Assembly (NCBI GenBank): GCA_022826885.1
Contig: JAJDUB010000075.1
Coordinates: 1-64,000, forward strand
DNA length: 64,000 nucleotides
Source: Gammaproteobacteria bacterium
GTDB lineage: Bacteria; Pseudomonadota; Gammaproteobacteria; Eutrophobiales; Eutrophobiaceae
Reading direction: 5' to 3'
Below are positions 1-64,000 of this stretch, in pieces. The notes beneath the pieces were generated by a model. That model saw only the letters and a program-made list of their open reading frames with translations. It did not search any database and had not been told where the DNA came from. Made by a program: the position numbers and the translations under genes. Position 1 is the first letter of the stretch. Each line of letters starts with the position of its first letter.

Positions 1-2011
1 GGTCATGGAAGGCAAGGCGGTGTTGTTCAAGAAATTCTCGGGCATCGACGTGTTCGACCTGGAAGTGAATGAGACCGACCCGGATAAACTGGTGGACATC
101 ATCGCCAGCCTCGAACCTACCTTCGGCGCCATCAACCTGGAAGACATCAAGGCCCCTGAGTGTTTTGTCGTCGAGCGGAAATTACAGGAACGGCTGAGCA
201 TACCGGTTATCCACGACGACCAGCACGGCACGGCCATCATCGTCGCCGCCGCCATCACCAACGGATTACGGCTGGTAGGCAAGAAAATGGAGGAGATCAA
301 ACTGGTCACCTCGGGAGCCGGGGCCGCAGCCCTGGCCTGCCTGGACCTGCTGGTTGCCATGGGCCTGAAGAAAGACAATGTCATCGTCACCGATATTGCC
401 GGAGTGGTCTACCGCGGCCGCCGGAAAATGATGGATCCTTTCAAGGCCCGCTACACCCGGAAGACAAGGGCGAGAACACTGGCAGCGGCAATCAAAAATG
501 CGGACGTGTTCCTGGGGCTTTCCGTCGGGAACGTGCTGAAACCGTCCATGCTCAAAAGCATGGCAAACAAGCCCATCATCATGGCCCTGGCGAACCCGGT
601 CCCGGAAATCGCGCCCGAGGTGGCGAAGAAGGCCCGTCCCGACGCCATTATCGCGACCGGGCGGTCCGACCTTCCCAACCAGGTCAACAACGTAATATGT
701 TTCCCGTACCTGTTTCGCGGCGCGCTCGACGTGGGCGCGACCAGCATCAACGAGGAGATGAAGATCGCCTGCGTCAAGGCCATCGCCGACCTGGCCATGG
801 CGGAATCATCGGAAGTGGTAAGCCGGGCCTACGGTGGGCGCGACCTTACATTCGGACCCGACTACTTCATCCCCAAACCGTTCGACCCGCGGCTGATCGT
901 CCGCCTGGCGCCGGCCGTTGCCAGGGCCGCCATGGACAGCGGCGTGGCGACCCGGCCTATCGCCGATTTCAAGAGCTACCGCCAGCGGCTGATCCAGTTC
1001 GTGTTTCAGACCGGCACCATCATGAACCCGGTGTTCGACCAGGCCGCGCGGGACCCGAAACGGATTGCCTATGCCGAAGGGGAAGAGCGCCGCGTGCTTC
1101 AGGCCGTACAACAGGTAATAGATGAAGGCCTGGCGCGGCCGTTACTGGTCGGGCGCACGGAAGTGATCAACCGGCGCATCGGGGAACTGGGCCTGGCCAT
1201 GGTCAAGGACAGGGACTTCGAGGTGATCAACCCGGTCAAGGACCGGCGTTGCCTGGAACTGGCCGAGCTGTATCACGGCATCAAGGGAAGATCCGGCATC
1301 TCACCGGACGAGGCGCGCCGCATCGTGCGCACCCAGTCCACAGCGCTTGCCGCCCTGCTGCTGATGCACGAGGATGTGGATGCCATGCTGTGCGGCACCA
1401 TAGGGCCGTTCATCAACCACTTGACGCACGTGCGCGACATCGTAGGCAAACGCGAAGATGTCAGGGATTTATCTTCCGTGACGGTGCTGGTGCTTCCGGA
1501 GGGCACGTTTTTCCTCTGTGATTCCCATGTCTTGCCCGTCCCCGAAGTTGACGATATCGTGGCCATGACCCTGCTTGCCGCGGAAGCCGTCCAGCGTTTC
1601 GGCATCAAGCCGCGCATTGCCCTGGTCTCCCATTCCAACTTCGGCACCAGGAATAACGCATCTTCCGAAAAAATGCGCACGGCGGCAAAAATCCTGCAGC
1701 AGCGCGAACCGCAACTGGTGGTGGAAGGCGAGATGCATGCCGATGCCGCCATATCGGAAGTCATTCGCGCCAATGCGTTTCCCGACTCCAAGCTTCGCGG
1801 CCGCGCCAATACCCTGGTACTGCCCAACATAGACGCGGCCAACATCTCTTACAACCTGTTAAAGATGCTGGGCGGCGGTGTTACGGTAGGACCCTTGCTG
1901 GTGGGGGCTGCCCGTCCCGCCCACATCCTGACGAACGCCTCAACCGCGCACGGCATCGTCAATATGTCCGCCCTGGCCGTGGTAGAGGCGCAGAGCCGGG
2001 CACAGACGTAA
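1..2011 (+). CDS. maeB: NADP-dependent malic enzyme with phosphotransacetylase-like C-terminal domain (5' partial)
   Basis: Oxidatively decarboxylates malate to pyruvate in the cytosol; the C-terminal domain resembles phosphate acetyltransferase and in this family is regulatory rather than catalytic. The frame is open to the left edge, so the first in-window Met at base 5 is internal; 668 residues are visible against about 760 for full-length MaeB. Visible motifs are NLEDIKAPECF and DDQHGTA (malic enzyme active site and metal region), TSGAGAAALA (nucleotide-binding loop, about residue 100), and the PTA-like domain from about residue 325 to the end. The gene converges on the RDD gene with only 7 bases between the stops. 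Identification is firm; the N-terminus is not visible. Confidence 0.95.
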   Translation, partial: VMEGKAVLFKKFSGIDVFDLEVNETDPDKLVDIIASLEPTFGAINLEDIKAPECFVVERKLQERLSIPVIHDDQHGTAIIVAAAITNGLRLVGKKMEEIKLVTSGAGAAALACLDLLVAMGLKKDNVIVTDIAGVVYRGRRKMMDPFKARYTRKTRARTLAAAIKNADVFLGLSVGNVLKPSMLKSMANKPIIMALANPVPEIAPEVAKKARPDAIIATGRSDLPNQVNNVICFPYLFRGALDVGATSINEEMKIACVKAIADLAMAESSEVVSRAYGGRDLTFGPDYFIPKPFDPRLIVRLAPAVARAAMDSGVATRPIADFKSYRQRLIQFVFQTGTIMNPVFDQAARDPKRIAYAEGEERRVLQAVQQVIDEGLARPLLVGRTEVINRRIGELGLAMVKDRDFEVINPVKDRRCLELAELYHGIKGRSGISPDEARRIVRTQSTALAALLLMHEDVDAMLCGTIGPFINHLTHVRDIVGKREDVRDLSSVTVLVLPEGTFFLCDSHVLPVPEVDDIVAMTLLAAEAVQRFGIKPRIALVSHSNFGTRNNASSEKMRTAAKILQQREPQLVVEGEMHADAAISEVIRANAFPDSKLRGRANTLVLPNIDAANISYNLLKMLGGGVTVGPLLVGAARPAHILTNASTAHGIVNMSALAVVEAQSRAQT

Positions 2012-2018
2012 GGTAAAT

Positions 2019-2483
2019 CTATCCCCTTTCCCGGCGGGAGAATACGACGATTTCAGGCTTTTTCCGGACCACCACCGTCCCCGACAGCTTGTCATGCCAG
2101 CCCTGTTTCCTCTTGTCGAACGCTATCCAGATAAAACCCAGCCCGAGCGGCAATATGGATAACAGGTAACCGACATACCTGGCGATATACCGGGGAGTGG
2201 ACGGATGGTCTCCGGTGGCGGCATCAACCACCTTGGCGGATATCGCCATCTTGCCCGGGGTCGCTCCCTTGTAAACCCAGAACAGGATTACGAATGCCGC
2301 CGGCAGCAGTGAGGAGACGAGAAAATCCAGCAAGAGATCTGTCGTTGCGATATAGGCAAACCCGAACATGACTGGAGACAAAGGTGCGGTAATCAGCGCA
2401 ATCAAAAAACCATCAATGAGAAATGCCCAGGCGCGTACCCAGAAACCGGCATACTCAAGGTCATTTCGTTCGTGTAATTCCAT
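2019..2483 (-). CDS. RDD family membrane protein
   Basis: Small integral membrane protein of unknown specific function. The N-terminal part shows YAGFWVRAWAFLIDGF, the arginine/aspartate signature that names the family, followed by three or four hydrophobic segments. GATPGKMAISAKVVD and the final KRKQGWHDKLSGTVVV are typical of RDD proteins. The start at 2483 is preferred because AAGAGA lies just upstream; an in-frame ATG at 2501 would add six residues but has no ribosome-binding site. It is convergent with the malic enzyme gene and divergent from hyuA. Some RDD proteins have been linked to Na+/Li+ exchange; nothing here tests that. Confidence 0.85.
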   Translation of the reverse strand: MELHERNDLEYAGFWVRAWAFLIDGFLIALITAPLSPVMFGFAYIATTDLLLDFLVSSLLPAAFVILFWVYKGATPGKMAISAKVVDAATGDHPSTPRYIARYVGYLLSILPLGLGFIWIAFDKRKQGWHDKLSGTVVVRKKPEIVVFSRRERG

Positions 2484-2544
2484 GTTTTTTCTCTTAACCA
2501 TTTTAGCTTAAATCTGTCTCTTTTTTCCGTACAATGAATGAATC

Positions 2545-4617
2545 ATGAGTTCCATCGGAATTGATATCGGCGGCACCTTTACCGACGTCGTCGTCATGGG
2601 TGATGACGGTTCGGTCAGCACGACCAAGTCGCCCTCGACTCCGGGGCGGTTGCTGGAGGGCCTGCTGGCGGCTCTTACGGCTGCGGCGGAGAAAGAACAG
2701 ACCGACCTTGCGGCGCTGCTGGGCCGCATCGACCGTATCGCCCATGGCACTACCGTCGCGACCAACGCCTTCATCGAACGGCGCGGCGCCAGGGTGGCCT
2801 TGTTGACTACGCGCGGGTTCGAGGACACCATGATCATGCAACGGATGATGGGTATGACCGCCGGTCTCAGTCCCTCCGAGTTGACCGATTACTCAAACAG
2901 GCGCGTCCCCGAGCCGATTGTTCCCCGTTCGTTGATCTTCGGCATCCGCGAGCGCATCGATTACCGCGGAGACGTGATCGCGCCACTGGTCGAACAGGAC
3001 GTGCACGACGCAATCAGCAGGATTAAGGAGGCCGGGATTGAGGCAATTGCCGTATCCTATCTCTGGTCTTTCAAGAACAGCGCCCACGAAAAGAAAACCA
3101 GGGAAATCCTTGCCGGGGAACTGCCGAACGTGTATCTGTCGGTTTCCCATGAACTTGCGCCGCGCCTGGGTGAATATGAACGCACGGCAACCACCGTCAT
3201 CAACGCCTGTCTGGGCCCGCTGGTGCGGGAATATACCGGTCAGCTTAACCGGCGCCTGCGTAACAACCGCCTGTTTTTGCTGGATTCCAGCGGCGGCGTT
3301 ATGACTGCTGATGAGGCAGGCCGCGCGCCGGTACGCCTGTTACTCTCCGGCCCCTCCGGCGGCGTCACTGCAGCGAAGTACATGGGCCGGTTATGCGGCC
3401 ACGAAAATATCATCTCATTCGACATGGGCGGCACTTCAACGGATGTAGCGGTCATTGCAGCAGGCCAGGCGGGACAACGCAGGGAAACCGTAGCCGGCAA
3501 GTATCACCTGTTGCTTCCCATGCTGGACGTGCGGGCCATCGGCGCCGGCGGCGGTTCCATCGCGGGCGTCGAGCAGGGCGGATACATCTACGTAGGACCT
3601 GAGAGCGCCGGGGCCGAACCGGGTCCCGCCTGTTACGGGCTCGGCGGGGAACGCCCGACCGTGACCGATGCCGACGTGGTTCTCGGTATCATCGACCCTG
3701 CCGGGTTCCTGGGCGGGAAACTGGCCCTGGATCGGGAAAAAGCGCAGGAGGCGATTAAGGTTCATGTGGCCGACCCGCTCAGACTGTCCATCGAGGAGGC
3801 GGCCGCCGGCATCAAACGGATCGTGGACGCGCGCATGGCGGACCTGCTGAGGACCGCCACCATCGAGCAGGGCCACGATGCCCGCGAGTTCGTACTGTAC
3901 GCCTTCGGCGGCGCAGGACCGACCCATGCGCCTGCTTTTGCCCTGGACGTGGTGGAGGAAGTACTGATCCCCGCCAGCCAGTCCGTTTTTTGCGCTTTCG
4001 GCGCAGTCGCCTCCGATATCACGTTGAGCGCGGGACGGGCGGAACCGAAACGTTACGGCAGGGACGGGAAAGGCGCAGTCGAACTTGCAGACATGGAAGA
4101 TATCTTCAGTAGGCTTGAGGAACAGGCCGATGAATCCCTTGAACAGCAGAGTGTGCCGTCGGAACAACGCCGGTTCCGGCGTGTGGTGGAGGTGCGTTTC
4201 ATCCGCCAGACCAAATCCCTGTCCGTACCATTTCCGGGATCGATCGAGGGTCTGGTAAAGAACTTCCTGGATGCCTATACAAAGCGCTATGGGGCCGAAG
4301 CCGTGCCCGAAAAAGCGGGCTTCGAGTTCGTCACCTACGTGGTTGAAGCAGTCGGCCGGCTGCCCCGGCCCGACTGTGCCCGCTATCCGTCAGCCGGGAC
4401 GGACCCGGGTCATGCGCTGAAATGCAGCCGTCAGGTTTATGATATGGTTGAACAGGGATTCGTTGATACGCCCATCTACCGGGGAGAGGCATTACAAAAC
4501 GGCAACCGCATTATCGGGCCTGCGATTATCGAATATGAGACTACGACCGTTGCCGTTCATTCAGGGCAGATCGGCACAATCGATGAGTTCCTGGGCATAT
4601 CCATCAGGAGAATGTAA
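2545..4617 (+). CDS. hyuA: Hydantoinase/oxoprolinase A-type subunit (acetone carboxylase beta-like)
   Basis: ATP-binding subunit of the N-methylhydantoinase / 5-oxoprolinase / acetone-acetophenone carboxylase superfamily. The N-terminus carries GIDIGGTFTDVVV, a phosphate-binding loop of the actin-like ATPase fold; further loops are SGPSGGV (about residue 269) and FDMGGTSTDVAV (about residue 292). The 690-residue length fits the family. Its TAA overlaps the ATG of the HyuB-type gene by one base, so the two subunits are translationally coupled. Family members either hydrolyse cyclic amides or carboxylate ketones with ATP; the fused gamma-like domain on the partner favours a carboxylase, but this is inference. 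No clear ribosome-binding site precedes the ATG; TACAAT at 2530-2535 could be a -10 box giving a very short leader. Confidence 0.92.
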   Translation: MSSIGIDIGGTFTDVVVMGDDGSVSTTKSPSTPGRLLEGLLAALTAAAEKEQTDLAALLGRIDRIAHGTTVATNAFIERRGARVALLTTRGFEDTMIMQRMMGMTAGLSPSELTDYSNRRVPEPIVPRSLIFGIRERIDYRGDVIAPLVEQDVHDAISRIKEAGIEAIAVSYLWSFKNSAHEKKTREILAGELPNVYLSVSHELAPRLGEYERTATTVINACLGPLVREYTGQLNRRLRNNRLFLLDSSGGVMTADEAGRAPVRLLLSGPSGGVTAAKYMGRLCGHENIISFDMGGTSTDVAVIAAGQAGQRRETVAGKYHLLLPMLDVRAIGAGGGSIAGVEQGGYIYVGPESAGAEPGPACYGLGGERPTVTDADVVLGIIDPAGFLGGKLALDREKAQEAIKVHVADPLRLSIEEAAAGIKRIVDARMADLLRTATIEQGHDAREFVLYAFGGAGPTHAPAFALDVVEEVLIPASQSVFCAFGAVASDITLSAGRAEPKRYGRDGKGAVELADMEDIFSRLEEQADESLEQQSVPSEQRRFRRVVEVRFIRQTKSLSVPFPGSIEGLVKNFLDAYTKRYGAEAVPEKAGFEFVTYVVEAVGRLPRPDCARYPSAGTDPGHALKCSRQVYDMVEQGFVDTPIYRGEALQNGNRIIGPAIIEYETTTVAVHSGQIGTIDEFLGISIRRM

Positions 4618-6881
4618 TGACTGGTAAAGACGATTATGTACTGGGCCCGGCCGTTGCCGATTGGGATACATTGAAAAAACCGCTTTCCGTGGATCCCATC
4701 ACATTCGAGATCGTCCGCCACAAGCTGGCCGCGATCAACGAGGAGCAGGCCCTGGCCCTGAAAGCGGTATCGGTCTCGCCCATCGTCGCCGGCGCCGGTG
4801 ATTTCAATAATGCCCTGTTCACGGCTGACGGCAGGCTGGCTTCCATGGGCCCCCAAGTGGTGTTCCACTCCGGGGCCATGCCGATCATCCTCAGGCATGT
4901 CATGGAGGATTTTGCCGACGAGGAGTTTGCCGACGGGGACATGTATATCGTCAACGATCCCTACAAGGGCGCGGTACACCATCCCGACGTGAGCATCATG
5001 GCGCCGCTGTTCTTCGAAGGCCGCCTGGTCGCCTGGGCAGGCGTAACCGCACACCAGGTGGACATGGGCGGCATGGCTGTCGGTTCCGTTTCGGTACGGG
5101 CCACGGAAAAACAGCAGGAAGGGCTGATGATGCCACCCATGCGCATTATCGAAAAGGGCAAATTACGCAAGGACGTCTGGCGCATGATCATGAACATGAC
5201 CCGCCAGCCGCAGATGGTCGGCCTGGATCTCAGCGGTTTCATCGCCTCCAACGTGGTGGCCCGGGACCGGCTGACCGAACTCATGGAGCAGTACGGCGCG
5301 GACACCATTCTGACCGTGATGGAAGAGTTGATCCGCTATTCGGAAAGAAAAACCCGGGAACACCTGCAGGCATTACCCGATGGCGAGGTGAGGACCTGCG
5401 GCTACCTCGATCACGACGGCAGGGAGAACAAGGTTTACCGCACCGATGTCAGGATCGTCAAGGATGCCGACAGGTTGACCATAGACATGTCCGACTCTTC
5501 GCCGCAGGCAGACGGGTATATCAACTGCACCGAGGGCTGTCTGGTCGGCGCCGTGTTCGGCGGCGTCGCGCCCCTGCTGGGTTCGGGCATCCCCTGGAAC
5601 CATGGGATCCTGAACAGCATCGAGGTGATCGCGCCCAGGGGACGGATCTGCAACGCCGTCGCGCCGGCTGCCACCGGCGCCGCCACTATCGGCCAGGGCT
5701 GGGTGATCACGCTGACTACCGCCCATGCCATATCGAAATTGCTGGCGCTGTCCGAAGACAGCCGCAAACATTCCCAGGGCGTGACCCACGGGACCATGGC
5801 GGCGCTGTTTACCGGCGACACCAACCAGCACGGTGAACCATTCGGCAACCAGTTGATCGACGCGCAGATCGGCGGCGGCGGCGCCAACCCGTTCGACGAC
5901 GGCCTGGACCAGACCGGCTGCTTCGTGTCGCCCAGGCCCCATATCCCGAACATCGAATACAACGAGATCCACAGCCCCATGCTGTTCCTGTACCGTTCCT
6001 TCTTCCCGGACACGGGCGGGGACGGCGAACAGCGCGGCGGGCGCGCGGCCGGGACTGCCTGGACGCCTCACGGCGTGGAACGCCTGCGTTGTTCCCTCAC
6101 CTCCCACGGCGTCGAAGTGCCTATTTCCTACGGCCAGTTCGGCGGTTTCCCGGGAGTGTGCAGCAGTGCCATGATCATCCATGAATCGGACGTAAAGGAT
6201 AAGTTTGCTCAAGGCGAACTGCCGCTGGAGTTGGAAGATGTCCGTGCACCCATAGACCTTGATGAACTGGGTGGCCGGGCACAGGTGCTTGAAGCCAAGC
6301 AGGACGAATTACCGCTGTTCCCCGGCGATATCGTGCAATACACCTGGCAGGGCGGCGGCGGGTACGGCGACCCGCTGCGGCGTGCGCCGGATGCGGTGGC
6401 AGCCGACGTGGCGGCCGGGCACGTATCGGCGCGGCGGGCGCTGGACATTTACGGCGTAGTCCCCGGCGAATCCCCGGCAACAACAGAGCGGCGGCGCGAA
6501 CGCATGCGCCGGGAGCGCCTGGCGAACGCCTCCCCTCCCCCGCACGGAACCGCGAACGGTTATGAGACAGGCGCGGCGTTGTCCCGTTTCGGCGCCGGAC
6601 TGGTGCTGGCGCGCAACGAAGGGGAACAACTGCAATTCGAATGCGAGTGCGGCCACGTGTTCTGCGACGCTGCAGACAATTGGAAGGAACATGCCGCCCG
6701 GTACAGCCTGGAAGAAGACCAACTGCCGCCCGGGATACGACTGCATGAGACCATGGAACTGGTCGGTTATCTATGCCCCGCCTGCGGACGGCAACACTCC
6801 CTGGATGTGAAGGAGCGCGCCGCGGTGCCGTTGCACGACCTGAAGATCACCCGCTGGGTGTCTCCGGAAAAGCACTCGTGA
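4617..6881 (+). CDS. hyuB: Hydantoinase B-type subunit fused to acetone-carboxylase-gamma-like zinc domain
   Basis: Catalytic-side partner of the HyuA-type subunit. Residues from about 20 to 590 form the HyuB/acetone-carboxylase-alpha domain (DPITFEIVRHKL, IVNDPYKGAVHHPD, TYTWQGGGGYGDPLRR-like region near its end). At 754 residues it is longer than a simple HyuB. The extra C-terminus has paired cysteines, CECGHVFC (Cys676, 678, 683) and CPACGRQ (Cys720, 723), resembling the small zinc-binding gamma subunit of acetone/acetophenone carboxylases. The fusion suggests an ATP-dependent ketone or aromatic-ketone carboxylase rather than a plain hydantoinase. The substrate is not deducible. An MFS carrier follows 58 bases downstream on the same strand. 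Confidence 0.88.
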   Translation: MTGKDDYVLGPAVADWDTLKKPLSVDPITFEIVRHKLAAINEEQALALKAVSVSPIVAGAGDFNNALFTADGRLASMGPQVVFHSGAMPIILRHVMEDFADEEFADGDMYIVNDPYKGAVHHPDVSIMAPLFFEGRLVAWAGVTAHQVDMGGMAVGSVSVRATEKQQEGLMMPPMRIIEKGKLRKDVWRMIMNMTRQPQMVGLDLSGFIASNVVARDRLTELMEQYGADTILTVMEELIRYSERKTREHLQALPDGEVRTCGYLDHDGRENKVYRTDVRIVKDADRLTIDMSDSSPQADGYINCTEGCLVGAVFGGVAPLLGSGIPWNHGILNSIEVIAPRGRICNAVAPAATGAATIGQGWVITLTTAHAISKLLALSEDSRKHSQGVTHGTMAALFTGDTNQHGEPFGNQLIDAQIGGGGANPFDDGLDQTGCFVSPRPHIPNIEYNEIHSPMLFLYRSFFPDTGGDGEQRGGRAAGTAWTPHGVERLRCSLTSHGVEVPISYGQFGGFPGVCSSAMIIHESDVKDKFAQGELPLELEDVRAPIDLDELGGRAQVLEAKQDELPLFPGDIVQYTWQGGGGYGDPLRRAPDAVAADVAAGHVSARRALDIYGVVPGESPATTERRRERMRRERLANASPPPHGTANGYETGAALSRFGAGLVLARNEGEQLQFECECGHVFCDAADNWKEHAARYSLEEDQLPPGIRLHETMELVGYLCPACGRQHSLDVKERAAVPLHDLKITRWVSPEKHS

Positions 6882-6893
6882 CATACCGCCCAT

Positions 6894-6919
6894 CGTCATT
6901 CCTGCGAATGCAGGAATCC
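6894..6919. repeat. CGTCATTCC-type dispersed hairpin
   Basis: Short palindromic element between hyuB and the MFS gene. Its core is an 8-bp perfect stem, ATTCCTGC, loop GAAT, GCAGGAAT (6898-6917). A related element with the same outer sequence lies at 20754-20780. Such CGTCATTCC...GGAATCC elements are common intergenic repeats in proteobacteria. Confidence 0.7.
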
Positions 6920-6939
6920 GGTAGACAATAACTCCTTAT

Positions 6940-8214
6940 ATGCAATCTCAACCGGAATTCAAATTCTTCTTCGGCTCCACCATCGCGCTGGCCTGCTTCG
7001 TGGGCATGATCGGCAATACGGGAGTGATCCTGTTTGCCGGAACGGGGGTGCTGATCAAGCCCCTGACCCAGGAGTTCGGCTGGAGCCGCGGCGACGTCTC
7101 CCTGGCCCTGACCCTGCTCACCGTCGGTATTGCCCTGGGGGTGCTGTTGAGCGGCAGGTTGATAGACCGGTATGGCGCCAGGCGGGTGGTATGTACGTCC
7201 ATCGCCTTATCCTTGCTGGTGATACTGACAGGACCATTGTACGTCGTCACCCTGCCCCTGTTTTACACCATGATGCTTCTTGCCGCAGTGGTCGGCGCGC
7301 CGACCAATACAATCGGTTATGCGCGCGTGATTTCCGACTGGTTCGATAAACGCCGGGGACTGTTCATCGGTATCAACTCGGCCGGGATCGGTCTGGGATT
7401 TACCCTCGCGCCCCTGGTATGCAACTGGGCCGTGGGCATCGGAGGGTGGCGCGCGGGGTATGTCAGCCTGGGCCTGTTCCTGCTGGTTATCGTATTCCCC
7501 ACGGTGTATTTTTTCCTGATTGATAAGCCCGAAGACGTGGGTATGTTGCCGGATGGCGCAACGAAGAACGCTTCGGGCCACCAGGAGGCTTCCGATACGA
7601 GCGGCCACCTGTCCCTGGGCGAGGCGCTGAGGACCCGCGTGTTCTGGCTCATGATCATTATCGTGGCCTGTATCGCCTTTTCCCTGAACGGCATCTTCAG
7701 CCAGTTGGCCGCCCTGCTCACCGACCGGGGCATCGGCATGGACACGGCCGCCATGGTGGTATCCACCATGGGTATCAGCATGGCCGTCGCCCGCGTCGCC
7801 GTCGGTTACATCATCGACAAACTGTTCGCGCCCATGGTGGCAGTCGCGGTTTTCCTCATGGTACTGGTCGGCATCGGCTTGCTGATCTACGGGCAGCACC
7901 TGAGCTTATACATTATTGCCGCCATCCTGATGGGAATCGGCATCGGAACGGAGAGCGACCTCATGGTGTTCCTGACCAGCCGCTATTTCGGCTTGCGCCA
8001 CTTCGGGACGATCTTTTCCTGGGTCTTTATCGCCCACATGACCGGCACCAGCCTGGGGCCTTATATCATGGGCAGATCCTTTGACATCCACGGCAACTAT
8101 ATCCCCATACTCCAGGTGTGCCTGGCCCTGCTGGCATTGGCAACCATCCTGTTTGCTTTTCTGGGGAGGTACGACCGGTACACTGGAAAATTGGGGTCAG
8201 AGCAAAAATTCTGA
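6940..8214 (+). CDS. MFS transporter
   Basis: Twelve-helix major facilitator carrier of 424 residues in the inner membrane. The loop between helices 2 and 3 has the family signature GRLIDRYGARRV, and a central hydrophilic loop (about residues 200-225) separates the two six-helix halves. It lies directly downstream of the HyuA/HyuB-type genes, so it is a likely importer of their substrate or exporter of their product. Resemblance to monocarboxylate-type MFS carriers is only general. The last residues and the TGA are encoded by a dispersed repeat (8193-8235), so the original C-terminus may have been altered. Confidence 0.88.
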   Translation: MQSQPEFKFFFGSTIALACFVGMIGNTGVILFAGTGVLIKPLTQEFGWSRGDVSLALTLLTVGIALGVLLSGRLIDRYGARRVVCTSIALSLLVILTGPLYVVTLPLFYTMMLLAAVVGAPTNTIGYARVISDWFDKRRGLFIGINSAGIGLGFTLAPLVCNWAVGIGGWRAGYVSLGLFLLVIVFPTVYFFLIDKPEDVGMLPDGATKNASGHQEASDTSGHLSLGEALRTRVFWLMIIIVACIAFSLNGIFSQLAALLTDRGIGMDTAAMVVSTMGISMAVARVAVGYIIDKLFAPMVAVAVFLMVLVGIGLLIYGQHLSLYIIAAILMGIGIGTESDLMVFLTSRYFGLRHFGTIFSWVFIAHMTGTSLGPYIMGRSFDIHGNYIPILQVCLALLALATILFAFLGRYDRYTGKLGSEQKF

Positions 8215-8235
8215 CGAATTTCTTGCTCTGACCCC
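8193..8235. repeat. GGGGTCAGAG family palindrome (copy 1)
   Basis: Imperfect inverted repeat with arms GGGGTCAGAGCAA and TTGCTCTGACCCC around an A/T-rich middle. It supplies the last codons and stop of the MFS gene and sits between that gene and the convergent flavin oxidoreductase gene, where it could end transcription from both sides. A further TACTCTGACCC half-copy follows at 8237-8247. Confidence 0.85.
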
Positions 8236-8252
8236 TTACTCTGACCCAAGTA

Positions 8253-9353
8253 TCAGGTTCTCTCCCGCAAACCTTTCTCTTCCAACCTCGGCAGCACCTC
8301 GTCACGGAAATAAGGGAACTCACCGGCGAAATCCACGAATGACAGGGTGGCGCCGGCGCAACCAATTCCGTGTAGTTTCTCCAGTTCTTGCACCACCTTG
8401 TCCGGGGTGCCGACCAGGGGCATGCCGCCGTGGCCGCCGGCCATCCGCTCGCGTAACATCTTGATCACATCCTTGGGAAAGGATTCCGCGTTGGCGAACA
8501 TCAGTTCGATGACGCGGTCCACCGCGCTCCAATCGGCATTGTCTCGGGCGTACCAGTCATGGAATTCGTCCGCCTCTTTTTGCGTGGGCCGGCAGACAAC
8601 GTAGGTAAGGGCGAAAACGCCGACTTCGCGGCCCAGCGCCCCGGCCTGTTGTTTCAGGTCGTGGATGTCTTTCCTTGATTTTTCGTGCTCGATTACCGGC
8701 GTAAACAGGTAGTTCGCATTCCGTGTTGCAAACGCCTTGCCTTCCTTGGAGCCGCCGGCATTGAACACGGGAATGGCGCCGTTGACCGGTTTGGGGAAAC
8801 TGTGTACTCCCTTGAGTTGGTAGAACTCACCATCCCAGTCAAAATCTCCATCGGTCTCCGACCAGCATTTTTTTACGATGTTGTACCACTCCTGTCCCAG
8901 TCGGTAGCGCGTCTCGTGGTCATCGGGAAGATGAAACCCCAGGGCTTCGTACTCCGGTTTGTTCCAGCCGCAGACGATGTTGACACCGGCCCGACCGTGG
9001 CCGATCTGGTCCAGCGTAGCCAGTTGCTTCGCCGCGATGATGGGGTTGTGAAACCCGGTATGAGTCGTGGCGAAGATCGTGATGTTCTTCGTCAGCGCCA
9101 GCAGGCCCGCGGCCCAGGTCAGGGTTTCCAGTACGTTGTGCTGAAAATTGGTGGCGCCGCCATAACCGATCCAGCGGGCGATGGGCAACTGGAATTCCAG
9201 GCCGGCATCGTCGCTGAGTTGCGCCTGTTTCAGGTTGTTGTCCCAGGAACTGTCCCAACGTTCCTCTATCTTTGTCATAGCCTGTCCGCTGGAGCAGTTC
9301 GCGGAAAAGATCCCCAGTTTCAGCTTATTCTTGCTGTCAAGCAGGGCAGACAT
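8253..9353 (-). CDS. LLM class flavin-dependent oxidoreductase (RutA/SfnG-like)
   Basis: Bacterial luciferase-fold FMN-dependent monooxygenase, 366 residues, probably cytosolic. Recognisable family blocks are LKLGIFSAN near the N-terminus, TIFATTHTGFHNPI, DQIGHGRAGVNIVCGW and the C-terminal LSFVDFAGEFPYFRDEVLP. The block GVNIVCGWNKPEYEALG resembles pyrimidine monooxygenase RutA and dimethylsulfone monooxygenase SfnG, which act with a separate flavin reductase. No reductase gene is adjacent. It lies 52 bases after the end of liuD on the same strand, so it may be read through from the liu operon, but a functional link to leucine breakdown is not established. The substrate is unknown. Confidence 0.85.
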   Translation of the reverse strand: MSALLDSKNKLKLGIFSANCSSGQAMTKIEERWDSSWDNNLKQAQLSDDAGLEFQLPIARWIGYGGATNFQHNVLETLTWAAGLLALTKNITIFATTHTGFHNPIIAAKQLATLDQIGHGRAGVNIVCGWNKPEYEALGFHLPDDHETRYRLGQEWYNIVKKCWSETDGDFDWDGEFYQLKGVHSFPKPVNGAIPVFNAGGSKEGKAFATRNANYLFTPVIEHEKSRKDIHDLKQQAGALGREVGVFALTYVVCRPTQKEADEFHDWYARDNADWSAVDRVIELMFANAESFPKDVIKMLRERMAGGHGGMPLVGTPDKVVQELEKLHGIGCAGATLSFVDFAGEFPYFRDEVLPRLEEKGLRERT

Positions 9354-9405
9354 TGATTTATGTCGGCTGAACGATAACCATGAATTTAATCATAACAGAT
9401 CGTTT

Positions 9406-11421
9406 TTATTTATCAGCCAACACCAGCAACTCCACTCCCTCTTCCACCATGTCGCCTGCCCGGTAATGCAGAGACTGCACCGTGCCGTCATGGGGTGCGG
9501 CAATAATGTGTTCTATCTTCATGGCCTCCAGTACCAGGAGCGCATCGCCTTTCTTCACCTGTTGTCCCTCGTTCGTCATGACTTCTATGACCGTGCCGGG
9601 CATGGGGGAGATGAGGTTGCCGGTCGCTTCCTCTTCTGCGGAATGGCCGCCATCCGATAACTGTTTCAATCGGCAGGTATTTCCCGAGTCAAAGATAACC
9701 AGGTGGTCATGGTCTTCGGTCACGTCGATACGCCGTTGCGTCCCGTCCAGTATTGCCGTCAGTCTGCCGTCCGCTTCAAGCCGGCCGGATGCGCGTATGA
9801 CCTGCCTACCGGTTCGGATGACGTAATCCGGCTCCGAATGCTCATGCCTGTCGCCTGCAATGGTTATTCCCACTTCATATTCCCCGATGCCGTCGTCGAA
9901 ACTGAAATGTTCTTCCTCCACCAGGTTGGGCCGCCAGTTGTCCGTTGCCCACCAGGGAGACGCCGGGTCGGCTGAAGATGTTGCTGCCCGTTTGGCAAGG
10001 GATGCGCGCCGGAGGATCTGGTACAGGACGGCAAGACAAAGGATATCGGGGGAAACAGCTTCCCTGTTCCGAAAAAGATCAGCCTGGTGACGTTCGATAA
10101 AACCGGTATCGAAATCCGCCGCCTGGAACGCCTCATGAGAGATCACCGCTGCGAGAAAGTCAACATTGGTCGTTACCCCGGCTACCTGTGTCTCTCCCAG
10201 GGCACGGAGCATACGATGCAAACAACTTTTACGGTCGTCACCCCGCACGATCAGTTTCGCGATCAGCGGATCATAATGAACAGAAATGGAATCACCTTGC
10301 CACACTCCGGTATCCACCCGTACATCGGATGTTTCAGCCGGAAAGCGCAAGTGGCTCAGTCTGCCGGTGGACGGCAGGAAACCGTTATCCGGGTCCTCCG
10401 CATAGATGCGCGCTTCCAGGGCGTGGCCGTCGATGGCAAGTTGACCTTGGCTTGCAGGCAGCCTCTCGCCGGCGGCGACCCGGAGCTGCCATTCGACCAG
10501 GTCCTGCCCCGTGACCAGTTCGGTCACCGGGTGTTCGACCTGAAGACGGGTGTTCATTTCCATGAAATAAAACGCGCCGTCCGAAGCGGCGATGAACTCG
10601 ACCGTGCCGGCCCCGGTGTAATCAATAGCTCTGGCTGCGGCGACTGCGGTGTTGCCCATTGCACTGCGTGTTTCATCCGTTATGCCCGGCGCCGGAGCCT
10701 CTTCCAATACTTTCTGGTGGCGGCGCTGGATCGAGCAGTCCCGTTCAAACAGGTGTACCGCATTGCCATGCTGGTCGCAGAAGACCTGGACCTCGATATG
10801 CCGGGGCTGCTCCAGGTATTTTTCCAGCAGCATCTTCTCGTCACTGAACGCGCCCAGCGCTTCCCGCTTTGCCGAACGCAGCGCTTCACTGAATTCTGCC
10901 GCGCTGTTCACCACCCGCATGCCCCTGCCGCCGCCGCCCGCCGATGCCTTGAGCATGACCGGAAAACCGATCTTTTCCGCCTCGCCCAGGAGGAACGTTT
11001 CGTCCTGGTTGTCGCCGTGGTAACCGGATACAAGGGGGATGCCGGCCTGTTGCATGATGGTTTTGGCCGCGCTTTTGGAGCCCATGGCCTCGATTGCCCC
11101 GGGAGACGGACCGATGAAGGTGATGCCGGCGGTCCCACAGGCCGCGGCAAAACCGGCATTCTCCGAGAGGAAACCGTAGCCTGGATGGATCGCCTCCGCG
11201 CCGGTGCGTTGAGCTGCGCTAATCAGTTTTTGCACTGCCAGGTAACTGTCCCGGGCCGGCGCAGGACCGATGGCGACGGCCTCATCGGCCAGCTTCACAT
11301 GGCGCGCATTAACGTCCGCCTCGGAATAAACCGCGACCGTCCCGACACCAAGTCGTTGCGCGGTATGGATAATGCGGCAGGCTATCTCGCCGCGGTTGGC
11401 GATTAAAATTTTGTTAAACAA
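9406..11421 (-). CDS. liuD: Methylcrotonyl-CoA carboxylase biotin-containing alpha subunit
   Basis: Carboxylates biotin with ATP and bicarbonate for conversion of 3-methylcrotonyl-CoA to 3-methylglutaconyl-CoA in leucine breakdown. The 671-residue protein shows the biotin carboxylase domain (KILIANRGEIACRI at the N-terminus, ASAGGGGRGMR ATP-grasp loop, MNTRLQVEHPVTE), a linker, and a C-terminal biotinyl domain with EAMKIEH, biotin on Lys635. The start is TTG, four bases after the liuC stop, an unusual choice in an otherwise ATG-rich operon, but the N-terminal sequence matches the family exactly. Position after liuA-liuB-liuC separates it from acetyl- or propionyl-CoA carboxylase subunits. Confidence 0.93.
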   Translation of the reverse strand: MFNKILIANRGEIACRIIHTAQRLGVGTVAVYSEADVNARHVKLADEAVAIGPAPARDSYLAVQKLISAAQRTGAEAIHPGYGFLSENAGFAAACGTAGITFIGPSPGAIEAMGSKSAAKTIMQQAGIPLVSGYHGDNQDETFLLGEAEKIGFPVMLKASAGGGGRGMRVVNSAAEFSEALRSAKREALGAFSDEKMLLEKYLEQPRHIEVQVFCDQHGNAVHLFERDCSIQRRHQKVLEEAPAPGITDETRSAMGNTAVAAARAIDYTGAGTVEFIAASDGAFYFMEMNTRLQVEHPVTELVTGQDLVEWQLRVAAGERLPASQGQLAIDGHALEARIYAEDPDNGFLPSTGRLSHLRFPAETSDVRVDTGVWQGDSISVHYDPLIAKLIVRGDDRKSCLHRMLRALGETQVAGVTTNVDFLAAVISHEAFQAADFDTGFIERHQADLFRNREAVSPDILCLAVLYQILRRASLAKRAATSSADPASPWWATDNWRPNLVEEEHFSFDDGIGEYEVGITIAGDRHEHSEPDYVIRTGRQVIRASGRLEADGRLTAILDGTQRRIDVTEDHDHLVIFDSGNTCRLKQLSDGGHSAEEEATGNLISPMPGTVIEVMTNEGQQVKKGDALLVLEAMKIEHIIAAPHDGTVQSLHYRAGDMVEEGVELLVLADK

Positions 11422-11424
11422 CTG

Positions 11425-12213
11425 TCACTTCAACCACGCCGGTTTACGCTTTTCCAGGAAGGCCGACAAACCCTCCTTGCCCTCCTCGGATGCGCGTATG
11501 TCAGCGATGCCCTCACTGGTCTGTTGCAGGAGTTCCGGGGTTATCGGCCTGCCCGCCACGTCAAACACCAGTTGTTTCGCCGCTCTCACCGCTTCGGAAC
11601 TGTTGGACAGTATCAGATCGACGGTTTTTTCCACGGCATCATCCAGCCCTAATTCTTCCATGACCTCGGATACCAAGCCGAGTTCCATGGCCCGTTTGGC
11701 GTCAAAGCGTTCTGCCGTCTGGAAATAGCGGCGCGCCTGTTTCTCCCCGATTGCGCGTATCACGTACGGGCTGATGGTGGCCGGGATCAGGCCGAGCTTC
11801 ACTTCACTGAAGGCAAACACGGCATTGTCCGCGGCCAGGGCAATATCGCAGCACGCCACCAGGCCGCACCCGCCGCCCATTGCCGCGCCCTGTACCCTGG
11901 CGATGGTGGGCACGGGAAGGAAATTAAGCCTGCAGAGCAATTCCGCCAGGGCATTGGCGTCCCGGACGTTCTCAGCGCGCGTGTAACCAGCCATGCGTTT
12001 CATCCAGTCCAGGTCCGCGCCTGCGGAGAAATTTTTGCCGATGGAACGCAATACCATCAGCCTGCAATTATCGTCCCGGCGGATTTCGTCCAGGACGTTG
12101 CTCAGTTCCGCAATAAAATCCTCATTAAAGGCATTGTGTTTATCGGGACGGTTCAGGGTAATTGTGGTTACGCCCTGATGATCGGCGCTACAGGTGATAT
12201 ATGTGTATGTCAT
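11425..12213 (-). CDS. liuC: Methylglutaconyl-CoA hydratase (enoyl-CoA hydratase family)
   Basis: Hydrates 3-methylglutaconyl-CoA to HMG-CoA in leucine catabolism. The protein is 262 residues with the crotonase fold: LNRPDKHNAFNEDF near the N-terminus, SAGADLDWM for CoA/oxyanion binding, and AAMGGGCGLVACCDIALA around the active site. Its place between liuB and liuD, with 28 bases and 3 bases of spacing, gives the assignment; by sequence alone it would be an enoyl-CoA hydratase of unspecified substrate. Confidence 0.88.
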   Translation of the reverse strand: MTYTYITCSADHQGVTTITLNRPDKHNAFNEDFIAELSNVLDEIRRDDNCRLMVLRSIGKNFSAGADLDWMKRMAGYTRAENVRDANALAELLCRLNFLPVPTIARVQGAAMGGGCGLVACCDIALAADNAVFAFSEVKLGLIPATISPYVIRAIGEKQARRYFQTAERFDAKRAMELGLVSEVMEELGLDDAVEKTVDLILSNSSEAVRAAKQLVFDVAGRPITPELLQQTSEGIADIRASEEGKEGLSAFLEKRKPAWLK

Positions 12214-12241
12214 AAAGTTCCGGGTATTGTTGCGGGACCGG

Positions 12242-13840
12242 TTACATGCGGAATAACCCGAACCGGGTGTCTTCCAGAGGCGCGTTCAGAGCGGCGGAGA
12301 TACCCAGTCCCAGGACCCTTCGGGTGTCCCTCGGCGCGATAATCCCGTCGTCCCACAGGCGGGCGCTTGCGTAATATGGATGCCCCTGGGTTTCGTATTG
12401 CTGCCGGATTTCCTCCTTAAAGGATTCCTGTTCAGCCTCGGGCCAGTTGCCCTTCAGGTTGTCCAGCCTTACCTGCGCCAGCACATTGGCCGCCTGTTCG
12501 CCGCCCATGACCGAGATCCGGGCATTGGGCCAGGTCCACAGAAAGCGCGGGCTGTAGGCGCGCCCGCACATGCCGTAGTTGCCCGCGCCGAAACTGCCGC
12601 CGATAATCACGGTGAATTTCGGTACCGAGGTGGTGGCAACCGCCGTTACCATCTTGGCGCCGTCCTTGGCTATGCCGCCGGCCTCGTATTTTTGCCCCAC
12701 CATGAAACCGGTGATGTTTTGCAGGAACACCAGGGGGATGTGCCGTTGGCTGCATAACTCGATGAAATGCGTCCCCTTCAACGCCGACTCGGAGAACAGG
12801 ATGCCGTTATTGGCGATAACGCCCACCGGATAACCGTAAATATGGGCGAAACCGCAGACCAGGGTGGTACCGTACAAGGGCTTGAACTCGGCAAATTCGC
12901 TGCCGTCCACGATCCGCGCTATGACTTCACGCACCTCAAAAGGCTTGCGCGTATCCGGGGGGATTACGCCGTCAATCTCCTCGATTTCATATTCCGGCTG
13001 CACCGTCTCCCTGACCTCCAGACCGGCCTGCTTACGGACGTTAAAGTGAGCAACAGAGCGTCTTGCCAGTTCCAGGGCATGCCGATCGTTCAGTGCATAG
13101 TGGTCCGTTACGCCGGACTGGCGCGAATGCACGTCGGCGCCACCCAGTTCCTCCGCGCTGACAACTTCTCCTGTCGCCGCCTTGACTAGGGGCGGGCCGC
13201 CGAGAAATATGGTTCCCTGGTTTTTGACTATGATGCTCTCGTCGGACATGGCCGGCACGTAGGCGCCGCCGGCAGTACAGGAGCCCATCACCACGGCAAG
13301 CTGCGGGATGCCCCTGGCCGACAGGTTGGCCTGGTTGTAGAAGATGCGGCCGAAGTGGTCCCGGTCCGGGAACACCTCGTCCTGTTTCGGCAGAAACGCG
13401 CCGCCGGAATCCACCAGGTAGATACACGGCAAATGGTTCATCCCGGCAATTTCCTGGGCGCGCAAGTGCTTCTTCACCGTGAGTGGGTAATAGGTACCGC
13501 CCTTGACGGTGGCATCGTTGGCGACAATGATGCATTCGCGCCCTGCCACGCGGCCAATGCCGGTGATGATCCCCGCGGCCGGCACGGCATTGTCATACAT
13601 GTCCCAGGCGGCAAGTTGGGACAGTTCCAGGAAAGGCGATCCCGGGTCGCACAGGTGTTTTATACGGTCGCGCGGGAGCAGTTTGCCGCGAGACTGGTGT
13701 TTCTCCCGGGCTTTATCATCCCCGCCCCGGGCCACGATACCGGCCTTGTCGTTCAGGTCATCGACCAGGGAACGCATGGCGGCAGCGTTGGTCTTGAACT
13801 CCCCGGATTCGGGATGCAGCTCTGTTTTCAGGACAGTCAT
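12242..13840 (-). CDS. liuB: Methylcrotonyl-CoA carboxylase beta (carboxyltransferase) subunit
   Basis: Transfers the carboxyl group from biotin on LiuD to 3-methylcrotonyl-CoA. The 532-residue protein contains two crotonase-like carboxyltransferase halves, with [15 protein letters not shown] and [16 protein letters not shown] as clear signatures. The chosen start is the ATG at 13840 ([15 protein letters not shown]), which matches family N-termini; the frame stays open to 14116, but that stretch is an out-of-frame reading of liuA. It starts 8 bases after the liuA stop. Confidence 0.94.
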
Positions 13841-13848
13841 GGGCAGTC

Positions 13849-15021
13849 TCAGGCCGATTCCTCGAAGAGTTCGCGTCCGATCAACATGCGCCGGATTTCG
13901 CTGGTGCCGGCGCCGATCTCGTACAATTTCGCATCGCGTAGCAGGCGCCCTGTAGGGAATTCGTTGATGTAGCCGTTGCCGCCCAGGGCCTGGATAGCCT
14001 CCAGCGCCATCCAGGTGGCCTTCTCTGCGGCATAGAGGATGGCGCCCGCGGCATCCTTGCGGGCCGTCTCCCCGCGGTCGCAGGCCATGGCAACCGCATA
14101 AACGTAGGCGCGGCATGCATTCATTGTGGTGTACATGTCGGCGATCTTTCCCTGCATGAGCTGGAACTCGCCGATGGGCCGGTCGAACTGTCTGCGCTCA
14201 TGAATATAAGGGATGACCACGTCCATGCAGGCCTGCATGATGCCCAGGGGACCGCCCGCGAGCACGGCCCTCTCGTAATCCAGGCCGCTCATCAGCACCT
14301 TGACTCCTTTATTTACCTCGCCCAGCACATTTTCTGCAGGGACTTCACAGTCATCGAACACCAGTTCGCAGGTATTGGAGCCGCGCATGCCCAGCTTGTC
14401 CAGCTTCTGCGCGGTGGAGAAGCCCGTGAAGCCGTTTTCTATGATGAACGCGGTGATGCCGCGCGGGCCTGCATCAGGGTCCGTCTTTGCGTAAACCACC
14501 AAGGTCTGGGCGTCCGGTCCGTTGGTGATCCACATCTTGCTGCCATTGAGTATGTACCTGTCGCCCTGCCTGTCGGCCCTCAGGCGCATGCCCACCACGT
14601 CGGACCCGGCGCCCGTTTCGGACATGGCCAGCGCGCCGGGATGTTCGCCGCTGATCAAGCCCGGCAGGTATTTCCGTTTCTGCCGATCATCACCATTGCG
14701 CCGAATCTGGTTGACACAGAGATTGGAATGGGCGCCGTAAGACAGGCCCACGGAAGCGGAAGCCCGGCTGATCTCCTCCATGGCGACCACATGCTCCAGG
14801 TACCCCATACCTGCGCCGCCGTAGTCTTCCTCAACGGTAATGCCCAACAATCCCATGTCGCCCAGCTTACGCCAGAGATGTGCGGGAAATTCATTTGACC
14901 TGTCAATTTCAGACGCCTGTGGAGCGATTTCCGCTTGCGCGAAGTCATTCACTGATTCGCGCAGCATTTCCGCGGTCTCGCCGAGGTTAAAATTCAGGCC
15001 GGGATAATCGGAATTTATCAT
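13849..15021 (-). CDS. liuA: Isovaleryl-CoA dehydrogenase
   Basis: FAD-dependent dehydrogenase that converts isovaleryl-CoA to 3-methylcrotonyl-CoA and passes electrons to ETF. It has 390 residues and the acyl-CoA dehydrogenase domains in order. [13 protein letters not shown] and [13 protein letters not shown] mark the substrate/FAD region, and [14 protein letters not shown] holds Glu250, the catalytic base at the position typical of isovaleryl-CoA dehydrogenases. AAAGG lies upstream of the ATG, and a LiuR-type palindrome (15040-15049) lies 19-28 bases upstream. It is the first enzyme gene after liuR. Confidence 0.94.
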
Positions 15022-15039
15022 AAAATATTGCCTTTCTTT

Positions 15040-15049
15040 ACGTTAACGT
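15040..15049. promoter_or_regulatory. LiuR-type operator upstream of liuA
   Basis: Perfect palindrome ACGTTAACGT within CTTTACGTTAACGTCA. The same 16 bases recur upstream of liuR. MerR-family LiuR proteins are known to bind palindromes of this kind in front of leucine-catabolism genes, so liuA may be controlled separately from liuR. Confidence 0.75.
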
Positions 15050-15073
15050 CACTACACATCATATTGCTGTTCC

Positions 15074-15469
15074 TCAGTTTGAGTTTTCCATTAGCTTGTC
15101 CAGACATTTTTTTTCCACCTCATCCATCAGTTTCAAGGTGGCTTCCACGGCGTTCATTTTTTCCAGCAATGCACTCCTGTGTTCGGTAATTTTCTGACAA
15201 AGGCGTATCAGTTGCTGGGTGTTACCCGATTGCGAAGGGCCATACATGTCTATGATTTCACGGCATTCCTCCAGTGAAAACCCGAGTTCTTTGCCGCGCA
15301 GGGTGAGCAGCAGGCGGGTCTTGTCACGCTCCGAATAAATGCGCGTCTGCCCCCGCTTGGCCGGCGCAAGCAGTCCTTTACTCTCATAGAACCGCAACGC
15401 CCTGGGGGTCACATTGAATTGTTCAGCCAGGTTTTGTATGGAATAGCCAGGCACCGGACATTTCGACAT
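15074..15469 (-). CDS. liuR: MerR-family regulator of leucine/isovalerate catabolism
   Basis: DNA-binding regulator of 131 residues. The N-terminal winged helix-turn-helix reads YSIQNLAEQFNVTPRALRFY followed by ESKGLLAP, the classic MerR pattern; the C-terminal half is a dimerising coiled coil. It is the first gene of the liu cluster, 52 bases upstream of liuA, and the gene order liuRABCD is the common gammaproteobacterial one. No metal-binding cysteine pair typical of metal-sensing MerR proteins is seen in the C-terminal part. Confidence 0.9.
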   Translation of the reverse strand: MSKCPVPGYSIQNLAEQFNVTPRALRFYESKGLLAPAKRGQTRIYSERDKTRLLLTLRGKELGFSLEECREIIDMYGPSQSGNTQQLIRLCQKITEHRSALLEKMNAVEATLKLMDEVEKKCLDKLMENSN

Positions 15470-15475
15470 TACTTT

Positions 15476-15485
15476 ACGTTAACGT
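15476..15485. promoter_or_regulatory. LiuR-type operator upstream of liuR
   Basis: Second ACGTTAACGT palindrome, identical over CTTTACGTTAACGTCA to the one before liuA. It lies only 7-16 bases upstream of the liuR ATG, so binding would cover the transcription start or ribosome-binding region, consistent with autoregulation. Confidence 0.72.
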
Positions 15486-15549
15486 CAAGTTTAGCTGAAA
15501 CTCCGAAAAGATCAAGGTGAGAAACACCGATTAAAAGGGGCGGATTAAC

Positions 15550-15573
15550 GGGGACGGAATTAATTCCGTCCCC
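15550..15573. repeat. GGGGACGGA family palindrome (copy 1)
   Basis: Perfect 24-base palindrome GGGGACGGAATT / AATTCCGTCCCC between liuR and mauA, just downstream of the mauA stop. An identical copy lies at 63920-63943 inside the start of virB9. Confidence 0.85.
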
Positions 15574-15587
15574 GTTTGACAGGATAA

Positions 15588-16148
15588 CTAGTTTGTTTCG
15601 GTCGCGACGCCCAGTATGATGGCAGTGGTGCAGTGATAAATCGTGCTGTTCTCCATGCCGACGCACCAGTTGATGTCATTATTGGAAAAGGCGCGGTAAG
15701 GGGGAGTATCTCCCACGTTGTTATTGCACAGGCAGCGGCTGCAAGACGTCTTGCCGCAGCAGTCGTTGTAGGAAATTATGTAGTTCAGGTTGTCCGCCGG
15801 GTTTTTGCAGGTGCCGATCCAGGTCATGGGGTTCATCCCCGTGCCCGGGGGACAGGAAACGTGGGTGCCGCCGCAGCAACTGCAGAGGAAGCCGTCTACG
15901 GCGCAGTAGCGCCAGTAATCGCAGGATGCGGGGTCGCCCGGGTCTGCGGCAGGGTTGTCGCTGGTCTGCGGCGCCACCCCGTGGTAGCCGCTGCCGCCAC
16001 CTGTGTCCGCGGCCCGGGCCACCGGTAACAGCGGCACCGCAGCGCCGCCGGCCAGGGTCAGCCCTATGCGCTTCAACAGGTGCCGGCGTGACGTGTTGTT
16101 CGCGACCTGCCGGGAAAATTTTTCGGTGATCTTGTCCAACCAATACAT
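15588..16148 (-). CDS. mauA: Amine dehydrogenase light chain (TTQ subunit, MauA type)
   Basis: Periplasmic catalytic subunit of a methylamine/aromatic amine dehydrogenase, which oxidises primary amines to aldehydes and ammonia. The 186-residue precursor has a Tat-type signal, SRRHLLKRIGL then a hydrophobic stretch ending AVARA-like at LPVARA. Trp110 and Trp161 are 51 residues apart, the same distance as the two tryptophans of the TTQ cofactor in known light chains (Trp57 and Trp108, from memory). Asp85 and Asp129 match the known active-site aspartates. Twelve framework cysteines are present plus Cys92 and Cys136. It lies 26 bases after mauB. Substrate (methylamine or an aromatic amine) cannot be told from sequence. 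No mauG homologue is in the window. Confidence 0.93.
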   Translation of the reverse strand: MYWLDKITEKFSRQVANNTSRRHLLKRIGLTLAGGAAVPLLPVARAADTGGGSGYHGVAPQTSDNPAADPGDPASCDYWRYCAVDGFLCSCCGGTHVSCPPGTGMNPMTWIGTCKNPADNLNYIISYNDCCGKTSCSRCLCNNNVGDTPPYRAFSNNDINWCVGMENSTIYHCTTAIILGVATETN

Positions 16149-16174
16149 GACGTTATTTCTCTGTAGCTGATCCG

Positions 16175-17323
16175 TTACCTCGACGCATGGAGAATAAAAG
16201 GCGTCTCAAATGCCCTGCCGCCGATAAAACGCAGCCATTCACCGGTGTCAACGGAGTAAACATCCATGTCCATATTGCCGTTGGTCACGGCCAGGTAAGG
16301 GTGTTCACCCTTGGTCACTTCAATGGATACGCCCCATTCCTTGAGGACGATACGACCGACACGTTTTTTTGCATCCACGTCGAAGACCCAGACTTCGGTG
16401 CCGCCTCCTTTATGCGAACCGTCTTCTCCATCCGGGTGCATGAGCACGAACAACCGTCCGCTGGCCTCGTGGGCCGTTGTAATCTGCCAGCCGCCGGGGC
16501 GCCAGTTTTCCTGCCGGTCCTGCTCCTGCAACAATGACCAGGCGTCAAGCATCCCGGGGTCGGCCGCGTTCATATCGACAGGATGCACCATGCCCTTGAA
16601 CGAGGGGAAGTAATAGACACCGTCAATAACCGCCGGTTTGGCGAAAATCGGGTCGGTGTCGGCGTCAAAAAAGGCGGGAGTGCGCTCCTGTTTCGAGATC
16701 ATTCCCTTTTCATCCAGGTGCGTGACCAGCATGGTGTTATCGTTGCACAGGCTGCCGAAACTGCGTTGCTGTGACGGGTAGATCATGACGCAGCCGCCAA
16801 TACCGACTTCCGCAAGGAACGCACGATTCTCGATATTAACCACGCTGACGGATGTGCTCGGGGTGAAATTGTACACCAGCAGCAGTTTTTCGTTGTCCAG
16901 GAACTGCAGCGTGTTCTTGTGGGTGACGATCATGCCGCGTTTGGCGCCGGGCAGGACGACCTCGCCGACGGGGGCGAGATTGACCTTGTCGTAGTTGGTG
17001 ACCAGGTCCGTACGCTCCCCGCGCATGCGCCGGGAATACAGGGATTCGGCGACGTACACTTCCGGGCGGGTGGTTGCGGCGAGAAAGGACGGGAAATGCG
17101 ACGAGGGGATGGATCCCTTGTAATTCCGGTTTTCGGCCGCCACATCGATCAGGACCACCTTGGCGTCGCTTAACGAGAAGAAATTGGTGTCGTGAGCATA
17201 CACCCAGGTATCAGGGTAACTTGCCGGCAACGTCTCCACATTCGGGATCGTTTCCACCGGCAGTTCCGCCAGGGACACCGTGCATGTGAACCCGAGCATC
17301 AAGCCGAGTATGGCTCGCTTCAT
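16175..17323 (-). CDS. mauB: Amine dehydrogenase heavy chain (MauB type)
   Basis: Periplasmic beta-propeller subunit that holds the TTQ light chain and helps form the substrate channel. The 382-residue precursor begins with a Sec-type signal peptide ending near CTVSLA. Family blocks include DTWVYAHDTNFFSLSDAK, FLAEVGIGGCVMIYP and the C-terminal GRIVLKEWGVSIEVTKGE. It sits 38 bases after the TonB-dependent receptor gene and 26 bases before mauA on the same strand, so the three are probably one transcript. The usual neighbours mauF, mauE, mauD and mauG are absent here; mauE- and mauD-like genes occur at 52.2-53.4 kb. Confidence 0.92.
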   Translation of the reverse strand: MKRAILGLMLGFTCTVSLAELPVETIPNVETLPASYPDTWVYAHDTNFFSLSDAKVVLIDVAAENRNYKGSIPSSHFPSFLAATTRPEVYVAESLYSRRMRGERTDLVTNYDKVNLAPVGEVVLPGAKRGMIVTHKNTLQFLDNEKLLLVYNFTPSTSVSVVNIENRAFLAEVGIGGCVMIYPSQQRSFGSLCNDNTMLVTHLDEKGMISKQERTPAFFDADTDPIFAKPAVIDGVYYFPSFKGMVHPVDMNAADPGMLDAWSLLQEQDRQENWRPGGWQITTAHEASGRLFVLMHPDGEDGSHKGGGTEVWVFDVDAKKRVGRIVLKEWGVSIEVTKGEHPYLAVTNGNMDMDVYSVDTGEWLRFIGGRAFETPFILHASR

Positions 17324-17361
17324 TATTGCCTCCCCATTACTTCCAGGATGACCAGTTTACC

Positions 17362-19755
17362 CTAGAAATTATAGGCGATACTACCACCTACCCAGCGCGG
17401 GCGGCCGTAGTATTCCTCGATCCATCCCAGCACTGCGGCAATGTCGAAGGACTGCACCACGTAATTCTCGTCGGTAATGTTCTCGGCAAATACCGCTGCT
17501 TCCCATTTACCACCGGCGCTGGCCCAGGACAGCCGGGCATTGGCAATATGATAACCATCTTCGGTAACGGCATCGGCCCGCGTCACGGAATGGTGGTGCT
17601 TCGAGCGATAATGGATGTCTCCCTGTATGGCCATGGAACCGCCGTTGAATGCCGGCCATTCATAACGAACCAGGCCGTTCACGTTCCATTTCGGCGATTG
17701 TATGGACGTGGTCTTGCTGCCGTCCGCCAGGGTAACATCCATATCGTTATAGGAAAGGCCGAAAGCCACGTCCAGGCCTTCCGCCGGGGTCAGGAACAGT
17801 TCGGTTTCGAAGCCGATGCTTTCCGCATCCGGCGCGCTGACTACGTTGGTCGCCAGGCTGACAATAGTAAATGCCTGGAAATCCTTGTAATCATTGTAGT
17901 AGGCGGAGGCGTTGAACCGCGCCAGGCCGTCCATCAGGGTTGACTTGAAGCCGACCTCGAAGGCATTCAACTCTTCCTCTCCAAAAGAGAATTGCACATC
18001 AAATTCATCCTGGGATGACACAACCCCTTGCGGTTGCGCCAACACCAGCAGGGGATTGAGCGGCGCATTGAATCCACCGCCTTTCACACCCCTGTTCCAA
18101 CTGGCATAAGCCAGCAGGTTATCATTCGGCCGCCAGTCCAACTCCACCTTGGCCGACCACAAACCTTCATTATATTCGCCGTCGTAATCCAGTTTCGACA
18201 GGGGCGGATAGCCCAGAATTTCGATAAACGCCGCGGTAGGAACGGCAATGTTCGGGTTGCCGTTGCGTTCCACGCTGCCGTCATTGGGGAACCAGACCAC
18301 GTTGCTTTCGTAATGGAAATCCACAGTCTCGTCAATCCAGCGAAATCCGCCAATGACCGTAAACTGGTCGTTGAGCTCGTACTCCAGCTGCCCGAACAGC
18401 GACCAGGAATCCTTTTGTTGCTGGTAGGGGTTGTCAACACCGACATAAGCGTCGGCCGGGTCGGGAAGCCCCAGCGCCGGCCCGGAGAGACCAAAAAGCC
18501 CTGCTGCCAGAAAGGCGCTGACGGGATCGAATCCGAAAGCCTCAAAGTTCCCGACTCCCACGGGGTTGCCGCCGGTGCCCATACTGTCCGTACCCAGCCC
18601 CGGTATCTCTGCGCCGTTGGCGTCGGCGATATCGATATCCAGGTAATAATACCCGGCTACCCAGCGCAGCCTGTCAGTCTCTCCGTCCAGGCGGACCTCG
18701 GTGGACCACTGCTCGGCGTCGGTATTGAGGAAAAAGTTGAAATCGGCATGGGGGCTGGCATCTGAATCTTCGATATAGTCACGTTCCACACCCTGGCGGT
18801 CCATGATCACGGTCAGCAGGTTGTCGCCCAGTTGCCATTTCATGGTGCCGGTGAAGCCATAAGTTTCCAGGTCATTGTGGCCCAGCTTGTCGTAGTCGCC
18901 GGCAAAGTTGTCGCCGTCGCCATCGCAATAACCGTTAAAGTTCGTATACAACGAGCAATTGTCCTCCTTGACGCCGTTACCCACTTCATCAAGTGAGCCG
19001 CTGACGTTCTCAAAGAAGCCGGTTCGGATCTCCTGCAGTGAATAACGGGCGTTCAACAACAGGGAAAAATCCTCGTTGGGTTCAAACAGGAGCTGCATCC
19101 TGCCCGCATAATCGTTGGCATTGTTCAGGTCGTTGCCGGGGTCCAGGCGGTTTTCTACGTACCCGCTGTTGTGGTGGGTGGCCACGGACAGCCTTGCGGA
19201 CAGTCCTTCCGTCAGCGCGCCGGTGACAGCACCCTGGAATTTCACCTGGTCATATTCGCCCACGGTGACCTGGCCGTAACCGCCGAACTCCTGCTCAGGC
19301 TTGTTGGTGACGAAGTGGGCCAGGCCGCCGGTGGCGTTCCGGCCGTACAAGGTGCCCTGCGGACCGCGCAGGATCTCCACCCGTTCCATGTCGAACAGCA
19401 TGAAACCGGCGCCGGACATCTGCGAGATATATACTTCGTCCACGTACAGGGAAACGGGACTTTCCTGGTTGGCGACGAAGTCACTGTTGGCCGCCCCGCG
19501 GATGGCAAGAGCATAGTTTGCCTCGCCGTTCGGTTGTACTGTGTGAACGCCGGGCGCCAGCGCGGTGATCTGCTGGGCGTTGGTATAACCCAGTTGCCGC
19601 ATCTGCTCGCCGGAAAACGCGGTAATGGCGATGCCGACATCCTGGATATTCTGTTCACGTTTTTGCGCGGTGACGATGATCTCTTCCAGCACCTGGGCGT
19701 TTACCGGCCCGGCAATGGCGAAAACCATCAGGATGAGTATGCTTCGTTTTACCAT
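17362..19755 (-). CDS. TonB-dependent outer membrane receptor
   Basis: Outer membrane active-transport channel of 797 residues. The start at 19755 (MVKRSILILMVF) is chosen because a purine-rich GAGGGGG motif lies upstream and a signal peptide ending NAQ follows; the frame continues 31 codons further upstream without family similarity. EEIIVTAQKR just after the signal peptide resembles a TonB box. A plug domain occupies about residues 30-170 and the rest is beta-barrel, ending in SIAYNF with the terminal Phe typical of outer membrane proteins. It is the first gene of a probable operon with mauB and mauA, and divergent from a TetR gene. The ligand is unknown; co-transcription suggests the amine substrate, a derivative, or a metal needed for the enzyme. 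Confidence 0.9.
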   Translation of the reverse strand: MVKRSILILMVFAIAGPVNAQVLEEIIVTAQKREQNIQDVGIAITAFSGEQMRQLGYTNAQQITALAPGVHTVQPNGEANYALAIRGAANSDFVANQESPVSLYVDEVYISQMSGAGFMLFDMERVEILRGPQGTLYGRNATGGLAHFVTNKPEQEFGGYGQVTVGEYDQVKFQGAVTGALTEGLSARLSVATHHNSGYVENRLDPGNDLNNANDYAGRMQLLFEPNEDFSLLLNARYSLQEIRTGFFENVSGSLDEVGNGVKEDNCSLYTNFNGYCDGDGDNFAGDYDKLGHNDLETYGFTGTMKWQLGDNLLTVIMDRQGVERDYIEDSDASPHADFNFFLNTDAEQWSTEVRLDGETDRLRWVAGYYYLDIDIADANGAEIPGLGTDSMGTGGNPVGVGNFEAFGFDPVSAFLAAGLFGLSGPALGLPDPADAYVGVDNPYQQQKDSWSLFGQLEYELNDQFTVIGGFRWIDETVDFHYESNVVWFPNDGSVERNGNPNIAVPTAAFIEILGYPPLSKLDYDGEYNEGLWSAKVELDWRPNDNLLAYASWNRGVKGGGFNAPLNPLLVLAQPQGVVSSQDEFDVQFSFGEEELNAFEVGFKSTLMDGLARFNASAYYNDYKDFQAFTIVSLATNVVSAPDAESIGFETELFLTPAEGLDVAFGLSYNDMDVTLADGSKTTSIQSPKWNVNGLVRYEWPAFNGGSMAIQGDIHYRSKHHHSVTRADAVTEDGYHIANARLSWASAGGKWEAAVFAENITDENYVVQSFDIAAVLGWIEEYYGRPRWVGGSIAYNF

Positions 19756-19822
19756 TTGATACCCCCTCGGACACGAGTTGAAGGAAAAATTTCTGTGCCC
19801 GAATGTACTTGCACAGCTAATT

Positions 19823-19857
19823 TTAGGACAAACGTCTAAATAGGTCAATAGTCCTAT
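19823..19857. promoter_or_regulatory. Tandem operator-like palindromes between TonB receptor and TetR genes
   Basis: Two adjacent imperfect palindromes lie in the divergent intergenic region. One is TTAGGA-CAAACG-TCTAA (19823-19839) and the other ATAGGT-CAATAG-TCCTAT (19840-19857). An 18-base palindrome of the same design, TTAGGA-N6-TCCTAA, lies upstream of the acyl-CoA synthetase gene (28336-28353). The natural candidate to bind is the adjacent TetR protein. Confidence 0.55.
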
Positions 19858-19930
19858 GCCAAAATTATGAAAAATTTGTTCGATACTCTAAAATGTAATC
19901 CGGCACAGCAATTCCGGTAAGCAAACATTT

Positions 19931-20614
19931 ATGTTGATACGAGAACGCAAAGCCCTGAACCGTTCCGGAACGGCTACCCAGGAGAAAGGCGTAACGCGCC
20001 TGATCAGTATCCTGGATGCGGCGAGGGAGGTCTTCATGGAGGCCGGGTACGGCGGCTTTACCATGCGCAGGATCGCAGCCCGCGCCGGCATCACCATCGG
20101 CAACCTCAACTATTATTACCGGACCAAGGAAGACCTGTTGCAGGACCTGCTGGAATACGTCATCAACGATTACCTGGTGGAATTCGAGCGCCGGCGGCAG
20201 ATTGCCGGGCATTCTCCGGAAAAACAACTGCTGGCGGTGCTGAAATTCTGGATAGATGACCTGGGCACCCAGGAAACCACCATATTCTTCCCGGAACTCT
20301 GGGCGCTGGGGAACCATGAACCCCGTATCGCCGAACTGGTCGATGAACTGTACGCAAAGGCAAGGCTGCCGTTGAACGAACTCATCCCGCAAATCAACCC
20401 GACCCTGACCAGGAAGGAAGCGGAACGCATGGCCTTGTACATGTGCGCGGCGATGGAAGGCCTGACGGTCTTCGTGGGCAATGACAAAGCCTGGGCGGGC
20501 CAGATCGAGGAAATAAAGCGGATCACCATCAGGAATTTCCTGGATATGATCAAGAACACGAAAGGCAAACGCAAACAGGGCATCCAGACTGAAGCGACTG
20601 AAAAACCATTATGA
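19931..20614 (+). CDS. TetR/AcrR family transcriptional regulator
   Basis: Repressor-type regulator of 227 residues. The N-terminal helix-turn-helix is MRRIAARAGITIGNLNYYYR, preceded by ILDAAREVFMEAGYGGFT as usual for TetR proteins; the C-terminal two thirds form the ligand-binding and dimerisation domain. It is divergent from the TonB-receptor-mauB-mauA operon, with tandem palindromes between them, so control of that operon and of itself is likely. The ligand is unknown; an amine or its oxidation product is a reasonable guess. Confidence 0.9.
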   Translation: MLIRERKALNRSGTATQEKGVTRLISILDAAREVFMEAGYGGFTMRRIAARAGITIGNLNYYYRTKEDLLQDLLEYVINDYLVEFERRRQIAGHSPEKQLLAVLKFWIDDLGTQETTIFFPELWALGNHEPRIAELVDELYAKARLPLNELIPQINPTLTRKEAERMALYMCAAMEGLTVFVGNDKAWAGQIEEIKRITIRNFLDMIKNTKGKRKQGIQTEATEKPL

Positions 20615-20627
20615 CCGTGCGCCTTCC

Positions 20628-20640
20628 GGGGACGGAATTA
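20628..20640. repeat. GGGGACGGA family half-copy
   Basis: The sequence GGGGACGGAATTA matches one arm of the 24-base palindrome at 15550, without the second arm. It lies just after the TetR gene and is followed by GGGGACAGAGTAAGG, a mixture of the two repeat families. Confidence 0.5.
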
Positions 20641-20665
20641 TACTGGGGACAGAGTAAGGATACCT

Positions 20666-20732
20666 GGGGTCAGAGTAAAATTCTCGTTATCGTGGTCGGT
20701 AGCAGGGTATGGGGTAATTTTACTCTGACCCC
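20666..20732. repeat. GGGGTCAGAG family, long form (copy 2)
   Basis: A 67-base element with outer arms GGGGTCAGAGTAAAATT and AATTTTACTCTGACCCC around a 33-base middle. It is nearly identical throughout to the element at 28258-28324, differing at only a few middle positions. It lies between the TetR and TrpB2 genes. Confidence 0.88.
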
Positions 20733-20753
20733 CGCATTCCTGATATTATAGTT

Positions 20754-20780
20754 CGTCATTCCGGGCTTGACCCGGAATCC
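20754..20780. repeat. CGTCATTCC-type dispersed hairpin
   Basis: ATTCCGGG, loop CTTGA, CCCGGAAT form an 8-bp perfect stem (20758-20778) inside CGTCATTCC...GGAATCC. It is the same class of element as 6894-6919 and lies upstream of the TrpB2 gene. Confidence 0.68.
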
Positions 20781-20816
20781 AGTACATTACAAAACTCCTT
20801 ATAAGGAAAACAGGAC

Positions 20817-22187
20817 ATGACCGACTCAATCAAATACCTGTTACAGGAATCCGACATACCTACAGCCTGGTACAACATCGTCGCGGACTTGCCTGAAGCA
20901 CCGCCGCCGGTACTGCATCCGGGGACGGGCCAACCCATTACGCCGGACGACCTTGCCCCGCTGTTTCCGATGGCGGTTATCGAGCAGGAAGTCAGCGGTG
21001 AACGTTACATCGATATCCCGACTCCGGTGAGAGACGTTCTCAAACAATGGCGGCCTACGCCCCTGTACCGGGCGCGCCGCCTGGAACAGGCCCTGGATAC
21101 CCCTGCGCGCATCTATTACAAGTACGAAGGCGTGAGTCCGGCCGGGTCTCACAAACCCAATACTGCCGTGGCCCAGGCGTTTTATTCCAAACAGGAAGGC
21201 GTGAAGCGCATCACAACGGAAACGGGCGCCGGCCAGTGGGGTTCGGCGCTGGCGCTGGCAGGCGCATTTTTCGGCCTGGAGATTGAAGTTTACATGGTGA
21301 AGGTGAGTTTCAACCAGAAACCCTATCGCCGCGCTTTCATGGAGAGTTTCGGCGCCACCTGTATCGCCAGTCCCAGCGATACCACGGAGGCGGGCCGCGC
21401 CATACTTGCGGATAATCCGGACAGCACCGGCAGTCTCGGCATTGCCATCAGTGAAGCGGTGGAACGGGCGGTACAGCGGGACGATACCCGCTACGCACTG
21501 GGCAGCGTGCTGAACCACGTCCTGCTGCACCAGACGGTCATCGGACAGGAAACCATGAAACAACTGGAGATGGCCGACGACTACCCCGATATTATCGTCG
21601 GCTGCACCGGCGGGGGCAGCAACTTTGCCGGTATCGCGTTTCCTTTCCTGGGAGAGAAACTGCGCGGCGGGCAGGACGTGCATATCATCGCGGTGGAACC
21701 GGCCAACTGCCCGACCCTGACCAAGGGCAGGTACGCCTATGATTTCGGCGACACCGGACACCTCACGCCGCTGGTCAAGATGCACACCCTGGGATCGACA
21801 TTCGTGCCACCGGGATTTCATGCCGGCGGCCTGCGCTATCACGGCATGGGGCCGCTGGTGAGCCAGACGGCTGAACTCGGCCTGGTGCACCCGCGCTCCT
21901 ATACGCAATCCGAATGTTTTGATGCCGGCGTGCAGTTTGCCAAAGCGGAAGGTATCATCCCGGCGCCGGAAGCCAACCATGCGGTTGTCGGCGCGATTGA
22001 GGAAGCAATAAAATGCCGGGAAGAGGGCAGCAGCAGGGCGATCTTGTTCAACCTCTGCGGTCATGGAAATTTCGACATGCAGGCCTACATGGACTATTTT
22101 GCCGGCAAACTGTACGACCAGGAATATTCCGAGGAAGAACTCGCCATGGCCCTGTCCGGCCTGCCCTCGGTGGCAGCCGCCGCCTGA
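20817..22187 (+). CDS. trpB2: TrpB2-type tryptophan synthase beta chain-like PLP enzyme
   Basis: Pyridoxal-phosphate enzyme of 456 residues in the TrpB2 branch, which can make tryptophan from indole and serine. PLP-binding lysine is Lys113 in [24 protein letters not shown] and [12 protein letters not shown] (phosphate-binding loop) are clear. TrpB2 proteins are longer than TrpB1 and often occur without a TrpA partner; no other trp gene is nearby here. AACAGGAC precedes the ATG. It is 33 bases upstream of the ABC importer genes on the same strand, but no functional link is evident. Confidence 0.92.
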
Positions 22188-22220
22188 TAAGTCCGGGCAG
22201 CGGAATGGAGTATCATCCGC

Positions 22221-23165
22221 TTGGTTCATCGCCAAATTAAACTTATCCTGCTGCTCCTGATACTGGCAGGCTGTGACCAGGCAGGACCGGTATCCAGGGA
22301 GGCGCCGGGCCAACCTGTCATTGCCCTGGTAATGAAATCGCTTGCGAACGAGTTTTTCATTACCATGGCAGAGGGGGCAAAACAGCACAACGCCGGCCAC
22401 CCGACACCTTACAGGCTGATTCTCAACGGCATAAAAAACGAGAGCGATCTTGCACAGCAGGTCGCGTTGATCGATCAGATGATCGCTGCCGGGGTGGATG
22501 CGATAGTCATTGCGCCGGCGGATTCCAAGGCGGTCATACCTGCCCTGGCCCGTGCGCGGGAGGCCGGCATCGTTATCGTCAATATCGACAATAAACTGGA
22601 TGCCGGCGTGCTGGCCCAGTATTCACTCCGCATTCCCTTTGTAGGGCCGAACAATCGCGCCGGCGCGCGCATGGTGGGAGATTATCTTGCCGGATATCTG
22701 TCGGAAAACGACCAGGTCGCAATACTTGAGGGTGTGCCTACGGCGTATAATTCCCAACAGCGCCGAGCCGGTTTTGAAGACGCCGCAAACGCTGCGGGAC
22801 TTGAGATCGTGACCGTGCAAAGCGCGTTCTGGGACCAAGCCCGCGCTGCGGAGCTTACTGCCGCAATCCTGGTCCGGTTTCCACAACTGAAGGCGCTGAT
22901 GTGTGCGAATGACAGCATGGCCCTCGGCACCGTATCGGCCCTGCGCCAGATCGCCCGGGACGGTGATATTCACGTCGTCGGGTTTGACAATATTTCCGCC
23001 ATACAGAAACTGGTCGAGACGGGCGTCGTGCTTGCAACCGCCGACCAGCACGCTGACCTGCTTGCTGTGTATGGCATTGAATATGCCCTGCATGTCCTTG
23101 ATGAAGGAGGGGGGTTGAAAGACAGGGAAACCCGGGTTGACCTTATCACTCGCGCCTCGTTTTAA
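22221..23165 (+). CDS. Sugar-type ABC transporter substrate-binding lipoprotein
   Basis: Periplasmic binding protein of the ribose/LacI-like family (Peripla_BP_4 type), 314 residues. It starts with TTG, eight bases after GGAG; no ATG or GTG is available in frame nearby. The N-terminus is a lipoprotein signal with LLLLILAGC, so Cys18 would be lipidated. VIALVMKSLANEFF, DAIVIAPADSKAVIPAL and the hinge-region VVGFDNISAIQKLVETG fit the family. It opens a three-gene importer operon with the ATPase (17 bases on) and permease. The ligand may be a pentose or a nucleoside-like sugar; sequence does not decide. Confidence 0.9.
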   Translation: MVHRQIKLILLLLILAGCDQAGPVSREAPGQPVIALVMKSLANEFFITMAEGAKQHNAGHPTPYRLILNGIKNESDLAQQVALIDQMIAAGVDAIVIAPADSKAVIPALARAREAGIVIVNIDNKLDAGVLAQYSLRIPFVGPNNRAGARMVGDYLAGYLSENDQVAILEGVPTAYNSQQRRAGFEDAANAAGLEIVTVQSAFWDQARAAELTAAILVRFPQLKALMCANDSMALGTVSALRQIARDGDIHVVGFDNISAIQKLVETGVVLATADQHADLLAVYGIEYALHVLDEGGGLKDRETRVDLITRASF

Positions 23166-23182
23166 CAGTTTGATTTGATCGA

Positions 23183-24703
23183 ATGCGGCCTCCTCGCCTC
23201 AGCGTAAACGATTTGCATAAATCATTCTCCGCGCCCGTATTATCCGGTGTAGACCTGGTCGTAAAACCGGGAGAGATCCACGGATTGATCGGCGAGAACG
23301 GGGCCGGGAAGACGACATTGATGAACATCCTTGCGGGATTAATTCCCTGTGACCAGGGCGAACTGTTTCTGGATGGCGCAAGGTATCTGCCCGGGAGTGC
23401 CGGTGACGCCTTCCTGAGCGGTATCTCCCTGGCAGCCCAGGAACTCAGTCTTATCGACACCTTGTCTGTTGCGGAGAATATTTTTCTGCGGCGATTGCCG
23501 AACCGGAATGCGGTTATCCGATACCCCGAACTGCTGGACAGGGCCAGGAAGCTGATGAGGCTGGTCGGTTTGGAACAACTGGATCCGGTAACGCCTGTGA
23601 ACCAGATACCATTGGCGCAACGACAGCTTACAGAACTGGCGAAGGCGCTGGCAAACGTCAGCCGGCTTCTGATCCTGGACGAACCCACCGCGGCATTAAC
23701 CGAACCCCAGGCGCAACGGCTGCACGAGATCATACGGGACCTTGCCGCGCGGGGCACATCAGTCATTTATATCAGTCACAGACTGAAAGACGTCCTTGGT
23801 GTAGCTGATACCATTTCCGTACTACGGGATGGACAGGTAGTTGATAGCCCAGTGGCCGGAACCGTTACGATAGAAGATATGATCAGCCGGATGTCAGGAC
23901 GGAAAAGCAAGGGAGGCGGCCCCATCTCCTCCGGCGCGGCAAGTCGGGGCGGCCTCACCCTGAAGATAGACCAGCTGAGATCGAAGCAGCTTCCCCATCC
24001 TGTTTCCCTGGATTGCTTTGCGGGCGAAATCGTCGGCATTGCGGGTCTTGCCGGTTCCGGGCAATCCGAGTTGCTGGAAACGATATTCATGTTGAAACCG
24101 GTTGAGAGCGGAGCGGTATCACGTTTCATCGGCAACGAACAGGTCAGGTTGCATAACCCGCGCCAGGCAATAGAGCTGGGAATCGGGTTTTTGCCGGAAG
24201 ACCGGAAGCGGCAGGGAATATTTGCCGGTCAATCCATCCGCCTGAATCTGACGCTGCCGGGCATACGCAAATATGCCGGCAGAGCTGGCATCATCAGGAC
24301 ATCTGACGAAGACCGCGCCATAGACAGACAGTTGGATCAACTGTCCGTCAAACATACGAATGCGGACCAGCATATTGACCTGCTGAGTGGGGGCAACCAG
24401 CAGAAAGTCCTGGTCAGTCGCTGGTTGCAGAATGACTCCGGGATACTGCTGCTGAATGAACCCACGCGCGGGGTCGATGTACACACAAAACATTTCCTGC
24501 ATGAAATTTTCATGGACATGGCCGCTCAAGGTAAGACACTGCTTATGGTTTCCAGTGAAATCGAGGAACTCATGAAGCTCAGTAATCGCATCCTGGTGTT
24601 ATCCAATCGTAAACCGGTCAGGATGTTTACTCGGGACGAATGGGACTATAACGCTATCCTGCAAGCAGCCTTCAGTGAATACACCTCCAACCGCCTGCAC
24701 TAA
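23183..24703 (+). CDS. Sugar ABC transporter ATP-binding protein (RbsA-like, two nucleotide-binding domains)
   Basis: Cytosolic ATPase of a ribose-type importer, 506 residues with two tandem ABC domains. The first has Walker A GENGAGKTT and ILDEPTAAL. The second has the degenerate Walker A GLAGSGQSE usual for RbsA-type proteins, a perfect signature LLSGGNQQKV, and LLNEPTRGVD, in which Asn replaces the usual Walker B Asp while the Glu is kept. It lies between the binding-protein and permease genes. Family members import ribose, galactose, xylose or autoinducer-2. Confidence 0.93.
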   Translation: MRPPRLSVNDLHKSFSAPVLSGVDLVVKPGEIHGLIGENGAGKTTLMNILAGLIPCDQGELFLDGARYLPGSAGDAFLSGISLAAQELSLIDTLSVAENIFLRRLPNRNAVIRYPELLDRARKLMRLVGLEQLDPVTPVNQIPLAQRQLTELAKALANVSRLLILDEPTAALTEPQAQRLHEIIRDLAARGTSVIYISHRLKDVLGVADTISVLRDGQVVDSPVAGTVTIEDMISRMSGRKSKGGGPISSGAASRGGLTLKIDQLRSKQLPHPVSLDCFAGEIVGIAGLAGSGQSELLETIFMLKPVESGAVSRFIGNEQVRLHNPRQAIELGIGFLPEDRKRQGIFAGQSIRLNLTLPGIRKYAGRAGIIRTSDEDRAIDRQLDQLSVKHTNADQHIDLLSGGNQQKVLVSRWLQNDSGILLLNEPTRGVDVHTKHFLHEIFMDMAAQGKTLLMVSSEIEELMKLSNRILVLSNRKPVRMFTRDEWDYNAILQAAFSEYTSNRLH

Positions 24704-24718
24704 TCTCCTCTTGCCGTA

Positions 24719-25678
24719 ATGACCCTTATTAAAACCCTGCAACGATACTTGGAGCAGTACTTCATCGCAGGCTCGCTGGCGCTGTTGATCATCTTCTTCA
24801 GCATTGCCTCGGACAACTTTTTTTCATTGACGACGTTTACTTCAATCCTCAACCAGCTTCCTGCGTTGACGGTTGTCGCCGTCGGCATGACCCTGGTATT
24901 GATTGTCGGTTGCATCGACCTGTCCGTCGGGTCTGTCGTGGGACTGAGCTCCGCGGTGACCGGAATGGCCGCTGTGGTGCTGGGAATTCCACTACCTCTT
25001 GCCTTTATGCTCGGCATCACTACCGGAACCCTGTGCGGGCTGGTCAATGGCTGCCTGAGCAGCTATTTTGCGCTGCCGTCGTTCATCGTTACTTTCGGCA
25101 TGCTGGAAATGGCGCGCGGCCTGGCTTATATGACCACCGATTCGCAAACACTGTTTATCGGCGCATCCATCCAGAAATTATCACTGCCCATAACGGGTCT
25201 GGGCATATCTCCTGCTTTAATTATCGCCATATCAATCGTCGTCCTCGCCCATTTCATCGTGAAACGAACCGTATTCGGCCGGTATATCATCGCTATAGGC
25301 ACCAACGAGACTGCCGCGCGCATGTCCGGTATCCCGATACACCCTTACCGGATCTCGGTCCTGGCCCTATCCGGGGGGTTGGCGGGCCTGGGCGGTTTGT
25401 TCAACGCGGCTTACCTGGGCGCAGCCGACCCCAATGCTGGAATTGGCCTTGAGTTGTCCGCTATCGCTGCCGCCGTGATAGGGGGCACCAGTTTGATGGG
25501 AGGTCGGGGTTCGGTGGCCGGCGCTTTTACGGGGGTGCTGATTATTGCCGTGTTGCAGAGCGGCCTGGCCCAGATGGGAGTAACGGAACCGGTCAAACGC
25601 CTGATTACCGGCGGTGTCATTATTGCCGCGGTATTGTTTGATTACTGGCGGTTACGGAGAAGGAGCGGGCATCGATGA
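24719..25678 (+). CDS. Sugar ABC transporter permease (RbsC-like)
   Basis: Inner membrane permease of 319 residues with eight to ten hydrophobic segments. The family cytoplasmic-loop motif is AIGTNETAARMSGI, and GGTSLMGGRGSVAGAFTG near the C-terminus is also diagnostic. It starts 15 bases after the ATPase gene. The ribokinase-family gene on the other strand begins its 3' end 43 bases downstream and is probably functionally related. Confidence 0.93.
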   Translation: MTLIKTLQRYLEQYFIAGSLALLIIFFSIASDNFFSLTTFTSILNQLPALTVVAVGMTLVLIVGCIDLSVGSVVGLSSAVTGMAAVVLGIPLPLAFMLGITTGTLCGLVNGCLSSYFALPSFIVTFGMLEMARGLAYMTTDSQTLFIGASIQKLSLPITGLGISPALIIAISIVVLAHFIVKRTVFGRYIIAIGTNETAARMSGIPIHPYRISVLALSGGLAGLGGLFNAAYLGAADPNAGIGLELSAIAAAVIGGTSLMGGRGSVAGAFTGVLIIAVLQSGLAQMGVTEPVKRLITGGVIIAAVLFDYWRLRRRSGHR

Positions 25679-25720
25679 GTCGGGTATCCGGATTACTTCT
25701 CAGTCAGGGAACGCGGACTG

Positions 25721-26650
25721 TCACATCCGCTTTTCGACCTCAGCTCGCACAGGGATCGAGGTGGCGGCTCCGTGACGTTCAACGGAAATTGATGCTGCCG
25801 TAACCGCGAACCGGACTGCCTCATTCAACGTATAACCATCGGCCAGAGCGGCCGCCAGCGTTCCGCAAAAACAATCACCGGCGCCGGTAGTATCCACCAC
25901 ATTTGCCCGCCTGCCCGGGATTAGCACGCCCCGTTCGCCGGTTACGACAACAGCACCCTTCTCACCCAGGGTGACAATTACGGCCTGCCCATCCCACCCG
26001 ATTAATTTTTTTGCGTTTTCAATCGCCGCTTCCACATCATCGGGCGGTTCAGGCAGGTCCGCGTAAGCGGCAAGCTCAGACTCATTGAGGATAAGAATAT
26101 CGGTCAGTGAAAACAAGCCGGCGCCTTCCGGGAGAGCCGGCGCGGCATTCAACATGGTTACCCCGCGTCGGGCGATATCGCTGAGGAACAGTGAGCTTAT
26201 TGCTTCCACGGGGCTTTCCAGTTGGGCGAGGAATACTCTGCAACCTGTTAATTCTTCAAGCCGGATATCGGCGGCTGATAATCCGGCATTTGTTCCCGGA
26301 ACGATGACGATCGCATTCTCGCCAGCCGCGGATACATTGATAAAAGCCTGCCCTGTAGGCTGCTCCGGATCGATCCTGATCATTCCGGTGTCGACTCCGT
26401 TATCCTGCAAAAAAGCCCGCATCCAGTGCCCCGGCTCATCTTCGCCTACCGCTCCAATCATCAATGTTCCGCACCCCATTCGCGCCGCGGCCACCGCCTG
26501 GTTCGCGCCTTTCCCGCCGGGAAAGTGCGCAAAGCCGCGGGCGACAACCGTTTCACCCGGAAGCGGCAGGGATTGCACAGAGGCAACCATGTCCAGGTTA
26601 ATCGAACCCAGTACGCAGACCCGCCCTGTATCCGTCCCCAATTGAACCAT
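25721..26650 (-). CDS. rbsK: Ribokinase / PfkB family sugar kinase
   Basis: Phosphorylates ribose or a related sugar or nucleoside with ATP. The 309-residue protein has VLGSINLDMV, GGKGANQAVAAARMG (sugar binding), and DTTGAGDCFCGTLAAAL, the PfkB active-site signature with the catalytic Asp in GAGD. It converges on the sugar ABC importer, suggesting that the imported sugar is its substrate. Specificity for ribose is inferred from overall pattern, so the symbol is provisional. Confidence 0.85.
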   Translation of the reverse strand: MVQLGTDTGRVCVLGSINLDMVASVQSLPLPGETVVARGFAHFPGGKGANQAVAAARMGCGTLMIGAVGEDEPGHWMRAFLQDNGVDTGMIRIDPEQPTGQAFINVSAAGENAIVIVPGTNAGLSAADIRLEELTGCRVFLAQLESPVEAISSLFLSDIARRGVTMLNAAPALPEGAGLFSLTDILILNESELAAYADLPEPPDDVEAAIENAKKLIGWDGQAVIVTLGEKGAVVVTGERGVLIPGRRANVVDTTGAGDCFCGTLAAALADGYTLNEAVRFAVTAASISVERHGAATSIPVRAEVEKRM

Positions 26651-26847
26651 AATGGTTTAACCTGCCGGTAATCGTGTTAATGCCATAGACGTGAATAGTA
26701 GCATCAAAATTCATTGCCTGATGAGGGTAACCGGACTGGAGCCACTGACAATGGCCTGATAAAATCCGGAATACGAAATGTCCTGGTTAATTTCTTCCGG
26801 TCCGGTGTCCTGGCTTTGCGTCATACCCTGTTAATCGACAAAATTTG

Positions 26848-28152
26848 ATGAAAAAACGGTCGCAACACGAGATTGTCATTGTCGGTGGCGGTGTCGCGGG
26901 CATCCACCTGGCAACAAAACTGGGGCGGGAGGCTCGTTCCAGGCCGGAAATATCGATCAAGCTGGTCGATGCGGCGCTGACCCACGTGTGGAAACCGTCA
27001 TTGCATGAGTTCGCGGCGGGGTCCCGCGGCATAGGGGACGATGAAGTCGGTTTCCTGCCGCACTCGGTAAGGAACAATTATGAATTCCGGCTCGGATACC
27101 TCGCGGGGGTTGATACTGAAAAACAGGAAGTCACACTTGACCCCGTTTCTGACGACGCCGGTAAACCTGTTGCGCCGAGACGTACCCTCGGTTACGACAC
27201 CCTGGTCCTGGCCATCGGTAGTGTTTGCTCCGACCTCGGCATCCCGGGCGTCGCTGAAAACTGCCTGTTCCTGGACAACAGGAAGCAGGCCCAAAGCCTG
27301 CATCGCGAATTCCTGAACTTGTGCCTGCGCTATGGTAGCGGGGCATTGCCGGATGATGCCGGTTCAATCCGCATCGCCATTGTCGGCGGTGGCGCTACCG
27401 GCGTGGAGCTGGCGGCAGAGATGCGCGAGGCTACCCATAACGGCATCGACACTCTCGTGCCTCCGGAACGCGTCCGCATCAGCGTTATCGAAGCAAGCGA
27501 CCGGCTTGTACCGGGGTTGCCGGATCGGCTGTCGCGCGCGGTCCGGCGCGAGCTTGAAAATCTCGATATCGGCGTATATGTGAATAGCCGCGTGATGGCC
27601 GTAACCCGGGACAGCATTATCCTGGATGGTGATCGGACCATGGACGCGCACCTGAAGATCTGGGCCGCCGGCATTGCCGCGCCTGATGCAATCCGGTCAC
27701 TCGATCAGTTTGAACACGACCGGATCGGACGTATCAGGGTCGGCAATACCCTGCAGGCTGTCGGATATGACAATATCTTCGTGCTGGGCGACAACGCCTG
27801 CTGTCCCTGGACCGGTAAAGATACACCGGTTCCCCCACGCGCCCAGGCCGCCATACAGCAGGCCGCCTTTATGGTCGGCCAGATCCGGCGCCGTCTGGCC
27901 GATGAGCCGCTGTTGAACTTCAAATACAGGGACCGGGGGTCCCTGGTATCCATCGCCGATCAGTCTGCCGTCGGCACATTGATGGGCAAAGCCCTGGGAG
28001 TCATTACATTCGAGGGGCGCCTGGCGCGCTGGGCCTACCTGTCGCTGTACCAGATGCACCTGTTATCGGTGCTCGGTGTAACGAAAACGATATATCTCAG
28101 CATTGCAAGTTTCTTCGCGGGCCGTACGCGGCCACGACTGAAGCTTCATTGA
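26848..28152 (+). CDS. ndh: NADH dehydrogenase type II-like FAD oxidoreductase
   Basis: Single-subunit, non-proton-pumping NADH:quinone oxidoreductase on the inner face of the membrane. The 434-residue protein has two dinucleotide folds: IVGGGVAGIHLA for FAD at the N-terminus and IAIVGGGATGVELAAEM for NADH near residue 180. VLGDNACCPW and ARAQAA-like PPRAQAAIQQA follow as in NDH-2 enzymes, and the C-terminal 60 residues are amphipathic, fitting peripheral membrane attachment. The ATG at 26848 is preferred over a TTG three bases upstream. It is monocistronic. Confidence 0.9.
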   Translation: MKKRSQHEIVIVGGGVAGIHLATKLGREARSRPEISIKLVDAALTHVWKPSLHEFAAGSRGIGDDEVGFLPHSVRNNYEFRLGYLAGVDTEKQEVTLDPVSDDAGKPVAPRRTLGYDTLVLAIGSVCSDLGIPGVAENCLFLDNRKQAQSLHREFLNLCLRYGSGALPDDAGSIRIAIVGGGATGVELAAEMREATHNGIDTLVPPERVRISVIEASDRLVPGLPDRLSRAVRRELENLDIGVYVNSRVMAVTRDSIILDGDRTMDAHLKIWAAGIAAPDAIRSLDQFEHDRIGRIRVGNTLQAVGYDNIFVLGDNACCPWTGKDTPVPPRAQAAIQQAAFMVGQIRRRLADEPLLNFKYRDRGSLVSIADQSAVGTLMGKALGVITFEGRLARWAYLSLYQMHLLSVLGVTKTIYLSIASFFAGRTRPRLKLH

Positions 28153-28171
28153 AACGAGAAATAGCTGTTAT

Positions 28172-28240
28172 TCAGTGGCGCACGATGAAGCGGATGTATT
28201 CCCGGTCCAGGTCATCACGTTCGGTCAGCAGTTCCCGCTA
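28172..28240 (-). pseudogene. Possible 3' remnant of an unidentified gene
   Basis: On the minus strand 21 codons before a TGA read like a natural charged C-terminus (RELLTERDDLDREY... IVRH), but an in-frame TAG closes the frame just upstream and a dispersed repeat (28258-28324) begins shortly after. It may be the tail of a gene cut by repeat insertion or deletion. The parent family is not recognised, and chance cannot be ruled out. Confidence 0.3.
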
Positions 28241-28257
28241 ACTTCCGCAAGATAGAT

Positions 28258-28324
28258 GGGGTCAGAGTAAAATTCTCGTTATCGTGGTCGATGGCAGGGT
28301 AAGGGGTAATTTTACTCTGACCCC
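28258..28324. repeat. GGGGTCAGAG family, long form (copy 3)
   Basis: A 67-base element nearly identical to 20666-20732, with arms GGGGTCAGAGTAAAATT and AATTTTACTCTGACCCC. The close match of the middle part shows recent spread of a defined unit rather than chance stem-loops. Confidence 0.88.
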
Positions 28325-28335
28325 GGAGTTTACGG

Positions 28336-28353
28336 TTAGGATACTTGTCCTAA
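28336..28353. promoter_or_regulatory. Operator-like palindrome upstream of acyl-CoA synthetase
   Basis: TTAGGA-TACTTG-TCCTAA is a perfect 6-base inverted repeat with a 6-base spacer, 58 bases upstream of the ATG. It resembles the palindromes between the TonB receptor and TetR genes, suggesting a common TetR-family regulator. Confidence 0.5.
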
Positions 28354-28410
28354 TCGCCGTGGTATATCATAATTCCGGATATACCTGATATATGAGATCG
28401 TAAGACGCAG

Positions 28411-30102
28411 ATGAATACTCATCTCAGCTTTGTCAGCGGCGCCGGCAGTAAACCGCTGATCTACCAGACCATCGGGAATGCCCTGGTGGAAGCCGCGCAG
28501 AGGTTTCCGCAACGGGAGGCCCTGGTAGTACGCCACCAGGACATCCGTTGGACCTACGCGGAGTTGCTGCAACGGGTGGATGACCTCGCCTGCGGATTAA
28601 TTGCCCTGGGCTTTGAACCCGGTGACCGGGTCGGTATCTGGGCGCCCAACTGCGCCGAATGGACGCTCACTCAGTTTGCCACGGCCCGGGCCGGCCTTAT
28701 CCTGGTAAATATCAACCCGGCATACCGTACCCATGAACTCGAATATGCCCTGAACAAGGTAGCCTGCAAGGGGCTGGTCACCGCGTCGATGTTCAAGAGC
28801 AGCGATTACCTGGCCATGCTGGCGGAACTGGCGCCGGAGTTGAAGAGTGCCGAACCGGGACGGTTGGCATCCGGCAGGTTGCCTCACCTGCGGACCGTCA
28901 TCCGGCTGGGTGAGGAGGAGACTCCCGGTTGTCACAACTTCGTTGCCGTATCAACCATGGGCGGCGCTGCCGAGCGGCAGCGGCTGGAAGAGTTGACCTT
29001 CCTGCTGCAACCGGACGATGCAATAAACATCCAGTTCACCAGCGGTACGACCGGGTCGCCCAAGGGCGCGACCCTGACCCACTTCAATATCCTCAATAAC
29101 GGCTATTTTGTCGGTCAGGCCATGAATTTCACCGAAGCAGACCGGCTCTGTATCCCGGTGCCCTTTTATCACTGCTTCGGCATGGTGATGGGCAACCTCA
29201 ACTGCACCATTCATGGCGCTGCCATGGTCATTCCCAACGACGGTTTCGACCCTGCCCTGACTCTTGCTGCAGTCAGCGAGGAGAAGTGCACGGCCCTGTA
29301 CGGCGTGCCCACGATGTTCATCGCCGAACTGGACCTGCCGGATTTCAGGGAATACGACCTGTCCAGCCTGCGCACCGGCATCATGGCCGGGTCGTCCTGT
29401 CCTATCGAGGTCATGAAACGCGTCGTGGCCGAGATGAACATGAGCGAGATCACCATCGCCTACGGCATGACGGAGACCAGTCCGGTCAGTTTCCAGAGCA
29501 GCACCGATGATCCGCTGGAGCGGCGGGTTTCCACCGTGGGACGCATACATCCCCACGTACAGGTGAAGGTTATCGACTCGGGGGGACGCACCGTGCCTGC
29601 GGGCGAGAAAGGCGAACTGTGTACCCGGGGTTACAACGTCATGTCAGGATACTGGGACGACCCCGACAGGACGCGGGAAGCCATTGATGCGGCCGGCTGG
29701 ATGCACACCGGCGACCTGGCCACCATCGATGCGGAAGGCTATTGCAACATTGTCGGGCGGGTGAAGGACATGGTGATCCGCGGAGGCGAGAACATCTACC
29801 CGCGCGAAGTCGAGGAATTCCTGTTCGGCCATGACAAGATCCAGGACGTCGCCGTGTTCGGCGTGCCGGATGACAAGTACGGAGAGCAGCTTTGTGCCTG
29901 GATAAAACTGAAGGAAGAGGGTTCACTGGACGAGGCCGGGCTCAAGGCGTTCTGCAAGGACAAAATCGCCTACCACAAGGTGCCCCATTATGTCCGTTTC
30001 GTCGACGAATTCCCCATGACGGTGACCGGCAAGCTGCAGAAGTTCATCATGCGCGACAGGATGATAGAGGAACTGGGACTGACGATCCGACAAACCGCAT
30101 AG
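28411..30102 (+). CDS. AMP-binding acyl-CoA synthetase
   Basis: Activates a carboxylic acid, probably a medium- or long-chain fatty acid, to its CoA thioester via an acyl-adenylate. The 563-residue protein shows the adenylation motifs in order: [60 protein letters not shown], and the C-terminal catalytic lysine in TGKLQKF. It resembles FadD/ACSF2-type ligases. The gene stands alone; a palindrome upstream may link its control to the TetR gene at 19.9 kb. Confidence 0.9.
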
Positions 30103-30109
30103 GAAAGCA

Positions 30110-30134
30110 GGGTACGGATTTGAAATCCGTCCCC
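30110..30134. repeat. GGGGACGGA family palindrome, variant
   Basis: GGGTACGGATTT and AAATCCGTCCCC pair around a short centre. It sits between the convergent acyl-CoA synthetase and gatB genes, where a stem could help end both transcripts. Confidence 0.7.
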
Positions 30135-30145
30135 TTGTCGGAACG

Positions 30146-31591
30146 CTATTTTTCCAGCTTCTCCGCCAGCAACAGGTTAACCTGTTTCGGGTTGGCCTTG
30201 CCTTTGGATTTTTTCATCACCTGGCCCACGAAATAGCCGATCATCTTCCCGCGTTTTTCCGGCGCGGCGTTGCGGTACTGTTGCACCTGCGCTTCGTTCC
30301 CGGCAATAACCTCATCCACCAGCCTGCCGATCTCGCTACTGTCGGTGACCTGTTTCAGCCCCTGCTTCTCGATGATGTCATCGACATCACCCCCGCCCTC
30401 CCACAAGGACTCGAATACCTGTTTGCCGATTTTGTTTGAGATGGTGCCGTCTGCAATTCTAATCACCAAATTACCCACCTTGTCTGCGCTTACCTTACTA
30501 TCCTTAATATCAAGATTTTCGCGATTCAAGGACGCACTTAATACTCCCATGACTGTATTCGCAACCAGTTTGGGCTGTTCGGGCGCCGCAACGACGGCAG
30601 CCTCATAATAATCCGCCGTTTCCCGGTTCGCCACCAGGTAGCTGCTGTCGTACTCCGACAGGCCGTATGTCTCCATGAAGCGTTGCTGCTTTTGTTCCGG
30701 CAACTCCGGCAATTGCCGGCGCACAGATTCAATGTAATCGTTATCAATCACAACCGGCGGCAGGTCAGGATCGGGAAAGTAGCGGTAATCGTTTGCCTCC
30801 TCCTTACCCCGCATCGGGCGGGTTTCGTTCCGGTCCGGGTCGAACAGGCGGGTTTCCTGTATCACCTCCTGTCCTGCTTCGACAAGGCCGATCTGCCTGT
30901 CTATCTCGTAATTGATCGCCTGTTCCACAAAGCGGAAGGAGTTGATGTTTTTTGTCTCGGTACGAGTTCCCAGCCCACTCTCGCCTGCAGGCCTGATGGA
31001 TACGTTGGCGTCGCAACGGAATGATCCCTCCTGCATGTTCCCGTCGGAGATTTCCAGGTAACGCACCAGGGCATGGATTTTTTTCATCAGCGCCACCGCC
31101 TCCCCGGCAGAACGCAAATCCGGCTCGGAAACGATCTCGATCAGCGGCGCCCCGGCGCGGTTGAGGTCTATCCCGGTAGAGCCGGTAAAACCCTCATGGA
31201 CGGACTTGCCGGCGTCCTCTTCGAGATGCGCCCGGGTAATGCCGATCTCCCTGGTAGTCCCGTCAACCTGGATTTGTACCCTGCCTGCGCTCACGATGGG
31301 CAGTTCGTACTGGCTGATCTGGTAGCCTTTGGGCAGGTCCGGGTAGAAATAATTTTTCCGGGCAAACACGGATTGTCCGGCAATGCTTGCATCGACGGCC
31401 AGGCCGAACATCACCGCCATGCGTATTACTTCCTCGTTGGCAACCGGCAATACGCCGGGCAGGCCCAGGTCAACGGCGCATGCCAGGGTGTTGGGGGACT
31501 CGCCGAAACGGTTGGCCGCGCCCGAGAAAATCTTGCTCCGGGTCGCCAGTTGCACGTGCAGTTCCAGGCCGATGACGGATTCCCACTTCAT
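30146..31591 (-). CDS. gatB: Aspartyl/glutamyl-tRNA amidotransferase subunit B
   Basis: Subunit of GatCAB, which converts misacylated Glu-tRNA(Gln) and Asp-tRNA(Asn) to the amidated forms. The 481-residue protein begins [15 protein letters not shown] and has the cradle-domain blocks [12 protein letters not shown] and [14 protein letters not shown] and a C-terminal YqeY-like tRNA-binding tail. Its ATG shares one base with the gatA stop. Presence of gatCAB suggests an indirect route to Gln- and/or Asn-tRNA. Confidence 0.97.
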
Positions 31592-33048
31592 TACAATTGC
31601 CAGCCTCCTGGTATCCTTTTATGCCAGTCGGTCATCTGCTGGTACTGGTGAGCGACGTTCAGCAACCTGGCTTCCTGGAAATAGTTGCCGATAATCTGCA
31701 TGCCGATCGGCAGGCCGGCGCTGAACCCTGCCGGGATTGAAATGGCCGGCAATCCGGCAAGATTGACTGAGACGGTAAAGATATCGGACAAGTACATGGA
31801 TACCGGATCGCCGATTCGGGAGCCCAGGGGGAACGCAGTCGTCGGCGATGTGGGCGTCACGATAACATCAACCAGGTCCAGCGCGGCGCGAAATTCGTCC
31901 CGCAGCACGCGCCGCAAACGCTGCGCCTTGAGGTAATACGCATCGTAGTATCCTTCGGACAGGACGTAAGTCCCGATCATTATCCTGCGTTTGACCTCGT
32001 CACCGAATCCCTCGCCGCGGGAGCGGCAGAACAGGTCGTTGATATCCTTGGGCTCAGGACAGCGATGGCCGAAGCGCACGCCGTCGTAACGGGACAGGTT
32101 GGAGGAACATTCGGCTGAAGCGATCACGTAATATACCGGGATGGACAGGTCCGTATGGGGGAGTTCGACGTCGATAACCGACGCCCCTGCCTGCTCCAGC
32201 AAACTCAGCGCGGCAGTGACGGCATCCGAGATGGGCTGTTCCAGTTCCGGGGTAAAATATTCCCTGGGCACGCCGATTTTCAATCCCCTGATGTCGTTAT
32301 TCAATGCGTCCAGGTAGTTATCCACCCGGACGTCCGCGCTGGTCGCGTCCTTCGGGTCAAATCCTGACATGGACCCCAGCAACATGGCCGCATCCTGCGC
32401 GGTTTGCGCAATGGGACCGCCCTGGTCCAGGCTGGAGGCGTATGCAATCATGCCATAACGGGATACCCGTCCATAGGTGGGTTTCAATCCGGTAACGCCG
32501 CATAACGCGGCAGGCTGTCTGATTGACCCCCCGGTATCCGTAGCGGTTGCCGCCGGTACTATCCTGGCGCTGACTGCGCAGGCCGAGCCGCCTGAAGAAC
32601 CTCCCGGCACCCGTTCCGTATCCCATGGATTGCTCACGGGTCCGTAAAAACTGTTTTCGTTGGATGAGCCCATGGCAAACTCGTCCATGTTGGTTTTACC
32701 GATCATCACGGTCCCCGCCGCATCAAGTTTTGCCATGGCGGTCGCCTGGTAAGGGGCGATGAAGCTGTCCAGCATTTTTGATGCGCAACTCGTTTTGAAA
32801 CCCGCCGTACAGAAGATATCCTTGTGCGCAACGGGTATTCCCGTCAAAGGTCCGGCCTTGCCGGCGGCAATTATCGAATCCGCCGCTTTTGCCTGCTCCA
32901 GCGCATGTTCAGGAAACAGGGAAATGAAACAATTCAGGGCGCCGTTGTGCCGTTCAGCGCGTTCCAGGCAGGATTTGACAATCTCCGTACTGCTGATCGC
33001 CCGTTCGCGCAGCAGGCGGGATAATTCCGCGAGCGTATATCCGGACAT
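31591..33048 (-). CDS. gatA: Aspartyl/glutamyl-tRNA amidotransferase subunit A
   Basis: Amidase subunit of GatCAB, releasing ammonia from glutamine for tRNA amidation. The 485-residue protein carries the amidase-signature triad Lys76 (PVAHKDIF), Ser151 ([10 protein letters not shown]) and Ser175 (DTGGSIRQP), with the standard 75- and 24-residue spacings. It follows gatC by 14 bases and overlaps gatB by one base. Confidence 0.97.
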
Positions 33049-33062
33049 GATATGTACGAACG

Positions 33063-33350
33063 CTACTCTACGAACCTGGGCACAATATAAAAACCATCCC
33101 TTGTCTGCGGCGCTGTTTGCTGAAAATCCTCCCGGCGGTTTTCCTCGTTTACGCTATCCGGCCGGAGTTGCGCCGCTATCTCCAACGGATGCGCCAGCGG
33201 TTCCACGGCAGACGTGTCGACGGCCTGCATCTGCTCGACCAGGGCGAGGATATCAGCCATGTCCTTCGCATAGCCGGCCATGGCTTCATCTTCTATGGCC
33301 AGCCTGGCAAGCCAGGCAATTTCCCGCACCTGTGTTTTCTTGATCGGCAT
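33063..33350 (-). CDS. gatC: Aspartyl/glutamyl-tRNA amidotransferase subunit C
   Basis: Small subunit that wraps GatA and GatB together. The start at 33350 ([17 protein letters not shown]) gives 95 residues, the normal length; an in-frame ATG at 33410 would add 20 residues with no family match. [21 protein letters not shown] is the conserved core. First gene of gatCAB, divergent from mreB. Confidence 0.94.
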
Positions 33351-33416
33351 TAACTGCAATCTACCATATTTACCGGTATATTTCTTGGGCTTGCCCAAAA
33401 TACGCGCCACTGTTAA

Positions 33417-34496
<1,080 letters not shown>

Positions 34497-34505
34497 GAAA
34501 ATCTG

Positions 34506-34526
34506 ACAAGCCCCGGATCGGCTTGT
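34506..34526 (+). terminator. Hairpin between mreB and mreC
   Basis: ACAAGCC, loop CCGGATC, GGCTTGT form a perfect 7-bp stem 10 bases after the mreB stop. No T-run follows, so it is more likely a partial attenuator or mRNA-stability element that keeps MreB levels above MreC/MreD than a full terminator. Confidence 0.45.
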
Positions 34527-34564
34527 TCAGAGCTTCCATAATCATCAACGGGTAGAAAAAGCCA

Positions 34565-35422
34565 ATTAACACTCTATTTGTCAGCAGCGTTTCCTCGCAC
34601 GTAAAGATAATTATCTTCGTGCTCGCCTCGATAGTCCTGATGGTGGTCGACCATAAAAACTCCCACCTTGAAATTCTTCGCAGTTCCATTTCGACGCTTG
34701 TTTATCCGCTCCAGTACACGGCGGGGCTGGCCGCCGACCTTCCCCGGAAGGTTTCGGCAGTGATGGTATCAAGACAGGCATTAATGAACGAAAACGAAAG
34801 GCTTCGCGATGAACAACTGCACATGTATTCCAAGCTGCAAAGGATTGCGACGCTGGAGGATGAAAACCGGCGCCTGAGGGCCTTGCTGGAATCATCGGTT
34901 GAATTTTATGAACGGGTGCTGGTGGCGGAACTCGTAGGCGTCGAACTGGAACCTTTCCGGCAACAGATTATCATCAACAAGGGGCTGACACACGGGGTGT
35001 TCAACGGCCAGCCCGTGGTCGATTCCGGCGGCATCATGGGCCAGATTATCCATGTCTCCCCTTTTTCAAGCACCGTGTTGCTGATCACCGACCCCACTCA
35101 CTCAATACCGGTGCTGGTGAATCGCAACGGTCTGCGCTCCGTCGCAGTCGGCCTGGGGCAGGATAATGTCGTTTCACTGGAACACATCCCGGTCAATGCC
35201 GATATCAAGGAAGGGGACTTGATCGTCTCATCCGGTCTTGGCAGGAAATTCCCCAGGGGTTATCCGGTCGGCACCGTATTGAGTATTGCGCATGTTCCGG
35301 GCGAACTTTTTTCCAACGTACTGATCTCACCCAGCGCAAAATTCGGCGAGACCCGGGAAGCATTGCTGCTGTGGCCCGACCTGCCGGGCGGCGCAACTTC
35401 CGACGTGGCGATGGCGCGTTGA
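34565..35422 (+). CDS. mreC: Rod shape-determining protein MreC
   Basis: Bitopic membrane protein that links MreB to periplasmic wall enzymes. The core is normal: a coiled coil (about residues 80-110 of the ORF) followed by the beta-domain with NKGLTHGVFNGQPV and VIVSSGL-like repeats. The first standard start, GTG at 34619, would leave only LASIVLMVV of the membrane helix. Reading upstream in frame gives a full helix (HVKIIIFVLASIVLMVV) and an N-terminus like other MreC proteins, but only the rare codon ATT at 34565 is available before a TAG at 34553. I place the start there with low certainty; GTG 34619 or a sequence error upstream are alternatives. Confidence 0.85.
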   Translation: MNTLFVSSVSSHVKIIIFVLASIVLMVVDHKNSHLEILRSSISTLVYPLQYTAGLAADLPRKVSAVMVSRQALMNENERLRDEQLHMYSKLQRIATLEDENRRLRALLESSVEFYERVLVAELVGVELEPFRQQIIINKGLTHGVFNGQPVVDSGGIMGQIIHVSPFSSTVLLITDPTHSIPVLVNRNGLRSVAVGLGQDNVVSLEHIPVNADIKEGDLIVSSGLGRKFPRGYPVGTVLSIAHVPGELFSNVLISPSAKFGETREALLLWPDLPGGATSDVAMAR

Positions 35423-35910
35423 CACTGCTTGTCAGACACAACGGCGGGTGGGTGATCCTGTTCAGTTTCATAATCGCCCTGCTGCTGACAACCATACCGC
35501 TACCCGGACTGCTGACTGACTGGCGCCCGGCCTGGGTCGCCATGATGCTGATCTACTGGTGCATCGTATTGCCTGAGCGGGTCGGCGTCGGCATTGCCTG
35601 GTTGCTCGGGCTGATACTGGATGTGCATACCGGGGCGCTGCTGGGCCAGAATGCCCTGGGTCTGGCAGTGGTTGCATACCTCACGTTACGGCTGCACAAG
35701 CAAATCAGGGTATTCCCGCCTTTGCAGCAGTCGGTTCTCATCTGTGTTTACCTGTTAGTGTTACAATTCTTTACCTTGTGGATTCGCGGCATCATCGGTG
35801 TTCCCCCGCAGCACTGGTCGTTCTGGGCGCCTGTCGCCAGCAGTATGTTAATGTGGCCGGTATTTTTCTATATCATGGGGGGCATACGGCGCAAATATAA
35901 TGTTTTTTAA
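35419..35910 (+). CDS. mreD: Rod shape-determining protein MreD
   Basis: Inner membrane protein of the elongasome with about five hydrophobic helices. The TTG at 35419 overlaps the mreC stop (TTGA) and gives LTLLVRHNGGWVILFSF, the expected N-terminus, and 163 residues. A GTG at 35371 would add 16 basic residues in overlap with mreC and looks less likely. Its stop shares one base with the mrdA start. Confidence 0.9.
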   Translation: MTLLVRHNGGWVILFSFIIALLLTTIPLPGLLTDWRPAWVAMMLIYWCIVLPERVGVGIAWLLGLILDVHTGALLGQNALGLAVVAYLTLRLHKQIRVFPPLQQSVLICVYLLVLQFFTLWIRGIIGVPPQHWSFWAPVASSMLMWPVFFYIMGGIRRKYNVF

Positions 35911-37769
35911 TGGCGACATTGACCACCAACATCCACGTGGAGCCGAATTCCAACCTGGTCCACAATAGAATCTACCAGACGGCGGCGCTGATCCTGGTAA
36001 TCACCTTCCTGATCCTGGTGCAGGTTTTCTACCTGCAAATCATGAGACATGATCACTTCACAACCCTGTCAAAGAGCAATCACATAAAAATCCTGCCGGT
36101 AGTGCCGTCCCGGGGACTTATTTTCAGCAGCGACGGTGTCATGCTGGCGGACAATCGTCCTTCGTTTACGCTGGAACTGGTGCCTGAGCGAGTTGAGGAT
36201 GTGGAGTCCGTTATAGACCAGTTAAACCGGCTTATCACCATTACTCCGGACGACATAGAGCGTTTCAGGGAATTAAGGAAACGAAGCCGCCGGTTTGAAG
36301 GTATCCCCCTCAGGTTCAGCCTGAGTGATGAGGAGGTCGCCCTGATTTCGGTAAACCGGCACCTGCTCGCCGGAATTGACGTTGTCGCGAGTTTAAGCCG
36401 GTATTACCCCCTGGCCGAGAGCCTGTCGCACACTATAGGCTACGTAGGAATGATTGATGAAGATGAGTTCGAGAAGCTCAACAAATCAAATTACCGCGGC
36501 ACCACCTATATCGGTAAATCAGGAATCGAAAAAGCCTATGAAGGCCTGCTGCACGGCCACGTGGGTTACCAGCAGGTAGAAGTAAATGCCCAGGGAAGAA
36601 AAATACGCGAAATATACAGGGAGCCTCCGGAGCCGAGCAAAAACCTGTACCTCACTATTGATGCGTCCCTGCAGCTCCTCGCCGTCCAGGCCCTCAACGA
36701 CAGGCGAGGGGCGATAGTTGCAATGGATACCCGCACCGGCGCAGTGCTCGTTTCAGCCAGTTCTCCCGGTTACGACCCCAACCTCTTCATCGACGGTATC
36801 GACAGAAAGATCTATGCCGAATTGCTGCAATCCAGGGATACTCCGTTATTGAACCGTACCTTACAAGGCAAATATCCTCCCGGTTCGACGATCAAACCCA
36901 TGCTGGCGCTGGGGAGCCTGAACCTGCAAGTGCGCGAAGCCGGCGCAGAGACCTGGTGTCCCGGCTGGTATTCAATCAAAGGCAGTACCCATCGCTACCG
37001 GGACTGGAAGAGAGAGGGACACGGCCACATGGACATGGTCAATGCCATCGCCCAGTCCTGTGATGTGTATTTTTATGTCCTGGCCCAGGACATGGGTATC
37101 GACGAAATCCACCGGACACTGACCGGTTTCGGCTTCGGCGCGCCGACAGGTATCGATATCGGCGGCGAGGCATCGGGGCTGATCCCGTCAACCCAATGGA
37201 AACGCGAGGCCCTGGGACAACCCTGGTACCCGGGGGAGACCCTGATCGCAGGGATAGGCCAGGGAGCTTCCCTGGTCACGCCCATACAGTTGGTCATGGC
37301 TACGGCAGTCATCGCCAACCGCGGCAAGCTGGTTCGCCCCTTCCTGCTGTCGGAAGTAAGGGATTCTGCAACGGGACAACTGGTGATCAAAGCGCCTGCC
37401 CAGGCGGACAAAACGATCATATCTGCCGACGTTGAGGACTGGGACCTGATAATTCATTCCATGGAGGAAGTTTTACATGGAAAAAGAGGCACGGCGCGTG
37501 GTTCCGGCGCAGGCTCCGAATATCACATGGCAGGAAAAACAGGCACTGCCCAGGTAATCGCCATCGGGCAGGATGAAGAGTATGATGAAGAAGAGATTCC
37601 CGAGGAATTCCGCGATCATGCCCTGTTTATCGCATTTGCCCCGGTCGAAGCGCCCGAAATAGCCATGGCCGTGATCGTTGAGAACGGCGGCGGCGGTTCA
37701 AGGACGGCGGCCCCGATAGCCCGGGAATTGCTGGACCACTACTTTTACAGAAGAAAAGCGGCAGGATGA
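35910..37769 (+). CDS. mrdA: Penicillin-binding protein 2 (elongation transpeptidase)
   Basis: Monofunctional transpeptidase that cross-links lateral peptidoglycan together with RodA. The 619-residue protein has a single N-terminal membrane anchor (about residues 25-45), a pedestal domain and the transpeptidase domain with Ser326 in GSTIKP, SCD in AQSCDVYFY and KTG in MAGKTGTAQ. Translation is coupled to mreD (1-base overlap) and to rodA (4-base overlap). Confidence 0.97.
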   Translation: MATLTTNIHVEPNSNLVHNRIYQTAALILVITFLILVQVFYLQIMRHDHFTTLSKSNHIKILPVVPSRGLIFSSDGVMLADNRPSFTLELVPERVEDVESVIDQLNRLITITPDDIERFRELRKRSRRFEGIPLRFSLSDEEVALISVNRHLLAGIDVVASLSRYYPLAESLSHTIGYVGMIDEDEFEKLNKSNYRGTTYIGKSGIEKAYEGLLHGHVGYQQVEVNAQGRKIREIYREPPEPSKNLYLTIDASLQLLAVQALNDRRGAIVAMDTRTGAVLVSASSPGYDPNLFIDGIDRKIYAELLQSRDTPLLNRTLQGKYPPGSTIKPMLALGSLNLQVREAGAETWCPGWYSIKGSTHRYRDWKREGHGHMDMVNAIAQSCDVYFYVLAQDMGIDEIHRTLTGFGFGAPTGIDIGGEASGLIPSTQWKREALGQPWYPGETLIAGIGQGASLVTPIQLVMATAVIANRGKLVRPFLLSEVRDSATGQLVIKAPAQADKTIISADVEDWDLIIHSMEEVLHGKRGTARGSGAGSEYHMAGKTGTAQVIAIGQDEEYDEEEIPEEFRDHALFIAFAPVEAPEIAMAVIVENGGGGSRTAAPIARELLDHYFYRRKAAG

Positions 37770-38857
37770 AACAGGAAAGCCTGGCACAGAAAGTTCATAT
37801 TGACGCGCCCCTGTTGCTGGGGATACTGGCATTGAGCCTGATCGGATACGTAGTGCTGTACAGCGCCAGCGATCAGAATATGGATTTGATTATTCGCCGT
37901 TCAATCCACGTGACGACGGCCCTGGTGGTAATGTTCGCCATTGCCCAGATCCCGCCGGCTCGCTTGTCCGGCGCTTCGCTCTGGTTTTATCTCGTCAGTC
38001 TCGGTCTGCTGGTCATGGTGCTGTTTTTCGGCGAAATGGGCAAAGGCGCCCAGCGCTGGCTGGGCCTGGGGCCGTTTCGGTTTCAACCGTCGGAACTGAT
38101 GAAACTGGCCTTGCCCATGGTGATTGCCCTGCACCTCAGCAAGGATACGCCGCCTCCCTCCGTCAAAAAGGTGTTTATTGTGTTGTTGTTTATTATCGCC
38201 CCCGTATTGCTGGTTGCGAAACAACCGGATCTCGGCACGGCGATGCTGATAGCCGTCAGCGGCTTCGCCGTCCTGTTCATCGCCGGCATGAGCTGGAAAC
38301 TGTTGGCGGGTTTTGCAGTGGTTGCCCTCTCTTCGGCGCCGGTGATATGGAACCTGATGCATGATTACCAGAGAAACCGGGTGTTGACGTTTCTGAATCC
38401 GGAACAGGATCCGCTCGGCTCCGGTTATCACATCATTCAATCCAAGATCGCAATCGGCTCCGGCGGACTTTATGGAAAAGGCTGGCTGAACGGAACGCAA
38501 TCGCACCTGGAATTTCTGCCTGAAAGATCCACCGATTTTATTTTTGCGGTGTTTTGCGAGGAGTTCGGGTTGATCGGGGTACTCGTCCTGGTGAGCCTGT
38601 ACCTGTTCATCATTGCCAGGGGGCTGTATATTTCCCTGCTGGCCCAGCATTTGTACGGAAAGTTGCTGGGCGTAGGTGTAATAGCAGGTTTTTTTGTTTA
38701 TATTGCCGTCAATATGGGAATGGTGTCGGGGCAATTACCCGTAGTTGGGATTCCCTTGCCGCTGATCAGCCATGGCGGCACATCCATGATGACTATCATG
38801 GCAGGTTTCGGTATCCTCATGGCCGTTCACACCCACAGAAGGCTGCTGTCGAATTAA
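37766..38857 (+). CDS. rodA: RodA peptidoglycan glycosyltransferase
   Basis: SEDS-family polymerase making glycan strands from lipid II for cell elongation. It has 363 residues, ten predicted helices, and the conserved KQPDLGTAM with the key Asp, plus PERSTDFIFAV and the C-terminal PLISHGGTSM. The ATG overlaps the mrdA stop in ATGA. Confidence 0.97.
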   Translation: MKQESLAQKVHIDAPLLLGILALSLIGYVVLYSASDQNMDLIIRRSIHVTTALVVMFAIAQIPPARLSGASLWFYLVSLGLLVMVLFFGEMGKGAQRWLGLGPFRFQPSELMKLALPMVIALHLSKDTPPPSVKKVFIVLLFIIAPVLLVAKQPDLGTAMLIAVSGFAVLFIAGMSWKLLAGFAVVALSSAPVIWNLMHDYQRNRVLTFLNPEQDPLGSGYHIIQSKIAIGSGGLYGKGWLNGTQSHLEFLPERSTDFIFAVFCEEFGLIGVLVLVSLYLFIIARGLYISLLAQHLYGKLLGVGVIAGFFVYIAVNMGMVSGQLPVVGIPLPLISHGGTSMMTIMAGFGILMAVHTHRRLLSN

Positions 38858-38858
38858 T

Positions 38859-39839
38859 ATGAAATACATACCGGTTATTATCGGATTGGTTTTTTTAACT
38901 CCCGGCTATGCATGTGCCGACCTGCTGCAACGCACGGAAGTCGCCTCATTTATCGATGAAATGGTTGCAGAGTATGGATACGACGCCGAAGAATTGAATC
39001 ACGTCCTCGGCAGGGTGGAACTGTCGGAAAAAGTCATCGCCGCCATTACCAGGCCTGCTGAAGCATTTCCCTGGCACCGTTACAGGTCGATTTTCATCAA
39101 ACCCGGACGCATACGGGGAGGAGCGGAATTCTGGCGCAGGAACCAGGCACAACTTGAACGCGCCGCGGAAAAATACGGCGTTCCGGTGGAAATTCTGGTT
39201 GCCGTTATCGGAGTCGAGACAAAATACGGGCGTATTACGGGCGGCTTCAAGGTCATCAATTCACTTTCGACCCTGGCATTTGATTATCCGAAACGGAGCA
39301 GGTTCTTTACCTCGGAACTCAAGCATTTTTTACTGCTTGCCCGGGAACAATCCCTGGACCCGCATACGTTGTCGGGTTCCTATGCCGGGGCAATGGGCAT
39401 CCCGCAATTCATGCCGAGCAGTTACCGGGCTTATGCCGTTGATTTCGACGACGACGGGCTGACCGATATATGGGACAACCCGGCGGACGCGATCGGCAGT
39501 GTCGGAAATTATCTCAAGGTACATGGATGGAGGAAAGACGCGGGAATAACCAGCACTGCAACCGTACCCGACAGTGATATTTCCGCATTGCTGACCAACG
39601 GACTCGAACCGAAACTGACCATGGCGGACATGGTTGAAGCCGGCATCGTCGCCGGAGGCGAAGTCGGCGCTGCAGAAAATGTAAAACTGCTCCAGCTTGA
39701 AAACCGGGACGGATACGAGTACTGGCTGGCGTTGCATAATTTCTACGTGATAACGAGATATAACCACAGCGCGCTGTATGCAATGGCGGTTTACCAGTTG
39801 GCGGAGGCAATCCGGGAGCAGTACCAGTCCACCCTGTGA
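38859..39839 (+). CDS. mltB: Membrane-bound lytic murein transglycosylase B-like
   Basis: Cleaves glycan strands to 1,6-anhydro products during wall turnover. The 326-residue precursor has a Sec signal ending near GYACA; no lipobox is evident, so it may be soluble in the periplasm. Glu120 in VIGVETKYG is the catalytic acid; SYAGAMGIPQFMPSSY and DFDDDGLTDIW are family hallmarks. It starts one base after rodA and overlaps rlpA. Confidence 0.94.
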   Translation: MKYIPVIIGLVFLTPGYACADLLQRTEVASFIDEMVAEYGYDAEELNHVLGRVELSEKVIAAITRPAEAFPWHRYRSIFIKPGRIRGGAEFWRRNQAQLERAAEKYGVPVEILVAVIGVETKYGRITGGFKVINSLSTLAFDYPKRSRFFTSELKHFLLLAREQSLDPHTLSGSYAGAMGIPQFMPSSYRAYAVDFDDDGLTDIWDNPADAIGSVGNYLKVHGWRKDAGITSTATVPDSDISALLTNGLEPKLTMADMVEAGIVAGGEVGAAENVKLLQLENRDGYEYWLALHNFYVITRYNHSALYAMAVYQLAEAIREQYQSTL

Positions 39840-40654
39840 TCTCTGTGCTCTCTGTGGCAAAAATTATCATACTGGTTTCACTGTTTACGTGGATTTCGGC
39901 ATGTTCTACTGCGCCGAAAAAAGACGCTGCGCCGAAACAGTCGCCTGCGGAACTGGCAAACATCCCTGATGCCGTACCCAGGGTTGAACCCAAAAGCGAA
40001 CTCGGCAACATGAAAACCTACGAGGTATTCGGAAAAAGGTATTTCGTGCTGGACAGCAGTGATGGATTTACCCAGAAAGGCATTGCTTCCTGGTACGGAC
40101 CGGATTTTCACGGCAAGAAGACCTCGAGCGGCGAGATTTACGACATGTATGCCATGACCGCGGCCCACAAGACATTGCCTTTACCCACTTACCTGGAAGT
40201 GAAAAACCTGGAAAACGGCAGAAAAATCATCGTGCGGGTCAATGATAGGGGACCGTTCCACGACAACCGGATCGTTGATTTATCCTATACGGCCGCCATC
40301 AAGCTGGATGTGATCGGGAAAGGAACGGCGCTGGTGGAAATTCGCGCAATCAATCCCGGATCCTACAGGGGCGGCGGCGCTCCCGTTGAAACCCGATCGC
40401 GGCCGCGGGAAAAACGCGCACCGCCGGACTTTTATATTCAGGTGGGCGTCTTCTCCGATTACGGTAATGCCACAAGAATAAAAAACAAACTGCTGGCGTT
40501 GGAAGCCCCGGTCAGGATAGAGGAAACCATGCTGAACGGCGCAGCCGCGTTTCGGGTTAAAATCGGTCCGTTGAATGACATCGATATCGCGGACGGCATT
40601 GTCGACCGCCTGGAATTGTTCGATGTCCACGAACACCGTATCCTCCTGGAATGA
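39836..40654 (+). CDS. rlpA: RlpA septal-ring-type lytic transglycosylase lipoprotein
   Basis: Outer-membrane lipoprotein that in some species cleaves naked glycan strands at the septum. It starts with GTG overlapping the mltB stop (GTGA). The lipobox is WISACS with Cys23. A double-psi beta-barrel domain (GIASWYGPDFHGKKTSSGE; VNDRGPFHDNRIVDLS) occupies about residues 75-165, and a C-terminal SPOR domain (YIQVGVFSDYGNA onward) binds denuded peptidoglycan. Total 272 residues. Confidence 0.94.
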   Translation: MISVLSVAKIIILVSLFTWISACSTAPKKDAAPKQSPAELANIPDAVPRVEPKSELGNMKTYEVFGKRYFVLDSSDGFTQKGIASWYGPDFHGKKTSSGEIYDMYAMTAAHKTLPLPTYLEVKNLENGRKIIVRVNDRGPFHDNRIVDLSYTAAIKLDVIGKGTALVEIRAINPGSYRGGGAPVETRSRPREKRAPPDFYIQVGVFSDYGNATRIKNKLLALEAPVRIEETMLNGAAAFRVKIGPLNDIDIADGIVDRLELFDVHEHRILLE

Positions 40655-40691
40655 ATCATCCGTAACCTTATCCACCTGTATAACAGACACT

Positions 40692-41843
40692 ATGAAATAC
40701 CTGACGCTTAATCTGCTGGTCCTGCTTGCCGGAATCTGCCTGAACATCGCTTCCGCCGCCGTCACGGTAGTGCCGCCGCCGCCTGAGATCGAGGCGGTTT
40801 CCTATCTGATCACGGACTCGGACAGCGGGTATTACCTGGTGGAGAAAAATATAGACCGGCGAGTGGAACCCGCCAGCCTCACCAAGATGATGACCGCCTA
40901 CGTGGCGGCCAGTCAAATCTCCGGAGGTCATATCGCCATGACCGACCAGGTGACCGTCAGCGAGAGGGCATGGCGCATGGGAGGCTCGCGGATGTTCATT
41001 GAAGTGGGGAACCAGGTCAGTGTCGAAGACCTCCTGAAGGGCGTGATCATCCAGTCAGGCAACGACGCCAGCGTCGCGCTGGCGGAGCACATTTCCGGCA
41101 CGGAGGAAGCCTTTGCCGATCTCATGAACCATTATGCTTCCGAGTTAGGCATGAAGGACACCAGTTTCATGAACAGTTCCGGCTGGCCCGACGAAAATCA
41201 TTATACGACGGCCAGGGACCTGGCTACCCTGGCGCGCGCCCTGATCAGGGATTACCCGGAGATCTATGCGATGCATGCCGTAAGGGAATTCACTTATAAC
41301 GACATAAAACAATCCAACCGGAACAGCCTCCTGTGGGCGGATTCAAGCGTTGACGGGATAAAGACCGGACATACCGAAAGCGCCGGATATTGCCTGGTAG
41401 CCTCGTCCGTACGGGACGGAATACGCCTGATCTCGGTAGTCATGGGAACCGCCGGCACCAGGACCAGGACCAAAGCCACCCAGGCATTACTGAATTATTC
41501 CTACAGGTTTTACGAAACCAGGAAACTGTATAGCGCGGATGAGACGATAACCAATATCAAGGTATGGAAAGGGGAACGCGACAGTCTTGACCTCGTGGTG
41601 GAAGATGATCTCGTATTGACCCTGCCGCGGGGACACTACGATCAGATTGAGACGGTGACGACAATTGAAGAAAACCCAATCGCGCCAATCGAAGCGGGGC
41701 AGAAACTGGGGCAACTGGAACTGTCTCTGGATGAGGAAGTTATCGCAACCGTGCCGCTGGTCGCGTCCGAAGCCTTACCGGCGGGGAATTTATTTATCCG
41801 GCTGAGAGACCATATCATACTGCAACGGAAGCTTCATAATTGA
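40692..41843 (+). CDS. dacA: D-alanyl-D-alanine carboxypeptidase (PBP5/6 family)
   Basis: Trims the terminal D-Ala of peptidoglycan pentapeptides. The start at 40692 (MKYLTLNLLVLLAGI) gives a clean signal peptide and 383 residues; the frame opens earlier but only through rlpA. Ser62 and Lys65 lie in ASLTKMM, SGN in QSGNDAS, and KTG in GIKTGHTES. The C-terminal domain and an amphipathic tail (DHIILQRKLHN region) fit membrane attachment. The gene overlaps the aminotransferase start by four bases. Confidence 0.94.
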   Translation: MKYLTLNLLVLLAGICLNIASAAVTVVPPPPEIEAVSYLITDSDSGYYLVEKNIDRRVEPASLTKMMTAYVAASQISGGHIAMTDQVTVSERAWRMGGSRMFIEVGNQVSVEDLLKGVIIQSGNDASVALAEHISGTEEAFADLMNHYASELGMKDTSFMNSSGWPDENHYTTARDLATLARALIRDYPEIYAMHAVREFTYNDIKQSNRNSLLWADSSVDGIKTGHTESAGYCLVASSVRDGIRLISVVMGTAGTRTRTKATQALLNYSYRFYETRKLYSADETITNIKVWKGERDSLDLVVEDDLVLTLPRGHYDQIETVTTIEENPIAPIEAGQKLGQLELSLDEEVIATVPLVASEALPAGNLFIRLRDHIILQRKLHN

Positions 41844-42682
41844 CAACGGCATACCTCAACGGCAACTTCATCCCGCTGGAGCAGGCAAAGGTACCGGTGT
41901 TGGACCGGGGGTTTATTTTCGCTGACGGGGTCTACGAGGTCATTCCGGTATTTTCCGGCAAACCGTTCAGGTTGAAGGAACACTTCGAAAGATTGCGCAA
42001 CAGCCTGGACGGGATCTCCCTGCAACTGGACTACGATCGGGAAAAATGGCAGTCATTGACAGATCAGATCCTGGCACTGAACCGGGTCACGGGAGATGCG
42101 TCCATTTATGTCCAGGTTACCCGCGGAGTGGCCGAGAGAAATCATTTCTACCAGTCCGACTTTACTCCGACTGTCTTTATTTATTGCAAACCGTCGCGGG
42201 AGATGGACCTGAGTCGTGGCGTCGGCGCGGTGCTGCATAAAGATATCCGCTGGGACTATTGCAACATCAAAGCCGTGGCGCTGCTGCCGAACGTCATGTT
42301 GAAACAATACGCCCGCGAAAAAGACGATTCCATCGAGGCGATTTTATACCGCGACGGATACATTACCGAGGGCGCCGCGAGCAATGTTTTCATTGTTGCC
42401 GGAGACATCATCAGCACACCCCCCAAAAGCAACCGGCTGCTGCCGGGAATCACTCGCGACCTGGTGGTGGAACTGATCAGCACATCCACGTATCAGTGCC
42501 GGGAAGTTCCTGTCAGCAAGACAGAATTGATGCAGGCAGATGAAATATGGATCACCAGCTCCTCCCTGGGCATCGCGCCGGTAGTCAGACTCGACGGCAG
42601 GCCGGTAAGCGGCGGCAAGCCCGGTCCGGCCTGGCGCGCCATTGATACGATTTACCAGGCGTTCAGGAAGTCGGACTGGTAA
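41840..42682 (+). CDS. dat: D-amino acid aminotransferase
   Basis: PLP-dependent class IV aminotransferase, 280 residues, interconverting D-alanine and D-glutamate for wall precursors. It starts with TTG overlapping the dacA stop (TTGA). PLP lysine is Lys144 in CNIKAVALLPNV, in the same place as in Bacillus D-amino acid aminotransferase, and DGYITEGAASNVF is also typical. Co-transcription with dacA suggests reuse of D-alanine released by the carboxypeptidase. A branched-chain aminotransferase role is less likely. Confidence 0.88.
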   Translation: MTTAYLNGNFIPLEQAKVPVLDRGFIFADGVYEVIPVFSGKPFRLKEHFERLRNSLDGISLQLDYDREKWQSLTDQILALNRVTGDASIYVQVTRGVAERNHFYQSDFTPTVFIYCKPSREMDLSRGVGAVLHKDIRWDYCNIKAVALLPNVMLKQYAREKDDSIEAILYRDGYITEGAASNVFIVAGDIISTPPKSNRLLPGITRDLVVELISTSTYQCREVPVSKTELMQADEIWITSSSLGIAPVVRLDGRPVSGGKPGPAWRAIDTIYQAFRKSDW

Positions 42683-42694
42683 CAGAAGGGATCT

Positions 42695-42709
42695 GTCTGA
42701 TTTTCAGAC
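42695..42709. terminator. Small hairpin between convergent genes
   Basis: GTCTGA, loop TTT, TCAGAC form a 6-bp stem between the dat stop and the stop of the FAD oxidase gene on the other strand. It may act as a weak bidirectional terminator. Confidence 0.35.
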
Positions 42710-42743
42710 CGGGCTGTCAATCACGGTCTTCCTTAGCGGCGAC

Positions 42744-44114
42744 TCAGCCCAGCACTCGTCCAGGGTTGAGTATGTTGTTCGGATCCATGGCCTGTTTCAA
42801 CACTTTCATAAGCGCCAGTTCTTCCCTGCTCCTGGATTGATGCAGGTAAGGCCGTTTCATCATCCCGATTCCGTGTTCGGCGGAGATTGAGCCGTTGTAT
42901 GCCCCGACCTGCCTGTACACCACATCATAGATTGTCTTCTTGTCTTCCTTCCGGTCTACCGTGAACACCAGGTGCAGGTTACTGTCTCCGATATGGCCGA
43001 AGACCAGGAGCGCGGTATCCGGCAGCAGCGCCTTGATTTCCGACTCAAGCTGATTGAGGAAATCCGCCATTGCATTAATCGGCACGCTCACGTCAAAATT
43101 GGCATTATCCATTATCACGGCCATGGCTTCTCCGACGCCGTCACGGATTGCCCAGATGGCCTCCCTTTCCCTTTCGGATTTACAGATCACGGCATCCAGT
43201 ATCCTGTCTTGCTCCAGTTCACCCGCCAGGGCGTCTTCGAGAATGTGGTTGCCGGACTTATCACTGATCTCGGTCAACACGTAAATGGGATAGCGCTCAT
43301 CAAACGGGCTGCTCACTGTCGGAACATGTTCAATGATGTAATCATAGTAACTGTCCCACATGACCTCGAACGAACTCAGCGACCCGCTGAATTCCCGGCT
43401 CATGAAATGCAGGAACCGTACCACGTCCTCGAAAGAGTCCAGCGCGACCAGCGCGGTGCTGCGGCCCTCCGGTTTGGCGAACAGGCGCAATACCGCACGC
43501 GTGACGACGCCCAGCGTGCCTTCGGTGCCGATAAACAGGTGTTTCAGGTCGTATCCGGCGTTATTTTTCAGCATCTTGTTGAGCGAGTTGATGACGGTTC
43601 CATCCGCCAGCACCACTTCCAGCCCCAGGATGAGATTACGGGTCATGCCGAACCGGATCACCTCGTTACCGCCGGCATTGGTGGAGATGTTACCGCCGAT
43701 ATTGCAGGAACCCCGGGCGCCGAGATCCAGGGGGAACAGGAATCCGGCCGCATCCGCCGCATCCTGGATGGCCTGCAAGGGTGTACCTGCAAGGACGGTC
43801 ATGGTCATGGACGCCTGGTCCAGTTCCTCAATGCCGCTGAGCCGTTCAAGGGAGAGCGCAACTTCTTCCTCCTGTGGAGTGGCGCCGCCGCATAACCCCG
43901 TCAGCCCACCCTGCACCACGACTTTCTGGTTTGCGGCAGAACAGATGCGCAGGATATCCGAAACCTGTGCGGTCGACGCCGGCCGGGCAACGGCGACTGG
44001 TGGACGGGCCGTTTCTCCCGAACTGTCGGCGTGGTATTTCCCGGAAATATCAGCGCCGGTCAGGATAACGTCCGGACCCAGCTTTCCGACCAACTGTTTG
44101 ATTGTATTGTTCAT
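42744..44114 (-). CDS. FAD-linked 2-hydroxyacid dehydrogenase (GlcD / D-lactate dehydrogenase type)
   Basis: Flavoprotein of 456 residues oxidising a 2-hydroxyacid such as D-lactate, glycolate or D-2-hydroxyglutarate. The FAD_binding_4 domain has VVVQGGLTGLCGG and GSCNIGGNISTNAGG; the C-terminal half is the FAD-oxidase C domain ending KQAMDPNNILNPGRVLG, with FGHIGDSNLH and SAEHGIGMMKR contributing metal and flavin contacts. Substrate not resolvable. A remnant with the same C-terminal end lies at 57826-57902. Confidence 0.9.
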   Translation of the reverse strand: MNNTIKQLVGKLGPDVILTGADISGKYHADSSGETARPPVAVARPASTAQVSDILRICSAANQKVVVQGGLTGLCGGATPQEEEVALSLERLSGIEELDQASMTMTVLAGTPLQAIQDAADAAGFLFPLDLGARGSCNIGGNISTNAGGNEVIRFGMTRNLILGLEVVLADGTVINSLNKMLKNNAGYDLKHLFIGTEGTLGVVTRAVLRLFAKPEGRSTALVALDSFEDVVRFLHFMSREFSGSLSSFEVMWDSYYDYIIEHVPTVSSPFDERYPIYVLTEISDKSGNHILEDALAGELEQDRILDAVICKSEREREAIWAIRDGVGEAMAVIMDNANFDVSVPINAMADFLNQLESEIKALLPDTALLVFGHIGDSNLHLVFTVDRKEDKKTIYDVVYRQVGAYNGSISAEHGIGMMKRPYLHQSRSREELALMKVLKQAMDPNNILNPGRVLG

Positions 44115-44148
44115 GACGGCGTAAATTCCCTGGTCAGAGAACCACAGA

Positions 44149-44246
44149 GGTCAGAGTAAGAAATTCGAAGAATTTTTACTCTGACCCCATATATCTTCAG
44201 ATTCACGTTAAAATATAACACTGCAACGAGTTTTTACTCTGACCCC
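44149..44246. repeat. GGGGTCAGAG family palindrome plus extra half-copy (copy 4)
   Basis: A short-form element (44149-44188) with GGTCAGAGTAA, an AAATTCGAAGAATTT centre and TTACTCTGACCCC, followed by an isolated half-copy TTTTTACTCTGACCCC at 44231-44246; both are followed by ATATATC. It sits between divergent genes, not between gene ends. Confidence 0.82.
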
Positions 44247-44274
44247 ATATATCATAACAGAAGGACAGGCACCG

Positions 44275-45375
44275 ATGACTTCCAGAGCGCCATTCCGTGC
44301 AGACCAGGTAGGCAGTTTGTTACGGCCTGCCCGTTTGAAAGCCGCCCGCGCCGACTATGAAAACGGCAAAACAGATGCAAACACCCTCAAATCGACCGAA
44401 GACGAATGTATCCGTGAAGTGGTCACGCGCCAGGAAACCGCCGGCCTGCAAGCCGTTACCGACGGGGAATTCCGGCGTACGTGGTGGCATTTCGATTACC
44501 TTGCCGGTCTGGACGGCGTGGAACTGGTTAAAAGCGAGCATGGCATCCAGTTTCACGGGGTACAAACGAAACCGGGAACCATCGCTGTGACCGGCAGAGT
44601 CGGTTTTGACGGGCATTACATGCTGGACCACTTCCGCTTTCTTCATGGCATAACCAATGTCATACCGAAGATGACTATCCCGGCGCCCTCCGTTCTCCAC
44701 TTCCGCGGTGGCCGGGTCTCGATCAGCAAACAGGTTTATCCCGGACTGGATGAATTCTTCGCAGATACCGCGGAGGCATATCGCAAGGCCGTGCACGCGT
44801 TCTACGCTGCCGGTTGCCGTTACCTGCAGCTTGATGACACGGTATGGGCTTATCTTTGTTCCGCAAAAGAACGGCAGGCCGCGCGGGAGCGCGGCGATGA
44901 TCCCGACCCGCTGCCGCGCATCTATGCCGACATGATCAACCACGCACTGAAAGACAAACCGGAGGATATGGTGATAACCACCCATGTCTGCCGCGGCAAC
45001 TTCCGTTCAAGCTGGATCGCGGAAGGAGGCTATGGACCGGTAGCGGAGATTATGCTCGGAGAAACCGCCTATGACGGTTATTTCCTGGAGTACGACACGG
45101 AACGGGCAGGTGGATTTGAACCGTTGCGGTTCCTGCCAAAGGGCGACAAACGAGTTGTTTTAGGCCTTGTCACCTCCAAGTCCGGGGATCTGGAAGACAG
45201 GGACGCCATCCGGCGCCGCATCGACGAAGCCTCCCGGTTTGCCGACCTTGACCAGTTCTGCCTGAGCCCGCAATGCGGGTTCGCTTCCACCGAGGAAGGC
45301 AACATACTGACCGGGGATCAGCAGTGGAAAAAACTGGAGATGATTGTAGAGCTTGCCCGGGAAGTCTGGGGTTGA
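44275..45375 (+). CDS. MetE C-terminal-domain-like cobalamin-independent methyltransferase
   Basis: Protein of 366 residues corresponding to the catalytic (C-terminal) half of cobalamin-independent methionine synthase. It has FRADQVGSLLRP, a barrel with THVCRGNF and a C-terminal CLSPQCGF; the His and Cys residues fit the zinc site that activates thiols. Stand-alone homologues (YxjG/YxjH type) methylate homocysteine from various methyl donors or act on other thiols; the substrate is not clear. No methionine-synthesis genes are adjacent. AGAAGGA lies upstream of the ATG. Confidence 0.85.
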   Translation: MTSRAPFRADQVGSLLRPARLKAARADYENGKTDANTLKSTEDECIREVVTRQETAGLQAVTDGEFRRTWWHFDYLAGLDGVELVKSEHGIQFHGVQTKPGTIAVTGRVGFDGHYMLDHFRFLHGITNVIPKMTIPAPSVLHFRGGRVSISKQVYPGLDEFFADTAEAYRKAVHAFYAAGCRYLQLDDTVWAYLCSAKERQAARERGDDPDPLPRIYADMINHALKDKPEDMVITTHVCRGNFRSSWIAEGGYGPVAEIMLGETAYDGYFLEYDTERAGGFEPLRFLPKGDKRVVLGLVTSKSGDLEDRDAIRRRIDEASRFADLDQFCLSPQCGFASTEEGNILTGDQQWKKLEMIVELAREVWG

Positions 45376-45406
45376 GGACTTCCCTGCGCCTCTGTTTGTA
45401 ATACCA

Positions 45407-45448
45407 GGGGTCAGAGTAAGAAATTCGAAGAATTTTTACTCTGACCCC
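45407..45448. repeat. GGGGTCAGAG family palindrome, short form (copy 5)
   Basis: GGGGTCAGAGTAA, an AAATTCGAAGAATTT centre, TTACTCTGACCCC, then ATATATC: essentially the same unit as at 44149. It lies between the convergent MetE-like and hapD genes, so it can form a stem at both 3' ends. Confidence 0.87.
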
Positions 45449-45463
45449 ATATATCCCAAAGAA

Positions 45464-46480
45464 TCAGAACGTCGCCGGCACCGGCGGCAGTTCGCCGCTG
45501 GCGTAGCGCTTCTCCAGGCCCGGCGTCAGGTTCTCCCACACCAGCAGCATGGAGCGCTTCGGGGAGAACCCGCGATGGCGTATGTCCGCCGGCATGCAGG
45601 CCACGTCCCCTGCCTTCATGGTGACTACAGACATCGGGGCCGCGCTGTCCTTGTCCGCCACCCTCCAGGTGATCTCATCGGACATCTGGATAAACCACTC
45701 CACCCTGTCGTTGCCGTGGTCCACCGGCAGGATATGCTCTTCCGACGTCGGGCAGTAAGCGCTGCTTCTCACGATGGAAACGATAGACGGATTCCAGGTA
45801 ACCGGCGAGCGTGACAGATATTTGAACAGGTTGAAGGCCGCGAGTTGTCCTTCAAAACCGGCTTCCGCATGGACTTCCGGCTCGGACTGGTCCACGTCGG
45901 CGAACTGCCGGTTGACCGGCCGGCCGTTTTCATCGGAGCGGATCGGGGTGTCGCCGGGCAGACTGACGAAACGGTCCGCCAGTTCCCGCTGAAAATTGAC
46001 GGCTTCATCGTTGCTGCCGTTTTTAGGTCCGCGCCCGCTGCCGGTTTCCAGCGGCGCGGCGAAGGGATTAAAACCGGCATTGGTCCAATCCAGCATCAAG
46101 CCTTTGAAACAGGCTTGTAACACGCCCGGTTCAAACCGTTCGGTAAAGTCGGTGCCGGAATCCTTGTAGGCCTGGTTATAGGCGCCCATGAAGACGTCGA
46201 CGCTGTCGTAATTGTTTACGGTGCCGAACACCTCATCAAAGTTGACCCAGCCGTAAAAAAATCCCCAGGCCACGTCCCGTATCATTGAGCGCATAAAATT
46301 CTCCACGTCCATCACGTGGGTCACGGTCGGGCACTGGATGCGGGCAAAGTACTCATCCCGTTCAAACCTGAACGAGCCGATTTCAAAGCGCTTGTAACCG
46401 TTGACCGGGTGCGGCGCGCTTTCACGATGCGCTTCGGTAAGAACCGGCAGGTCGGTAATTTGTTCTGCTGTGGCTGCCAT
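45464..46480 (-). CDS. hapD: Hydroquinone 1,2-dioxygenase large subunit (HapD/PnpD type)
   Basis: Iron(II) cupin subunit that opens the ring of hydroquinone to 4-hydroxymuconic semialdehyde. The 338-residue protein has H255-x-N257-x3-E261 in VDHGNDRVEWF and His302 in ADIRHRGFS; this matches, shifted by one, the iron ligands His256, Asn258, Glu262 and His303 that I recall for PnpD of Pseudomonas. Size (about 38 kDa) matches the large subunit of two-component hydroquinone dioxygenases. It lies 18 bases after its small-subunit gene, downstream of a glutathionyl-hydroquinone reductase gene. Assignment rests on motif and context, not on a search. Confidence 0.82.
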   Translation of the reverse strand: MAATAEQITDLPVLTEAHRESAPHPVNGYKRFEIGSFRFERDEYFARIQCPTVTHVMDVENFMRSMIRDVAWGFFYGWVNFDEVFGTVNNYDSVDVFMGAYNQAYKDSGTDFTERFEPGVLQACFKGLMLDWTNAGFNPFAAPLETGSGRGPKNGSNDEAVNFQRELADRFVSLPGDTPIRSDENGRPVNRQFADVDQSEPEVHAEAGFEGQLAAFNLFKYLSRSPVTWNPSIVSIVRSSAYCPTSEEHILPVDHGNDRVEWFIQMSDEITWRVADKDSAAPMSVVTMKAGDVACMPADIRHRGFSPKRSMLLVWENLTPGLEKRYASGELPPVPATF

Positions 46481-46498
46481 AGTTATTTCCCCCTCAAA

Positions 46499-46999
46499 TC
46501 AGTGCTGGCAGATTTCCGCCCATTTTTCAATGGACTCATCACCAAGTAAGGTTTGCAGTAAAATAACGCTTAATTCACCGGCGCGAAACTGGTAGGCCGC
46601 GCCGGCCGGCAACAGGACCAGGTGGCCCCGCGTGGCCTTGACATGGCCCATAACCTCACCTTCAGGTTCACCCGTGAGCTTGACGGACCCTTCGTTCTCT
46701 TCGGGTGGGGCCAGGCCACTGTCCGCAGGTTGAATAAATCGTACTTCCATGCTGCCCTGCATGAGCAAAGCGGTCTCATCGTGGCTGCAGATATACCAGG
46801 GGCTGTCTCCTTCCGCGCGGATGACTTCAACGGTGTTCTCCAGGTTTTTGGCGATAACGATACGTTCCCAGGGCTGTGCGTTGCCGGCCACCTCGTACAT
46901 ATTGGAAAACAGGTAATCCCGCGCCTCCTCATTGCCGGTGATTTCAACGCCTCCCTTTTCGAATTTGTCTATGCTGCCGAATACTGTTGTTACGGACAT
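46499..46999 (-). CDS. hapC: Hydroquinone 1,2-dioxygenase small subunit (HapC/PnpC type)
   Basis: Cupin-fold subunit of 166 residues (about 18 kDa), the size of the small subunit of two-component hydroquinone dioxygenases. SPWYICSHDETALLMQGSMEVRF and LVLLPAGAAYQFRAGE are cupin motifs 1 and 2, with the metal ligands largely missing, as expected if iron is bound by the large subunit. It lies between the glutathionyl-hydroquinone reductase gene and hapD. Without hapD next to it one could call it only a cupin protein. Confidence 0.78.
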   Translation of the reverse strand: MSVTTVFGSIDKFEKGGVEITGNEEARDYLFSNMYEVAGNAQPWERIVIAKNLENTVEVIRAEGDSPWYICSHDETALLMQGSMEVRFIQPADSGLAPPEENEGSVKLTGEPEGEVMGHVKATRGHLVLLPAGAAYQFRAGELSVILLQTLLGDESIEKWAEICQH

Positions 47000-47053
47000 A
47001 ATCCCCCTCGCAAAGTCAATGACCGGAAATTCATTTTACAAGGATAGCAGAAA

Positions 47054-47077
47054 GGGGACAGATTTAAATCCGTCCCC
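47054..47077. repeat. GGGGACGGA family palindrome, variant
   Basis: GGGGACAGATTT and AAATCCGTCCCC form a near-perfect palindrome in the 80-base gap between the glutathionyl-hydroquinone reductase gene and hapC. A stem here could separate or attenuate the two parts of the operon. Confidence 0.75.
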
Positions 47078-47079
47078 GC

Positions 47080-48084
47080 TCATGTGAGTCCACCTGAGTC
47101 ACCTGCCGATAACAAATGTCGCTCATGGGGCGCCCCGGGGTCGAACCCGGGTCCCACAGGCACGATGCCGGTCGGGTTCACCATGGTGTGACTGCCGTAA
47201 TAGGACTTCTTGATGTGTTCCATGTTGACAGTTTCCGCAATTCCCGGTTGCTGGTAGAGATCGCGGGTATAACCCCACAAATTCGGGTAATCGACCAGAC
47301 GCCTGATATTACACTTGAAATGACTCACGTACACCGGGTCGAACCGTATCAATGTAGTAAACAGACGCCAGTCCGCCTCCGTTATCCGGTTCCCTGTCAG
47401 GTAACGGCGGTCCTGGAGCCTGTCCTCGATCCAGTCCAGGGTATCGAACAACGGATAGACCGCCTCTTCATACGCTTCCTGGCTGGTGGAGAACCCGGCC
47501 CGGTAAACGCCGTTGTTCAGGGTTTCGTACACCCTGCTGTTGACCGCATCGATCTCGTCCCTCAGATGCTCGGGGTAATAATCACCCGGGCCGGCTCCGA
47601 TGTCATCGAACGCCGTGTTGAACATGCGGATGATCTCCGATGATTCATTGGAGACGATGGTGTCCTTGCGCTTGTCCCACAGTACCGGTACGGTAACCCG
47701 CCCGGTATACCCGGGATCGGCTGCCGTATAAACCTCGTAATGATACCTGGCGTTATGCACCGGGTCGGGGATCACGCCGTCACCCGGTTCAAACGTCCAT
47801 CCGTGCTCGCCCAGGTGCCAGTGGACCACGGAAACAGAAATCATGTCCTTGAGGTCCTTGATACTGCGAAAGATCATGGTGCGGTTGGCCCAGGGGCAGG
47901 CATGACAGACATACAGGTGGTAACGGCCGGCCTCCGCCCTGAACCCTCCGGCGCCGGAAGGGCCGGGGGAGCCGTCTGCGGTCACCCAGTTACGGAATTG
48001 AGATTCAGAACGAATAAAACGCCCGTCACTGGCTTCGGTGTCATACCATTTGTCATGCCACTTGCCTTCTACCAATAAACCCAT
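47080..48084 (-). CDS. Glutathionyl-hydroquinone reductase (PcpF/YqjG-type glutathione transferase)
   Basis: Xi-class glutathione S-transferase that reduces glutathionyl-hydroquinones back to free hydroquinones, rescuing adducts formed when benzoquinones react with glutathione. The start at 48084 (MGLLVEGKWHDKWYDTEAS) gives 334 residues; an in-frame ATG at 48117 adds 11 unrelated residues. Catalytic Cys63 is in CHACPWANRT. VPVLWDKRKDTIVSNESSEI and the C-terminal all-helical domain are typical. Its position next to hydroquinone dioxygenase genes makes the role convincing. It is divergent from a TetR gene. Confidence 0.9.
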   Translation of the reverse strand: MGLLVEGKWHDKWYDTEASDGRFIRSESQFRNWVTADGSPGPSGAGGFRAEAGRYHLYVCHACPWANRTMIFRSIKDLKDMISVSVVHWHLGEHGWTFEPGDGVIPDPVHNARYHYEVYTAADPGYTGRVTVPVLWDKRKDTIVSNESSEIIRMFNTAFDDIGAGPGDYYPEHLRDEIDAVNSRVYETLNNGVYRAGFSTSQEAYEEAVYPLFDTLDWIEDRLQDRRYLTGNRITEADWRLFTTLIRFDPVYVSHFKCNIRRLVDYPNLWGYTRDLYQQPGIAETVNMEHIKKSYYGSHTMVNPTGIVPVGPGFDPGAPHERHLLSAGDSGGLT

Positions 48085-48184
48085 ATTATTTTCCCGAAAC
48101 GCGTGTATTAATGGCATGGTAGTATAACATTGTGACGGTTTTACAATTTGCGGTGGATAACATACTCACGACTCCGGGAAATTC

Positions 48185-48859
48185 ATGAGCATTAATCAAA
48201 AACTGAGCGCGACAGAACGGCAAGCTGCCGCGCCTGCCGTCAAAAAAATGCGCAAGGACGCCATACTCAAGCGCAGGGAGCTGATTAAACATGCCACTGA
48301 AATGTTCCTGGAAATGGGCTATGAAAAAGCCAGCATGAATAATCTTGTCAAGCGTTCCGGCTCTTCAAAAAGCACCATCTACAAACATTTCCGAAGCAGG
48401 CAGGCGCTGTTCATCGCGGTACTGGATGAGATAATACGGGATCACATGGAACCCATTGAAAGCCTGGATCTTACGACCCTCAGTATTGAAGAAGGACTGA
48501 AACTGATTGGAAGGACAAGCCTGAAGGTAATCACGTCGCAGGATTTCGTTAACCTTTGCCGTATCATTTACGCCGAAGCTGAACGGATACCTTATGTAGG
48601 CAACACCTACTACGAACACGGGCCAAAACGCGGCATGGCAGGTGTAGTGAAATATCTCTCAACAATGGTGGAAAAGGGCCGGATCAAGTGTACTGATCCA
48701 TCCGCTGCGGCAGAATACTTCTGGGGCATGATACTGTATAAGTCCATGCTGCAGAGGTATTGCGGCATCAGAGGTCCTTTGACAACCCGGGAACAAATTA
48801 TTCATGTAGACAAAGTTGTCGATGCTTTCATGTCTGCTTTCATTGAAAAGATCACATAG
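48185..48859 (+). CDS. TetR/AcrR family regulator of the hydroquinone cluster
   Basis: Regulator of 224 residues. The helix-turn-helix is ASMNNLVKRSGSSKSTIYKHF after a 40-residue basic leader; the rest resembles TetR_C domains of AcrR-type repressors. It lies between the minus-strand reductase-hapC-hapD genes and its own downstream operon, 10 bases before the PcpA-type dioxygenase gene, so it probably controls both directions from the 100-base divergent region. A quinone or hydroquinone ligand is likely but not shown. Confidence 0.88.
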   Translation: MSINQKLSATERQAAAPAVKKMRKDAILKRRELIKHATEMFLEMGYEKASMNNLVKRSGSSKSTIYKHFRSRQALFIAVLDEIIRDHMEPIESLDLTTLSIEEGLKLIGRTSLKVITSQDFVNLCRIIYAEAERIPYVGNTYYEHGPKRGMAGVVKYLSTMVEKGRIKCTDPSAAAEYFWGMILYKSMLQRYCGIRGPLTTREQIIHVDKVVDAFMSAFIEKIT

Positions 48860-48869
48860 GAGAACCATC

Positions 48870-49838
48870 ATGTCCGATAAGCTGCCAGGCACAAGCCTGA
48901 CCGGTCATCACCATATCACGATCGGAGTCGGCAACGTGCAGGAAGACTTCGATTTTCATACCAAGGTGCTGGGCCTGAAATGCGTCAAGCGCACCCTGTT
49001 CTACGACGGGGCCACGCCGGTTTACCACCTGTACTACGGGAACGACATCGGTGAAGAGAGTACGCTGCTCACCACATTCCCTGTGGCCCACATCGGCGTG
49101 AAGGCCAAGGAAGGCAGCGGGCAGGTCAGCTTCGTGAGCCTGTCCGTGCCCGAAGATTCACTGCCCTATTGGCGTAAACGCCTCACGGAGCATGATTTCG
49201 AGGTGACGGAGACCGAACGTTTCGGCGAAAAACACCTGGATTTCCGTTCCCCGCACAACATCCGCATCTCCATGGTCGGCGTCGACGACGATTCACGGGC
49301 GCCGTATTCCGATGGGCCGGTGCCTGCCGAGAACATGATCCGCGGCACCCACGCTGCCGGTGTTTCCACCCGCGACATGGAATTCATGGCAGAGTTCCTG
49401 GAGGTGGCGTGGGGCTCCCGCAAGGAAGCGGACGATTCCAACCTGGTTCGCTACAGTATGGGCGAAGGCGGCACCGGCACCTACACGGATTTTGAGATCG
49501 AACCGGACCGCAAGCCTGGTTCCTGGACCGTGGGAGAAGGCGCCATCCACCACATGGCCTACAATGTGCCCAGCCGCAAAGAGCAGGATGCCATCAAGTT
49601 TTTTACCGAGGGACTGGGTTACACGGATTTCTCCGACGTAAAAGACCGCGGTTATTTTGATTCCATTTATATCCGCACTCCGTCAGGCGCTTTGTTTGAG
49701 GCCTGCTGCTCGCACAAACCTGCGTTCACCTGCGACGAACCACTTGAAACGCTCGGCACCAAGCTGATGATGTCGCCACAGATCGAAGCCCATAAAGACG
49801 AGGTGCTGAAAGTTATTGGTGAAATCAGGGATGATTGA
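48870..49838 (+). CDS. pcpA: PcpA/LinE-type hydroquinone 1,2-dioxygenase
   Basis: Vicinal-oxygen-chelate Fe(II) dioxygenase of 322 residues, resembling the chlorohydroquinone dioxygenases PcpA and LinE. Shared stretches include VKRTLFYDGATPVYHLYY, EPDRKPGSWTVGEG and GYTDFSDVKDRGYF. Predicted iron ligands are His15 (GHHHITIG), His227 or His228 (AIHHMAYN) and Glu277 (ALFEACC). AGGAGAA precedes the ATG at 48870; the longer reading from 48816 overlaps the TetR gene and is rejected. It starts the catabolic part of the operon and would form a hydroxymuconic semialdehyde or, from chlorohydroquinones, maleylacetate directly. General glyoxalase is the less likely alternative. Confidence 0.87.
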   Translation: MSDKLPGTSLTGHHHITIGVGNVQEDFDFHTKVLGLKCVKRTLFYDGATPVYHLYYGNDIGEESTLLTTFPVAHIGVKAKEGSGQVSFVSLSVPEDSLPYWRKRLTEHDFEVTETERFGEKHLDFRSPHNIRISMVGVDDDSRAPYSDGPVPAENMIRGTHAAGVSTRDMEFMAEFLEVAWGSRKEADDSNLVRYSMGEGGTGTYTDFEIEPDRKPGSWTVGEGAIHHMAYNVPSRKEQDAIKFFTEGLGYTDFSDVKDRGYFDSIYIRTPSGALFEACCSHKPAFTCDEPLETLGTKLMMSPQIEAHKDEVLKVIGEIRDD

Positions 49839-49850
49839 GTAAAACAACAG

Positions 49851-50912
49851 ATGAATTTTCACTATACGGCGCTTCCGTGGAACATCATTTTCGGCACCGG
49901 CGCCCGTAAACGCCTGCCTGAAGAACTGGCGAAACTGGGCTACTCCCGCGCCCTGGTGCTGACGACGCCGAACCAGGCGGATACCGGACAGGAGATAGTC
50001 AGCCTGCTGGGCGACAAGGCGGCGGGACTGTTCGACCGGGCCTTGATGCACGTGCCCGGCGAAACACTCGACCAGGCAACAGCGGAAGTAAAACGGCTTG
50101 ACGCAGACTGTACCGTTTCCATCGGCGGCGGTTCCACCACCGGCCTTGGCAAGGCCCTGGCTTTCCACCTGGACCTGCCCAATATCGTGCTGCCCACCAG
50201 TTACGCCGGTTCGGAGATGACCAACCTGTGGGCGGTGACCCGGGACAACCGTAAAACCACCCGGCGCGATAGTATCGTTGTTCCGACGCTGACCATCTAT
50301 GACCCGGAACTGACCCTGACGCTCCCGCCTGGATTCGCTGCCGCCAGCGGCATGAACGCCATGGCCCAGGCCGTTGCCAATGCGGCCGCGGAAGACGCCA
50401 ATCCCTTCAGTGCTGTAATGGCGCTGGAGGGCATCCGCGCCCTGGCGCAGAATCTGCCTCTCATCATTGCCGGACCCGGCAACATGGACGCGCGCGCCGG
50501 GGCCCTGTACGGCGCCTGCCTGGCCGCTGCCGCGCTGGGGACAGGCACGACCGGGCTGCACCATCGCCTGTGCCATACTTTCGGCGGCACGTTCAACACG
50601 CCCCATGCCGAGACCCACACGATCCTGCTGCCGCACAGTGTCGCCTACAATGCCGGCGCCAGGCCTGCGGCGACGCAACGCATTGCCGTGGCCCTGGGTG
50701 TTACCGATGCGGCTACCGGCCTGTTTGAGCTGGCGGGAAAACTCGGCGCCCCTACCGCGTTGAAGGACATAGGGATAAAAGAGACGGATCTCGATGAAGC
50801 CGCCGCTGTGACCGTGGAGAAACCGGTCAACAACCCCGAGCCGGTCACCCGGGAACGGGTGCGCGCCTTGCTTGAAAACGCCTTCCACGGACGCCTTCCC
50901 GCTCCTGTGTGA
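49851..50912 (+). CDS. Maleylacetate reductase
   Basis: NAD(P)H-dependent reduction of maleylacetate to 3-oxoadipate. It is a 353-residue iron-type alcohol dehydrogenase family protein with SIGGGSTTGLGKALA (nucleotide binding), PTSYAGSEMTNLW and HHRLCHTFGG plus PHAETHTILLPH, the pattern of MacA/TftE/HapF-type maleylacetate reductases. It follows the PcpA-type gene by 12 bases and precedes the CoA-transferase by 3 bases. Confidence 0.92.
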   Translation: MNFHYTALPWNIIFGTGARKRLPEELAKLGYSRALVLTTPNQADTGQEIVSLLGDKAAGLFDRALMHVPGETLDQATAEVKRLDADCTVSIGGGSTTGLGKALAFHLDLPNIVLPTSYAGSEMTNLWAVTRDNRKTTRRDSIVVPTLTIYDPELTLTLPPGFAAASGMNAMAQAVANAAAEDANPFSAVMALEGIRALAQNLPLIIAGPGNMDARAGALYGACLAAAALGTGTTGLHHRLCHTFGGTFNTPHAETHTILLPHSVAYNAGARPAATQRIAVALGVTDAATGLFELAGKLGAPTALKDIGIKETDLDEAAAVTVEKPVNNPEPVTRERVRALLENAFHGRLPAPV

Positions 50913-50915
50913 TCG

Positions 50916-52256
50916 ATGAGAAACGTACCGCAGATAACCCTGGAACAGGCCGCCGCCAAGGTGCGCCCCGGCGATGTGCTGATCGTCGGCGGATTCGGCA
51001 TGACGGGCAACCCGACCAACATCATGCACGCCATTGCCGAAACCGGGGTGAGAGACCTCACTTATATCGGCAACAACGTGGGCGAACCCGGCCTGGCCGG
51101 CGGACGCTGCCTGCGCCAGGGACAGCTCAGGAAAGTCATCGGGTCATTCTTCACCAGCAACCCGGAAGCCGTTGCCGCGGCACAGTCCGGGGATGTCGAA
51201 TTCGAACTCCTGCCCCAGGGCACCCTGGCCGAGGCAATCCGCGCCGGCGGGGCCGGCCTTGGGGGGTTCTTCACGCCCACCGCGGCAGGAACACCGCTGG
51301 CGGACGGCTGTGAGACCAGGGCCATCGACGGCACGGAGATGGTGTTCATTCCCGCGCTGCGCGCCGACGTTGCCGTCATCAGGGCCTGGCGCGCCGATAC
51401 CATCGGCAACCTGCAGTACCGTATGACGGAAAACAATTTCAACCAGGCCGCCGCGACCGCCGCGGAGCTGGTCATCGCCGAGGTGGAGGAGATCGTCCCG
51501 ACCGGGGCGCTGGACCCGGACTTCATCCACACCCCGGGCTGCTTCGTCGATTACCTGGTGCAAGCCGACCTCAACCCGGAGCACCTGGGCACCTCGGCAT
51601 CGGTGGCGGCGAGCCTGAAAAAAGTGGATGAAGCCCGCATGATGATGGCAAGGCTCGCGCTGGCCGAGTTGAAGCGGGGCGACATCGTGAACCTGGGTGT
51701 CGGCATCCCCACCCTGGTGGCGGACCTGATCAAGCCGGGGGACGGCATCGTCCTGCATTCCGAAAACGGCATGCTGGGAGTAGGACCCGAACCTGAAACC
51801 GGCGGCGCCATGGAGTACCCGATCAATGCCGGCAAGGTGCCGGTGACCGCGTTGGCCGGTTCCAGCTATTTCGACAGCGCCGCGTCCTTCGCCATGATCC
51901 GGGGCGGCCACGTGGACGCGGCCATTATGGGCGGCTTGCAGGTGGACGAACAGGGTAGCCTGGCCAACTGGGCCGTGCCCGGCAAACCGCTGCTTGGGGT
52001 CGGCGGCGCCATGGACCTGGCATCCGGCGCCGGCAGACTGATCGTGACCATGACCCATTGCGACAGGAACGGCAACTCCAAGGTGGTGCAAAAATGCAGC
52101 TTGCCGCTGACCGCGCGCAATGCCGTCGATGTACTGATCACGGACCTCGCGGTATTCAATTTCGACGATTCGGGGATGCGCCTGGTGAAACTCCTGCCCG
52201 GCGTCACGGAAGACGAGGTGCGGCAGAAAACCACGGCGAAGTACAACCATGTTTAA
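50916..52256 (+). CDS. 3-oxoadipate CoA-transferase-like protein, A and B subunits fused
   Basis: Transfers CoA, probably from succinyl-CoA, to 3-oxoadipate. The 446-residue protein joins an A-type half ([17 protein letters not shown]-like start, [16 protein letters not shown]) and a B-type half ([17 protein letters not shown]) with catalytic Glu283 in SENGMLG. Usually the halves are separate PcaI and PcaJ or ScoA/ScoB; fusion occurs in some homologues. The position right after maleylacetate reductase supports 3-oxoadipate rather than acetoacetate as substrate. Its last 8 bases overlap the mauE start. Confidence 0.87.
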
Positions 52257-52809
52257 CCTTGCCTTCGATCCCGCTCTCAATCTCATTGCCGCGCTCATAC
52301 TCAGCTACGTGTTCGTGCTGGCGGGACTGCACAAGTGCAAGGCGCCGGCAGAGTTCGCGACCACCCTGGCGAATTACAAAATTCTGCCGGAGAGCCTGGC
52401 CCGCCAGGGCGTCTACCTGGTTCCGGTAGCTGAAATCATGACCGGGGTTGCCTTGCTGATACCTGCCACGGCGACGCTTGCGGCTTTCTCGGCAGGCACA
52501 CTGCTGTGTATCTACATCGCCGCCATAGGCATCAACCTGCTGCGCGGCCGGCGCAATATCGACTGCGGTTGCGGCGGCCCGGCCCAGAAACAGACCATCA
52601 GTGAATGGATGATCGTGCGCAATGGACTACTGCTGGGTCTTGCTTATATCACCGGCAGCCAGACGCTGGCGCGCCCGCTGCTCTGGTTCGACTGGTTCAC
52701 AGTCATCCTGGCAACCGTCATGGGTTGCCTGTTCTACAATATCATCAACCAGTTGCTGGTGAATAAAGACCTGCTGAAATCATTGAACCGAGAGGAATTC
52801 CATGCCTGA
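52249..52809 (+). CDS. mauE: MauE-like membrane protein
   Basis: Inner membrane protein of 186 residues with four or five helices, needed in known systems together with MauD for correct folding and disulfide formation of the TTQ light chain. IDCGCGGP with Cys106 and Cys108 on the periplasmic side is the MauE/DoxX-type redox motif. It overlaps the CoA-transferase gene by 8 bases and mauD by 8 bases, so it is translated with the hydroquinone operon. Its natural client, MauA, is encoded about 35 kb away. A different disulfide-rich client cannot be excluded. Confidence 0.87.
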
Positions 52810-53425
52810 AGCCTTGATCGTCTCGAACCTGCTGCTCTGGATCATCGTGGTGATCCTGGGCGTGATGGTATTTGCCCTGGTCAGGCAGATCGGCGTGCTG
52901 TACGAGCGGGTGGCCCCGGCCGGCGCTCTCATGGTAAACCAGTCACTGCGGCCCGGGGACGCAGCCCCGGAAATGGAATTATTGACTGTCGAGAATAAAA
53001 AAATCTGGGTCGGCGGCGTGCGCGAGCCTGCACGCAGCCTGTTGCTGTTTTTTCTCGCGCCCGATTGCCCGGTGTGCAAGACCCTGCTGCCGGTGCTGTT
53101 CTCCGCGCACAAGGAGGAAAGCGGGTGGCTGGACATCGTGCTGGCCAGCGACGGGCCGGCCGAACAACACCGCAAGTTCATCGAACAGCAGAAGCTGTCA
53201 CGGTTCGATTACGTGCTGTCGGAAATCCTCGGCCGCAGTTACGGCGTGGGCAAACTGCCGTACTCGGTGCTCATCGATGAGCAGGGCAAGGTCGTCACCA
53301 TGGGCATCATCAATTCCAGGGAACACCTGGAAAGCCTGTTTGAAGCGAAGGAACGGGGAGTCGCCTCGCTCCAGGAATACGTGAAAAAGTATCATACATC
53401 TGACCCCAAATCTTTTTCAACATAA
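52802..53425 (+). CDS. mauD: MauD-like membrane-anchored thioredoxin-fold protein
   Basis: Redox protein of 207 residues with an N-terminal membrane anchor (residues 9-30) and a periplasmic thioredoxin/TlpA-like domain. The active-site pair is Cys89 and Cys92 in APDCPVCK, as in MauD, which with MauE matures the TTQ subunit by disulfide exchange. The last codons (HTSDPKSFST) run through a half-copy of the CTGACCCC repeat and overlap the DUF2783 gene on the other strand by 34 bases. Confidence 0.87.
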   Translation: MPEALIVSNLLLWIIVVILGVMVFALVRQIGVLYERVAPAGALMVNQSLRPGDAAPEMELLTVENKKIWVGGVREPARSLLLFFLAPDCPVCKTLLPVLFSAHKEESGWLDIVLASDGPAEQHRKFIEQQKLSRFDYVLSEILGRSYGVGKLPYSVLIDEQGKVVTMGIINSREHLESLFEAKERGVASLQEYVKKYHTSDPKSFST

Positions 53426-53595
53426 TCCAGTACTTCGTACAACACATCCGTGTCGCCGACGTGGTTCGCCAGCATAAGGATTACCTTGGCATTGACCTTA
53501 TGACTCTGCTCGGTCGTCAGTCCCTCGTGCAGTTCAATCAGGCGGGCGTAAAAATCATCCGGGTCGGCAACGCCGAGTTCTGTCCGCAGGCTCAC
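53392..53595 (-). CDS. DUF2783 domain protein
   Basis: Small protein of 67 residues of unknown function. The core DPDDFYARLIELHEGLTTEQ and KVILMLANHVGDTDVLYEVL matches DUF2783, which usually accompanies a metallo-beta-lactamase-fold gene. The GTG at 53595 overlaps the MBL-fold stop in GTGA; an ATG at 53613 would also work. Its last residues, DLGSDV, come from a repeat half-copy that also encodes the mauD tail on the opposite strand. Confidence 0.75.
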   Translation of the reverse strand: MSLRTELGVADPDDFYARLIELHEGLTTEQSHKVNAKVILMLANHVGDTDVLYEVLDYVEKDLGSDV

Positions 53596-54542
53596 CCTTC
53601 CAGCGCCTCCCACATCTCGGAATCCCGTTCCGCGGTCCAGATCTGCGGGTCGGCAATGCCCGAAGCGATGTCGTAAGCGCGCGCCACGTCAAACGGCAGG
53701 CAGTGGTCGAAGATTACCCATTCGCCGAATTCCGGTTTCAGGGTCGAATAGGTTTCCTTGTAAATTTCTTTCAGGTCCTTTCCCTGTTTCTGCCCTGCCT
53801 CCACTGAACGGTACATGGCGGTGACGAAGGCGCGCGTGCCGTCTATGCCTTCGCGTATGGTTTTCTGCGTCACCAGGGCGTCGCCCCGTCCCGGCACCAG
53901 GGCTCGTGGTTTCAGCGCGGTGATGTTGTCCAGGGTGGCGGGCCAGTCCAGCAGGTAGGCATCGCCGGTATACGGCGTGGCCCCGTACTCCACCAGGTCG
54001 CCGCTGAACAGCACCTGCTCTTCAGGCAGCCAGACCACGGTATCGCCCTTGGTATGGCCGCGTCCCAGTTGCATGATCCTCACTTCCGTATCGCCCATCC
54101 ACAGGGACATCTCCCCGGTAAAGGTTATCGTCGGCCAGGTCAGGCCGGGAATGGTCTCATACCCGTTGAACAGCCTCGGGAACCGTTCAAATTCCGATTT
54201 CCAGTCCTGTTTCCCACGCTCGACGATGAGGTCGTATGTATCACGGCTGGATATGATGTGTTCCGGTTCGTAGGCGCTGGCGCCCAGCACCCGCACCGCG
54301 TGGTAATGGGTCATCACCACGTATTTCACGGGTTTGTCCGTGACCGACCGTATTTTTTCCAGCACCCGTTCGGCCATCAGCGGCGTGGCCTGCGTGTCTA
54401 TCACCATGACGCCGTCGTCACCGATGATCACCCCGGTATTCGGATCGCCTTCCGCGGTATATGCGTAGGCACTGTCCGCCAGCCGGCTGAATGTTACCTG
54501 TTTTTCACCCAGGTCCGCCTTGGAAGCGAATTCTTTGACCAT
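53592..54542 (-). CDS. Metallo-beta-lactamase-fold protein with degenerate metal site
   Basis: Protein of 316 residues from the ATG at 54542 (MVKEFASKADLGEKQ); the frame opens earlier but without similarity. The MBL-fold hallmark HxHxDH is altered to H79-Y-H81-A-V83-R84, so the Asp and third His are lost. His163 (GRGHTKGD) and Asp182 (FSGDLVE) remain, while the last histidine is replaced by Arg219 (PGRGD). Only one metal, or none, could be bound normally. Similar variants occur in a quinoprotein/SoxH-like branch next to DUF2783 genes. The role is unknown; it ends convergent with the hydroquinone-mauED operon. Confidence 0.83.
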   Translation of the reverse strand: MVKEFASKADLGEKQVTFSRLADSAYAYTAEGDPNTGVIIGDDGVMVIDTQATPLMAERVLEKIRSVTDKPVKYVVMTHYHAVRVLGASAYEPEHIISSRDTYDLIVERGKQDWKSEFERFPRLFNGYETIPGLTWPTITFTGEMSLWMGDTEVRIMQLGRGHTKGDTVVWLPEEQVLFSGDLVEYGATPYTGDAYLLDWPATLDNITALKPRALVPGRGDALVTQKTIREGIDGTRAFVTAMYRSVEAGQKQGKDLKEIYKETYSTLKPEFGEWVIFDHCLPFDVARAYDIASGIADPQIWTAERDSEMWEALEG

Positions 54543-54710
54543 TGTCAGGAACCTCTGATGTTGAGTTTGATTGCGGGGAGCGTATTGTAGTACCTGGGAA
54601 TGACTGCCGCAATGATTTATAACAGTCTTCCGCATTTATTGACTACAAAGGCGGTTCGGCTAGACTGGTACTCTTTCCAGAACATCAGACATGGCAATGA
54701 GGTGAACACA

Positions 54711-55981
<1,271 letters not shown>

Positions 55982-55995
55982 ACGGAATTATTCAC

Positions 55996-56508
55996 ATGGC
56001 AGACCCCCGGATCCAACCCCTGCTCCTGCAACTCAGTGAGCAATTAATACAGCAAAACAGGTTGCTGGTCACGGCCGAATCCTGCACCGGCGGCGGCATC
56101 GCCTATGCCATCACGGAACTGCCGGGCAGTTCCGATTGGTTTGAGCGCGGGTTCGTCACCTACTCCAACCCGGCCAAGCAGGAGCAGTTAGGCGTGCCCC
56201 ATGAACTGATCGCCAGGCACGGGGCCGTCAGCGAACAGGTAGCCGCGGCCATGGCGGTGGGCGCCTTGCAGCACAGCCACGCCGATTACAGCGTGGCGGT
56301 GACCGGGGTTGCGGGCCCGGACGGCGGCACAGAGGAAAAACCGGTAGGCACCGTTTGTTTCGGCTGGGGGCAGCGCGGCGCCGAGGCCAGAACTGCCCGC
56401 GTCGTCTTCGACGGCGACCGCCAACAGGTACGTGAACTCTCCATCCTGACAGCCCTGCAAGGCCTGGCGGACCAGGTAGAACAATCGGAAAACCCGGGGT
56501 CAGAGTAA
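55996..56508 (+). CDS. pncC: Nicotinamide-nucleotide amidohydrolase (CinA C-terminal type)
   Basis: Deamidates NMN to nicotinate mononucleotide in the pyridine nucleotide cycle. The 170-residue protein is the stand-alone CinA C-terminal domain with TAESCTGGGIAYAITE, FVTYSN and GVAGPDGGTEEKPVGTV. The ATG at 55996 is 14 bases after tadA. The last codons and stop (GGG TCA GAG TAA) belong to a dispersed repeat, so the tail after VEQSENP may be acquired. Confidence 0.93.
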   Translation: MADPRIQPLLLQLSEQLIQQNRLLVTAESCTGGGIAYAITELPGSSDWFERGFVTYSNPAKQEQLGVPHELIARHGAVSEQVAAAMAVGALQHSHADYSVAVTGVAGPDGGTEEKPVGTVCFGWGQRGAEARTARVVFDGDRQQVRELSILTALQGLADQVEQSENPGSE

Positions 56509-56535
56509 GTGTCGAAGAATTTTTACTCTGACCCC
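56496..56535. repeat. GGGGTCAGAG family palindrome, short form (copy 6)
   Basis: GGGGTCAGAGTAA at one end and TTACTCTGACCCC at the other with a TCGAAGAATTT middle. It overlaps the end of pncC and supplies its stop codon. Confidence 0.86.
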
Positions 56536-56561
56536 AATATTCTATTACCATCCAGACACCA

Positions 56562-57074
56562 ATGAAAAGACTGTTCTTCGCCCTCTGGCCCGACGACGAA
56601 GTACGCGCAAAACTCCTTGATAAAGCCCGGTTGTTACCCATCAACACAGGCCGGCGCGTCCCACCGGAAAACTTCCATATCACCCTGGTGTTCCTGGGCA
56701 AGGTGGAGGATCAGGCCATCCCTGAACTCACCGATGCGGCGCAAGCCTTGAGCATCCCCGGCTTCAGTTTGCAGATAAACCATAGCGGCTGGTGGAAACG
56801 GGCAAAAGTCGCCTGGCTGGCGCCCGCGTACACACCCGAACCGTTGCTGGAACTGGTCGGGCAACTCAACCACCAGGCCAGGCTAGCGGGCCTCCCGGTC
56901 GATGAACGGGACTACAGCCCCCACCTGACCGTCGCCCGCAAACTCACCCGCCCGCTCAAACCATGTATGTTCGAACCGGTCCACTGGGACATCAGGGAAT
57001 TCTGCCTGGTCGAGTCCGTCACCCATGAGAAGGGGGCAAGATACCAGGTGATGCAATCCTGGGCGCTGGCTTGA
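56562..57074 (+). CDS. thpR: RNA 2',3'-cyclic phosphodiesterase (LigT-like)
   Basis: Opens 2',3'-cyclic phosphates; members also ligate tRNA halves in vitro. The 170-residue protein has both catalytic HxTx motifs, FHITLVFLG and PHLTVAR, in the 2H phosphoesterase fold, and begins KRLFFALWPDDEVR as usual. Confidence 0.94.
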   Translation: MKRLFFALWPDDEVRAKLLDKARLLPINTGRRVPPENFHITLVFLGKVEDQAIPELTDAAQALSIPGFSLQINHSGWWKRAKVAWLAPAYTPEPLLELVGQLNHQARLAGLPVDERDYSPHLTVARKLTRPLKPCMFEPVHWDIREFCLVESVTHEKGARYQVMQSWALA

Positions 57075-57133
57075 TTAGAATGCACGGGATCGATTGTACA
57101 TTGTGCGACCTGACCCCGTTTCTCCGCCGGAGT

Positions 57134-57649
57134 TTACGATGAGCCCATCAGGGACAGCACCCAGCGAATATAAAACGGGCCGATGGCCAGCAGCAGAAAG
57201 GTCATCGTCACCATCAGGCCGCCGAGCTTGAGGACGATCCTGGTCTCCTGCGCCGCCATTTCCTGGCGTAATGATTTCTCCAACGTATCAAACCTGAGAT
57301 CCACTTTCTCAAACCTGCTGTTTACGGATTGCTGAAATAACTTGAACTCCGTTCTCAGTGCTCCGGTCTCGGCCTTCAACTCTGCCTTAAGCTCTGCTCT
57401 CAGTACTTCGTTATCGGCCTTCAGCTCTGCTCCCATCGCTTCTATATCGGCCTTTGTTACAGCGCTTTGTAATTCCAGGTCCGCTTTTGTAGCCACAGTT
57501 TCACTCATTGCTTTGCTGATGGTCGATACAATCGCTTCGGCTTGCCGGTCTTCAAAGCCGGTTTTTCTCAACTCCTGCGCCGCTTTCAGGGTGTCAAAGG
57601 TCACCGTTGCCGGTTTATCGGTGGATAAGGCTTCATTAGCAGCTGTCAT
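57134..57649 (-). CDS. Coiled-coil membrane protein (DUF1640/CCDC90-like)
   Basis: Protein of 171 residues with FDTLKAAQELRKTGFEDRQAEAI at about 17-40, a long heptad-rich coiled coil with repeated ELKAE and ADxE units (about 50-135), and one C-terminal membrane helix (LGGLMVTMTFLLLAIGPF). This order is that of DUF1640 proteins, bacterial relatives of mitochondrial CCDC90/MCUR1; their bacterial function is not known. AAGGAGA precedes the ATG. A hairpin-rich leader lies upstream. Confidence 0.78.
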   Translation of the reverse strand: MTAANEALSTDKPATVTFDTLKAAQELRKTGFEDRQAEAIVSTISKAMSETVATKADLELQSAVTKADIEAMGAELKADNEVLRAELKAELKAETGALRTEFKLFQQSVNSRFEKVDLRFDTLEKSLRQEMAAQETRIVLKLGGLMVTMTFLLLAIGPFYIRWVLSLMGSS

Positions 57650-57670
57650 TAGCGTTCTCCTTTAAGTCAT

Positions 57671-57711
57671 GGCGGGGGGTCGGCTACTGCTGACGCAGAC
57701 AGGCTCCCGCC
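57671..57711 (-). ncRNA. Hairpin-rich 5' leader of the coiled-coil gene
   Basis: In the mRNA sense (minus strand) GGCGGG and CCCGCC pair as an outer stem around an inner CTGC-GTCA-GCAG hairpin, ending about 12 bases upstream of the ribosome-binding site. The region 57650-57820 otherwise holds no gene. I could not match it to a known riboswitch class. Confidence 0.35.
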
Positions 57712-57825
57712 CAGGTCCAGAAACTCAAAGCCGCAAACCCTTGCCTTGGGGTTATCGGCCTCACGAAATCTCAACGTAGCACAACATGGTCAATGTTTCA
57801 ACACATAGGCCATGCCCGATAATAA

Positions 57826-57902
57826 TCAGCCTAGCACCCGTCCAGGATTCAATATGTTTTTCAGATCAAGCGTCCGTGGATCCTCAATCGGGTCAGACCA
57901 CC
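57826..57902 (-). pseudogene. 3' remnant of an FAD-linked oxidase gene
   Basis: The minus strand reads GWSDPIEDPRTLDLKN then ILNPGRVLG and a stop, the characteristic C-terminal end of FAD-linked 2-hydroxyacid oxidases and almost the same ending as the intact gene at 42744-44114. Upstream the frame runs into the NnrU gene without further similarity, so only about 25 codons survive. Confidence 0.6.
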
Positions 57903-57915
57903 CCAGCCCCAATCA

Positions 57916-58497
57916 TCAAATCACCTCAACACCAATCAGCCAGTCGTGCAGCGCCATGACGAACACCAGGTAAAGCAACAGGCCAAACACTACGGCGAGA
58001 AGATCGTTCACGGGGCTTTCCGGAAAGCCGGGCACGGGGCGATTTTTTCGATGTCTCATGGAGATGCGACCGATTACCGCCCAGGCCAGGAAACAGCCGA
58101 ACAGCAACACGTCGGCAAGGGCGCCGTTGGTCAGCAAATGGGCAAAAGCCCAGATCTTGACGGAAGCGAAAACCGGGTGTTTCACCGCGGTCTTGATCCG
58201 GCCCGGTAACAGGCTGGACATGAACAGTGGAAACACGAACAGCATCAGCAGAAAGTTGACGTAGAACAACCAGACAGGCGGCGTGTACAGGATAACAGGA
58301 TCGCTCCTTGTCAATCCGTAACCCCATATCAGCAGGACCAGTCCCGCCAGGGACACCAGACTGTACAGGCCTCTCCAGGCGGCAGTCCCCAACCGCTCGG
58401 CCATGGCGTCGCGCCAGCCCACGTTGACGATGGAAATGGAATGTGCGGCAAAAAACAGTATCAAACCGGAAATGAACAGTAACATAGCTTCACCCAT
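57916..58497 (-). CDS. NnrU family membrane protein
   Basis: Integral membrane protein of 193 residues with five or six helices. FFAAHSISIVNVGWRDAMAERLG and KHPVFASVKIWAFAHLLTNG are typical of NnrU/methyltransferase-like membrane proteins. NnrU was named for nitric-oxide-related gene clusters, but most homologues, including this one, are not next to denitrification genes. A start four codons downstream is possible. Confidence 0.85.
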   Translation of the reverse strand: MGEAMLLFISGLILFFAAHSISIVNVGWRDAMAERLGTAAWRGLYSLVSLAGLVLLIWGYGLTRSDPVILYTPPVWLFYVNFLLMLFVFPLFMSSLLPGRIKTAVKHPVFASVKIWAFAHLLTNGALADVLLFGCFLAWAVIGRISMRHRKNRPVPGFPESPVNDLLAVVFGLLLYLVFVMALHDWLIGVEVI

Positions 58498-58603
58498 GAC
58501 GAATTCAGGACTGCACCGGTATGATAGCAGTGTGCGCAGCCACCTTCCATTCTGGTGTGATGTGCGCCATCCAGGGCGCAGTTAAATTTTTTTCAAAAAA
58601 AAC

Positions 58604-58631
58604 TTGACCTTCTGATTTTATGGCCTAGGAT
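58604..58631 (+). promoter_or_regulatory. Sigma70-like promoter of the type IV secretion operon
   Basis: TTGACC (58604-58609), a 16-base spacer and TAGGAT (58626-58631) resemble -35 and -10 boxes. It lies about 90 bases upstream of virB4 in an A/T-rich stretch; the leader contains a GGTG-TTAGAAC-CACC hairpin. Confidence 0.55.
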
Positions 58632-58720
58632 ATATTTGCATAGGATGCCGTCGGGCGCCGGGTGGCGTAGCGGCGGTGTTAGAACCACCACCTTTACGGA
58701 TAGCGAAAGGCATGGATTAG

Positions 58721-61225
58721 ATGAACGGAGAACCCGTCAACAATTATCACGGCGCGTTCAGACCCTGTAACGGGTTTGTGCTTTCGTATACAGGCTCCCT
58801 GGTGGGGGCCATCGAAATAGACGGCATCGACCCGGACGGGATGTCGCAGACGGACATGGAGGCATTCTCCATTGTCATCAGGAACCTGCTGAATATCCTG
58901 CCCCAGTCCGTTGTACTGCAGCAGTATTACGTCCATTACCGCGATCTGAAGGTGCAATTCGCCCCGCGCGCTAACCCGGTGTGCAACGCGCTGAACCGCT
59001 ACCGGGAAAGATACCTGAACCAGATGCGCCTGGCCGGCGCTCGCTGCGTACTGTTCGTGGAGATGTATCCGAAACGCCGGGCCCAGTCCAGCCTGGCGCT
59101 GTTTCTGCGCCACCTGCCCAGGTGCCTGCACAGTGAAGAGTCCAGAGATCATATCAGGCGCTTCATCACGTACGGGCCTGCACGCAGCGCCTCGCACAGC
59201 GCCCTGGAAAAGCTGGCTCCGGCGCTGGAAGCCCGGATCCGGGATATCGTCAATTACTGCAGCGGCCTGTTCCGGACCCGGCAACTTGACCTTGATGAAA
59301 CGTACCGGATGATGAAATTTCTGGCGACCCTGGAGGTGAAATATCTCGATTCCGGCCTGCACTGTCCGCAGGCTATCGATACCGACCTGTCCGACGGGCA
59401 GGTCACGCCGGTCACCATGAACGGCACGGACATATTGCGGCTGCAGAACCGCAACAATACCTACGCCCGCGTCCTGTCGGTGAAACAGTTCAACTTCGAC
59501 CGGTTTACACCGGGACTGTTCGCCAGGGGGCCAATCAAGACACCGGGCAACTATGTGCTCACCACCCGTTACAAGGGCATGAGTGAAGCCTCGAGAACGT
59601 TGTTCTTCTTCAACCGCAAGAAGGAACTGGAACGGGAGACGCTCAGCTTTTCGGACTTTATCAAGGGACTGAATGAAGGCGCGGAAAAAGACCGGGACAT
59701 GCAGGTGTTCCGCCCGTCGCTGATACGGAAGTTCCAGGAACTGGACGAAGCGGCTTCCCTCGAGGACAACCTGGGACTTGTCTCCACCCACGCCGTGGTC
59801 TTCGATACCGACGTCAAGGAGCTGGAAAAGACTACGGAGCGGCTGCAATCCTCATTGCAGCAGAACCAGTTCAGTATATTGTGGGAGACGGTGGCCCAGG
59901 TAGATGTTTTCTTCGACCTGCAGCCCTGTGCCGATCACCGCGGCCGGTTCTTCCGGGACATTCCGCTGAACACCTCGCAGTTCTCCACCCTTGCGCTGTT
60001 CTACAAATCCGCCCAGGGCACAAAAACCGTTGAAGACCTGGGGAACGAAGAGGCGCAATATATCTTCCTGTCCGGCGACGATTCACCGTATTATTTCTCG
60101 CCGTTCGCCGGCGGACGCGGCTTTTTGATTGGTGTGGGACCGGTACGCAGCGGCAAATCGTTCCTGCGTACCTGCACGGGTATCCACTGGCCCAAGTACG
60201 GCGGCTTTTACCGGGCCATAGACATCGACCCGGGTTCCGAACCCATTGCCCATGCATTCGGCGCCGATGCCGGCATCGTGCGTTTCGATGGCGCTCGGGA
60301 ACGCGGCTTCAATTTTTTCTCCCAGGCAAGCAGCCCGGATGACACCCGGTTCATTGCGCACTTGAATCAACAGCTCATGGCCATGATCGTCACTAATGAC
60401 TCCGGGGATCTGCAGCGGCTGACCGGCGCCGACCAGCTTGCCCTGGATCGGGCCATACGGCAGGTTCTCAGGCTGCCGCCCCATCTTCAGACCCTGACCA
60501 CACTGGTGAAACACTGTCCTGCTCCCATACAACGGAAACTGGCGCGGTTTGTCGGGGCCGGCTCATACGCCTGGCTGTTCGACGCGCAGCAGGACGCCAT
60601 CGGTTCCATGGACAGGAAGGTGGCCGTCTACAACCTGGCAGGCATCAGGGACGACACCGTCACCAAACCGCTGGTGATGGCGGAGATAGCCTACCGGGTC
60701 CTGCAATTCTATGAAAATCCGGAAATACGGGCCTGTCCGAAATGGCTCGACGTAGATGAATGCCACCATATCCTGTCCAACCCTGAACTGACCCGCACCC
60801 TGCTGCTGGACAGGGTAAGAACCTGGGGCAAGTTGCTGGCCGGTATCGGCATGTGGACCCAGTCCGGCATCGAACTCGGCAATATCGAAAACTGGGAAGC
60901 GCTGCGCAGCGCCGCCTCGACCTTCATCTTTACCGCCGACCCGGAGTTGAACAGGGACGCCTACCGATCGATTTTCAACATGAAGGAGGGAGAAATGGAA
61001 ACCATCAGGCGGATGATCCCGAAGCGGGAGTTTTACTTGATCCAACGTGATCTGAACGTCTCGAAGAAATGCATCCTGTCCGTGGAACCGGAACAATACG
61101 CGATGTCTACGTCCAGTCCCGCGGAACAGACCCTGTATTTCGACAATGTCGAACGTTATGGTTTTGACGCCGGCATCAGGAAAACAGTGGCGGCGCTAGC
61201 CGGCAACCGCGAGGCGGAAATCTGA
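58721..61225 (+). CDS. virB4: Type IV secretion ATPase VirB4/TrbE
   Basis: Inner-membrane-associated ATPase that energises assembly and transfer in conjugative type IV secretion. It has 834 residues, with a CagE/TrbE/VirB N-terminal domain and a C-terminal ATPase domain containing Walker A GVGPVRSGKS (residues 471-480) and Walker B WLDVDECHHIL. The Lys in Walker A is intact. The stop overlaps the virB5 ATG (TGATG). No virB1, virB2 or virB3 gene precedes it; NnrU lies immediately upstream on the other strand. Confidence 0.92.
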   Translation: MNGEPVNNYHGAFRPCNGFVLSYTGSLVGAIEIDGIDPDGMSQTDMEAFSIVIRNLLNILPQSVVLQQYYVHYRDLKVQFAPRANPVCNALNRYRERYLNQMRLAGARCVLFVEMYPKRRAQSSLALFLRHLPRCLHSEESRDHIRRFITYGPARSASHSALEKLAPALEARIRDIVNYCSGLFRTRQLDLDETYRMMKFLATLEVKYLDSGLHCPQAIDTDLSDGQVTPVTMNGTDILRLQNRNNTYARVLSVKQFNFDRFTPGLFARGPIKTPGNYVLTTRYKGMSEASRTLFFFNRKKELERETLSFSDFIKGLNEGAEKDRDMQVFRPSLIRKFQELDEAASLEDNLGLVSTHAVVFDTDVKELEKTTERLQSSLQQNQFSILWETVAQVDVFFDLQPCADHRGRFFRDIPLNTSQFSTLALFYKSAQGTKTVEDLGNEEAQYIFLSGDDSPYYFSPFAGGRGFLIGVGPVRSGKSFLRTCTGIHWPKYGGFYRAIDIDPGSEPIAHAFGADAGIVRFDGARERGFNFFSQASSPDDTRFIAHLNQQLMAMIVTNDSGDLQRLTGADQLALDRAIRQVLRLPPHLQTLTTLVKHCPAPIQRKLARFVGAGSYAWLFDAQQDAIGSMDRKVAVYNLAGIRDDTVTKPLVMAEIAYRVLQFYENPEIRACPKWLDVDECHHILSNPELTRTLLLDRVRTWGKLLAGIGMWTQSGIELGNIENWEALRSAASTFIFTADPELNRDAYRSIFNMKEGEMETIRRMIPKREFYLIQRDLNVSKKCILSVEPEQYAMSTSSPAEQTLYFDNVERYGFDAGIRKTVAALAGNREAEI

Positions 61226-62061
61226 TGAACAGGCTGATACCGGTGCTCTGCTGTTTTCTTGTCAGCGCGGTTCATGGCGCCGGTATTCCTACGGTCGATG
61301 CTGGCGTCATTGCCCGGCAGATAATCGCTTACCAGCAGCAATTGCGCGATTTTGAGACCCAGTTGCAACAAGTAAACCTCAACAGCGAACAGTTGGCCAC
61401 TCTCAACAGGCAGTTCAGTCAGACCCTGAAGCAATACGATGACTACCTGCAACAGGTCAGGGGACTGCAGCGGGTGATCTCGCGTAAGGACTGGAATGGC
61501 CTGTTCCAGGTGCTCAAGGATCAATACGGCATCAGCCCCTACTCACGCATAGCGAAGATCGGCAGGAGCGGTAGCGCCGGCAGAAGCGCCATCGACGCAG
61601 AGGTGGATAAACTCTACCGGGTGCCGGCGCAGGCCGACCAGGTACGCCACCGGTTCGCGGCGGCCGGTGTCGACCCTGAACCCTGGGTAACCCAGGCGCA
61701 ACGCCACAGGGCGCGCTACGAGGCTTACCGGGACCAGTTGGAACTCGCCGGTGACGGCAACCGGGAACTCATGGAGCGTTACCGCAAGATCAGGATCACA
61801 AAAGAGAATTTCGACCTGGGCGACAAGAGCGACCTGAACGCGTTGCAGACGGCGGTAACGACCAACTTCCATATCATCGATGAACTGCAGGCCCTGAATA
61901 AAATCCAGAACCAGCGCCTGCTGCATGGCAACCACGATTATATGCATGCGCTGTCAATGGCAGAGGCCCAACGCCGCGCCGAGGCTGAGCGACTGGAACG
62001 GGCAGTCAACCGGAGAACAACGCCGCGATCGTTCCGCTGGCGCGATTTGAGTATGAGGTAG
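61225..62061 (+). CDS. virB5: VirB5/TrbJ-like type IV secretion pilus-tip protein
   Basis: Periplasmic/extracellular minor pilus component, 278 residues. A Sec signal ends near SAVHGAG, followed by IPTVDAGVIARQIIAYQQQL, the start typical of mature VirB5/TrbJ proteins, then a long helical coiled-coil rich in Gln. It lies between virB4 and virB6 as expected for both virB and trb orders. Confidence 0.82.
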   Translation: MNRLIPVLCCFLVSAVHGAGIPTVDAGVIARQIIAYQQQLRDFETQLQQVNLNSEQLATLNRQFSQTLKQYDDYLQQVRGLQRVISRKDWNGLFQVLKDQYGISPYSRIAKIGRSGSAGRSAIDAEVDKLYRVPAQADQVRHRFAAAGVDPEPWVTQAQRHRARYEAYRDQLELAGDGNRELMERYRKIRITKENFDLGDKSDLNALQTAVTTNFHIIDELQALNKIQNQRLLHGNHDYMHALSMAEAQRRAEAERLERAVNRRTTPRSFRWRDLSMR

Positions 62062-62089
62062 CGTCACCCCCGGGTGCGGACTTAGGCAT

Positions 62090-62115
62090 GGCCCCGCATG
62101 TTGTCGGTGGGGGCC
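62090..62115 (+). other. Intra-operon hairpin between virB5 and virB6
   Basis: GGCCCC and GGGGCC pair around a 14-base loop in the 105-base gap. There is no T-run. It may be a processing or stability element; no small lipoprotein or entry-exclusion gene is seen here. Confidence 0.35.
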
Positions 62116-62166
62116 CGTCCCCGGCAGAAACCAGGAAAAACAGGATTATTTAACGAGGATTAACAC

Positions 62167-63153
62167 ATGATGTCACAGCGTTTCGCAGCGGGCGTACTCG
62201 TAACGTTACTGCCTTCCCAAGTCCTGGCGGCGCCGATCGATCCTGCCGGATTCCTGGGCGAATTCTTCAACAAGGCAAGCCGGCTGACCGATGACCTGAT
62301 AAGCGTCTCGACGGAACTGTACCGCTTCTCGGAACTTGAATGGACCACGTTTACCGTCTTTGCCCTGGTCATCGTCCTGGTCAAGTGGACCATCGGCGCG
62401 GCGGCGGTGAAGGATGTGATCTTCGTCGTGCTGATGATCCTCATCGCCCAGTCACTGCTGCAATCGTACGATTACATACTGGCGTTGTTGTGGGAAATCA
62501 CCACGGTACTGTCCGACGACATAAACCTGAACACCTACCGGGCGCTGAACCTGCAGGCTTCCGGTATCGAATCAACCGGGGTGTTCCTGCTGGATATGAT
62601 CAACCACATCATGGAGCGGATCACCTTTGAGCCCGCGACGGGGAAGTCCGGATTCTTTTCCATGTTCACCAACTTCGCCATCAGCGTACGCGACGCGATC
62701 TTCCTGGGCATATTCTTCCTCGTACTGTTCATCGTCTTCGCCGTGTCCTGGATCATCTCGGTGGTCGGCCTGTGGAGCCTGTTGCTCGGCAAGGTGCTGG
62801 GGCCGATCTTTATCCCATTCCTCATATTCAAACGCGCCAGCCCCTATTTCGATAGCTGGCTCAACTTCATGCTGGGTTCCGTGGCCTATTTCATCGTCGC
62901 GCAGATCAACATCGCCTTTACCACCTTGATCATTATCGAGCTGTTCGATTCGATCATCGTCGCCGGTGAAATAATGACGCTGACCCCCGACGATTTCCTG
63001 CAACTGCTCAGCTATGCGGGACTGCTGGTGGTTGCGGTGTATGCGATGTTCAGGACCGACCGGGTGGTAAGCGACCTGATCCGGGGTGGCGTCAGTGCGT
63101 CAGGGGCGATCAACCAGGCTGCCTCCATGCTGTCCACGAGACTGGTGAGATGA
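62167..63153 (+). CDS. virB6: VirB6/TrbL-like type IV secretion membrane protein
   Basis: Polytopic inner membrane component of the secretion channel, 328 residues with a signal-like N-terminus (ending VLAAPIDPA) and about six helices. LVLFIVFAVSWIISVVGLWSLLLGKVLGPIFIPFLIF is the central block typical of TrbL/VirB6. It is shorter than plasmid TrbL. GAGG lies upstream of the ATG. Confidence 0.82.
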   Translation: MMSQRFAAGVLVTLLPSQVLAAPIDPAGFLGEFFNKASRLTDDLISVSTELYRFSELEWTTFTVFALVIVLVKWTIGAAAVKDVIFVVLMILIAQSLLQSYDYILALLWEITTVLSDDINLNTYRALNLQASGIESTGVFLLDMINHIMERITFEPATGKSGFFSMFTNFAISVRDAIFLGIFFLVLFIVFAVSWIISVVGLWSLLLGKVLGPIFIPFLIFKRASPYFDSWLNFMLGSVAYFIVAQINIAFTTLIIIELFDSIIVAGEIMTLTPDDFLQLLSYAGLLVVAVYAMFRTDRVVSDLIRGGVSASGAINQAASMLSTRLVR

Positions 63154-63157
63154 CTCC

Positions 63158-63898
63158 ATGGAAATGACCGCAAAGACAATCGGCGCCGTGCCGGACGGGT
63201 TGGCTGCGCACGTCAATCCGGACAATGTCCCGGGCCTGGTGGTGACCAATAACAGGCTGCTGGTCAGCAACCTGGTGCTGTTGCTGGCGTTCATCTGTGC
63301 ACTTGCCTACGGCATTGCTGTGACTGTCATGGCAAAGAATAATGAAAAACTGGTTTACGTGAAGCTGGCGCCGGACGGCACCTGGTTTATCGACACCCGG
63401 TTCGCGCATAAGGATGAGACAGACTTCTTTCCGGCTACCATCGATCACCTGTTGAGCAACTACGTCACTCGTCGATTCCGAGAGGATCCCGCCACCGTAA
63501 GGAACGACTACGGCTATGCGCTGGTCCTGATGGACCCGGCATTGGCGCAGTTTTTCAAATCGCCCTCCGGTTTTGACGCGGCAGGCAAAGCGGCCAGGAT
63601 CAGGGCCTGTTCAGGTTGCGATATCAGGGAAGTGGAAGTCAGGAATATCTACCACTTCGACATGGACCGCCTGGCCGGCGGCAATCCCGATGACGCCAGC
63701 TACCGGACTAACGTATACGTCAATGAATTACTGCGCTCGGCTGCGGACCGCAACGTACTGAATACCAGGAGGGCTATCGTCACGCTACGCTGGCGTCTCA
63801 CACCCAGGTCGGCCCTGTCCAGGGACAGGAACGTGCTTATGGCAAACCCCATCGGCCTGAAAATTATCGAGGAGAAAGTTCTGGATGACCCGGCTTGA
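63158..63898 (+). CDS. virB8: VirB8/TrbF-like type IV secretion protein
   Basis: Bitopic inner membrane scaffold protein of 246 residues: a short cytoplasmic N-terminus, one helix (about residues 39-60) and a periplasmic NTF2-like domain. It lies 4 bases after virB6, and its end overlaps the start of the next gene by 14 bases. Similarity is to the VirB8/DotI-like fold by layout and position more than by strong motif. Confidence 0.75.
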   Translation: MEMTAKTIGAVPDGLAAHVNPDNVPGLVVTNNRLLVSNLVLLLAFICALAYGIAVTVMAKNNEKLVYVKLAPDGTWFIDTRFAHKDETDFFPATIDHLLSNYVTRRFREDPATVRNDYGYALVLMDPALAQFFKSPSGFDAAGKAARIRACSGCDIREVEVRNIYHFDMDRLAGGNPDDASYRTNVYVNELLRSAADRNVLNTRRAIVTLRWRLTPRSALSRDRNVLMANPIGLKIIEEKVLDDPA

Positions 63899-64000
63899 CC
63901 TGCATATTCCACGTTACAAGGGGACGGAATTAATTCCGTCCCCTCTTGCAGGATTGTTATTCCTGCTAATGGCCTTCCCGATAAACAATTATGCAGAAGG
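63885..64000 (+). CDS. Probable VirB9-like gene, 5' part only
   Basis: Starts at ATG 63885 overlapping virB8 and is open to the window end. After about 20 residues the sequence turns hydrophobic (LAGLLFLLMAFP), like a signal peptide, as expected for a periplasmic VirB9/TrbG protein in this position. A perfect GGGGACGGA-type palindrome (63920-63943) lies within the first codons. Identity is inferred from gene order only. Confidence 0.45.
   Translation, partial: MTRLDLHIPRYKGTELIPSPLAGLLFLLMAFPINNYAE
63920..63943. repeat. GGGGACGGA family palindrome (copy inside coding start)
   Basis: The 24-base palindrome identical to 15550-15573. Here it is read in frame near the start of the probable virB9 gene, or separates virB8 from a later start of that gene. 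Confidence 0.85.

Follow-up and report, generated by a model that had tools for sequence, protein, structure and literature searches.

A TonB-dependent receptor gene conserved beside tryptophan-tryptophylquinone amine dehydrogenase genes, with a predicted TetR repressor, in a gammaproteobacterium

Why should the gene for a TonB-dependent receptor (TBDR) stand immediately in front of the genes for a periplasmic amine dehydrogenase, when TonB-dependent uptake is established for siderophores, vitamin B12, sugars and a few aromatic acids? The question is raised by the first 64,000 nucleotides of contig JAJDUB010000075.1 (assembly GCA_022826885.1; Gammaproteobacteria, Eutrophobiaceae), referred to here as the window, in which TBDR, mauB-like and mauA-like genes follow one another head to tail on the minus strand with gaps of 38 nt and then 26 nt, and a gene for a TetR-family regulator is divergent from them (Table 1). 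A sequence-only reading of this DNA had described these spacings, the divergent regulator and tandem palindromes at the head of the genes, and had proposed that receptor and dehydrogenase form one regulated unit. The ORF coordinates and the TetR_N match bear out the first two points, and both palindromes are real. The listed ORF of the receptor begins with a TTG at position 19848, upstream of a likely ATG start with a signal peptide. At the other end of the unit, the palindrome downstream of mauA lacks a U-tract and is thus not a canonical terminator; its sequence, GGGGACGGAATTAATTCCGTCCCC, is present in two copies in the window (15550-15573 and 63920) and may be a dispersed repeat. Directly downstream of mauA (window 8253-15469) there are genes of a leucine/isovalerate-type degradation pathway with a MerR regulator, an order kept in L015 and not in L014.

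Table 1. Positions of the receptor-dehydrogenase unit, its regulatory elements and the unlinked maturation genes in the window
Feature	Position	Strand	Basis or remark
Perfect 24-bp palindrome downstream of mauA	15550-15573		Possible unit end; second copy at 63920
mauA-like light chain	15588-16148	-	Pfam MauA PF02975, E 3.7e-48, 163.1 bits (cutoff 25)
mauB-like TTQ amine dehydrogenase heavy chain	16175-17323	-	Pfam MauB PF06433, E 1.2e-41, 143.3 bits (cutoff 21)
TonB-dependent receptor, 797 aa	17362-19755	-	Pfam barrel PF00593 and plug PF07715
Predicted sigma-70-type promoter TTGACC-17-TAAAAT	19820-19848	-	Consensus match, not proof
Primary operator, minus strand TTAGACGTTTGTCCTAAA	19822-19839		Covers part of the -35/-10 spacer and the -10 box
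Second operator-like palindrome ATAGGTCAATAGTCCTAT	19840-19857		Also in L014 and L015
TetR-family regulator, BetI-like C-terminal domain	19931-20614	+	Pfam TetR_N E 6.4e-16, TetR_C_6
mauE, unlinked from mauBA	52249-52809	+	PF07291, E 1.1e-28
mauD, thioredoxin-like, 8-nt overlap with mauE	52802-53425	+	TIGR02661, 183.7 bits (below cutoff 188.6); tree
Zinc metallohydrolase, conserved neighbour	53592-54635	-	Best NCBIfam TIGR04558, quinoprotein relay metallohydrolase, below cutoff

The organization of the regulatory region is that of a repressor-controlled single promoter, as far as can be judged from the DNA itself. The predicted promoter, which matches the sigma-70 consensus at 10 of 12 positions and is the joint best of five such matches in positions 15460-20000, overlaps both operators. 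The primary operator is conserved in related form and in the same place at eight loci (the window and seven others) from at least three genera, and its pattern, with one mismatch allowed, occurs a single time in the 3.43-Mb genome; apart from the window, only the two loci nearest to it (L014 and L015) have the tandem second palindrome. The module retains a TetR relative irrespective of how its genes are ordered, and in the effector domain of the relatives found beside it in both Gamma- and Alphaproteobacteria the stretch TT..FPE.W is invariant. The TetR protein is the predicted repressor of the receptor-mauBA unit. A separate promoter in the 38-nt gap between TBDR and mauB had been named as the observation that would speak against a single unit, and the consensus scan of 15460-20000 gave no match inside this gap. 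We infer that receptor, mauB and mauA are co-transcribed.

Both dehydrogenase chains exceed the cutoffs of their Pfam families, which are also those of methylamine dehydrogenase (MADH) from the mau cluster of Paracoccus and others. The nearest solved structure to the heavy chain is aromatic amine dehydrogenase (AADH; 2h3x, E 1.6e-50), and the same enzyme is nearest to the mature light chain; the full-length MADH precursor 3c75 scores about equally for the light chain because its leader is included. The mauA leader is of twin-arginine type. When MauA is aligned to the light chain of AADH, with numbering set by the tryptophan-tryptophylquinone (TTQ) tryptophan of the latter, it keeps the equivalents of W109 and W160, which form TTQ, of the catalytic residues D128 and T172, and of all 14 aligned cysteines. 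The window MauA/MauB pair is thus a member of the TTQ amine dehydrogenase family with the TTQ residues intact, TTQ itself being predicted. Identity with MADH was rejected, as the chains scored 144.5 of 454.45 bits and 179.3 of 196.85 bits against the equivalog models TIGR02658 and TIGR02659, and, unlike in MADH clusters, no mauG is linked to the window genes.

The aau cluster of Alcaligenes faecalis, which encodes its aromatic (aralkyl) amine dehydrogenase, consists of orf-1, aauBEDA and the c-type cytochrome gene orf-2. The window enzyme resembles the A. faecalis enzyme in the structural and catalytic features described above, and like the aau genes it has no linked mauF or mauG; the window's relatives share with the aau cluster the order B-E-D-A-cytochrome. 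This order, ending with a small c-type cytochrome, is found in the sister species (L016) and not in the window lineage, where mauED and the cytochrome are unlinked. Further differences from A. faecalis are the linked TBDR and TetR genes and the long branch that separates the window enzyme from AADH in the tree. The window cluster is an altered form of an aromatic-amine-dehydrogenase type cluster. Two further mauBA pairs are present in the genome, three in all. On contig C41 (L010:9220-11466), TTQ mauBA and a cytochrome c gene lie beside phenylacetate-type genes resembling paaK, paaZ and paaI; on contig C81 (L011:9414-14113), TTQ mauBA precede a Rieske oxygenase gene and one for an Old-Yellow-Enzyme-like protein, and a TBDR gene 2.4 kb upstream is divergent.

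Conservation of the receptor beside mauBA was surveyed in the 80 best MauA relatives from named genomes together with loci of the window's own family, giving 90 mauBA pairs. A TBDR gene lay within 2.5 kb in 57 of the 78 related pairs with enough flanking sequence (73%), on the same strand in 49, and in 17 of 18 members of the gammaproteobacterial receptor-type clade; the surveyed loci were chosen for their similarity to the window and are related to one another, which means that 57 of 78 is not a prevalence and that the rows are not independent. The common module in Gammaproteobacteria is TetR-TBDR-mauB-mauE-mauD-mauA-cytochrome c, and that of sphingomonads is TetR-mauBEDA-two cytochromes-TBDR-aldehyde dehydrogenase-acyl-CoA ligase. 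Alteromonas sp. C1M14, Paraglaciecola marina, Pseudoteredinibacter isoporae and Novosphingobium subterraneum are among the culturable bacteria that have the full module. Relatives with the same order as the window have receptor-mauB gaps of 10-165 nt. The proposal of the sequence-only reading that TBDR and mauBA form one regulated unit gains support from this pairing, which is conserved in both related and distant genomes, as well as from these gap lengths and the promoter scan; the non-conservation that would have counted against it was not seen. Genes for c-type cytochromes stand beside mauA in 76 of the 90 pairs, and an aldehyde dehydrogenase and an acyl-CoA ligase are encoded near the module in many relatives, which fits use of the oxidation product. 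At L070-L074, L080, L084 and L090 the first small cytochrome 3' of mauA has a second one, of dihaem type, behind it, which is another variant of the electron-transfer end. At four other loci (L044, L086, L037 and L046) two different mauBA pairs are adjacent, one with and one without mauED, an arrangement that could give mixed enzymes or provide for two substrates.

The window receptor has the plug (E 3.9e-16) and barrel (E 8.8e-25) domains of a TBDR, both over the Pfam cutoff, and a TonB-box-like EIIVTAQ near the N-terminus; no N-terminal signalling domain was found. A structure model (pTM 0.76) has the barrel fold, with FyuA as the best PDB match (TM 0.87 by target length). Fold and sequence resemble siderophore receptors generally, and neither the model nor the PDB fold search narrowed the choice of ligand. 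Twenty-one gammaproteobacterial mau-linked receptors, that of the window among them, form a core clade (SH-aLRT 97) free of the 47 other TBDRs of the complete sister-species genome G017, whereas the mau-linked receptors of sphingomonads and those of other Alphaproteobacteria each form a separate clade (SH-aLRT 100 in both cases). As these receptors fall into different clades, the receptor-dehydrogenase pairing probably arose at least three times. A larger, 32-row group of only mau-linked receptors, seen in a first tree that included 30 of the 48 receptors of G017, was rejected when the addition of 17 more placed four unlinked receptors inside it. These four branch just outside the core clade, within a wider group that also holds mau-linked receptors at about 3.6 kb and the receptor of the C81 locus; the claim is therefore restricted to the 21-row core.

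The sequence-only reading had held that the maturation genes of known mau and aau loci were missing here. This is so for mauF and mauG, which are absent near mauBA, but not for mauE and mauD, which lie 36 kb away in the same window. They end a single run of genes (window 48185-53425) for TetR, a VOC-family protein, an Fe-alcohol dehydrogenase, a fused CoA transferase, MauE and MauD. In the sister species G017, mauED are located between mauB and mauA, and in the tree the window mauED, together with the mauED of four further genomes in the genus, are sister to the G017 operonic pair, within the operonic group. The metallohydrolase gene, found after mauA and the cytochrome gene in G017 and G050 (synteny at L016 and L017), follows mauD in the window. 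The orthology of mauED and the position of the metallohydrolase gene together show that the operon has been split in the window lineage. The window mauE is the sole MauE match over the family cutoff in a genome with three mauBA pairs, and mauED presumably act in trans on mauBA. The cytochrome gene is likewise gone from the window unit, and the one copy found in the genome is that beside the C41 mauBA. A blue copper protein was considered as electron acceptor and rejected, the one pseudoazurin-like gene lying beside an apparent PQQ dehydrogenase gene (named by eye) and not near mau genes.

The lack of mauF and mauG in aau clusters has been noted before. Among the 14 members of the window's taxonomic family with these dehydrogenases, four encode no MauG-family protein at all, three of these four being at least 95% complete, and the same is true of 10 of 21 isolates carrying the module. 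These carriers widen the known gap of aau without mauG, the formation of TTQ in them being putative. As several are cultured isolates, how TTQ is made can be tested in them. Another member of the family, G037, has a mauBEDA locus of the classical kind, where a MauG-family gene is close by and a receptor gene is absent. The sole MauG-family (PF03150) protein of the window's genome is encoded on contig C10, beside a methanethiol-oxidase-like gene (named by eye). At this locus (L012:7830-11040) an MtoX/SBP56-like gene precedes what appears to be a SCO1-like/MauG-like fusion.

Our working hypothesis, which we hold with moderate confidence, is that a TetR-controlled receptor imports the amine that the periplasmic MauA/MauB TTQ dehydrogenase oxidizes. 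TetR would repress the single promoter driving receptor, mauB and mauA until the amine or its product binds it and the receptor is made; the receptor would then transport its ligand actively through the outer membrane, this ligand being a scarce or bulky amine and probably a primary amine of the arylalkyl type. On the periplasmic side, MauA/MauB would convert the amine to aldehyde and ammonia, which would then be taken into the cell, and would pass electrons to a small c-type cytochrome, operon-encoded in relatives and found here only as the C41 copy. MauE and MauD, needed for folding of the disulfide-rich small subunit, would serve all three mauBA pairs in trans. Import of the substrate is supported by the recruitment of separate receptor lineages to one type of enzyme, by the dedicated TetR and by the aldehyde dehydrogenase and CoA ligase encoded nearby in many relatives. 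Against it, small amines are expected to cross porins, and C41-type mauBA beside phenylacetate genes have no receptor, so that the enzyme class is not always receptor-dependent. The C41 paralogue probably handles phenylethylamine-like amines, in which case the substrate of the receptor-linked enzyme is probably a different amine that is scarcer or larger. We advance more tentatively the wider proposal that a TonB-coupled system of amine import and oxidation, in which the receptor delivers amines directly to the periplasmic dehydrogenase and a TetR is dedicated to the unit, evolved on three or more occasions, and that TTQ is made without a MauG-family protein, possibly with the aid of those small c-type cytochromes whose genes come after mauA in relatives.

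It is also conceivable, if unlikely, that the receptor imports a larger compound containing the amine (an amine conjugate, alkaloid, peptide-like or amino-sugar compound) or that the enzyme oxidizes a bulky amine directly. Bulky or rare ligands usually need active transport, dedicated receptors have been recruited repeatedly and the enzyme, on its long branch, is a subfamily of its own; the module, however, has no broadly conserved processing enzyme such as a hydrolase. We consider it quite improbable that the receptor instead brings a metal, haem or a siderophore for the enzyme system, as haem iron for cytochromes or iron for maturation. The siderophore receptors that are all its nearest solved relatives, and the frequency of c-type cytochromes with mauA, agree with such a role, yet regulation is predicted to be by a TetR that has an operator of its own, unique in the genome, and not by an iron regulator, the MADH-like locus of G037 has MauG and no receptor, and the use of separate receptor clades with one enzyme type is more in keeping with a common substrate than with a general demand for metal. 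A chance neighbourhood of functionally unrelated genes is most implausible even in a genus rich in TBDRs, since the 48 in the 3.57 Mb of G017 predict, as an estimate from density, a receptor at roughly 10% of loci, against the 73% found in a survey that spans Gamma- and Alphaproteobacteria and three or more lineages of receptor. Nor is the window dehydrogenase at all likely to be a decaying copy that has lost mauE, mauD and the cytochrome from its operon: the three genes are indeed missing there, but mauED and one cytochrome are still in the genome, the catalytic residues are all kept, and dN/dS values of 0.04-0.15 across mauA, mauB, receptor (0.05-0.11) and TetR, including the comparison with L015, which has the same reduced arrangement, indicate strong purifying selection.

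Import by a TBDR under local control has a precedent in DdvT of Sphingobium sp. SYK-6, which imports a lignin-derived dimer under the local repressor DdvR (PMC6874591). The two systems have in common a TBDR with an IIVT TonB box and a local repressor shared with catabolic genes, but the DdvT substrate is an aromatic acid that is moved to the cytoplasm by DdvK and DdvR is of MarR type, whereas the window enzyme is periplasmic. Novosphingobium sp. KN65.2 has a mauBEDA operon and does not grow on methylamine (cited in PMC8292978); the part of that article concerned with the operon draws no link between it and a TonB receptor, and the operon is probably the sphingomonad form of the module in the window. 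Nothing linking TonB receptors with TTQ or aralkylamine dehydrogenases was found in open-access papers, a body of literature that leaves most subscription journals outside, and the conserved receptor-dehydrogenase unit appears to be undescribed, its parts being known. If the working hypothesis is true, the unit adds amines to the ligands imported through TonB, and, as the substrate range of the enzyme predicts the ligand of the receptor, it offers a direct handle on both. The window lineage also represents an operon being dismantled while its maturation pair apparently keeps serving three paralogous enzymes in trans. At the far end of the window (58721-63898) are genes that, judged by eye, resemble those of a type IV secretion system (a VirB4-like ATPase and VirB5/VirB6/VirB8-like proteins), perhaps part of an integrative element.
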